Shown here one piece after another: positions 1-35,035 of a stretch of 35,035 bases of DNA; the first letter of the stretch is position 1; each line of letters starts with the position of its first letter. This stretch comes from Bacillus sp. 491mf. Lineage in GTDB: Bacteria > Bacillota > Bacilli > Bacillales > Bacillaceae_G. The position numbers were made by a program, and so were the translations under genes. The notes under the pieces were generated by a model, which did no database searches, was not told where the DNA came from, and worked only from the letters and a program-made list of their open reading frames with translations. The DNA lies in contig NZ_FOLV01000040.1 in NCBI RefSeq assembly GCF_900112415.1, forward strand, positions 1 to 35,035, read 5' to 3'.

Positions 1-590
1 GCGTCGCTCTGCTTATCGGCGTCGCTCTGCTTATCAGCTTCATTCTGCTTATCAGCGTCGTTCTGCTTATCAGCTTCATTCTGCTTTTTAGCTTCTTCCT
101 GCTTTTTAGCTTCTTCCTGCTTTTCAGCTTCTTCCCGCTTTTCAGCTTCTTCCCGCTTTTCGGCTTCCAGCTTTTCGGCTTCCAGCTCTTTGGCTTCCAG
201 CTCTTTAGCTTCCAGCTCTTTGGCTTCCAGCTCTTCGGCTTTCAGCTTTTCGGCTTTCAGCTTTTCGGCTTCCCACTTTTCGGTTTCTAGCCTTTCAGCT
301 TCTTCTTGCTTTCTAGCTTCTTCTTGCTTTCTAGCTTCTTCTTGCTTTCTAGCTTCTTCCTGCTTTTTAGCTTCTTCTTGCTTTTTAGCGTCGTTCTGCT
401 TATCAGCTTCATTCTGCTTATCAGCTTCATTCTGCTTTCTAGCTTCTTCCTGCTTTCTAGCTTCTTCCTGCTTTCTAGCTTCTTCTTGCTTTTTAGCTTC
501 TTCTTGCTTTTCAGCTTCCTGCTTTTCAGCTTCCTGCTTTTCAGCTTCGCGCTTTTCGGCTTCCAGCTTATTAGCTTCGTCTAGCTTTTC
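1..590. repeat. Tandem 18-bp and 15-bp coding repeats
   Basis: Units such as AGCTTCTTCTTGCTTTCT (18 bp) and AGCTCTTTGGCTTCC-like 15-mers are repeated throughout, read on the plus strand. They encode the hexa- and pentapeptide helix repeats of the minus-strand gene. Nearly identical adjacent units around 301-530 suggest recent expansion by slippage or unequal crossing over. All units are multiples of three, so changes in copy number keep the frame. Confidence 0.9.
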
Positions 591-1046
591 TTTTTCCTGT
601 GCCTCACTAACTTCTGCTGGTTGTATTAAATTATTCATGTTGTTTAAATCGCGATTGTTGTCCGTTTGTTCTAGCTTAACGAAAGTAGATTCCTTCTGTA
701 CTTCGGTAGAAAAAACTTCTTCATCTGAATCGCTATCGTCCTCATTTTGAGGTGAATCACTAGTGTGATCTGTCTCAATTGATTGTTTCGGAATATTACT
801 TTCATTTTCTGAATTCGGAGGATTCTCATTTTGTGATTGGTTAGAAATATTATTTTTAACGTCTACTTTAGAAGAATCACTCTTGCTTGATTGTTCAGAA
901 TCTTTATTCTCATGTACATCCGCTACATCATCATGAGACTTTTTCGAACTTGTTTTCTTGTTTTGACAACTAACGCATAGGAATACTGCAACCAACACAA
1001 CAGTTAGCAAGAATATTAAGCGTTTTTGTTGTTTATTTACTGACAT
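1..1046 (-). CDS. Exported K/E/A/Q-repeat protein (partial, C-terminus outside window)
   Basis: The frame read leftward from the ATG at 1046 stays open to the window edge, giving about 348 residues without a stop. The N-terminus MSVNKQQKRLIFLL and the hydrophobic run up to LCVSC (about residues 9-27) form a signal peptide or membrane anchor. The Cys suggests a lipoprotein, but Cys at -3 is a poor lipobox. Residues about 30-150 are an acidic, Ser/Asn-rich linker. From about residue 153 the protein is a tandem repeat of hexapeptides (RKQEEA, DKQNEA; 18-bp units) and pentapeptides (EKQEA, AKELE; 15-bp units), predicted to form a long charged helix. I do not recognise the family. A TolA-like envelope spacer or cell-surface stalk are guesses; the missing C-terminus probably carries the functional domain. 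Long open frames on the plus strand here are shadows of the repeat. Confidence 0.8.
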   Translation of the reverse strand, partial: MSVNKQQKRLIFLLTVVLVAVFLCVSCQNKKTSSKKSHDDVADVHENKDSEQSSKSDSSKVDVKNNISNQSQNENPPNSENESNIPKQSIETDHTSDSPQNEDDSDSDEEVFSTEVQKESTFVKLEQTDNNRDLNNMNNLIQPAEVSEAQEKEKLDEANKLEAEKREAEKQEAEKQEAEKQEEAKKQEEARKQEEARKQEEARKQNEADKQNEADKQNDAKKQEEAKKQEEARKQEEARKQEEARKQEEAERLETEKWEAEKLKAEKLKAEELEAKELEAKELEAKELEAEKLEAEKREEAEKREEAEKQEEAKKQEEAKKQNEADKQNDADKQNEADKQSDADKQSD

Positions 1047-1243
1047 AAACTACTCCCAACACTCAAATTTGAGCTTTCCTTTTTGTGCACAATATTTAAC
1101 ATAATAAAATCGTCAAAAAAAGTCTAGCATTTTCAAGAAGAAAGGAAAACTTACGTGATTTCACTAAAAATAAAGTGAAACTTTAATCAGTAAAGGTCTT
1201 GCTTCCCGCGAATTAAGAAAGAAATATGTATATAAATGTAATT

Positions 1244-1783
1244 TCAGTTCTTTTCAAAAAAGAAAACTTTCCACCAAGGTCTTTTCTTTGATTTTGCTAT
1301 TTCTCTTTTTACATTTTGCATCTCTCTAAGTAATTGTGTTAATGTACGATCTCTTTCTGCTATTGCGATACGTTCTTTTTGTGCTAGATGTTCATTTAAT
1401 TTTTGCTGTAGCTTACTTATCTCGTTGCTTTGTTTTTGAAGCATCCTCATAAGATCTTGATGAGCATTATTTTCTTTTTTTAAATTTTGGTGTATTTCTA
1501 ATAATAGAGGGTCATCATTACATGTATTCCTCTTAACTACCATTGTCGTGGGATTGCTATAAGCTTTGGTCAAAATCATTTTGATTTCTTCTTTATTCTT
1601 TCCTTTTTTATACCATTGTCTAATCTCTTGTAGTGTAGAAATACATGTTTCATGAAAAAGATAAACTTCTTCTTCTTTACGCATAATTAAACATGATTGA
1701 TAATCCTCTACATAGCGTTTTACCGTTTGAATAGGTATAGATGTATTTCGAGCAATTTCTCGAAGTGTAAGCCATTTCTCCAT
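1244..1783 (-). CDS. MerR-type HTH and coiled-coil DNA-binding protein
   Basis: A 179-residue cytoplasmic protein. Residues about 4-70 form a MerR-like winged helix (LTLREIARNTSIPIQTVKRY at the recognition helix, then a wing and a basic helix with QWYKKGKNKEEI). Residues about 95-165 are a Lys/Glu/Gln-rich coiled coil. The C-terminus is a basic tail ending PWWKVFFFEKN. The architecture resembles RacA-like and DUF3967-type Bacillus proteins, which have a MerR HTH but no ligand-binding domain. A role in gene regulation or DNA organisation is inferred only. The ATG is preceded by AAGGTGAG. The repeat-protein gene lies 197 bp downstream on the same strand, and the deaminase/aldolase pair diverges from it. 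Confidence 0.7.
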   Translation of the reverse strand: MEKWLTLREIARNTSIPIQTVKRYVEDYQSCLIMRKEEEVYLFHETCISTLQEIRQWYKKGKNKEEIKMILTKAYSNPTTMVVKRNTCNDDPLLLEIHQNLKKENNAHQDLMRMLQKQSNEISKLQQKLNEHLAQKERIAIAERDRTLTQLLREMQNVKREIAKSKKRPWWKVFFFEKN

Positions 1784-1870
1784 GCCTTCTCACCTTTTCA
1801 ATTAATTTATTACATAACATAAATATAGATTATATCATTTATTCATAATGTTAGTAATAAACGAATGGGG

Positions 1871-1932
1871 AGTTCCAGCACTCTCTATAAAATATGTGAA
1901 AAAAGTTTCTTCGGTGAGAAGGAACTTTTTTC
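1871..1932 (+). promoter_or_regulatory. Leader hairpin with competing pairing upstream of the deaminase/aldolase gene
   Basis: GAAAAAAGTTTCTTC (1898-1912) pairs with GAAGGAACTTTTTTC (1918-1932) around a 5-nt loop, one G-U pair included. The U-rich end makes it resemble an intrinsic terminator. AGTTCC at 1871-1876 can instead pair with GGAACT (1921-1926) in the right arm, giving two mutually exclusive folds. It lies about 65 bp before the start at 1999, in the region between divergent genes. It could be an attenuator or a simple insulating terminator. No known riboswitch class was recognised. Confidence 0.4.
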
Positions 1933-1998
1933 TTTAGAAGAGGAAATTTTCATTTTCTTTCCAATATATATAGGAAATATATGGGAGGGGGAAGTGAT

Positions 1999-3171
1999 GT
2001 GGATCGTAGAACGTTTCAAGGACTTTCAATGCCATGCGCATTTCTTAATGAAGATGCATTAGAGAGAAATATTCAATCTATTATTCAGCTTCATAAAGGA
2101 AAACGTATTAGAATTGCGAGCAAATCATTACGTTCTGTTTCAGTGATGAAGAAAATTTTACAATCACATTCTTGTTTTCAAGGAATTATGTGTTACTCAC
2201 CAGCGGAGGTTCTGTTTTTAATTGAACAGGGATTTGATGATTTATTGCTCGGATATCCAGTTTGGGATGAAGAGGCTTTGAAGAAAATAAGTATACTTAC
2301 AAAACAAGGGTACAAGATTACTTGCATGGTAGATTGCGAAGAGCATATTTTGTATTTGGAGCATATTGCTTTGCAAGTAGAAGGAACGTTTCGTATTTGT
2401 TTTGATATTGATATGAGCAGTCGTTTTCTTGGCTTTCATTTTGGAGTAAAACGGTCTCCGTTGCGCATTGCAGAACAAGTATTACAAGTGGCTAATAGAG
2501 TTTTACAATCATCCTGTTTGAAAATAGATGGTGTTATGGGTTATGAAGCACAGATAGCAGGTGTAGGGGATCATGTACCAAAACAAACATTACAAAACAA
2601 AGTGGTTTCTTATTTAAAAAGACGGTCTGTAAGAGAAGTTACAAAAAGACGAGGGTTCATTGTACAAGCATTAGAGCAAAAAGGAATTTCATTACGCTTT
2701 GTAAATGGCGGGGGAACAGGGAGTATAAAGACAACCGTTCAAGATGAGTCTGTTACGGAAATTACGGTTGGGTCTGCTTTTTATTCTCCAGTGCTTTTTG
2801 ATTATTATAAAGACATTGCATTTGAGCCAGCAGTTGGATTTGTATTACCGATTGTCCGCCAGCCAGAACCTCATGTTTATACCTGTTTAGGTGGAGGGTA
2901 TATTGCATCGGGAATGACTGGAAAGGATAAGCAACCGCAGCCGTATATGCCAAACGGAGCAAAATTACTTCCATTAGAAGGAGCAGGTGAAGTGCAAACA
3001 CCGGTTTACTATGAAGGAACAGAACAATTAAGAATTGGCGAGGGGATTGTATTTCGGCATAGTAAAGCAGGAGAGCTATGTGAAAGGTTTTCTTCTTTAT
3101 ATCGTATTTCTGATGGTGAAGTAGTAGGAGAATATCAAACATATCGGGGGGACGGACAATGCTTTCTATAA
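1999..3171 (+). CDS. Fold-type III PLP amino acid deaminase/aldolase
   Basis: An enzyme of the alanine-racemase-like N-terminal (TIM barrel) plus D-serine dehydratase-like class, annotated in relatives as amino acid deaminase/aldolase. RIASKSLRS near residues 38-46 supplies the PLP lysine. The barrel motif FVNGGGTGS is the phosphate-binding Gly-rich loop. The C-terminal GGGYIASG and EGIVFRHSKAGE segments match the DSD1-like domain. The start chosen is GTG 1999, 8 nt after GGAGGGG at 1984-1990; an in-frame ATG at 1981 sits before that ribosome binding site. The length of 390 aa is normal for the family. It overlaps the FAD oxidase gene by 13 bases, so the two are translationally coupled and probably act on one substrate pathway. 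The substrate cannot be read from the sequence. Confidence 0.85.
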   Translation: MDRRTFQGLSMPCAFLNEDALERNIQSIIQLHKGKRIRIASKSLRSVSVMKKILQSHSCFQGIMCYSPAEVLFLIEQGFDDLLLGYPVWDEEALKKISILTKQGYKITCMVDCEEHILYLEHIALQVEGTFRICFDIDMSSRFLGFHFGVKRSPLRIAEQVLQVANRVLQSSCLKIDGVMGYEAQIAGVGDHVPKQTLQNKVVSYLKRRSVREVTKRRGFIVQALEQKGISLRFVNGGGTGSIKTTVQDESVTEITVGSAFYSPVLFDYYKDIAFEPAVGFVLPIVRQPEPHVYTCLGGGYIASGMTGKDKQPQPYMPNGAKLLPLEGAGEVQTPVYYEGTEQLRIGEGIVFRHSKAGELCERFSSLYRISDGEVVGEYQTYRGDGQCFL

Positions 3172-4469
3172 GGGGCCAGAAGTGGCGGAATTGGACAGGG
3201 AATGTACAAGGAGTGCCGCAGTATACGATGTATCCGAAAAGCATTGAAGAGGTTGCTGAGGCTGTGAAGTTTGCAAAAGAAGTTGGAAAGCGTATTCGTG
3301 TGGTTGGTTCAGGCCATTCATTCACATCACTTGTTCAGACAGATGAGATTTTAATTTCTTTGGATGAATTACAAGGGATAATCGAGATTAATTCACAGAC
3401 ATTAATCGTAGAAGTGTGGGCAGGTACAAAGTTGTATCAGTTAGGTGAAATATTACAAGAGAACGGATATGCACAAGAGAATTTAGGGGATATTGATGCA
3501 CAGTCTATTGCTGGGGCAATTAGTACAGGAACGCATGGAACGGGGATTTCATTTGGCAATTTAGCAACACAGGTTGTGGAAGTAACAGCTGTCCTTGCAT
3601 CAGGAGAAGTGATTACGTGTTCTGAAAAAGAATATCCACAATATTGGAAGGGGTTTCAATTGTCACTTGGCATGCTGGGGATTATTGTGAAAGTTAAACT
3701 AAAAGTCATTCCAGCATATTCACTTGCTTATGAAAGTAAAAAAGAATCATTTGCTACTGTTATGAGTAAATTGGAAGAATATAAGAAAAATCGTCATTTT
3801 GAGTTTTTTATCTTTCCGTATGCTGACGATGTTCAAGTGAAAATTACAAACGTAACGGAGGAAATAGGAGGAGAACTAAAGTGGCATAAACTCAAAACAG
3901 CTTTAATAGAAAATATGGCTTTTTCATTGTTATCAGAGAGTTGCCGCTTTTTTCCTTCTATTAGTAAGAGTGTTAGTCAATTATCCGCAAAGGGAGTACC
4001 CAATACGAAAATCATAGGTCCGAGTTATAAGGTGTTTGCAACTGCTCGCAATGTCCGTTTCTATGAGATGGAGTATAGTATTCCGGCAGAATCTATGAAA
4101 GAGGCAGTAGAAGAAATTTATAATCTCATTTACGAAAAAAATTTTCAAGTACATTTTCCCATTGAATGTCGCTATGCAAAAGAAGATGATATTTGGCTGA
4201 GTCCGTCATACGGAAGAAATTCTGCGTATATTGCAGTTCATATGTACAGAGGGATGCAGTACACATCTTATTTTCAAGAAGTCGAACGTATTTTTCAAAA
4301 GTATGAAGGGCGTCCGCATTGGGGGAAAATGCATACAATGACATATGATATGTTGCAACAAGTATATCCTAAATTGCATCATTTTTTAGAGGCGAGGCAA
4401 ACAGTAGATCCTACAGCAATGTTTTTAAATCCGTATTTAGCGAAAGTATTTTCGTTACATATGGAATAA
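3159..4469 (+). CDS. FAD-dependent oxidase of the VAO family with C-terminal ALO domain
   Basis: A 436-aa flavoprotein related to L-gulonolactone, D-arabinono-1,4-lactone and alditol oxidases. The PP-type FAD domain spans about residues 15-180. VVGSGHSF holds His53 at the position used for covalent histidyl-FAD linkage in this family, and GDIDAQSIAGAISTGTHGTG is the second FAD motif. The ALO-type C-terminal domain ends with GRPHWGKMHT and a typical VDPTAMFLNPYL tail. No signal peptide is seen. The ATG lies inside the upstream gene (ATGCTTTCTATAA overlap) after GGGGGAC, so expression is coupled to the PLP enzyme. The oxidised substrate is probably a polyol, lactone or hydroxy acid, but this is not determined. 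Confidence 0.85.
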   Translation: MLSIRGQKWRNWTGNVQGVPQYTMYPKSIEEVAEAVKFAKEVGKRIRVVGSGHSFTSLVQTDEILISLDELQGIIEINSQTLIVEVWAGTKLYQLGEILQENGYAQENLGDIDAQSIAGAISTGTHGTGISFGNLATQVVEVTAVLASGEVITCSEKEYPQYWKGFQLSLGMLGIIVKVKLKVIPAYSLAYESKKESFATVMSKLEEYKKNRHFEFFIFPYADDVQVKITNVTEEIGGELKWHKLKTALIENMAFSLLSESCRFFPSISKSVSQLSAKGVPNTKIIGPSYKVFATARNVRFYEMEYSIPAESMKEAVEEIYNLIYEKNFQVHFPIECRYAKEDDIWLSPSYGRNSAYIAVHMYRGMQYTSYFQEVERIFQKYEGRPHWGKMHTMTYDMLQQVYPKLHHFLEARQTVDPTAMFLNPYLAKVFSLHME

Positions 4470-4480
4470 AGCCATACAAA

Positions 4481-4590
4481 CTCCTTTCTTTTAGGGGAGA
4501 AGAGAGCATCTGACCGCGTATAGAAACGGTCAGGTTTTTTTTTCGCCTTAAAATAAAAGGAGAAGGCATATATAAATGGTTTAATAATGT
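4481..4590 (+). repeat. Dispersed intergenic repeat, copy A
   Basis: It follows the family order: CTCCTTTCTTTTAGGGGAG, GAGAGCATCTGACCGCGTAT, AGAAACGGTCAGG, a T-run, and AAAAGGAGAAGGCAT before TAGCTGAG. The best matching copies are at 30979 and 31224. The element probably belongs to the bcr-type repeats described for the B. cereus group; that assignment is from memory. Confidence 0.65.
4510..4543 (+). terminator. Terminator of the deaminase/FAD oxidase operon
   Basis: CTGACCG (4510-4516) pairs with CGGTCAG (4527-4533) over a 10-nt loop and is followed by GTTTTTTTTT. The hairpin is the conserved stem of dispersed repeat copy A, so a repeat element appears to act as the operon terminator. Confidence 0.8.
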
Positions 4591-4877
4591 AGCTGAGCTG
4601 CATTGGATTTGGAAGAAAGAATATACGGTTGAATTTGCTGCTGCCATGTAATTGCAGTAGCTTTCTTTTTATAAGTTAGCCATTCCTGGTAGTCCTCTTG
4701 CGTTTTCCATAACGTGCGAATGAAGAATTCTGTATGATCTCTATCATGTTTTGTATAGGAGACTTCTATATTAATAAAACCTAGCGTATTAGGCGATGGG
4801 TAATATTGTTGTAATGCTGTAAGTACTTGTTTTTCACAATTTCTTTTTATATAAAGCATGTTTGTCACAATAAACAT
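4581..4877 (-). CDS. ABM-superfamily protein, IsdG-like
   Basis: A 98-aa ferredoxin-like alpha/beta-barrel protein. It begins MFIVTNMLYIKR and contains FFIRTLWKTQEDYQEWLTY, a pattern close to the IsdG/IsdI heme-degrading monooxygenases. Asn6 and Trp66 sit at the places of the IsdG catalytic Asn7 and Trp67. The heme-ligating His about ten residues after the Trp is absent; the region reads KKKATAITWQQQ. It may therefore be a non-heme ABM enzyme or a degenerate member. The ATG at 4877 follows AGAGGTGG at good spacing; a GTG nine bases upstream overlaps that ribosome binding site and was not chosen. It is monocistronic and convergent with the FAD oxidase operon. Confidence 0.7.
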   Translation of the reverse strand: MFIVTNMLYIKRNCEKQVLTALQQYYPSPNTLGFINIEVSYTKHDRDHTEFFIRTLWKTQEDYQEWLTYKKKATAITWQQQIQPYILSSKSNAAQLHY

Positions 4878-5323
4878 AGCGGCCACCTCTTTTTTAAGAT
4901 AATAAAGTAATAAGGTAAGTATCGTTTTTCTTTAGTCATAACATCTTAAAGATTCCCCCCTAGTAAGTCATTGCTTACATGAATGGCTCCTCCGTTCCAA
5001 ATGGATTCAACAAAAAGTGTTTATATAAAATATAATACTATTCAGAAAAGTTTGCGTAAATGTAAGGAAGACGACAATTTTTTACAAAAAATAAATAGGG
5101 ATGCAAAATGATAAAAAATATGAACTTATCAATTCAGTTTTTTTATATTAAAAGTAAAACACTATTTTTAAATATATTAATAAAAAATGGAATATCTAAT
5201 ATATTTATTACAAGTTTTCCGTTAATAGTAATATTTTTCCACTAAAAATAAACTGTATTTAATACGTTTGTAAACAAACTGTAAAATAAATCATGTATAA
5301 ATGTAAGAGAAGGGAGTCGGATT
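4878..5323. other. Divergent AT-rich intergenic region
   Basis: About 446 bp separate the ABM gene (-) and the 3D-domain gene (+). No credible ORF or RNA gene was found. A small inverted repeat GTAAG-tcattg-CTTAC lies at 4963-4978. A TATAAA at 5296-5301 is a possible -10 for the downstream gene, without a convincing -35. The rest is very AT-rich. Confidence 0.5.
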
Positions 5324-6514
5324 ATGAACTATTTTAAGCGTATCAGTAGTCTTGTATTAGCTGGATTTATTTGTTTCACTAGTACAGTTGCTGTAAAAGC
5401 TGAGTCAAACGACGAGAAATTAAACAACATGCAGCAGCAATTGCAAAATAATAACAATGACATTCAGCAAAAGGAACAAGAAAAACAGGCTGTAATGAAA
5501 GACATTGAAGGAATTCAAAAAGAATTATCAGATTTAAATAATACAATTACAAAAAATAAACAAGAACAAGATGCGATTCAGCGTAAAATTGATGAAACGC
5601 ATAAACAAATTGAGCAAAAAGTGAAAGAGATTATTAGTTTAGAAAACAAAGTACTTATGCGTAAAGATATTATGAGAAAGCGTATAATCTCTGTTCAAGA
5701 CAGCCCAAATGTAAGTTTAGTAGTAGAAGTAATTGTAGATTCAAAGAACATTGCAGATTTCTTGCAACGTATGACTGCAGTTTCTACAATTATGGATGCA
5801 GATAAAGAGATTCTTCGTTTACAAGAACAAGATCTTCGTCAAATTGAAGCCGATAAAAAGATAGTTGATGAAAAAGAAAAATCTTTAGAAGGCGATAAAC
5901 AAAAATTAGCAAAAGTACAAGCTGATTTACAAGACAATTTAAAGAAACGTCAAGAACACCTACAATCTGTACAAGCGAAGTATAATCAAATTTCTAGTCA
6001 GCTTACACTTGCTGCACAAGAAAAAGCAAAGATTGAAGCAGATATGAAGGGTGTACAAGATACAATTGCTCGTGAACAACAAGCAGCTGCAGAGCGTGAA
6101 AGAGCTGCAAAAGAAGCACAAGCATCGCAAGCACCACAAGCACCACAAGTAAGTGACAAGCCTTCAGATAGACGAGATACACCAGATGTGCCTACTAAAG
6201 GCGGTCGTGAAATTTTTGTAGAGGCTACGGCTTACACAAATGACCCAAGTGAAAATGGGGCAAAGCCAGGAGATCATGTATACACTAGATGGGGGCATTA
6301 TGATTTAACTGCTAATCCAAATTTAAAAGTAATTGCTGTTGATCCAAAGGTTATTCCATTAGGCTCACGTGTATGGGTTCAAGGATATGGAGAAGCTATT
6401 GCTGCGGATACTGGTGGTGCAATTCAAGGATATCGTATTGATGTTTTCGTACCGGATAAAGGGGCTTCTAGCGCTTGGGGTAGAAGACAAGTTCGTGTTA
6501 CTATTTTAGATTAA
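5324..6514 (+). CDS. Secreted coiled-coil protein with 3D (DPBB) peptidoglycan-active domain
   Basis: A 396-aa exported cell-wall protein. The signal peptide is MNYFKRISSLVLAGFICF... with a probable cleavage after VKA (residue 26). Residues about 30-250 form a long PcsB/CwlO-like coiled coil rich in Gln/Lys/Glu, followed by an Ala/Gln/Pro linker. Residues about 290-396 form a 3D double-psi beta-barrel: EATAYT, VIAVDPKVIPLGSRV and ADTGGAIQGYRIDVFVPD carry the three conserved Asp residues. Such domains are found in Sps, YocH and MltA-like lytic enzymes, so peptidoglycan cleavage or remodelling is likely. The ribosome binding site is GAAGGGAG before the ATG. The gene stands alone, closed by the terminator at 6520. 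Confidence 0.88.
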   Translation: MNYFKRISSLVLAGFICFTSTVAVKAESNDEKLNNMQQQLQNNNNDIQQKEQEKQAVMKDIEGIQKELSDLNNTITKNKQEQDAIQRKIDETHKQIEQKVKEIISLENKVLMRKDIMRKRIISVQDSPNVSLVVEVIVDSKNIADFLQRMTAVSTIMDADKEILRLQEQDLRQIEADKKIVDEKEKSLEGDKQKLAKVQADLQDNLKKRQEHLQSVQAKYNQISSQLTLAAQEKAKIEADMKGVQDTIAREQQAAAERERAAKEAQASQAPQAPQVSDKPSDRRDTPDVPTKGGREIFVEATAYTNDPSENGAKPGDHVYTRWGHYDLTANPNLKVIAVDPKVIPLGSRVWVQGYGEAIAADTGGAIQGYRIDVFVPDKGASSAWGRRQVRVTILD

Positions 6515-6519
6515 AGTAA

Positions 6520-6554
6520 AAATCTACTTTGCAAAAGCAAAGTAGATTTTTTTT
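6520..6554 (+). terminator. Terminator of the 3D-domain gene
   Basis: AAATCTACTTTGC and GCAAAGTAGATTT form a 13-bp stem with an AAAA loop, followed by a T-run. Confidence 0.9.
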
Positions 6555-6624
6555 ATAATTAAATGTTAAGTTAGTTTTACATTTTGTAAAGCTTAGCATA
6601 CAATAATGGTAAGAGGTGGTAAAA

Positions 6625-6843
6625 ATGACCATTTACAATCGAGTAAAAGAATTACGAGCCCGTTTTCATTTTTCACAAAGTATATTGGCTGAAAAGGTGG
6701 GGGTAACGAGGCAAACGATCGCTGCTATTGAAAAGGGGGATTATGTCCCGTCATTATTATTAGCGCTTATGATTTGCGATGTATTTGGTATGCAGATGGA
6801 AGAGGTATTTGTACTGCAAAAGGGGGCGGAAGAAAATGAATAG
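6625..6843 (+). CDS. Small XRE-family HTH regulator
   Basis: A 72-aa Cro/C1-type DNA-binding protein consisting only of the HTH domain. RARFHFSQSILAEKVGVTRQ and TIAAIEKGDYVPS (about residues 11-43) are the classical XRE helices, followed by LALMICDVFGMQMEEVF. ATG 6625 follows AGAGGTGG at 6612-6619; the GTG at 6616 overlaps that site and was rejected. The gene ends with ATGAATAG, which overlaps the start of the membrane protein gene by 8 bases, so the two are coupled. In this common Bacillus pairing the regulator usually controls its own operon; that is inference. Confidence 0.85.
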   Translation: MTIYNRVKELRARFHFSQSILAEKVGVTRQTIAAIEKGDYVPSLLLALMICDVFGMQMEEVFVLQKGAEENE

Positions 6844-7309
6844 AATTGGTCTTTCTTATGTAATAAATATGGGTATACTTGTTCTAGTGGGTTGGTGGGG
6901 AATTGAATATTTCCATATGGCTACCGGCTTTGCAAACTCTATACGTAACGAAAAGCAAACGTTGAATGTGGTGATGGATCTAACGCCCACTGTATTAATC
7001 TGCATTGTGGGGATAGGATTATTAATTGGTTACAAAATACAAAAAAAGAAATATAAGAAATTATCATTTTGGACATTTCCGTTATTAGTTCCAAGTGAAG
7101 ATGAGAGAGAAGAATTATTGACTGCAAAAGCGTGTCTCAATACACTTCTTTCATTATGGTGTATTATACCTTTCGCAGTTGTCGCGTTAGCTTTTTATCC
7201 ACTATTCAATCAAAACATTCCAGAATATCCACTATACGTATTATTTTTCATTTCGCTAATTACAACTACAGTATTTCATATTTCTTTATATCGTAATAAG
7301 GTTGTGTAA
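6836..7309 (+). CDS. Four-TM membrane protein paired with HTH regulator
   Basis: A 157-aa integral membrane protein of unknown function. Hydrophobic segments lie near residues 6-26, 47-67, 100-122 and 133-152. Between the second and third is a cytoplasmic motif PSEDEREELLTAKA. DERE...KA motifs of this kind are common in DUF2178-like membrane proteins encoded next to XRE regulators. ATG 6836 follows GGGGGCGGAAG inside the regulator gene and overlaps its stop. A longer open frame from 6779 is out of place and lacks a ribosome binding site. It is not recognised beyond this. Confidence 0.75.
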   Translation: MNRIGLSYVINMGILVLVGWWGIEYFHMATGFANSIRNEKQTLNVVMDLTPTVLICIVGIGLLIGYKIQKKKYKKLSFWTFPLLVPSEDEREELLTAKACLNTLLSLWCIIPFAVVALAFYPLFNQNIPEYPLYVLFFISLITTTVFHISLYRNKVV

Positions 7310-7310
7310 A

Positions 7311-7339
7311 AGGTGTGCCAAAGAGCACATCTTTTTTTT
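7311..7339 (+). terminator. Terminator of the HTH/membrane pair
   Basis: AGGTGTGC and GCACATCT pair (one G-U) around CAAAGA, then a run of T. Confidence 0.85.
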
Positions 7340-7452
7340 GAGAATATAGGGGATTTTTCTGTGTTTTTACAAAAGTTTAATGAAATGCTATAGGGAGAGT
7401 TTACAAATCCTTTTTACAATAGAAGAAGTATTGAAATTGGGGGGATTAGAGA

Positions 7453-8889
7453 ATGAGAAAGGCTTTGCTCTGTGGAGGAATTATAGCAAGTGTATTATGG
7501 ACAGGCAATCATGTAAACGCAGAAAAAATCAATCAAGAAACGAAACAATTTGCCGATAAAATAGAAAGTTTACCAAAAGGGAGTATTTCAAATCCAGCAT
7601 TTCGTGGGCAAATAGAGGAAATGGTAAATAAATTTATTCGTAATAAGCATAAGAATACAAAAATAGAAAGAACGGCTATTTTTTCAATGCCAAGCAAAAA
7701 AGCAGAAATCGCGGTATCTTCACCAGATGGTAAGACGTTAGTTGTAACAGAAGCAGACTTAGGACAAATTAGCATCCTTTCAATTGAAAATTTACAAGAT
7801 ATTCAACTGAAAGGGACAGTGAGTTTGAAAGGAATTCATTCCGAAGCAGAGGTGACGAGTACAACAGTTACACCAGATGGTAAGTATGCATTCGTTGCTT
7901 TTCGTACCGGGGATAACTTGTATAATGCGCATAGAGGAAAGATAGCAGTTATAGAATTATCATCCAAAAATATTGTGAAAATATACGAGGTGGGTGTAGG
8001 GCCAGATTCTATTGCTTTATCAAAAGATGGGACAAAGCTTGTAGTTTGTAATGAGGATGAAGAAGGAGATCCAAATGACGGAAATGAAGTCAATATGAAA
8101 AAAACAAAGCGACCGGGTACAATTTCTATCATCACGTTCCCTAATGGAGATGTATTGAAAGGAATTCACCATGAGCTATCAATTGATATAAGTCAGATTG
8201 GAAATGGAACAGTGTACAAGCATGATCCGCAGCCAGAGTATGTGGCAATTAGTCCAAATGGAGAAAAAGCGGCTGTTACATTACAGGAAAATAATGCAGT
8301 TGCTATTGTTAATTTGCAAGGACAAAACATTGAAACGATATTTGGCCTTGGAACAACAAAGCATAAAGCAGATTTGCAAAATGATGGTGTTGTTTCTTTT
8401 CAAGATGAACTGATTGCAAGACCAGAACCAGATGGTATAACGTGGGATCAATCGGGGCGTTTTGTAATTACTGCTAATGAAGGAGACCTAGGGAAAAATG
8501 AATTTAAAGATGGTGTGAAATCAGGTGGACGCAATATATCTGTATGGAGTCAAAACGGTTCGCTTGTATATGATAGTATGAATCTTATTGATGAAAAAGT
8601 GGCAGCTAAAGGTTTGTATTCAGATAGTCGTAGTAATAGCCGAGGTAGTGAAGTAGAAAATGTTGCGACAGGAATAATACAAGAAAGTCCGATTATGGCT
8701 GTGGCTGCTGAAAGGGCAAATGCAGTACTCTTTTTTGATATAACAATCCCGATGTTCCCTGTTTATATTGGTCTTGTTCCTTCAGGAGGAAAAGCACCGG
8801 AAGGGATTCATAAGATTAGCAACCGTAATATATTTGTAAGTGCAGATGAAGCAGATGGAACATTGAGCTTTTATTGTTTGCAAAAATGA
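7453..8889 (+). CDS. Secreted beta-propeller protein (choice-of-anchor I / YVTN-like)
   Basis: A 478-aa exported protein. The signal peptide MRKALLCGGIIASVLWTG ends near VNA. From about residue 65, repeats of the form SPDGKTLVVTE, TPDGKYAFVAF, SKDGTKLVVCNEDEEGDP, SPNGEKAAVTLQENN and DQSGRFVITANEGD are propeller blades. EPDGITW, NSRGSEVENV and KAPEGIHKI match the choice-of-anchor I / alkaline-phosphatase-associated class. NEDEEGDP and DLQNDGVV are acidic and may bind Ca2+. No LPXTG or transmembrane anchor is seen at the C-terminus. The start is supported by GGGGGGA. Function unknown; extracellular binding or an esterase/phytase-like activity is speculative. Confidence 0.75.
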   Translation: MRKALLCGGIIASVLWTGNHVNAEKINQETKQFADKIESLPKGSISNPAFRGQIEEMVNKFIRNKHKNTKIERTAIFSMPSKKAEIAVSSPDGKTLVVTEADLGQISILSIENLQDIQLKGTVSLKGIHSEAEVTSTTVTPDGKYAFVAFRTGDNLYNAHRGKIAVIELSSKNIVKIYEVGVGPDSIALSKDGTKLVVCNEDEEGDPNDGNEVNMKKTKRPGTISIITFPNGDVLKGIHHELSIDISQIGNGTVYKHDPQPEYVAISPNGEKAAVTLQENNAVAIVNLQGQNIETIFGLGTTKHKADLQNDGVVSFQDELIARPEPDGITWDQSGRFVITANEGDLGKNEFKDGVKSGGRNISVWSQNGSLVYDSMNLIDEKVAAKGLYSDSRSNSRGSEVENVATGIIQESPIMAVAAERANAVLFFDITIPMFPVYIGLVPSGGKAPEGIHKISNRNIFVSADEADGTLSFYCLQK

Positions 8890-8894
8890 TAATC

Positions 8895-8928
8895 ATGGCA
8901 CTTCCTAATAAGGAGTGCCATTTCCTTT
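8895..8928 (+). terminator. Terminator of the propeller gene
   Basis: ATGGCACT and AGTGCCAT pair, with an inner CCT/AGG around AATA and a one-base bulge, followed by TTCCTTTGT. The U-tract is weak. Confidence 0.65.
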
Positions 8929-9013
8929 GTCTTGTACATGTCACTTGTATATCTAGCATTCTTACTTTATCATTTTATATAAGGAAAATTTTGTGAAGGA
9001 AAGGAACTGGAGT

Positions 9014-9646
9014 ATGAATAAGAAAAAGATTTATAGTATATTAGCACTTCTTTTATTTATTGTGGGTGGCGTTTTAATTGCCAAACCATTTTATGATGGT
9101 TACAAAGCTGGAAAGATGCAAGACGAAAACATACAAGCTATTAAGAAAATGAAGTATGAAAAACAAGAAACAAAATTTGTTGATGCTTCTAAAATAAATC
9201 AACCGGACTTAGCGGATGTGGCAAATGCTACATTAGATAAGAAACAAGTGATTGGGCGTATGTCGATTCCGAGTATTGGATTAGAACTACCAATTTTAAA
9301 TGGTTCAACAGAGAGAAATTTATTATCAGGCGCAACAACAGTAAAAGAGAAACAAGAGATGGGAAAAGGGAACTATGCATTAGCAGGACATAACATGTCG
9401 AAAAAAGGTGTGTTATTTAGCGATATTTCGAAACTGAAAAAGAATGATAAAGTATATTTATATGATAGTGAAAATGAATATGAATATGCGGTAGAACAAG
9501 TAACGGAAGTCACACCGGATAAATGGGAAGTCGTTGAAGATCAAGGGAAAAATGAGGTAACCCTTATTACATGTACATCTGTACTTGATAATTCCAAGCG
9601 ATATGTAGTATCTGGGAACTTGGTGCAAACGAAAAAAAATAAATAA
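9014..9646 (+). CDS. srtA: Sortase A (class A housekeeping sortase)
   Basis: A membrane-anchored transpeptidase that attaches LPXTG proteins to peptidoglycan. The N-terminal anchor is about residues 5-24 (IYSILALLLFIVGGVLIAKP). The sortase beta-barrel follows, with catalytic His126 (LAGHN), Cys187 (LITCTS) and Arg196 (NSKRYVV). With ATG 9014 as start these numbers equal those of B. anthracis SrtA (His126, Cys187, Arg196), which is why that start was chosen over GTG 8993. AAGGAA is the ribosome binding site. The gene is 210 codons, single, and closed by a bidirectional terminator. Its substrates are not in this window. Confidence 0.95.
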   Translation: MNKKKIYSILALLLFIVGGVLIAKPFYDGYKAGKMQDENIQAIKKMKYEKQETKFVDASKINQPDLADVANATLDKKQVIGRMSIPSIGLELPILNGSTERNLLSGATTVKEKQEMGKGNYALAGHNMSKKGVLFSDISKLKKNDKVYLYDSENEYEYAVEQVTEVTPDKWEVVEDQGKNEVTLITCTSVLDNSKRYVVSGNLVQTKKNK

Positions 9647-9649
9647 TTA

Positions 9650-9682
9650 AAAAAAGATGAGGGGCATCCCCTCATCTTTTTT
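9650..9682. terminator. Bidirectional terminator between srtA and the peptide transporter
   Basis: AAAAAAGATGAGGGG and CCCCTCATCTTTTTT form a 15-bp perfect stem with a CAT loop. It has U-tracts on both strands and serves two convergent genes. Confidence 0.92.
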
Positions 9683-11066
9683 AGTCCATCCATTTTGCTA
9701 ATTTTTTGGAAAGTAATAGTAAGATACATCCTAAGAAAATAGCGACAGCTCCAATAATAGCAAATACTTCTGAATAACCTAATGAAGTTGTAAAGTTTGC
9801 TAACTGTCCACCTAAAATATTCGCGACACCTGTACTTGCTAACCAAACGCCCATTAATAAAGATGCGAGTTTGATAGGAGCAAGTGCACTTACCATTGAA
9901 AGTCCGACTGGAGATAAGAATAATTCCCCTAATGTATGGAATAGGTAAGTAAAGACGATAAAGAGTAAGTTTGCTTTTTCTGTAATTTGTTGTTCATTAC
10001 TTCCTGTTTTTAACGTAGCAACAACAAGAACCATATAACCAATTCCAAGTAAGATCATCCCAAGAGCCATTTTTGTTGGGACTTTTAAATCACCACGTTT
10101 TGTAGAAGCAAGCTTTGTCCAAAATGCAGAAACAATCGGTGCTAATAAAATAATGAACAATGGGTTTACAGACTGAAACCAAGATGTTGGAATTTCCCAA
10201 CCGAATATAGAACGGTCTACAAAGCTATTTGTATATAATGTTAAAGAACTACCAGCTTGTTCAAATCCAGCCCAGAAGAAAACAACAAAACACGTTATAA
10301 TGATAATCACAGCTGTATGCTGTTTCTCTTTTTTCGTTAATGGTGTATTGCCAGCTGTTTTGTTTCCTGTTCCTGTTTGTAACGCTGCTGTCGGTTTTTT
10401 ACCAATATCACCAAGAAAACGATTTGATAATGTTACAAATAAAATTTGTCCGATAATCATCCCGATAGATGCAGCCAAAAATCCATAGCGGAAACCGTAA
10501 TGCATAACGCCATCTACTGTTGTTTTAAACAAATCTTCTGATAAATATCCGCAAACGAGTGGAGCGAGGAATGAACCGACGTTAATTCCCATATAGAAAA
10601 TTGTAAAAGCACCATCGCGGCGCGAATCGTTTTCTGCATATAATTCTCCGACAAGAGTGGAGATATTTGGTTTGAAGAAACCGTTCCCGATAATAATGAA
10701 CGCTAATCCGAGGTATAGTCCTAATTGGCTTTGCAGTGCAAATAACGTAATGTTACCAATTGCAATTGTTATACCGCCAAGTGTAATCGCTAATCGTCTA
10801 CCAAGATAACGATCGGTTAAAAATCCGCCAATTAATGGGGTGAAATAACAAGCCCCTGTATAAAATCCGTAAATTGTAAGTGCCCAGCTCTTACTAAAAC
10901 CAAGCCCACCGTTTATTAAGGCAGTTGTTAAATATAATGTTAATAATCCTCGTAATCCGTAATAGCTAAATCGTTCCCACATTTCTGTGAAAAAGAGTAA
11001 GTACAAACCTGGAGGATGCTTCTTTTTTGGCTGTTGTTTTTTATCTAACTGTAGCGCATATTCCAT
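9681..11066 (-). CDS. dtpT: POT/PTR2 family proton-dependent di/tripeptide transporter
   Basis: A 461-aa polytopic membrane protein importing di- and tripeptides with protons. The signature EMWERFSYYG (Glu28, Glu31, Arg32) is the ExxER(F)xYYG motif of TM1. FYTGACYFTPLIGGFLTDR is the PTR2 signature 1 region, and FTIFYMGINVGSFLAPLVCG matches signature 2. About 14 hydrophobic segments are seen, with a cytoplasmic linker at about residues 225-250. AGGAGG lies before the ATG. The gene is single. An inverted repeat AAAGTAAA...TTTACTTT lies 27-62 bp upstream of the start and may be an operator. Confidence 0.92.
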   Translation of the reverse strand: MEYALQLDKKQQPKKKHPPGLYLLFFTEMWERFSYYGLRGLLTLYLTTALINGGLGFSKSWALTIYGFYTGACYFTPLIGGFLTDRYLGRRLAITLGGITIAIGNITLFALQSQLGLYLGLAFIIIGNGFFKPNISTLVGELYAENDSRRDGAFTIFYMGINVGSFLAPLVCGYLSEDLFKTTVDGVMHYGFRYGFLAASIGMIIGQILFVTLSNRFLGDIGKKPTAALQTGTGNKTAGNTPLTKKEKQHTAVIIIITCFVVFFWAGFEQAGSSLTLYTNSFVDRSIFGWEIPTSWFQSVNPLFIILLAPIVSAFWTKLASTKRGDLKVPTKMALGMILLGIGYMVLVVATLKTGSNEQQITEKANLLFIVFTYLFHTLGELFLSPVGLSMVSALAPIKLASLLMGVWLASTGVANILGGQLANFTTSLGYSEVFAIIGAVAIFLGCILLLLSKKLAKWMD

Positions 11067-11092
11067 ATGTAATTCCTCCTAACATAAAAAAC

Positions 11093-11128
11093 AAAGTAAA
11101 TAGTTTTAGATGATTAATAGTTTACTTT
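11093..11128 (-). promoter_or_regulatory. Inverted repeat upstream of the peptide transporter gene
   Basis: AAAGTAAA (11093-11100) and TTTACTTT (11121-11128) form 8-bp inverted arms 20 bp apart in the putative promoter region. It could be a regulator site. No named consensus was recognised. Confidence 0.3.
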
Positions 11129-11224
11129 ATTAACTTTTTAAAGTCAATAAAGGTCTATTTTTTGTAAAAAATTATTCACAGATAATGTGGGGGAGAATAA
11201 ACTTTGAAACAGTGCTTTCTTCCG

Positions 11225-11290
11225 TTATCGCCCGTTCTTTGCAATATATCGGCGATTCGACACAATTTAAAGACAATTCGACAATAATTA
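11225..11290. repeat. Possible dispersed intergenic element with ATCGCC/GGCGAT arms
   Basis: ATCGCC (11227-11232) and GGCGAT (11251-11256) flank an AT-rich centre. They are followed by TCGACACAATTT and ACAATTCGACAAT, which share CGACA and ACAATT words. The GC-rich words stand out from the AT-rich intergenic background. I have an impression of similar sequence elsewhere in B. cereus group genomes but cannot verify it. The rest of 11129-11336 holds no gene. Confidence 0.3.
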
Positions 11291-11336
11291 ACATACAAGT
11301 AGTCGATCTACTGAGCTGAATCATACTAAAAAATGA

Positions 11337-11377
11337 AAGGAGCTATCCAAAAAGTTTCACTTTTTGGATAGCTCCTT
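11337..11377 (-). terminator. Terminator of the secreted GATase-like protein gene
   Basis: AAGGAGCTATCCAAAAAGT (11337-11355) pairs perfectly over 19 bp with 11359-11377 around a TTC loop. Read on the minus strand it is followed by TCATTTTTTAG. Confidence 0.85.
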
Positions 11378-11416
11378 AATATATAAGAATAATACTTTTG
11401 GGCAGCCCTATTCTTT

Positions 11417-12994
11417 TTATTTAATAGCAGATGTTCCAACTACAACCGTTTCACTTGCTTTTACAGTCGTGTTTTGACGAAGGCGTAATGTAGCTTGCCC
11501 TGTTGTATAAGGAGCAATTTGTACATTTACTACCTTTTCAGCGACACCTTGGCTATTTGTCGTAAAGGAAAATGCATTACTATAACCGTAAGAAGAAGGC
11601 CATAGGCCGTTTTCGTTTTGAACTTTTGCTACTTGTGTGCCACCACTTGTATAAATACCTAAAGAGTAATTATTGTAAGTAGTGTTTGGTAATAAATGAT
11701 TTGCTTGTATTTTTATTTGAAATACACCGCTGTTTGGAAGAATGCTAGGGTGAATAAAGTTATAATCTTTTGTTGAGACGTTTCCATCATTATTATTATT
11801 GCTATTATTATAGCCGTAAGAGCCAGACTTAAATGTACTTGAATTAAACCATTGATATCCTTGGTTAGGGGCACCCCATGGTTCTGGTTGCGGCTCAGTT
11901 GATGCACTTGGTTGTTCAAATGTTTTTAATGCTGTTGGTGTGTCTAGTTGTAATCCGCTTACTTGGTTTAAACTAGTATATGTTTCTTTTGTAGAGAGCC
12001 ATTTTACAACATTTGTTAATAAAGTAGCGTCGCTTTCTTCTTTATATCCATCATATGTTTTTTTAGACTGTCCCGTATCTTCACGAACATATTTTGGCGT
12101 TGCATCTTCAACTGGCGAAGAGTCACCGATAAAGGCTGCTTTTCCTAAACCAACTTTTGCGACTGCAACGAAAGGACCTTCAGCGATGCCGCCGCCGTTA
12201 TATACACCGCTATCAACAGCGTTATTCCACTTAGGTAAACTTTCTGGTAAGTAGACAATTCCTTTTGCTACATTTGGGTTTACAATTGCAATTGTAGATC
12301 CCGCATGCATGGCAACAGATGAAACACCTGTAGTAATTCCGAATGATTGATCAGGTGCTACAATTTTATTTGCAGAAACATCACCAATTGCATTGTAGCG
12401 AAAGCGTACGCCAAAGTTGTTTGCTAGCCAGTCAGAACTTTCTACACCTTGCATAGCTTGTGAAGATGTTTCTTCAGAAGACATCCCTTTTGCTGGATTT
12501 TCCCATGCTCCGCGGCGATACCCGTTGAAAACTTCTGAGGAATCCCAGCGATTTTTATTGCGGTCTGCATTATAATGATCGGCTATAAAAAAGATACTTC
12601 CGCCATTTTTCACATATTGCAGCATCGCATCTTGTTCTGATTTTTTATACGGAATATTTGCTTCTGGAACGATAAATACGTTGTAATCTTTTAAGTCATC
12701 ATACGTAATAGGTGTTGATTTACGTAGCTCCTTTACAAAGTAGCCTTTGTTTGCAATGCCATTTCCGAAATCAGAAAATCCGCCATCAATAACCCAATCA
12801 GCTGTTCCTGCCGTTTGAGCATGTGTATTATCAAATAATACTTTTTTCCCAGCGTTTTCGTTCACAATTTTTGCAGCAATTTGCGGAGCTGGATCTAAAG
12901 CGCTTTCAGCAAAAGTCGTCGAACTAAATACGGTAGCCATACTTAATGTCAATCCTGTTGCGAGTGTGAGTTTCAGCCATTTTTCTTTCTTCAT
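11417..12994 (-). CDS. Secreted protein with GATase-like N-terminal and beta-sandwich C-terminal domains
   Basis: A 525-aa exported protein. The signal peptide MKKEKWLKLTLATGLTLSMA... ends near TFA (residue 29). Residues about 48-340 look like a class-I amidotransferase-like/DUF4350-type Rossmann domain: KKVLFDNTHAQTAGTADWVI, NVFIVPEANIPY, VKNGGSIFFIADHYN, GLGKAAFIGDSSPVED. No obvious catalytic triad was identified. A Pro/Ser linker and Asn-rich stretch (NNSNNNNDGN) lead to a C-terminal beta-rich module (about 395-520: FKSGSYGYNN, LLPNTTYNNYSLGIYTSGG, QATLRLRQNTT). Function unknown. An extracellular carbohydrate or nucleic-acid binding role is possible. AGGGGGA precedes the ATG. Single gene. 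Confidence 0.7.
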   Translation of the reverse strand: MKKEKWLKLTLATGLTLSMATVFSSTTFAESALDPAPQIAAKIVNENAGKKVLFDNTHAQTAGTADWVIDGGFSDFGNGIANKGYFVKELRKSTPITYDDLKDYNVFIVPEANIPYKKSEQDAMLQYVKNGGSIFFIADHYNADRNKNRWDSSEVFNGYRRGAWENPAKGMSSEETSSQAMQGVESSDWLANNFGVRFRYNAIGDVSANKIVAPDQSFGITTGVSSVAMHAGSTIAIVNPNVAKGIVYLPESLPKWNNAVDSGVYNGGGIAEGPFVAVAKVGLGKAAFIGDSSPVEDATPKYVREDTGQSKKTYDGYKEESDATLLTNVVKWLSTKETYTSLNQVSGLQLDTPTALKTFEQPSASTEPQPEPWGAPNQGYQWFNSSTFKSGSYGYNNSNNNNDGNVSTKDYNFIHPSILPNSGVFQIKIQANHLLPNTTYNNYSLGIYTSGGTQVAKVQNENGLWPSSYGYSNAFSFTTNSQGVAEKVVNVQIAPYTTGQATLRLRQNTTVKASETVVVGTSAIK

Positions 12995-13190
12995 AATGAA
13001 TCCCCCTAAAGTAAGTTAGTTTAAGTAAGAATGCGATTCGTTCAGCTAACTATCAGCTAATCATACGGATAAAAATGCCCCCTATATTAATTTAACGGAA
13101 TATAACGAAAGAAAAAAGAGGGAATTAATAAATTTTTGTAAACTTATCGTGAATTTTGTTGAGAAATATTTTTACATACAGAAATAGAGG

Positions 13191-13222
13191 AAAAAAATCC
13201 CTCCCTCAGATGAGGAAGGGAT
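13191..13222 (-). terminator. Terminator of the amino-acid permease gene
   Basis: On the minus strand ATCCCTTCCTC and GAGGGAGGGAT form an 11-bp stem (one G-U) with an ATCT loop, followed by TTTTTT. Confidence 0.9.
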
Positions 13223-13227
13223 CAACA

Positions 13228-14625
13228 TTATCCAATTTGCGAAGATGATTTCGATGATTTATCTGTTGTATGAAATCCTTTTGCATAATAAACAACTACT
13301 AAAGCGATGAGCCAAATTGGTCCAACAATTAATGCGATACGTGTATCAGTAGAATATGCCATAATGCCTAATACTAAAGCAAGGAAAGCGAGCGTCACAT
13401 AGGAGCTAAGTGGATACAATGGCATTTTATAAGTTAATTTATTTTGCGCTTCCTGTGATAATCCTTTGCGGAAACGAAGCTGCGCAACTACAATGACACC
13501 CCAAGTCCAAATTGCTCCGAACGTGGAAATACTCGTTAACCATGTAAATACTTTTGCAGGAACAACGTAGTTTAATACAACGCCTATTAACAATACGAAA
13601 GCTGTTGCTAAAATTCCTTTACTTGGGATTCCATTTTTATTTAACTGACCAAATTTTTCTGGTGCTTGTTTTTGCTGCGCTAATGTAAATAGCATACGGC
13701 CTGTACTAAAGAGACCACCATTACAAGAAGAAAGAGCAGCTGTTAAGACAACAAAGTTAATAATTCCTGCTGCTTTCGCAATACCGATTTGTTCAAACGT
13801 TAGTACAAATGGACTTCCTTTTTCACCAATTTCATTCCATGGATAGATTGCCATCATAACGAATAAGGCACCTACATAGAAGATTAAAATGCGCCAAAAA
13901 ACGTTATCAATCGCTTTAGACAATGTTTTTTTCGGATTTTCTGCTTCACCGGCTGTTACACCAATTAGCTCTACTCCTAAGTAAGCAAATAGTACCATTT
14001 GTAATGATAGAAGCAGGCCAGAAAAACCATTTGGAAACCAACCGCCGTGTGACCAAAGGTTTGAAATTCCAGTCGCTACGCCGCCGTTTCCAAAACCGAA
14101 TAAAATAATGCCAGCGCCAATTATTATCATACAGATAATTGTGACAATTTTAATTAAAGCAAACCAAAACTCAAGTTCTCCATACACTTTAACCGATAAA
14201 AAGTTTAATGCGCTCATTAATACAAGAGCAATTAACGCCCAAACCCAACGTTCCGTATTTGGGAACCAATATTGCATATAAATGCCTGCCGCTGTAATTT
14301 CAGCCATACAAGTTACAACCCATAAGAACCAATAGTTCCAACCAGTGATATAACCTGCTAGTGGGCCTAAATAGTCATGTGCATATTTACTGAATGAACC
14401 AGCAACAGGTTGTTCAATTGCCATTTCTCCAAGCGCCCGCATAATGAAAAAGATCGCAAGGCCAGCAATGATATAACCGAATAAAATGGACGGTCCTGCT
14501 AGTTTAATAGCGGAAGCTGATCCTAAAAATAGTCCAACTCCAATAGCAGACCCAAGTGACATAAGGGTAATATGACGTTGTTTTAATCCGCGGTTTAAAT
14601 TATCTGCTTTGTTTGTGTGCTGCAT
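13228..14625 (-). CDS. APC-superfamily amino acid permease (ProY/AapA-like)
   Basis: A 465-aa, 12-TM amino-acid/H+ symporter of the AAT family. LNRGLKQRHITLMSLGSAIG is the N-terminal family signature, with the GSAIGVGLFLGSA unwound helix 1. Also seen are RALGEMAIEQPVAGSFSKYA, ELEFWFALIKIVTI, GVELIGVTAGEAENPKKTLS and SSCNGGLFSTGRMLFTLA. The set resembles ProY, AapA and YbgF-type permeases, but the substrate cannot be fixed from sequence. AGGAGG lies before the ATG. A sequence matching the CcpA cre consensus lies 33-46 bases upstream of the start, suggesting catabolite repression of amino-acid uptake. Confidence 0.88.
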   Translation of the reverse strand: MQHTNKADNLNRGLKQRHITLMSLGSAIGVGLFLGSASAIKLAGPSILFGYIIAGLAIFFIMRALGEMAIEQPVAGSFSKYAHDYLGPLAGYITGWNYWFLWVVTCMAEITAAGIYMQYWFPNTERWVWALIALVLMSALNFLSVKVYGELEFWFALIKIVTIICMIIIGAGIILFGFGNGGVATGISNLWSHGGWFPNGFSGLLLSLQMVLFAYLGVELIGVTAGEAENPKKTLSKAIDNVFWRILIFYVGALFVMMAIYPWNEIGEKGSPFVLTFEQIGIAKAAGIINFVVLTAALSSCNGGLFSTGRMLFTLAQQKQAPEKFGQLNKNGIPSKGILATAFVLLIGVVLNYVVPAKVFTWLTSISTFGAIWTWGVIVVAQLRFRKGLSQEAQNKLTYKMPLYPLSSYVTLAFLALVLGIMAYSTDTRIALIVGPIWLIALVVVYYAKGFHTTDKSSKSSSQIG

Positions 14626-14656
14626 AATAAACCTCCTGTATTTAGTAAGAAAAATA

Positions 14657-14672
14657 TTGTATCCGCTTACAA
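14657..14672 (-). promoter_or_regulatory. Predicted cre (CcpA) site upstream of the permease
   Basis: Minus-strand TTGTAAGCGGATACAA fits the cre consensus WTGNAANCGNWNNCW at every defined position. It lies just upstream of the ribosome binding site, a location that in Bacillus usually gives repression. Confidence 0.6.
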
Positions 14673-14775
14673 ATTTATTTAACTATTTAAAATTATAAAA
14701 CATTTCTATCTGTTATGCTACAAAAATAGACAATGTTTTCTGTACTATAAAAATTGGTTTTCGTATTTTGATATC

Positions 14776-14888
14776 TAAGTCACTGTTACGAAAAAAACAC
14801 AATGCCCAGCACTCGCTCACTCCTTGTGTTTTAAAAACATAAAAAGTGGCAGAAAAGGGCCCTGAGCGCTTCCGTAGATTTGAAATAA
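14776..14888 (-). repeat. Dispersed intergenic repeat, copy B (truncated)
   Basis: It contains TGTTACGAAAAA, CAGCACTCGCTCACTCCTT, GTTTTAAAAACAT, TGGCAGAAAAGGGCCCTGA and CGTAGAT, in the same order as copy C. The second hairpin arm and the GGGGAG end are lost after the CGTAGAT motif. Confidence 0.7.
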
Positions 14889-14941
14889 AGTCATACGGTT
14901 GTATCTCTTTTTATTCTACTATCACGTTTAAAAGTATTTAG

Positions 14942-14970
14942 TTGCAATAAAAATTTAATCGTGTTAGTGT
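14942..14970 (+). promoter_or_regulatory. Promoter of the leader-peptide/rRNA methyltransferase transcript
   Basis: TTGCAA (14942-14947), a 17-bp spacer and TAGTGT (14965-14970). The predicted start near 14977 would give a leader of roughly 175 nt before the methyltransferase. Confidence 0.45.
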
Positions 14971-15013
14971 CTTTATGGGTTAAAACCTATACATCTACAA
15001 AGGAGTTAATCTC

Positions 15014-15043
15014 ATGATCATTCAATTCATTCGATATAGATAG
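15014..15043 (+). CDS. Leader peptide MIIQFIRYR of the rRNA methyltransferase gene
   Basis: A 9-codon ORF with a strong ribosome binding site, AAAGGAG (14999-15005), 8 nt before the ATG. It ends in Arg-Tyr-Arg followed by TAG. Arg-X-Arg motifs in short leader peptides are known ribosome-arrest sequences for macrolides and ketolides (for example the RLR peptides of ErmDL type). The stop codon lies only 5 nt before the left arm of a terminator hairpin. A ribosome paused on the last codons would therefore cover that arm and allow readthrough. The role is inferred from this arrangement. Confidence 0.65.
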   Translation: MIIQFIRYR

Positions 15044-15048
15044 TGATA

Positions 15049-15122
15049 GGTATAGACTACTTTAAAATCCGACTCATATTTTTTTGAAAATATGATGAGG
15101 GTTTATTTGTCTATGCCTTTTT
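15049..15122 (+). terminator. Conditional terminator (attenuator) in the methyltransferase leader
   Basis: GGTATAGAC (15049-15057) pairs with GTCTATGCC (15109-15117, one G-U), followed by TTTTT (15118-15122). The loop contains a second hairpin, TCATATTTT (15074-15082) with AAAATATGA (15087-15095). Upstream of the leader ORF, ACCTAT (14985-14990) can pair with ATAGGT (15046-15051), and CTATAC (14987-14992) with GTATAG (15050-15055). Either would compete with the terminator. The position between promoter and gene fits transcription attenuation. Confidence 0.65.
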
Positions 15123-15153
15123 CATTTATCTAAAAATGAATGAGGTGGCTTCT

Positions 15154-16041
15154 TTGTATAAAATGAACAAAAGAATGCAGAGCGCAGAATATTTAAGTAA
15201 ATTTGAACATATTTTCAAGTGTCCTATTTGCGACTCAACAATGAAGGTTTTTGAGTTAAAGAGTTTAATCTGCTCAAATAACCATACATTTGATTTTACT
15301 AAACAAGGATATATCAACTTGACAACTCAACTAGTAAAAACTAAATACACTAAGGAACTTTTTGAAGCGCGAAGAAAAATTATTGCAGAGGATGGTTTTT
15401 TTGCACTATTAAGTCAGGTAATTGTTGAAAGCATAAATAAGCATGTCGCTGTTAAAAAAGAATCAATATCTGTAATTGATATGGGATGTGGCGAAGGTTC
15501 TCAACTAACTAGCATTTGTGAAATCGCTAGTTCTGCTTATAAAAAAATAGTTACAGGAGTAGGGATTGATCTTTCTAAAGAAGGTGTTTTGGTAGCCGCT
15601 AAGAACTACACTAATAAGATTTGGACTGTTGCCGACCTAGCAAATACACCATTTCAAGATAAGCAATTTGATATTATTCTGAATATCTTATCACCTTCCA
15701 ATTATGCAGAATTTAATAGATTGTTAAAAGCTGATGGTTTAGTAATTAAAGTCGTTCCTGGAAGTGAATACTTAAAAGAATTAAGAGAAATTATATTCGA
15801 TGGATCTGAAAAACAATCTTATTCTAATGTTGATACTGTTGAACGATTTAATGAGAACTTCCAATTGATAGATAGTTCAAGATTATGTTATACCGTGACA
15901 CTTGATAATCTATCAATGCAATCGTTAGTTCAAATGACTCCTTTATTATGGGCGACCACAAAAAAACAAGTTAAATCATTCTTGGAAGGGAGTTCAGCTC
16001 AAATCACTGTTGATTTAGAAATATTAATCGGTAAGAACTAA
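15154..16041 (+). CDS. rlmA: RlmA-family 23S rRNA (guanine-N1) methyltransferase
   Basis: A SAM-dependent methyltransferase of the RlmA/TlrB group, which modify G745 or G748 of 23S rRNA in the peptide exit tunnel; G748 methylation affects tylosin-type macrolides and telithromycin. The N-terminal zinc site is CPIC...CSNNH (Cys23, Cys26, Cys40, His44), then KQGYINL. SAM motif I is VIDMGCGEG (about 107-115). LSPSNYAEFNRLLKADGLVI and VPGSEYLKELREIIF are typical of RlmA. The start chosen is TTG 15154, 5 nt after GAGGTGG at 15142-15148; ATG 15136 lies before that site and ATG 15163 is too far from it. The length of 295 aa is somewhat above the usual 270-285. Expression is probably controlled by the upstream attenuator. 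Confidence 0.85.
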   Translation: MYKMNKRMQSAEYLSKFEHIFKCPICDSTMKVFELKSLICSNNHTFDFTKQGYINLTTQLVKTKYTKELFEARRKIIAEDGFFALLSQVIVESINKHVAVKKESISVIDMGCGEGSQLTSICEIASSAYKKIVTGVGIDLSKEGVLVAAKNYTNKIWTVADLANTPFQDKQFDIILNILSPSNYAEFNRLLKADGLVIKVVPGSEYLKELREIIFDGSEKQSYSNVDTVERFNENFQLIDSSRLCYTVTLDNLSMQSLVQMTPLLWATTKKQVKSFLEGSSAQITVDLEILIGKN

Positions 16042-16072
16042 CTTTATAAAAATTTCATCCTTAACTAAAAAG

Positions 16073-16116
16073 AAAAACTCCATTTTGATCAATCTTTTTT
16101 TCAAAATGGAGTTTTT
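16073..16116 (+). terminator. Terminator of the methyltransferase gene
   Basis: AAAAACTCCATTTTGA and TCAAAATGGAGTTTTT form a 16-bp stem around a T-rich loop, with A- and T-tracts at the ends. Confidence 0.9.
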
Positions 16117-16170
16117 ATATTTGTTGTTAAATAATGATTGAAGGGAAAGTTCTATTCAAACTTTATTCTC

Positions 16171-16220
16171 ACCCTACATCTACACATGGCCAGACGCTCT
16201 TGACATCCCGAAAAGAAAGA
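16171..16220 (-). repeat. Dispersed intergenic repeat, fragment C' next to copy C
   Basis: On the minus strand it reads CTTTCTTTTCGGGATG, AAGAGCGTCTGGCCATGTGT and AGATGTAGGGTGAG. This is the left part of the repeat, ending inside the hairpin loop, in the same orientation as the complete copy about 40 bp away. Confidence 0.55.
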
Positions 16221-16261
16221 GGGACGTCTATATATATAAATTCATTTTCATGTTTCAACAT

Positions 16262-16412
16262 CCAAATCGTTGCTACGAAAAATATCCCATGCCTAGCACT
16301 CGCTTACTCCTTTTGTTTTAAAACATGGCAAGTAGCAGAAAAGGGCCCTGACCGCATCTACGCATGGCCAGTTTATCTCGCTCTCCCCAAAAAAAGAAAG
16401 GTTTTTGATCTT
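16262..16412 (-). repeat. Dispersed intergenic repeat, copy C (near complete)
   Basis: The minus strand carries the full order: CTTTCTTTTTTTGGGGAGAG, CTGGCCATGCGTAGATGCGG, TCAGGGCCCTTTTCTGC, TACTTGCCATG, TTTTAAAACAAAAGGAGTAA, GCGAGTGC, and TTTTTCGTAGCAACGATTTG. The hairpin arms (plus strand CTGACCG at 16348, TGGCCAG at 16365) keep the 17-nt offset seen in copies A, F and G. A 98-codon open frame across this region is spurious. Confidence 0.8.
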
Positions 16413-16435
16413 ATATATATTGTCCAATAAAAAAC

Positions 16436-16461
16436 AAAAAGCTATCAAAATCGATAGCTTT
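16436..16461 (-). terminator. Terminator of the C39-like lipoprotein gene
   Basis: Minus-strand AAAGCTATC and GATAGCTTT pair around a short loop and are followed by TTGTTTTTTATTGG. Confidence 0.85.
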
Positions 16462-16471
16462 CTTTCCATCA

Positions 16472-17215
16472 TTACAAAATAGTAATAGCTTGTTTTCCCA
16501 TTTGCTCCCATGCTTTTTCAAATTGAGAGCGCGGAATACTTTTACGCGGTTTACTTGCTAGTGGATCATTTACATATACAAAGTTTTGATCATAACCAGT
16601 AATAACTACACTATGTTCAAAATATGTAATCTTTAATTCTCCGGCATTTGTATTCCAACTTTCAAAGCTATCCGCAGCTAGCGGCTGAAAAGTTGTATTA
16701 GCAATAATCCATACTGGCGAACCAGCGCTAAGTACTTTATATATATCTTTGATTTCTCTTCCTGATAAATCAATCGTTTTATCAGGAACATATTTTTGTG
16801 CTAATTTATAAATTGGTTGATGGTATACACCGTAGCCTCGTTCAGACTTTGTGTAAATATTTCCAACAAATCCTTCGTGTGGATTTCCCTTCACACCGTT
16901 TGATTCAAATGGGACACGAGTAATTTCATTCGCAAGCGTCATTTTGTCCACTTTAATTCCTTTATATTGCAACAACATTGCTAAACTAGTCACTTCACAG
17001 CCGCGCTCTAATTCAGGAAGCTGTTTAATAAATGGAACATTTTCAATCATCGCTTGCTCTTTCATTTTGAATGAAAAGTCTACACGTAGTTCTTGCGTTT
17101 TTTGAAAGATTTTATTTTTTCCTGTTTCAATTACGCCCATAACTTCTTTATTGCATGCCACGCAAACAATAACGCAAATACTTAAAATACATATGTATTT
17201 GATGCTTCTAAACAT
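16472..17215 (-). CDS. C39-like cysteine peptidase family, exported lipoprotein-like
   Basis: A 247-aa protein. The N-terminus MFRSIKYICILSICVIVCVAC is a signal peptide with a possible lipidated Cys21, although Cys at -3 is unusual. Residues about 58-247 form a peptidase_C39_2 fold: VPFIKQLPELERGCEVTSLA gives Gln65 (oxyanion) and Cys73, YFEHSVVITGYD gives His201, and VYVNDPL gives Asn216/Asp217, so a complete papain-like catalytic set is present. The substrate is unknown; peptide or peptidoglycan cleavage outside the membrane is inferred. It is monocistronic with its own terminator, divergent from the permease at 17507. No ABC exporter or bacteriocin precursor is nearby, so it is not the bacteriocin-processing C39 type. 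Confidence 0.8.
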   Translation of the reverse strand: MFRSIKYICILSICVIVCVACNKEVMGVIETGKNKIFQKTQELRVDFSFKMKEQAMIENVPFIKQLPELERGCEVTSLAMLLQYKGIKVDKMTLANEITRVPFESNGVKGNPHEGFVGNIYTKSERGYGVYHQPIYKLAQKYVPDKTIDLSGREIKDIYKVLSAGSPVWIIANTTFQPLAADSFESWNTNAGELKITYFEHSVVITGYDQNFVYVNDPLASKPRKSIPRSQFEKAWEQMGKQAITIL

Positions 17216-17506
17216 ATCTCTAACTCCATTACATAATTATTTTCCTACATTTTGAAAAGGATACTCTCTTCATTGTACCTTTGTTTGTACTAGTTTACTA
17301 GAACGATTCTATAGATTGTTATTCCAACATTCAGATCTAAAAATTCTTACTTTTTTAAATAGAAAGAAAAATAAATATACAATTTTAGAATATTTTGTTA
17401 AAATAAAAACATGTTTAACTTGGTTAAGTTTATTTGATGAGGGAAAATTGAATTGGCGGTTCACTAATGCTTTCTAAACATTATAAAAATATGAGGTGAG
17501 GGGTAT

Positions 17507-18913
17507 ATGATACAAGAAGAGAAGCAGCAAAATGAGCTAAAACGTACGATGCAAAGCAGACACCTCTTCATGATTGCTCTTGGGGGAGTTATCGGAACTG
17601 GATTATTTATGGGATCTGGACAAACTGTTCACAATGCTGGACCAGGAGGAGCCATTCTTGCCTATTTAGTTGGCGGATTTGTTATGTATTTAACGATGCT
17701 TTGTCTCGGGGAGCTGACGGTAGCAATGCCTGAATCAGGTTCTTTTCAAAGTTATGCTAGCAAATATATTTCACCTGGTTTTGGATTTGTGGTGGGTTGG
17801 ATGTATTGGCTAAACTGGGCTGTAACCGTCGGAGTTGAATTAACGACTGTCAGCATTTTAATGAAGCGCTGGTTTCCAGATGTTTCATCTTGGATATGGT
17901 GTGTTTTATTTGCTGCCATACTCTTTATTGTAAACGCTTCCTCTGCGCGTGCATATGCAGAAGCTGAATTTTGGTTTGCAAGTGTTAAAGTAATAACAAT
18001 TATTCTTTTTATTTTACTCGGCGGCGCTGTTATGTTTGGTGTATTAGACTTTAGTGGTAAGCCGGCACCAATGTTCCATAACTTCACAGAAAATGGCGGG
18101 TTATTTCCAAACGGGTTGCTAGCTGTTCTTCTTACAATGATTACCGTTAACTATGCGTTCCAAGGAACAGAATTAATTGGTATTGCTTCGGGTGAAAGTA
18201 AGCAGCCGGAAATAACAATACCGCGTGCTATAAAAAGTACAATTTGGCGAACACTTTTCTTTTTTGTTCTTGCCATTTCAGTGGTTGTAGGGTTACTACC
18301 GTGGAAAGAAGCGAATCTTGTGGAAAGCCCATTCGTACTCGTTTTTGACACAGTTGGAATCCCGTATGCAGCAGACATTATGAACTTTGTTATTATTACA
18401 GCTGTATTATCCGTAGCAAACTCTGGTTTGTATGCAAACTCCCGTATGCTGTGGGCGATGGCAAAACAAGGGATGGGAAGTCAGCGCTTTACAAAATTAA
18501 CGAAAAAAGGGGTACCGATCAATGCCTTAATTTTCAGCTTAATCTTTGCTGGACTTTCTCTTTTAACAAGTGTATTTGCCGCTGATACCGTCTTTTTAGT
18601 ATTAACATCTATTGCGGCTATGGCAGCTGTTGTTGTTTGGATGTCGATTGCTGCATCTCAATTTTTCTTTAGAAGAGAATTTATTAAGAACGGCGGGGAT
18701 ATACGAGATTTAAAATATCGTGCACCGCTTTATCCACTTGTTCCTATTGCAGCGTTCTCTTTAAACTTTATTACATTTATAAGCTTAGCATTTATTCCAG
18801 AGCAACGAATTGCTTTATATTGCGGCATACCATTCATGATTATTTGTTACATTTTTTATAAATTAAAATATAAAAAAGTTGTCACATTTGACAAGCAAAA
18901 AAACGTCTCTTGA
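17507..18913 (+). CDS. APC-superfamily amino acid permease (AAT family)
   Basis: A 468-aa, 12-TM amino-acid permease. Family motifs are LKRTMQSRHLFMIALGGVIG, GTGLFMGSGQTV, CLGELTVAMPESGSFQSYAS, EAEFWFASVKVITI, FQGTELIGIASGESKQPE and NSGLYANSRMLWAMAKQG. It is closest in feel to the MmuP/RocE/YbxG permeases, so substrates such as S-methylmethionine, arginine or asparagine are possible. It differs from the permease at 13228, so the two are not a recent duplication. The start is supported by GAGGTGAGGGG. It is single and followed by a terminator. The 291-bp upstream region shows no T-box or known riboswitch. Confidence 0.88.
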   Translation: MIQEEKQQNELKRTMQSRHLFMIALGGVIGTGLFMGSGQTVHNAGPGGAILAYLVGGFVMYLTMLCLGELTVAMPESGSFQSYASKYISPGFGFVVGWMYWLNWAVTVGVELTTVSILMKRWFPDVSSWIWCVLFAAILFIVNASSARAYAEAEFWFASVKVITIILFILLGGAVMFGVLDFSGKPAPMFHNFTENGGLFPNGLLAVLLTMITVNYAFQGTELIGIASGESKQPEITIPRAIKSTIWRTLFFFVLAISVVVGLLPWKEANLVESPFVLVFDTVGIPYAADIMNFVIITAVLSVANSGLYANSRMLWAMAKQGMGSQRFTKLTKKGVPINALIFSLIFAGLSLLTSVFAADTVFLVLTSIAAMAAVVVWMSIAASQFFFRREFIKNGGDIRDLKYRAPLYPLVPIAAFSLNFITFISLAFIPEQRIALYCGIPFMIICYIFYKLKYKKVVTFDKQKNVS

Positions 18914-18939
18914 AAATAAACTAAATATACAAAATATTC

Positions 18940-18967
18940 AGCTGTCTTATCATAAGATAGCTTTTTT
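18940..18967 (+). terminator. Terminator of the second permease gene
   Basis: AGCTGTCTT and AAGATAGCT pair (one G-U) around ATCAT, followed by TTTTT. Confidence 0.88.
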
Positions 18968-19202
18968 CTATTTATTGGATATCCTGGTATAACTTTATTT
19001 ATCTTAAAATTCCAAAAAACAAAACATGCTTCTAAAAATGGTTTACAATATATTCAAGTTGCAAATGGTTTTGAGTGTAAAAACCGTGTATTTGTGTCTA
19101 TTTTTTAACAATATCTCAAAAACTATTGCTATCTATAAATTAATAGGTTTATATTGTTTTATTGGCATAGTTTCAATCCAAGGAGAAAGGAGATTTTCAA
19201 TC

Positions 19203-20072
19203 GTGCAACTGAAAAAAAAATTTTGGAAGTTGGCTTCTCTTCTTCCACTATCATTACTCTTGTTCCTCGGTGGATGCGAAAAAATCGCTGTATTAAATCC
19301 ACAAGGGCCTGTTGCAAAATCGCAGTATGACTTAATTATTTGGTCGCTCATTCTGATGTCCGTAATAATTGTAGTTGTATTTGTCCTATTTACAATCATT
19401 TTAATTCGTTACCGTGAAAAACCAGAAAACATGGATTATGAGCCACCTGATATACACGGTAATACTCTTTTAGAAGTTATTTGGACTATTTTCCCTATTA
19501 TCATCGTGGTTGCGTTAGCAATTCCCACAGTGAAAGCAACATATGCATCGGAAAAACCACCAGAGCAAACGAAAGATATTAAACCTGTTGAAATTTACGT
19601 TACATCTGCTAACTGGAAATGGTTATTCAGTTATCCTGAGGAAGGAATTGAAACCGTTAACTATTTAAATGTACCAGCAGGTGTACCAATTCAATTTAAG
19701 TTAACTTCTGTTGGTCCAATGAATGCTTTCTGGGTTCCAGAACTTGGTGGAATGAAGTATACAATGGATGGCATGATTATGGATTTATATTTACAAGCTG
19801 ATAAGCCAGGCTCTTACACTGGACGTAGTGCAAACTTCTCCGGTGAAGGATTTACTCACATGGAATTTGAACTTGAAGCGAAAACAAAAGAAGAATATAA
19901 CAAGTGGGTAAAAGAAGCAAAAGGTGCTCCTAATTTATCAGAAAACAAATATAAAGAAATCATTCAACCGGGTGTAGTAGGGCGTATGACATTCTCTAAT
20001 ACACATTTAAAATATGTAGATCCAAAATCACTTGAATATTGTGATTACAACTACTACAAAAACAAAAAGTAA
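19203..20072 (+). CDS. qoxA: Cytochrome aa3 quinol oxidase subunit II
   Basis: Subunit II of the menaquinol-oxidising aa3 terminal oxidase. The start chosen is GTG 19203, 10 nt after AAAGGAG; it gives a proper lipoprotein signal, MQLKKKFWKLAS with lipobox LGGC (Cys25). The longer open frame from 19026 lacks a ribosome binding site. Two TM helices lie at about 42-65 and 90-110, then a cupredoxin-like external domain (VEIYVTSANWKWLF, PMNAFWVPELGGMKYTMDGM). The CuA Cys/His ligands of cytochrome c oxidases are missing, as expected for a quinol oxidase. First gene of the four-gene qox operon. Confidence 0.95.
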   Translation: MQLKKKFWKLASLLPLSLLLFLGGCEKIAVLNPQGPVAKSQYDLIIWSLILMSVIIVVVFVLFTIILIRYREKPENMDYEPPDIHGNTLLEVIWTIFPIIIVVALAIPTVKATYASEKPPEQTKDIKPVEIYVTSANWKWLFSYPEEGIETVNYLNVPAGVPIQFKLTSVGPMNAFWVPELGGMKYTMDGMIMDLYLQADKPGSYTGRSANFSGEGFTHMEFELEAKTKEEYNKWVKEAKGAPNLSENKYKEIIQPGVVGRMTFSNTHLKYVDPKSLEYCDYNYYKNKK

Positions 20073-20105
20073 TAACGAATATTCCAACAGATTGGAGTGA
20101 ATATA

Positions 20106-22040
20106 GTGAAGCTTGATGAATTTTTTGTCACAGGCGATCCGATTATCTACGGAGCGGATGCATCTATTGTTCTTGTGACGTTAGGAATCATTTTTGTGCT
20201 GACAAAGTACAAAAAGTGGAGATGGCTTTGGGATGAGTGGTTAACTTCTGTTGACCATAAGAAAATTGGTTTGATGTATATCATTTCAGCAATTGTTATG
20301 ATGTTCCGCGGCGGTATGGACGGATTAATGATTCGTGCTCAGTTGACGTTCCCTGACACAACATATTTAAACGCTGAACACTATAACGGAATCTTTACAA
20401 CACACGGTACAGTTATGATTCTCTTCATGGCAATGCCGTTTGTTATGGGACTTATGAACGTTGTTGTTCCTCTTCAAATTGGAGCACGTGACGTTGCATA
20501 TCCTTTCTTAAATGCATTAAGTTTTTGGTTATTCTTCGTAGGTGCTATGTTATTTAACATCGCCTTCGTTATCGGTGGTTCTCCAGACGCTGGGTGGACA
20601 TCATACTTCCCAATGGCTGGTACAGAATTTAGCCCTGGGGTAGGAAATAACTACTATGCAATTGCAGTGCAGATTTCAGGTCTCGGGACGCTGATGACAG
20701 GGATTAACTTCCTTGTAACAATCTTGAAAATGCGTGCACCAGGCATGAAATTAATGCAAATGCCAATGTTTACTTGGTCTATTTTAATTACATGTCTTAT
20801 CATCATCTTTGCATTCCCAGTATTAACAGTTGCTCTTGCATTAATGTCATTTGACCGTTTATTCGATGCTCACTTCTTTACGATGGCGAGCGGCGGTATG
20901 CCAATGCTTTGGGCGAACTTGTTCTGGGTATGGGGTCACCCTGAAGTATATATCGTTATTTTACCGGCATTTGGTATTTTCTCTGAAATCGTAAGTACGT
21001 TCTCACGTAAACGATTATTTGGATATACAGCAATGGTTTACTCAATGGTTGCAATCGCAACTTTAAGTGGTCTTGTATGGCTGCATCACTTCTTTACAAT
21101 GGGTGCAGGTCCAGCAGTTAACTCATTCTTCTCGATTTCGACAATGGCGATTTCGATTCCAACTGGTGTTAAGATCTTTAACTGGTTGTTTACGCTTTAT
21201 AAAGGACGTATTCGTTTTACAGTTCCAATGCTTTGGTCATTGGCGTTTATTCCAAACTTCGTAATTGGTGGGGTTACGGGGGTTATGCTTGCGATGGCAG
21301 CAGCTGATTATCAATACCATAACAGCTACTTCCTAATCGCTCACTTCCACTACGTATTAATCGCAGGTACAGTATTCGCGATGCTTGCTGGATTTACATT
21401 CTGGTATCCAAAGATGACTGGTCATATGCTAAATGAACGTCTTGGTAAATGGACATTCTGGATCTTTATGATCGGATTTAACATCTGTTTCTTCCCAATG
21501 TATTTCCTAGGTTTAGACGGTATGACTCGTCGTATGTACACTTACTCTGCAAACCTTGGATGGGGCGGATTAAACTTAATCGCATCTGTCGGTGCAGTAA
21601 TGATGGCAGTCGGCTTCGCTATATTATGCTACAACGTAATTTATAGCATTCGTCATGGTGAGCGCGATGTAACTGGAGATCCTTGGGATGCTCGTACACT
21701 TGAATGGGCGACACAATCTCCTGTACAACATTACAACTTCGCAAAATTACCAGAAATTAAGTCTAGTGATGTATTCTGGGAAATGAAGAAAAATGGTGAG
21801 TCTATTATACCAAAACCTGAAGAATTAAAACCGATTCATATGCCGAGCAATTCAGGTGTTCCAATTATTATGTCTTGCTTTATCGGTCTTGCAGGTTTTG
21901 CGTTAGTATTTAGCTGGTTCGGGTTAGCAATTGTCGGTGGTATTGGTATGTTAGGTTGTATGATCTGGCGCTCGTTTGATTACGACGACGGATACTACGT
22001 TAGCGTAGATGAAATTAAAAAGACAGAACATGTTGCATGA
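20106..22040 (+). CDS. qoxB: Cytochrome aa3 quinol oxidase subunit I
   Basis: The catalytic heme-copper subunit that reduces O2 to water and pumps protons. The start chosen is GTG 20106 ([12 protein letters not shown], like B. subtilis QoxB) with GGAG 9 nt upstream; GTG 20097 overlaps that site. It is 644 aa. Ligands: His100 (TTHGTVM) and His415 for the low-spin heme; His278 and Tyr282 (WGHPEVY, the Cu-B His-Tyr pair); His327-His328 (WLHHFF) for Cu-B; and His413 in AHFHYV for heme a3. It has about 14-15 TM helices. It lies 33 bp after qoxA and 13 bp before qoxC. Confidence 0.96.
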
Positions 22041-22053
22041 GAGGTGAAACGAA

Positions 22054-22656
22054 ATGGCGGCTTTAGATAAAAGCTTACCTCTAGAATATCAATCCGAACA
22101 AAGCAGATTGAATATTTTAGGGTTTTGGGTTTTCCTTGGGGCTGAAATCGTGCTGTTTGCAACGCTTTTCGCCTCTTACCTAGTATTAGCTGGTCGTACG
22201 GCGGACGGTCCAACACCAGCACAGATTTTCGAAATAAAACCTGTTATGATTGAAACACTTTTACTTTTAACAAGTAGTTTTACATGCGGGATTGCAATTC
22301 ATGAAATGCGTAAAGAAAACAAAAATGGTATGCTTCTATGGTTTATCATTACGTTACTATTAGGTGCTGGCTTCCTTTACATGGAGATTGAAGAGTTTAT
22401 GATGTATGTGGGCCAAGGTGCTACACTACAAACAAGCGGATTCTTATCTGGATTCTTCGTTCTTCTTGGAACGCACGGTGCCCACGTAACAGGTGGTATC
22501 ATTTGGGCAACTTGTGTTATTATCCAAATTTTAAAACGAGGACTGACACCAGTTACAGCTCGTAAAGTATTTATTATCAGCTTATACTGGCATTTCCTTG
22601 ATGTTGTTTGGATCTTCATTTACACACTAGTTTACTTGAACGGGATGGTGGCGTAA
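22054..22656 (+). CDS. qoxC: Cytochrome aa3 quinol oxidase subunit III
   Basis: A 200-aa, five-TM subunit of the COX3 family. Typical motifs are LGFWVFLGAEIVLFATLFAS near residue 28 and FFVLLGTHGAHVTGGIIWA near 133, plus the C-terminal SLYWHFLDVVWIFIYTLVYL. AGAGGTGA precedes the ATG. It lies between qoxB and qoxD, 2 bp before qoxD. Confidence 0.96.
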   Translation: MAALDKSLPLEYQSEQSRLNILGFWVFLGAEIVLFATLFASYLVLAGRTADGPTPAQIFEIKPVMIETLLLLTSSFTCGIAIHEMRKENKNGMLLWFIITLLLGAGFLYMEIEEFMMYVGQGATLQTSGFLSGFFVLLGTHGAHVTGGIIWATCVIIQILKRGLTPVTARKVFIISLYWHFLDVVWIFIYTLVYLNGMVA

Positions 22657-22658
22657 TA

Positions 22659-22958
22659 ATGGGACAAAACAATACAAATGCTCATAGCGGATTTCCATGG
22701 TCACACGTTTTTGGATTTATTTTATCGCTTGCATTAACGTTCCTTGCTTTATACGTAACGTTAGAGACAAGCTTGCCACTTTCAACAATCTTAACAAGCA
22801 TTCTTGTAATGGCAGTGGCACAAGCAGCATTGCAATTAGTTATGTTTATGCACATGACGGAAGGAGAGGGACTAATACAAACAATGACAATCGTATTCCA
22901 CTTTTTCATTGCGGCAGTAACGGTTGTTGGTACAGTTTGGATTTTCTTCTCTATGTAA
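22659..22958 (+). CDS. qoxD: Cytochrome aa3 quinol oxidase subunit IV
   Basis: A 99-aa, three-TM subunit (PWSHVFGFILSLALTFLALY, ILTSILVMAVAQAALQLVMF and the last helix VFHFFIAAVTVVGTVWIFF). MHMTE after helix 2 is typical of the COX4/QoxD family. ATG 22659 is 2 bp after the qoxC stop with GGTGG upstream; the longer frame starting in qoxC was rejected. Last gene of the operon, followed by the terminator at 22966. Confidence 0.94.
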   Translation: MGQNNTNAHSGFPWSHVFGFILSLALTFLALYVTLETSLPLSTILTSILVMAVAQAALQLVMFMHMTEGEGLIQTMTIVFHFFIAAVTVVGTVWIFFSM

Positions 22959-22965
22959 TATATTT

Positions 22966-23002
22966 AAAAACCTGTTGGGACATTGTCTTAGCAGGTTTTT
23001 TT
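22966..23002 (+). terminator. Terminator of the qox operon
   Basis: AAAAACCTG and CAGGTTTTT pair around an interrupted stem (GGAC/GTCT inside), ending in a T-run. Confidence 0.85.
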
Positions 23003-23374
23003 ATAAGCAAATTGTTCTGGTAAATACACAAAGAAACGTATGTTAAAATGAGCCTTCATTGTATAAGAAATTCGTAACTACTCAGCGATACATTTCATTT
23101 AGAAGTTTGGTAAGAGGTATTATTTCAGTGAAAATATGCTTACCTATAGAAAGTTATTTTCATTTTTCAGCATATAGCTTGCTGCCTTTCTTTGTTTTAA
23201 ATCTTTGCACGTAGCAGTATACATAGCTAGTCCCTCCTGGAACATTAAAAAAGTGCTTTTCTGCTTATTTTTCATAGAGTGACTAAGTAGTTACAGAAAT
23301 CCATAATATTCCTTAAGATTCACCTCTTTGTATGGTAAAATATTACTATTATATAAACAAGGAAGTGTCAATAC
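23003..23374. other. Intergenic region after qoxD
   Basis: No gene was seen. ATATGCT (near 23133) and AGCATAT (near 23169) are inverted arms. A degenerate copy of the dispersed repeat lies in the middle, and the promoter of the small membrane protein gene is presumably just before 23375. Several TAG- and TAC-rich words suggest decayed repeat sequence. Confidence 0.4.
23175..23220 (-). repeat. Dispersed intergenic repeat, degenerate fragment D
   Basis: GCTTGCTGCCTTTCTTTG, TTTTAAATCTTTGCACG and TAGCAG align with GCTTACTCCTTTTG, TTTTAAAACATGGCAAG and TAGCAG of copy C. The rest of the element is not recognisable. Confidence 0.35.
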
Positions 23375-23599
23375 ATGTCAATCTCAACTTTAGCTCTTTT
23401 GTTACTTGGGGAAGTGCTTGTTGCAATTATACTAATTGGCTTAAGCATTGAAATTTGGAGTTATGGGTGGAAAAAAACAAATGCAGTAAAATATTCTTGT
23501 ATCTTATTTTCTCTTATTATGGGAACGAGTAGTGTATTAGGGCTTTGTGTCGCACCCGCTTATTTCTTTTTACAGCTTATAGATAAGGCGAATATTTGA
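23375..23599 (+). CDS. Small two- to three-TM membrane protein
   Basis: A 74-aa hydrophobic protein with segments at about residues 5-25 and 38-65 and a short basic turn (WSYGWKKTNAVKYS) between. Not recognised. AAGGAAG lies about 11 nt before the ATG, a slightly long spacing. It stands between the qox operon and the amidohydrolase, in the same direction as both. No cysteine motif or conserved charged residue points to a role. It could be a real small membrane gene or a chance ORF; the hydrophobic pattern and start support a real gene. Confidence 0.5.
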   Translation: MSISTLALLLLGEVLVAIILIGLSIEIWSYGWKKTNAVKYSCILFSLIMGTSSVLGLCVAPAYFFLQLIDKANI

Positions 23600-23686
23600 G
23601 TATATCGCTATTGATCAAGAGTTAGAGATTATATACAAGTTAAAAAACTTTTCATTTTAAGTGGAGACAAGAGCATCATAAAGAAC

Positions 23687-23727
23687 AGGCTATCATGTCT
23701 AAGAGGCAGAGCTAGACATGATAGCCT
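23687..23727. other. Perfect 15-bp stem-loop between the small gene and the amidohydrolase
   Basis: AGGCTATCATGTCTA and TAGACATGATAGCCT are perfect arms around the 11-nt loop AGAGGCAGAGC. Neither strand has a good U-tract (TTAAAATG or GTTCTTTATG), so it is an atypical terminator, a processed RNA structure or an operator-like site. It lies 88 bp after the small ORF and about 100 bp before the amidohydrolase. Confidence 0.55.
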
Positions 23728-23827
23728 TAAAATGAACATATAATAACTTTAATTATCAGAATAGTTTTTGTTTTCAGGTGTACAAGTTATAATAACAGTT
23801 AATGCAATGAAGAAAGGATGATTGTAT

Positions 23828-25003
23828 ATGGACTTGATCCAAAAGACATCTATTTCAAAAGAACAGCTTATTCAATGGAGAAGACACTTTCATATGTACC
23901 CAGAGATTTCTTATTCTGAAGAAAAAACATCTCAAATGGTTTATGATATACTGCAAACATTTCCTCATTTAGAAGTTTCACGTCCGGCGCGTTATAGTGT
24001 AATGGCACGATTAATTGGGAAGCGACCTGGACGAACAATTGCGCTTCGTGCCGATATGGATGCACTACCTATTGAAGAGGAAAACAAGTTTGAGTTTGTT
24101 TCCCGTAATAAAGGAGTTATGCATGCATGCGGACATGATGGACATATGGCGATGTTACTGGGAACGGCATATACACTTTCGGAAAAATATGATCAAATTG
24201 AAGGGGAAATTCGCTTTTTATTTCAACACGCTGAGGAAAACTTTCCAGGCGGTGCACAGGAAATGGTTGATGCGGGTGTTATGGAAGGCGTTGATTGTAT
24301 TATTGGCGCACATCTTTGGTCACCGCTTGAAGTTGGGAAAGTCGGCGTTATATATGGTCCGGCAATGGCTGCTCCAGATGCATTTTCGATTACGATTATT
24401 GGGAAAGGTGGACATGCTGGTATTCCGCATGAAACCATTGATAGTATTGCAATTGGTACACAAGTTGTTTCGCAATTACAACAAATTGTCTCAAGGCTCA
24501 CGAATCCGTTAGATTCATTGGTGTTATCGGTAACGCAGTTCCATGCAGGGACAGCTCATAATGTAATTCCTGATAGTGCGACAATTGGTGGGACGGTGAG
24601 AAGTTTACGAAATGAGCTTCGAAAACAAACAGCAGAGCGCATTGAGAAAATTGTAAAAAGTATTACGGAGGCATACGGTGCATCTTATACATTTACATAC
24701 GAATATGGATATCGCCCAGTTGTAAATGAAGAAGCTGTAACAAGACATGTAGAAAGTACGGCATTGCAACTTTTAGGAAAAGAATGTGTTATTCGTTTAC
24801 AACCAACAATGGCTGGCGAAGATTTTTCAGCATTTTTACAAAAAGCTCCAGGTACATTTTTCTTTATAGGGGCTGGAAATGAAGAGAAAGGGATTATATA
24901 TCCCCATCATCATCCGCGATTTACAATTGATGAGGATGCTTTGCCAATTGGCGTAAGCATATTTGTTTCGTCAGTTTTGGATTTCATGAAAGGCCTAGAA
25001 TAA
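23828..25003 (+). CDS. M20D-family amidohydrolase (N-acyl amino acid hydrolase type)
   Basis: A 391-aa cytoplasmic metallohydrolase of the AmaA/YxeP/hippurate hydrolase group. The catalytic domain shows RADMDALP, HACGHDGH (Cys101, His103), HAEEN (Glu136/Glu137) and GAHLW (His162), with a C-terminal metal His in YPHHHPRF. The dimerisation lid is about residues 180-290 (GKGGHAGIPHETIDSI). It probably deacylates N-acyl amino acids or related amides; the exact substrate is unknown. ATG 23828 follows AAAGGA at 9 nt; TTG 23822 is too close to that site. Single gene with tandem downstream terminators. Confidence 0.92.
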   Translation: MDLIQKTSISKEQLIQWRRHFHMYPEISYSEEKTSQMVYDILQTFPHLEVSRPARYSVMARLIGKRPGRTIALRADMDALPIEEENKFEFVSRNKGVMHACGHDGHMAMLLGTAYTLSEKYDQIEGEIRFLFQHAEENFPGGAQEMVDAGVMEGVDCIIGAHLWSPLEVGKVGVIYGPAMAAPDAFSITIIGKGGHAGIPHETIDSIAIGTQVVSQLQQIVSRLTNPLDSLVLSVTQFHAGTAHNVIPDSATIGGTVRSLRNELRKQTAERIEKIVKSITEAYGASYTFTYEYGYRPVVNEEAVTRHVESTALQLLGKECVIRLQPTMAGEDFSAFLQKAPGTFFFIGAGNEEKGIIYPHHHPRFTIDEDALPIGVSIFVSSVLDFMKGLE

Positions 25004-25018
25004 CATTATGTTTCGCTC

Positions 25019-25050
25019 AAGTTATCCTGTTGGTAAAAGATAACTTTTTT
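25019..25050 (+). terminator. First terminator after the amidohydrolase
   Basis: AAGTTATC and GATAACTT pair around CTGTTGGTAAAA, followed by a T-run. Confidence 0.75.
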
Positions 25051-25098
25051 AAATATCTTGCAAGTAATGGAAGGAACTGAAAAAGTCCGTTTCAATAT

Positions 25099-25145
25099 AA
25101 AAAAGAAGATAACCATTTATTTCTCTGTTGGTTATCTTCTTTTTG
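25099..25145. terminator. Bidirectional terminator between the amidohydrolase and the feo operon
   Basis: AAAGAAGATAACCA and TGGTTATCTTCTTT form a 14-bp stem, with A-tracts before and T-tracts after on either strand. It separates convergent transcripts. Confidence 0.9.
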
Positions 25146-25178
25146 TTCTATATATATGGACGGGATTTTCAATCGGTA

Positions 25179-26579
25179 CTATACGAGTCCTAACCAGTTT
25201 ACTAATTGCGCGGACAGGAATGTAACAACAATGGCAATTACAGTTGGAATTGCGAAGGAAAGAAAAGTCCATTTTGCACTTTTTGTTTCTTTATATATAT
25301 TCACTAACGTTGTTCCACACGGGAAATGAAGAAGAGAAAACAGCATCATATTTAATGCAGTTAGCCAAGTCCAGCCGTGATCGAGAAACAACTGTTTAAT
25401 TTGTGTTAAATCATCTAACTCAGTTAATGAACCTGTTGATAAATAAGCCATTAATAAAATTGGAACAACAATTTCGTTTGCTGGTAAGCCGAGAATAAAG
25501 GCTGCTAAAATATATCCGTCAAGCCCGAGTAATTTTGCAAACGGATCTAAAAAATTCACGACATACATAAGAAGACTTGTGTCTCCAATAAATACATTTG
25601 CTAATATCCACGTTAATGCCGCTGCAGGTGCTGCGACGATAATGGCACGCTTTAGAACGTATACTGATTTATCAAGTGTTGCACGTACGATCGTATCCAA
25701 AATTTTAGGCTTTCGATAAGGTGGTAATTCTAGCGTGTAGTGGGTTGGGACACCTTTTAAAGCTGTTTTTGAGAGTACCCATGATACAGTTAAAGTCATG
25801 ATAATACCAATTACAACCATACCGACTACAACCCCAGATGTTACAAATGTTTGCATTCCCCCTGTATATCCAGCAGCCATAAATAAAGATGCTAATAGAA
25901 TAAGTGTTGGCCATCTTCCATTACAAGGAACAAAGTTATTTGTTAAGATTGCTAGCATACGTTCACGTGGTGATTCGATAATACGCGTTGACATAATGGC
26001 AGCTGCATTACATCCAAACCCCATCGCCATCGTTAATGATTGTTTTCCATGTGCTCCAGCGCGTTTAAAGAGGCGATCCATGTTAAAAGCAACACGTGGC
26101 AAGTACCCATAGTTTTCTAATAAAGCAAACATTGGGAAGAAAATAGCCATTGGCGGCAACATAACACTAATAACAGCCCCTATTCCGCGGAATAAACCGA
26201 GAATGAGAATGCCATGTAGCCACTTTGGAGCATTTATTGCTTGGAACCACGTTGTTAAATGCCCCTCTGCCCATCCGAAAAATTCAGCAATCATATCAGA
26301 AGGGATGTTAGCCCCTGCAATTGTAAGATAGAAAACAATAGATAAAATGGCAAGCATAATAGGGAAGCCGAATATAGGAGAAGTGAAGATTTTATCAAGC
26401 TTCTCTGAACGATATAATTTATTTTTATCTGTATATTGAACTGAATCTTTACAAATAGTAGCTGAGGCACGGTAAATATCACCGACAATTTCATCACGAA
26501 TATCCTCTTTTACAAGCGTTCGCGCATGCTGAACGATATAGTCTAATGGAAGAGCTTTACTGGTTGAATGAGATTCCAT
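25179..26579 (-). CDS. feoB: FeoB membrane (nucleoside-recognition/GATE) domain, separate polypeptide
   Basis: The ferrous-iron permease part of FeoB without its G domain. Residues 1-60 correspond to the helical linker after the GTPase (PLDYIVQHARTLVKEDIRDE). The membrane part has two GATE-like halves. Conserved cysteines are Cys190 in MAMGFGCNAAAIMSTR and Cys219 in NNFVPCNGRWPTL, proposed to line the Fe2+ path in FeoB. It has about 8-9 TM helices over 466 aa. The ATG follows GGGAGGT and overlaps the end of the G-domain gene by 23 bases in another frame. Translation is therefore coupled and the two proteins presumably assemble into one transporter. Confidence 0.9.
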   Translation of the reverse strand: MESHSTSKALPLDYIVQHARTLVKEDIRDEIVGDIYRASATICKDSVQYTDKNKLYRSEKLDKIFTSPIFGFPIMLAILSIVFYLTIAGANIPSDMIAEFFGWAEGHLTTWFQAINAPKWLHGILILGLFRGIGAVISVMLPPMAIFFPMFALLENYGYLPRVAFNMDRLFKRAGAHGKQSLTMAMGFGCNAAAIMSTRIIESPRERMLAILTNNFVPCNGRWPTLILLASLFMAAGYTGGMQTFVTSGVVVGMVVIGIIMTLTVSWVLSKTALKGVPTHYTLELPPYRKPKILDTIVRATLDKSVYVLKRAIIVAAPAAALTWILANVFIGDTSLLMYVVNFLDPFAKLLGLDGYILAAFILGLPANEIVVPILLMAYLSTGSLTELDDLTQIKQLFLDHGWTWLTALNMMLFSLLHFPCGTTLVNIYKETKSAKWTFLSFAIPTVIAIVVTFLSAQLVNWLGLV

Positions 26580-27279
26580 TCATTACGACCTCCCTTACAA
26601 GTGGTTCTTCATGATGCTTTTGAAGAGATTCTAAGAAATTTTTGTCCCCATCTAACATGCGAAGTGCGATCCAGCGAGTAGGATAAGTGTCTCCGAACAT
26701 TTTATATATTTGCGGCTCGAGCTCCTGAATCATCTTTTCTATTTTCTCGTTATAAGTAATTTGGAAAGGTGTAGGAATTAATTTTCTATTCGCTACTTTT
26801 TCGATTTTGTTTAGCAACTGATCAATTCCGAATTTATTGCGGGCAGAAATTTTTACAACGGGAACTCCAAGCGATTTCGCTAATTTTTTCTCATCGATTA
26901 GAATGCCCTTTTTTTCAGCCTCATCAATTAAATTCACACATATAATTACTTCTTTTGTCATTTCCATTACTTGCAAGGCTAAATTCAAATTTCTTTCCAT
27001 TGCAGTGGCATCAACAACAACAACTGTTACGTCTGGTTTTTCAAAAATAATATAGTCACGTGCTACTTCTTCATCAGCAGAATTTGAGTATAAGGAATAT
27101 GTTCCTGGCAAATCGATTACAGTATAGAGGTTTCCGTGATGCTCGTATTCACCTTCAGCTTTTAATACCGTTTTTCCTGTCCAGTTTCCAGTATGCTGTT
27201 TTAATCCGGTTAACGTATTAAATAGTGTACTTTTTCCTGTGTTTGGATTCCCAGCTAATGCAATGCGATGTTTCTTCAT
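26557..27279 (-). CDS. feoB: FeoB small GTPase domain, separate polypeptide
   Basis: The cytosolic G domain of the Fe2+ transporter, encoded apart from the membrane domain. G1 is GNPNTGKST (about 10-18), the G2 region is GNWTGKT (Thr34), G3 is DLPG (56-59), G4 is NLID (116-119) and G5 is SARN (145-148). Residues about 170-240 form the helical GDI-like domain. At 240 aa it equals the N-terminal third of a normal FeoB. Its own stop lies 23 bases inside the next gene. It overlaps feoA by 4 bases (ATGA), giving a tight feoA-G domain-membrane domain operon. Complete motifs and a good downstream ribosome binding site argue for a natural split rather than a frameshift error. Confidence 0.9.
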   Translation of the reverse strand: MKKHRIALAGNPNTGKSTLFNTLTGLKQHTGNWTGKTVLKAEGEYEHHGNLYTVIDLPGTYSLYSNSADEEVARDYIIFEKPDVTVVVVDATAMERNLNLALQVMEMTKEVIICVNLIDEAEKKGILIDEKKLAKSLGVPVVKISARNKFGIDQLLNKIEKVANRKLIPTPFQITYNEKIEKMIQELEPQIYKMFGDTYPTRWIALRMLDGDKNFLESLQKHHEEPLVREVVMNGISFNQ

Positions 27280-27533
27280 TGTGAATCATCTCCTGTCAAG
27301 CTTCCTAATATGAGAGAACTCTCTTCACTTCGAAGCGCGATTGTTGTATTGCTTACTTGATATGCAATGGGATCACCAAGCGGGCTCTTTTGTAACACTT
27401 TAATTGTTGCACCTGGAATGAATCCTAAATCTAGCAGGCGACGTTTCATCGTTCCTTCTAAGTTGATTTTTTCAATTTGTACGAGCTGACCTGTTTTAAA
27501 AGTAGAAAGTGGTTGAGTTTTAACCGATGTCAT
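27276..27533 (-). CDS. feoA: FeoA SH3-like ferrous iron transport accessory protein
   Basis: An 85-aa cytoplasmic protein with the FeoA core: PLSTFKTGQLVQIEKINLEG, RRLLDLGFIPGATIKVLQKS, PLGDPIAYQV and TTIALRSEES. It is thought to assist FeoB activity or assembly. AGAGGTGAGG lies before the ATG. First gene of the iron-uptake operon, with two palindromes just upstream that are candidate metalloregulator sites. Confidence 0.92.
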   Translation of the reverse strand: MTSVKTQPLSTFKTGQLVQIEKINLEGTMKRRLLDLGFIPGATIKVLQKSPLGDPIAYQVSNTTIALRSEESSLILGSLTGDDSQ

Positions 27534-27570
27534 AAGAGTTACCTCACCTCTATTTTTTTAGTGCGAGTTT

Positions 27571-27596
27571 AAAAAGTTTCCCTAAGGAAACTTTTT
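27571..27596 (-). promoter_or_regulatory. Palindrome upstream of feoA, MntR/DtxR-like operator candidate
   Basis: AAAAAGTTTCC and GGAAACTTTTT are perfect 11-bp arms around CTAA, 38-63 bases before the feoA start. The core GTTTCCCTAAGGAAAC resembles DtxR-family (MntR) operators more than a Fur box. It could also fold as an RNA hairpin in the 5' leader. Confidence 0.5.
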
Positions 27597-27599
27597 GTT

Positions 27600-27620
27600 A
27601 CTATCATACTAGATGATAGT
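27600..27620 (-). promoter_or_regulatory. Second palindrome in the feo promoter
   Basis: ACTATCAT and ATGATAGT are perfect 8-bp arms with 5 bp between. On the minus strand it falls within the region of TTAACA ... TATCAT (18-bp spacing), a possible promoter, with a TTGACA also nearby. Confidence 0.4.
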
Positions 27621-27683
27621 GAATGATGTTGTCAATTGTTAATTTAGAAATATTCAATTATTTATTTAATTGTTCCAATTTAT

Positions 27684-27732
27684 CCCGCATTAACTGGCCG
27701 TAAAGCCTCTCCTTATGGAAGTTTCACCCCAA
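27684..27732. repeat. Possible second type of intergenic repeat
   Basis: CCCGCATTAACTGGCCGTAA is followed by AGCCTCTCCTTATGGAAG, an imperfect hairpin with a TTAT loop, then TTTCACCCC. It is GC-richer than its surroundings. Its similarity to other B. cereus intergenic elements is from memory and unchecked. Confidence 0.3.
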
Positions 27733-27749
27733 GTAAAAAACGATATAAA

Positions 27750-27850
27750 AATTTTAGGGAGGGACGAGAGCATCCATATGTAAAGTTTAAAACGAAACTA
27801 AAAGGAAAGAGCGAGTAGAGGTCATGTTGTTTTCTGCATGGCAGCGATTT
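27750..27850 (+). repeat. Dispersed intergenic repeat, copy E (hairpin segment deleted)
   Basis: ATTTTAGGGAGGGACGAGAG, CATC, AAGTTTAAAACGAAACTAAA, AGGAAAGAGCGAGTAGAG and TGGCAGCGATTT follow the family order. The CTGGCCG...CGGTCAGG hairpin between the two halves is missing. It sits upstream of the pst promoter. Confidence 0.55.
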
Positions 27851-27926
27851 ATATGTAAATGTTAATCCGTTGTGCGCTGAGTTTTTAGTTGTTTTAACAG
27901 GATAAACGTAAAATTATATATCGAAA

Positions 27927-27963
27927 TTTACATTCAATTTACATTATTAAAATTAAATTTACA
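27927..27963 (+). promoter_or_regulatory. Upstream PhoP (Pho box) cluster of pstS
   Basis: TTTACA at 27927 and 27938 are exactly 11 bp apart, with a third TTTACA at 27958. Direct TT(A/T)ACA repeats with 11-bp spacing are the Bacillus PhoP binding signature. Confidence 0.5.
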
Positions 27964-28045
27964 ATGTGTGCGGTTTCTTGAGATTTTTTACTTCCTTTGT
28001 AGAGAAACAGTGAATATATACAGCCTTTTCTAAGAATTTACTGTC

Positions 28046-28085
28046 TTTACTTAAAATTTAAAAACGCTTAACACTGGCATAATAT
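28046..28085 (+). promoter_or_regulatory. Core Pho box and -10 region of pstS
   Basis: TTTACT (28046), TTTAAA (28057) and TTAACA (28068) are spaced exactly 11 bp and precede CATAAT (28078-28083). This is the layout of PhoP-dependent promoters without a good -35. It lies about 90 bp before the pstS start. Confidence 0.55.
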
Positions 28086-28170
28086 TATTGTTCTACAATG
28101 AATTTGTATTAAGAGTTATACACATAAAAACGTGGGAATGCAAAGTGATAATAAAATGGGGGTACAAAAC

Positions 28171-29067
28171 ATGGGTATGAAAAAAGGTTTGAAATTTTCT
28201 TTAGCAGCATTAGTAGTTGCTGGTGCTTTAGTAGGGTGTGGGAAATCAGAAGGCGCAAAGGAAACTGCTAAAGGTACTAATGAAACGAAGCAAGAATTAT
28301 CGGGTACAATTACAGCGGCTGGTTCTACAGCGCTTCAACCACTGGCTGATGAGGCAGCTAAAGAATTTATGGACAAAAATTCAAAAGTATCAATTACAGT
28401 TCAAGGCGGCGGTAGTGGTACTGGAATTAACCAAGTAGCTTCTGGTGCTGTACAAGTTGGTAATTCTGATGTTCCTGCTGCGGATAAAATAAAAGAAGCA
28501 GATAAAGCGAAAGAATTAGTGGATAACAAAGTTGCAGGTATCGCATTTGCATTAGTGGTAAATAAAGATGTAAAAGTTGATAACTTAACATTAAAACAAG
28601 TACAAGATATTTTCTCTGGTAAAGTTACAAACTGGAAAGATGTTGGCGGAAAAGATGAAAAAATCAATATCGTTAATCGTCCAGCAGCTTCTGGTACACG
28701 TGCTACATTTGAAAAAACAGTTATGAAAGACGTAAAAATTAACGATTCTACAGGTACAACACAAGATTCAAATGGTGCAGTTGAGCAAGCGATTAACTCT
28801 ACACCAGGATCTGTTAGCTACTTAGCTATGTCCTACATGACTGGTGACAAAAAAGGCTCATTAAAAACATTAAAAATTGATGGTGTAGAACCAAAAACTG
28901 AAAATATTTCTGCTGGTAAATATCCGTTCTGGTCTTATGAATACATGATTACAAAAGGCGAAGCAAAAGATGCAACAAAAGGCTACATTGATTATGTAAA
29001 AGGTAAAGACTTTGAAAAGAAAGTAGAAGAGATGGGTTACATCCCAATGTCTAAATTAAAGCAATAA
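28171..29067 (+). CDS. pstS: Phosphate ABC transporter substrate-binding lipoprotein
   Basis: An extracellular, lipid-anchored phosphate-binding protein. ATG 28171 is chosen because GGGGG lies 8 nt upstream and it yields a normal signal, MGMKKGLKFSLAALVVAG with Cys23 in LVGC; the open frame reaches back to 28132. Phosphate-site motifs are ITAAGSTALQPLADEAAKEF, QGGGSGTGI and RPAASGTRATFE, and it ends KVEEMGYIPMSK. At 298 aa it is typical. It is predicted to be induced by PhoP under phosphate starvation. First gene of pstSCA, separated from pstC by a GC-rich stem-loop that may raise pstS expression over pstCA. Confidence 0.95.
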   Translation: MGMKKGLKFSLAALVVAGALVGCGKSEGAKETAKGTNETKQELSGTITAAGSTALQPLADEAAKEFMDKNSKVSITVQGGGSGTGINQVASGAVQVGNSDVPAADKIKEADKAKELVDNKVAGIAFALVVNKDVKVDNLTLKQVQDIFSGKVTNWKDVGGKDEKINIVNRPAASGTRATFEKTVMKDVKINDSTGTTQDSNGAVEQAINSTPGSVSYLAMSYMTGDKKGSLKTLKIDGVEPKTENISAGKYPFWSYEYMITKGEAKDATKGYIDYVKGKDFEKKVEEMGYIPMSKLKQ

Positions 29068-29080
29068 AATAATATAAAGC

Positions 29081-29104
29081 GGGGCTGGCTGTTTAGCCAG
29101 TCCT
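29081..29104 (+). terminator. Intercistronic stem-loop between pstS and pstC
   Basis: GGGCTGGCT and AGCCAGTCC pair (G-U included) around GTTT. It is followed by TGTTCATTTC, a poor U-tract, so a partial terminator or an mRNA-stabilising hairpin is likely. Confidence 0.6.
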
Positions 29105-29139
29105 GTTCATTTCAATATATGAAGTGAGGTTGTGGTCTT

Positions 29140-30033
29140 GTGATGAAGGGGAAAAAACAAATTAACTACGTAAAAAGTGAATATATTGGAAGAACACTTG
29201 TAACGATTTGTGGTTTATTAATTGTTGCTATTACATTAGCTATTATCGCATTCATTTGTGCAAAAGGAATTCAATCATTTACACAAAGTAATATTTCGAT
29301 TTCAGAAGTGTTTACATCAACAAAATGGGCTCCGAATGAAGGGAATGGAAGCTTTGGAGCTGTTATTTTCATCGTTGGATCTACTTTAGTGTCTCTTGGG
29401 GCAGTAATTATTAGTGCACCCATTGCAATTGCACTCGCAGTGTTTATGAATTTAATTTCTCCGAAGTTTGGAAACAGGGTGTTAAAACCAGTTTTAGAAT
29501 TGTTGGTAGGGATTCCATCTGTTGTATATGGTTTACTAGGTGTTACGATTTTAATTCCGATTTTACGAGATTCATTTGGTGGTGTAGGATTTAGTTTAAT
29601 TGCCGGTGTTATTGTATTAAGTATTATGATTTTGCCAACGATTGCAAGTATTGCTTCTGATGCAATTCGTTCGGTTCCTTTTGATTATTTAGAAGCCTCT
29701 TATGGTTTAGGATCGACGAAATGGCAAGCAATTAGTCGTGTTATTGTTCCGGCTGCAAAAAAAGGTATTTTAACAGGGGTTGTTCTTGGAGTAGCTCGAG
29801 CTTTCGGGGAAGCGCTAGCGGTGCAAATGGTAATAGGAAATACAATAAAATTACCAGAAGGAATATATAGTCCAACTTCAACTTTAACGGGTATTTTGAC
29901 AATGGATATGACAAATACGTTAAATGGAACAGCCTGGAATAATGCGCTATGGACGTTAGCGATGATACTACTTTTGATTTCGTTCTTATTTATTGTAATA
30001 ATTCGAGCGATTGGCCAAAGAGGTGAAAGATAA
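29140..30033 (+). CDS. pstC: Phosphate ABC transporter permease PstC
   Basis: A 297-aa, six-TM permease. Typical PstC features are the N-terminal helix (VTICGLLIVAITLAIIAFI), FTSTKWAPNEGNGSFGAVIF, LELLVGIPSVVYGLLGV and the EAA-like loop FDYLEASYGLGSTKWQAISR, which contacts the ATPase. GTG 29140 follows GTGAGG at 10 nt; ATG 29143 is an equal possibility. The gene ends 2 bp before pstA. Confidence 0.94.
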   Translation: MMKGKKQINYVKSEYIGRTLVTICGLLIVAITLAIIAFICAKGIQSFTQSNISISEVFTSTKWAPNEGNGSFGAVIFIVGSTLVSLGAVIISAPIAIALAVFMNLISPKFGNRVLKPVLELLVGIPSVVYGLLGVTILIPILRDSFGGVGFSLIAGVIVLSIMILPTIASIASDAIRSVPFDYLEASYGLGSTKWQAISRVIVPAAKKGILTGVVLGVARAFGEALAVQMVIGNTIKLPEGIYSPTSTLTGILTMDMTNTLNGTAWNNALWTLAMILLLISFLFIVIIRAIGQRGER

Positions 30034-30035
30034 CG

Positions 30036-30953
30036 ATGAATGCTAGAACAGTTAATAAGATATGGACAGGTATTTTATATGCAGTTGCCTTCTTTATAGT
30101 CACTTTACTTGTTTTTCTTGTATATGAAATTTTACAAAAAGGTTGGGGATTTTGGGATCCGAGTTTTTTATTTGGAGAACCGAGTAATACAAGAGCAGGA
30201 GGGGGAATTGGACCTCAATTATTTAACTCTTTTTACATGCTTGTTATTACATTGATTATCTCAATTCCTTTAGGTCTCGGTGCAGGGATTTACTTGGCGG
30301 AATATGCAAAACAAGGTCGTTTTTTAAATTTTGTTCGCTTATGCATTGAAACAATGGCGTCCTTACCTTCTATTGTAGTTGGTCTATTTGGATTGCTTGT
30401 GTTCGTTACAACAGCGGGTTGGGGATATACTGTCATGGGCGGAGCTTTAGCCTTAACAATTTTAAATTTACCAGGTTTAACGCGCGTTTGTGAAAATGCA
30501 ATGACAGAAATTCCAACGAATGTGAAAGAAGCAAGTCTTGGGTTAGGTGCAACGAAGTGGCAAACAATTGTAAGAAGTATGCTTCCATCTGCATTGCCGC
30601 AAATTATTACAGGTGTAATTCTAGCAGCTGGACGTATTTTTGGTGAAGCAGCGGCACTCATTTATACAGCTGGATTAACGTCACCAATTTTAAACTCAGC
30701 AGCGGATTTTTCAAGCCCTTCACATCCATTAAATCCATTTCGACCAGCAGAAACATTAGCGGTGCATATTTGGAAGTTGAATTCTGAGGGAATTATCCCT
30801 GATGCAAAACTAATTGCAACAAAGTCAGCAGCAGTATTAATTATTATGGTATTACTATTTAATATTATTGCTCGTTTTACTGCGTCTGTACTTCATAAGC
30901 GTTTTACTGGTACGAAAAAGTCACGTAAAAGTAGTAAGGTAAAAGCAGCATAG
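30036..30953 (+). CDS. pstA: Phosphate ABC transporter permease PstA
   Basis: A 305-aa, six-TM permease partner of PstC. PstA motifs are GGGIGPQLFNSFYMLVITLI, IPLGLGAGIYLAEYA, ETMASLPSIVVGLFGLLVFV and the EAA loop TNVKEASLGLGATKWQTIVR, with a basic tail. AGAGGTGAAAG precedes the ATG. No pstB or phoU follows; the next sequences are two dispersed repeats and the convergent RND gene. The transporter must therefore use an ATPase encoded elsewhere. Confidence 0.94.
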   Translation: MNARTVNKIWTGILYAVAFFIVTLLVFLVYEILQKGWGFWDPSFLFGEPSNTRAGGGIGPQLFNSFYMLVITLIISIPLGLGAGIYLAEYAKQGRFLNFVRLCIETMASLPSIVVGLFGLLVFVTTAGWGYTVMGGALALTILNLPGLTRVCENAMTEIPTNVKEASLGLGATKWQTIVRSMLPSALPQIITGVILAAGRIFGEAAALIYTAGLTSPILNSAADFSSPSHPLNPFRPAETLAVHIWKLNSEGIIPDAKLIATKSAAVLIIMVLLFNIIARFTASVLHKRFTGTKKSRKSSKVKAA

Positions 30954-30978
30954 CTTTTATAAACAAAGTGAATAAAAA

Positions 30979-31113
30979 ACTCCTTTTTTTAGGTGGGCGA
31001 GAGGATCTGGCCGTGCATAGAAGCGGTCAGGTCCTTTTTCTGCCATGTGCAAGGTTTAAACCAAAGGGAGAAAGCGAGTGGGGATTACTTTTTGTTTTGT
31101 ATAGCTACGATTT
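30979..31113 (+). repeat. Dispersed intergenic repeat, copy F (near complete)
   Basis: ACTCCTTTTTTTAGGTGGGC, GAGAGGATCTGGCCGTGCAT, AGAAGCGGTCAGGTCC, TTTTTCTGCCATGTGC, AAGGTTTAAACC, AAAGGGAGAAAGCGAGTGGG and TAGCTACGATTTG. The hairpin CTGGCCG (31007) / CGGTCAG (31024) has a 10-nt loop. Confidence 0.8.
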
Positions 31114-31120
31114 GTATATA

Positions 31121-31170
31121 AGGGAATGCTGTTAGATTGTTCTATACAGCATTCCCTCATATTATTTTTT
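31121..31170 (+). terminator. Terminator after pstSCA
   Basis: AGGGAATGCTGT and ACAGCATTCCCT are perfect 12-bp arms around TAGATTGTTCTAT, followed by CATATTATTTTTT. Confidence 0.75.
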
Positions 31171-31223
31171 ATAACAATTAATTGCTTCTATATAAATACA
31201 AGTTGAAAAGCAGAGATAAAAGA

Positions 31224-31315
31224 ACTTTCTTTTAGATGGGTGAGAGGGTCTGGCCGTGCGTAGAAGCGGTCAGGTCCTTTTTTCTGCCTCTTGCCAAAGG
31301 AGTGAGCGAGTTCTA
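31224..31315 (+). repeat. Dispersed intergenic repeat, copy G
   Basis: AACTTTCTTTTAGATGGG, TGAGAGGGTCTGGCCGTGCG, TAGAAGCGGTCAGGTCC, TTTTTTCTGCCTCTTGCC and AAAGGAGTGAGCGAGT. It is close to copy F, about 245 bp away in the same orientation. Hairpin arms at 31250 and 31267 keep the same offset as in F and A. Confidence 0.8.
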
Positions 31316-31334
31316 CACAATTTTGAGAGAAAAA

Positions 31335-31372
31335 ACAACAGCCGTATTCAGAAGTCTGAATACGGCTGTTGT
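31335..31372 (-). terminator. Terminator of the RND efflux gene
   Basis: ACAACAGCCGTATTCAGA and its exact complement form an 18-bp stem with a 2-nt loop. On the minus strand it is followed directly by TTTTTC, four bases after the stop codon. Confidence 0.93.
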
Positions 31373-31376
31373 AACG

Positions 31377-34300
31377 TTAAGATTTAGGAACATCTGTATA
31401 AGGTTCGTGTCGGTTTTTGCGATGCTTTTTACTACCGATTTTATCTAGCAATTCGTACATAACGGGTACGACAACTAGTGTTAGTAATGTAGAAACTAGT
31501 AAACCGCCAATGACTACAACAGCTAAGCTTTTTGATACCATACTTCCGGCCTGTGCATCACCGAATAATAGAGGAAGCATTGCGAAGATGGTTGTAATAG
31601 CTGTCATAATAATTGGGCGCAATCGTACAGAACCAGCTTCTAATAGTGCTTCTCTTGTTGCCATTCCTTTTTCGCGATTTTGTTGTACACGTTCTATTAA
31701 GACAATGGCATTCGTTACAACAATTCCGATTAGCATTAAAGCTCCGATCAGAGAGTTTAAATCGACAGGTGTTTGTGAAATTATTAAACCTAAAATTCCG
31801 CCAACAGCTGCTAATGGCAGAGAGAACAAAATTGCAAATGGTGCGCGTGCTTGCCCGAAAGTAATAACCATAATTAAGTAAACGACACCGATTGCGATTC
31901 CCATAACCTTAAATAAATCAGTGAAATTTTCTTGCATCGATTCTGTTGCTCCGGCAATGTTAACTTTTGCCCCATCAGGCAATTTTAAATCTGCAATAGC
32001 TGTATTTACTTCTGCGCTTACTTTGCTTAAATCTTCATCTTTTGCTTCTGCTGTAACTTGAATTGTTTCTTTTCCATCTTTGTGGAATATTTCAGTTTGT
32101 ATTTGTTTTTCAGAAATCGTTGCAACATCTTTTAATGCGATTAAGCCAGTAATTGGTGATAGGATGTTTGAGTTTAAAATCGTATCTTTATTAGGTGTCT
32201 CTGTTTTTTTGTGTTCTAACATAAGAGTTGTCTTTTCGTTGTCTAGTGTGATTTGGCCAATTGGTGATTTTTTCATTAAAAATGCAACTTGTTGTCCGAT
32301 GACTTCGGAATTTAAGCCTGCCTTTTCTGCTTTTGTTTGATCGACGTTAACAACCCATTCGTTTTTCTCTTCCTCTGTATTGGTTTTTACTTTTGAAAGA
32401 CTATTTAAGCTTTTTAATTTTGTAGTAACAAGGTCAGAAGCTTGTTTTAAATCTTTATTATTGTTTGCAGTGATATTAAATTGTAATGCGTTTCCACCGC
32501 CGAAACTTGAAAAGCTTACTTTTATATAATCAAATGTCGCTGGTTGAAATTGATTCTGTTCTTTTTTTAGTTTATTAATGTACGGTTCAAGGTCAATGCC
32601 CTTTTTAAAATCTATAAATATACTTGCAAGATTGTTTTTTCTCGTTTGTCCCCATTGTGCATCTTCTGCAGCGGAACCCATTTGTAATATAACGTTTTTT
32701 ACATTTGGATCTGCAAGTAATTTTTTCTCAAATTCAAAAGCCTGCTGCTTCCCTTTCTCTAAATCGTAATTAGCAGGGAATGTCATATTAATAGAAAGCA
32801 TGGTGTTATCATCAGATTTAATGTTCGCTTTTGGGAGTAGAATGTAAGCTGCAATTGAACCGACAAATAATAAAAAAGCGGTAAATAAAATGATAAATTT
32901 ATGTGATAACGACCATTTTAAAATGGCTGTATAACGTTTCGTTTCTTTTTGCTCTGTATGTGTTGTTTTCCTTAAAAGTAGAAAAGCCATGAGTGGCACA
33001 ACTGTCAAAGCCACTAATAGAGATGAAAGAATTGAATAAACAACTGCTAATACCATAGGCAACATAAATTCACCGATTCCGCCTGATACAAGACCGATTG
33101 GTAAAAATACGGCGACGGTTGTTAAGGTAGAAGACGTAATTGCGATTGCTACTTCTTTCGTAGCGTCAATAATTAAGTCTTTCGAGAAAGAATCTTTTTG
33201 TAAACGACGGAAGATGTTTTCAATTACAACGATGCTATCATCGACGAGACGTCCGACAGCAACTGCCAATCCACCTAAAGTTAAAATGTTTAAAGTGATA
33301 TTAGACTGATTAAGTAAAAAGAGTGTAAGAAGTATGGATAATGGGATACTAACAATCGAAATTAGAGTAGTACGAATGTTACGCAAGAAAATTAAAATGA
33401 TGAATGTAGCGGCAATCGCGCCAAGCACAACTTCTTTCCCCATACTTGTAACAGCATTTTGGACTTGTTCGTGTGTAGACATAAGTGTTTTTATAGTGAA
33501 AGTTTCTTTATATTTCTTATTTATATCATCAACCTTTTTCTCGATTTCTTTTCCGATTGTAACGGCATTTTTGCTCGGTTCTTTCGCAACGACTAGTACA
33601 GCGCCGTCATCGCCGTTAATGTGAGAAATAGCATCATGATGTTGTTTTAATTCAACTTTTGCGATGTCGCGTAACTTTAGTTCAGGTGTTAGTGTAACAT
33701 TCTGTATATCATCAACGCTTTTTATTTCTCCAATTACGCGAAGTAGGTAATTTTCATTATTTATAGATATTTGCCCAGCTGGTATAGAAGCTTCTTTTCC
33801 TTGCAGGGCGGATACGATTTGTGATGTTGCGATGTTTTTATCTTTCATTTTAGCGGGATCTAATACAATAGATAACTCAGATGTTGATTTCCCATAAAAC
33901 ATAACATTAGAAACGCCATCGATACTTTCAAGTTGTGGGACGATTTCTTTTTCAATTTGTTTCTCGTCAGCTTTTGTGAAGCCATTTTTCTTTTGGACTG
34001 TAATTTGTGCGAGTGGGATCATAGAAGTATTTAGTTGGCTGATAACAGGTTTCATGACGTCTTTTGGAAGTGTGATTCCGTTTGTGAGTTTTTCGACTTC
34101 ACGCGCTGCATCTTTCATATTCGTCTTTGCTTTATACATAATTTCAATTTTTGATAAGCCTTCACTTGTTGACGATGTAATGGTATCGACATGTGCAAGG
34201 TTTCGGAATTGCTTTTCGAGAGGGTCTGTCACTTCTTTCGTCATTGCTTCAGCATCTAGCCCCTCAGATAAAGTGGTAATTGTTATAGTTGGTTGATCCA

Positions 34301-34421
34301 GGCTTGGTAAAAATTCCATCGGTAATTTAGAGCCGGAATAAATACCTAATACAGAGATGAGAAAAACCATGATGATAATGGCGGCCCTATTTTTCAATGA
34401 AAACTTCGTCAATCTTTCCAT
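31377..34421 (-). CDS. RND-family efflux permease (AcrB/SwrC-like)
   Basis: A 1014-aa proton-driven efflux pump with 12 predicted TM helices: one near residues 12-30, then a large loop about 35-325, TM2-6 about 328-485, TM7 about 508-530, a second large loop, and TM8-12 about 830-1000. GRLVDDSIVVIEN (390-402) is the TM4 motif with proton-relay Asp394-Asp395. It is closest to the Gram-positive SwrC/YerP type, which exports surfactin-like lipopeptides or drugs, but the substrate is not deducible. No membrane-fusion protein or regulator is adjacent. AGGAGG is present before the ATG. Single gene between its terminator and the rrn promoters. Confidence 0.93.
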   Translation of the reverse strand: MERLTKFSLKNRAAIIIMVFLISVLGIYSGSKLPMEFLPSLDQPTITITTLSEGLDAEAMTKEVTDPLEKQFRNLAHVDTITSSTSEGLSKIEIMYKAKTNMKDAAREVEKLTNGITLPKDVMKPVISQLNTSMIPLAQITVQKKNGFTKADEKQIEKEIVPQLESIDGVSNVMFYGKSTSELSIVLDPAKMKDKNIATSQIVSALQGKEASIPAGQISINNENYLLRVIGEIKSVDDIQNVTLTPELKLRDIAKVELKQHHDAISHINGDDGAVLVVAKEPSKNAVTIGKEIEKKVDDINKKYKETFTIKTLMSTHEQVQNAVTSMGKEVVLGAIAATFIILIFLRNIRTTLISIVSIPLSILLTLFLLNQSNITLNILTLGGLAVAVGRLVDDSIVVIENIFRRLQKDSFSKDLIIDATKEVAIAITSSTLTTVAVFLPIGLVSGGIGEFMLPMVLAVVYSILSSLLVALTVVPLMAFLLLRKTTHTEQKETKRYTAILKWSLSHKFIILFTAFLLFVGSIAAYILLPKANIKSDDNTMLSINMTFPANYDLEKGKQQAFEFEKKLLADPNVKNVILQMGSAAEDAQWGQTRKNNLASIFIDFKKGIDLEPYINKLKKEQNQFQPATFDYIKVSFSSFGGGNALQFNITANNNKDLKQASDLVTTKLKSLNSLSKVKTNTEEEKNEWVVNVDQTKAEKAGLNSEVIGQQVAFLMKKSPIGQITLDNEKTTLMLEHKKTETPNKDTILNSNILSPITGLIALKDVATISEKQIQTEIFHKDGKETIQVTAEAKDEDLSKVSAEVNTAIADLKLPDGAKVNIAGATESMQENFTDLFKVMGIAIGVVYLIMVITFGQARAPFAILFSLPLAAVGGILGLIISQTPVDLNSLIGALMLIGIVVTNAIVLIERVQQNREKGMATREALLEAGSVRLRPIIMTAITTIFAMLPLLFGDAQAGSMVSKSLAVVVIGGLLVSTLLTLVVVPVMYELLDKIGSKKHRKNRHEPYTDVPKS

Positions 34422-34617
34422 AAATGAATTCCTCCATAATAGTGTTTTGATGGTTTACTGTTTTACTATATAACAAATGCCAGGGAATTACGGTTAAGAA
34501 CATGTAAAAATTTTCTAAAAAAATTCTTAAGTAAGGTATTTCTTGTATGGTTAGCTAAAGGTTTATAAAAGAATTGAATGGATAGCATAAAAAACTTCAT
34601 ATTTTTTTAAAAAATGC
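34422..34617. other. Intergenic region between the RND gene and the rrn promoters
   Basis: Very AT-rich. It presumably holds the promoter of the RND gene (minus) and upstream A/T tracts (UP-element-like) for the rrn promoter. No ORF or structured RNA is supported. Confidence 0.4.
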
Positions 34618-34646
34618 TTGTTTTTATAAAAAGCAGATGATATATT
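34618..34646 (+). promoter_or_regulatory. rrn promoter P1
   Basis: TTGTTT (34618-34623), 17 bp, TATATT (34641-34646), preceded by A/T-rich sequence. It is the first of two tandem promoters, as is usual for Bacillus rrn operons. Confidence 0.6.
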
Positions 34647-34707
34647 AATAAACGTCGCTGCTGCACGAAAGCAGAAAGCGAAATGAAAAAAGAAGTAAAA
34701 AACAATG

Positions 34708-34736
34708 TTGACATCGAAAAACAAAGATGTTAACAT
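34708..34736 (+). promoter_or_regulatory. rrn promoter P2
   Basis: A perfect -35 TTGACA (34708-34713), 17-bp spacer and TAACAT (34731-34736), about 100 bp before the mature 16S end. Confidence 0.8.
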
Positions 34737-34742
34737 GAGAAA

Positions 34743-34778
34743 GTCGCAAATGAGCGACGGACAAGTTCTTTGAAAACT
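34743..34778 (+). promoter_or_regulatory. rrn leader hairpin and boxA antitermination site
   Basis: GTCGC (34743) and GCGAC (34754) form a short stem. GTTCTTTGAAAACT (34765-34778) matches the Bacillus rRNA boxA-type motif for Nus-dependent antitermination. Confidence 0.75.
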
Positions 34779-34833
34779 GAACGAAACAAACAACGTGAAA
34801 CGTCAATTTTTATTTATGATGCTAGACAAACAC

Positions 34834-35035
<202 letters not shown>

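What the first reader, a model, noticed from the sequence alone, without database searches (positions are those of the whole stretch)
14942..15163. Probable antibiotic-responsive leader-peptide attenuator controlling an RlmA-type 23S rRNA methyltransferase
Between a promoter (TTGCAA/TAGTGT) and the methyltransferase lies a 9-codon ORF, MIIQFIRYR-stop, with a strong ribosome binding site. Five nucleotides after its stop begins the left arm of an intrinsic terminator (GGTATAGAC with GTCTATGCC-TTTTT). A sequence upstream of the ORF can pair with the same left arm. Arg-X-Arg leader peptides are known macrolide/ketolide arrest sequences in erm-type regulation, and RlmA/TlrB enzymes methylate the macrolide-facing exit tunnel. 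A ribosome stalled on RYR would mask the left arm and switch the gene on. The arrangement is seen directly; the induction model is inference. I do not know of this leader being described for an RlmA gene.
Basis: partly seen in the sequence, partly recalled or inferred. Interest (0 to 1): 0.88.

Follow-up and report, generated by a model that had tools for sequence, protein, structure and literature searches.

The report
Known tylosin-sensing leader of tlrB
This is another copy of an antibiotic-sensing switch already worked out in Bacillus subtilis, in which a drug-stalled ribosome on a nine-residue peptide turns on a gene that protects the ribosome from tylosin, so it is real but not new.

Summary
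A 9-codon ORF (MIIQFIRYR, 15014-15043) with a good SD precedes a terminator (15049-15057 / 15109-15117 plus T5) upstream of an RlmA-type 23S rRNA methyltransferase gene. The induction idea is essentially right but already published. Yakhnin et al. 2019 (PMC6851288) describe the B. subtilis tlrB (yxjB) leader, whose peptide is MIIQFIRYR letter for letter: tylosin-dependent stalling at RYR, NusA-dependent termination, an SD-sequestering hairpin, NusG-dependent pausing, and 180 related leaders. The window has sequence counterparts of all these parts; its predicted start site lies 177 nt before the TTG start codon, as in B. subtilis. Among 35 distinct leaders (window included), 35 precede a tlrB homologue and 33 keep the 35-nt ATG-to-terminator spacing. 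The organism was not identified. Verdict: already known, low interest.

The parts
14942..14970 (+). sigma-A-type promoter: TTGCAA, 17 nt, TAGTGT, with TGn before the -10; predicted start site about 14977
   Evidence: G.TA...T invariant in the 15-leader alignment; 14977 lies 177 nt before TTG 15154, the leader length reported for B. subtilis. Weak consensus, not listed.
14999..15005 (+). Shine-Dalgarno of the leader peptide (AAAGGAG)
   Evidence: AGGAG invariant or nearly so in the 15 rows
15014..15043 (+). leader ORF MIIQFIRYR-stop (RYR arrest motif), followed by in-frame TGA and TAG
   Evidence: identical to the B. subtilis tlrB leader peptide printed in PMC6851288; exact peptide in 27 of 35 distinct leaders
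15049..15057 (+). terminator left arm GGTATAGAC, expected to be masked by a ribosome stalled at RYR
   Evidence: 35 nt from the ATG in 33 of 35 leaders
15065..15104 (+). apical (pause) hairpin
   Evidence: I2: 18-nt arms, 78% complementary; inner segment z = -3.5, 1 of 200 shuffles as good
15106..15114 (+). predicted NusG-dependent pause element: TTT 15106-15108 (counterpart of T123-T125) and pause positions TAT 15112-15114 (counterpart of U129-U131)
   Evidence: against the positions; TTTATTTGTCTATG invariant but for one A in the 15 rows; other exceptions exist (L081; L005)
15109..15122 (+). terminator right arm GTCTATGCC and T5
14996..15158 (+). long hairpin that would sequester the tlrB SD and start codon (and the leader SD)
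   Evidence: minimum-energy fold; consensus inner pairs; counterpart mapped with RNase T1 in B. subtilis
15142..15148 (+). Shine-Dalgarno of tlrB (GAGGTGG)
   Evidence: AATGAATGAGGTG invariant in the 15 rows
15154..16041 (+). tlrB/RlmA-type 23S rRNA guanine-N1 methyltransferase, TTG start (mechanical ORF from 15136)
   Evidence: Pfam Zn_ribbon_RlmA 41.8 bits, cut-off 27; NCBIfam RlmA 170.9 bits, below its cut-off of 303; PDB 1p91 RlmA E 1.1e-30

Best explanation
It is the tlrB (RlmA-II) attenuator already characterised in B. subtilis. Without drug, the ribosome finishes MIIQFIRYR and leaves, the terminator 15049-15122 forms, and any read-through RNA folds into the 14996-15158 hairpin that hides the tlrB SD. 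With tylosin bound, the ribosome stalls with Tyr in the P site and Arg waiting in the A site. Its leading edge covers the terminator left arm, so RNA polymerase, delayed by NusG at TTTATTTGTCTAT, reads through, and the SD stays open. The enzyme then methylates G748 and gives tylosin resistance, and methylated ribosomes are expected no longer to stall. Shown here: the parts and their conservation. Shown in the paper for B. subtilis only: termination, stalling, pausing, methylation and resistance. Inferred: that the window's copy behaves the same way.
For: The published peptide is identical. There are tandem stops in both. The leader is 177 nt in both, counted from the predicted start site. Terminator, pause element and SD hairpin have direct counterparts. 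Of 35 distinct leaders, 35 precede a tlrB homologue and 33 keep the 35-nt spacing. A whole-genome pattern search of 150 genomes found the leader in 22, the reversed-pattern control being 0 in every row; all 22 places lie just upstream of tlrB. In 15 leaders (14 from loci fetched by the protein, plus the window; loci without the leader dropped), codons 3, 6 and 9 never change the amino acid, and codons 7 and 8 change it in 1 and 3 of 15. The exact peptide is kept in L056 and L060, fetched by protein, although TlrB there is only 46 and 43% identical. A scan for the terminator alone, blind to the peptide, gave 38 distinct hits in 107 records; 36 carry a leader of this kind, one is cut by its contig end and one is a reverse-strand chance hit.
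Against: No experiment on this organism. The enzyme scores below the NCBIfam cut-offs for RlmA and for the G748 enzymes Erm(32), ChrB and MyrA, so its exact target base is inferred. Terminator arms are nearly invariant, so they give no covariation (0 of 26 pairs). Most tlrB homologues fetched lack this leader: 5 of 30 loci have it, and about 10 of 35 loci.
Confidence: 0.93

Rival explanations
1. Same attenuator, but tuned in this organism to another ribosome drug (another 16-membered macrolide or a ketolide) rather than tylosin.
For: The paper suggests that specificity may change as leader peptides diverge; R/K-X-R/K is an arrest motif of ketolides in particular (start of the abstract of PMC8298421 in the listing).
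Against: The peptide here is identical to the tylosin-responsive one; erythromycin gave no toeprint on it (data not shown in the paper).
Confidence: 0.05
2. One reading: a three-way switch with an upstream antiterminator pairing with the left arm.
For: A 6-nt complementary run (CTATAC 14987-14992 with GTATAG 15050-15055) exists.
Against: 45 of 200 shuffles of the upstream 34 nt did as well; 4 of 35 leaders reach 10 or fewer of 200; the paper did not identify an overlapping antiterminator.
Confidence: 0.02
3. A chance short ORF before an ordinary terminator.
For: Short ORFs are common.
Against: Same peptide, spacing and pause element in many species, and experimental proof in B. subtilis.
Confidence: 0.005

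Closest known systems
B. subtilis tlrB (yxjB) leader, Yakhnin et al. 2019 (PMC6851288)
   Same: Peptide MIIQFIRYR letter for letter, tandem stops, terminator, SD-sequestering hairpin, pause element, 177-nt leader, RlmA-II type gene
   Different: Distance from the terminator GG to the pause C is 61 nt here against 56 in the published numbering (G72 to C128), so the apical part differs; three tandem stops here. The organism was not identified.
B. subtilis vmlR leader (ABC-F factor; PMC9226507, search listing; passage on vmlR in PMC12288461)
   Same: NusG pausing with transcription and translation attenuation, drug-responsive
   Different: Another gene family and other drugs
Macrolide-inducible erm leaders (recalled; listing)
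   Same: Leader-peptide stalling controls a 23S rRNA methyltransferase
   Different: Erm targets A2058 (recalled); the general mechanism is translation attenuation (discussion)

Membership tests
tlrB tylosin-responsive attenuator | Short leader peptide ending in R/K-X-R/K directly upstream of a tlrB homologue | tested here: met
   MIIQFIRYR 15014-15043, identical to the published peptide
tlrB tylosin-responsive attenuator | Intrinsic terminator whose left arm lies within reach of the ribosome stalled at RYR | tested here: met
   Sequence and fold, 15049-15122; termination itself not tested; the simple scan did not list it
tlrB tylosin-responsive attenuator | Hairpin sequestering the tlrB SD | tested here: met
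   Predicted fold 14996-15158, z -6.69; not probed
tlrB tylosin-responsive attenuator | NusG-dependent pause with a hairpin before it | tested here: inconclusive
   Sequence counterpart TTTATTTGTCTAT and hairpin present; pausing needs experiment
tlrB tylosin-responsive attenuator | Tylosin-dependent stalling and induction | not testable with these tools
   Shown for B. subtilis only
RlmA family (PF21302 zinc ribbon plus methyltransferase) | Zinc ribbon and methyltransferase domain above Pfam cut-offs | tested here: met
   PF21302 41.8 bits (cut-off 27), PF08241 34.8 (21.2)
RlmA-II / TlrB (G748) | Methylates G748 | not testable with these tools
   NCBIfam RlmA (G745) 170.9 of 303 bits; Erm(32) 83.3 of 550; ChrB 78.2 of 620; MyrA 64.7 of 625: none meets its cut-off
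Rfam-listed RNA | Match to a curated family | tested here: not met
   No match over the leader at gathering score; at permissive settings only a snoRNA hit, E 0.44, 18.6 bits against a gathering score of 46

The most novel reading that the evidence does not exclude
Around a nearly frozen 9-residue sensor, a minority of lineages have altered it (RFR, QYIRYR, MMIHFIRYR, IVYR, IQFMRYR) or damaged it (start codon ATT together with a changed terminator in Siminovitchia terrae; only the 3' half of the leader left in an uncultured Bacillus). These natural variants may respond to other macrolides or express the enzyme without a drug, giving a ready series for mapping how nascent-chain residues set drug specificity.
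Probability: 0.2. Interest if true: 0.35.

Novelty: already known. Interest (0 to 1): 0.12.

Why it matters
It shows the tylosin-sensing tlrB leader outside B. subtilis with the same peptide, spacing and pause element, also next to plasmid-borne copies in Priestia. The mechanism is published, so the gain is one more instance and a conservation check, not a new principle.

Tried and rejected
Upstream antiterminator: tested against shuffles in 35 leaders and rejected. Covariation of the terminator and inner SD stems: uninformative because the arms are nearly invariant. Rfam: no family. Promoter/terminator scan: listed neither element.

Organism: no genome is held. Window 17000-20072 had no match at E 1e-180 in 299 genomes of the order of G263 (which warns that an empty answer shows nothing) and none in plasmids. 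Window 1-14700 had no plasmid match. For 19026-35035, 214 plasmid records matched; the 12 listed all match the 16S end. For 34765-35035 the same number of records matched; the 10 listed are Priestia at 87-88%, and the 26 records at 95-99% identity were not among the rows listed. None identified the host.

Mobile origin: 4 plasmid records match leader plus gene at the DNA level, the two that cover at least 80% at 74 and 77%; 77 plasmid records match the protein, best 64%; no phage match. Repeats flank the gene. By eye I saw no transposase among the ORFs; I ran family searches on the methyltransferase only.

Dropped before counts: repeat fetches of the same locus (L036-L040, L070, L079, L091) were removed before the count of 35; L033 and L035 were left out of the scans but were in those. 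One search also flagged short ORFs ending R-N-K or R-I-R 19 nt before the genes of L011 and L015; they bear no likeness to this leader and I set them aside. L094 has the terminator but its leader is cut by the contig end.

Not examined: the supplementary figures of PMC6851288 (180 leaders), so I cannot say whether this organism is among them.

Full report
What is there. The RNA 14980-15170 folds at -53.7 kcal/mol, z = -6.69, 0 of 200 shuffles as good. The simple consensus scan listed neither promoter nor terminator. The downstream ORF is an RlmA-family methyltransferase (Pfam zinc ribbon and methyltransferase above cut-off; PDB 1p91 RlmA, E 1.1e-30). Its NCBIfam scores for RlmA (G745) and for the G748 enzymes Erm(32), ChrB and MyrA are all below the curated cut-offs. 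Its start is most likely TTG 15154, after GAGGTGG: the two Priestia plasmid homologues are annotated from that position (compared with the match starts).

It is in print. A full-text search for leader peptide, RlmA, attenuation and Bacillus gave PMC6851288; I read its abstract and passages and sections 8, 12 and 13. A search for the letters MIIQFIRYR returns that paper alone. In B. subtilis, yxjB (renamed tlrB) encodes RlmA-II, which methylates G748 and confers tylosin resistance. Its 9-residue leader peptide is MIIQFIRYR; changing RYR to AYA virtually eliminated induction; tylosin gave a toeprint, erythromycin did not (data not shown). [quoted passage not shown] The authors aligned 180 such leaders; I did not see the supplementary figures. 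A 2025 review repeats the model (passages of PMC12288461).

Fit of the window. TTG 15154 minus 177 gives 14977, seven nt after the -10 hexamer; B. subtilis has a 177-nt leader. The ATG-to-GG offset is 35, and TTTATTTGTCTATGCCTTTTT is present at 15102-15122.

Conservation. The protein search of genome contigs gave 35 loci. Eight of the 35 have the ATG-started leader with R-X-R (L002, L003, L006, L007, L013, L014, L017, L018); one has ATT for that ATG (L001, although an ATG further upstream reads in frame into the same peptide); one has VYR (L004); one keeps only the 3' half (L005). The other 24, including seven from Pseudoalteromonas and the two short fragments L033 and L035, gave no leader by my patterns. 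Among 199 relatives of Bacillus badius, 31 have a tlrB homologue at E 1e-60 or better; 30 loci were fetched, and 5 carry the leader, one of them B. badius itself again (L040 = L002). Many tlrB homologues thus do without it or use another leader. A leader-ORF pattern found 22 of 150 relatives of G163, with 0 for the reversed control in every row. After removing duplicates, and adding Priestia plasmid L105 and the window, 35 distinct leaders remain: 35 of 35 precede a tlrB homologue; the spacing is 35 nt in 33, 34 in one (L014) and 36 in one (L082); the exact peptide occurs in 27, RFR in 4 (L006, L007, L043, L087), other changes in L003, L004 and L017, and the changed start in L001. Nineteen of the 35 were found by the peptide pattern, so peptide identity in those is by construction, whereas spacing, terminator and gene linkage are not. 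The Priestia filamentosa plasmid copy (L106) reads MIIQFMRYR and is outside the 35. A scan for the terminator alone, blind to the peptide, gave 38 distinct hits in 107 records: 36 with a leader of this kind, one cut by its contig end (L094), one reverse-strand hit; most of these records had been fetched for tlrB or the leader.

Results against or neutral. The consensus terminator and inner SD stems show no covariation, 0 of 26 pairs, because the arms are nearly invariant. The inner (pause) hairpin folds better than chance, at 10 or fewer of 200 shuffles, in 22 of 35 leaders and not in the other 13; the window scores 1 of 200. The upstream antiterminator run is reached by 45 of 200 shuffles in the window and by more than 10 of 200 in 31 of 35 leaders. 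Rfam has no family for it.

Context. The gene lies between two copies of a repeat (a 91-nt and a 43-nt block, 78 and 84% identical, about 1487 nt apart). DNA matches to leader plus gene exist on plasmids (4 records, the two with at least 80% cover at 74 and 77%) and none in phages. The two best genomic matches found are 85% identical: Siminovitchia terrae (where only leader and gene were asked) and G263, where the match covers leader and gene but not the neighbours of a 5.7-kb query. This fits, but does not prove, a horizontally acquired gene.

Verdict. A real, well-conserved instance of a published mechanism; novelty 'already known'; interest 0.12.

Noticed in passing
L001:930-1056: Siminovitchia terrae leader has ATT in place of the ATG, and in the same copy a changed terminator right arm and T run; an ATG further upstream reads in frame into the same peptide. 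Possible joint decay of the switch beside an open tlrB frame.
   Followed up: partly
L004:2875-2904 and L005:2780-3040: Oceanobacillus jeddahense leader reads MIIQFIVYR (RYR broken); an uncultured Bacillus keeps only the 3' half of the leader before tlrB.
   Followed up: partly
window 14746-14872 and 16233-16358: Two copies of a repeat (91 nt at 78%, 43 nt at 84%) flank the leader-tlrB unit, about 1487 nt apart; no plasmid match to the left copy.
   Followed up: partly
window 16043-16184: A stretch just after tlrB, with a 22-nt inverted repeat, recurs in 17 plasmid records (Bacillus arachidis 86%, 4 places; staphylococci, Listeria and others), with no gene listed under the match, and in several copies in some genomes such as G247: possibly an uncharacterised small repeat or terminator element.
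   Followed up: partly
L106:5112-7075: On Priestia filamentosa plasmid pBEH5 the leader-tlrB unit sits near a predicted msr-type ABC-F gene and a second putative RNA methyltransferase.
   Followed up: no
window 190-750: Long serine-rich frame (repeated ASSCFL units) on the + strand, probably the antisense of a repetitive gene (inference by eye).
   Followed up: no
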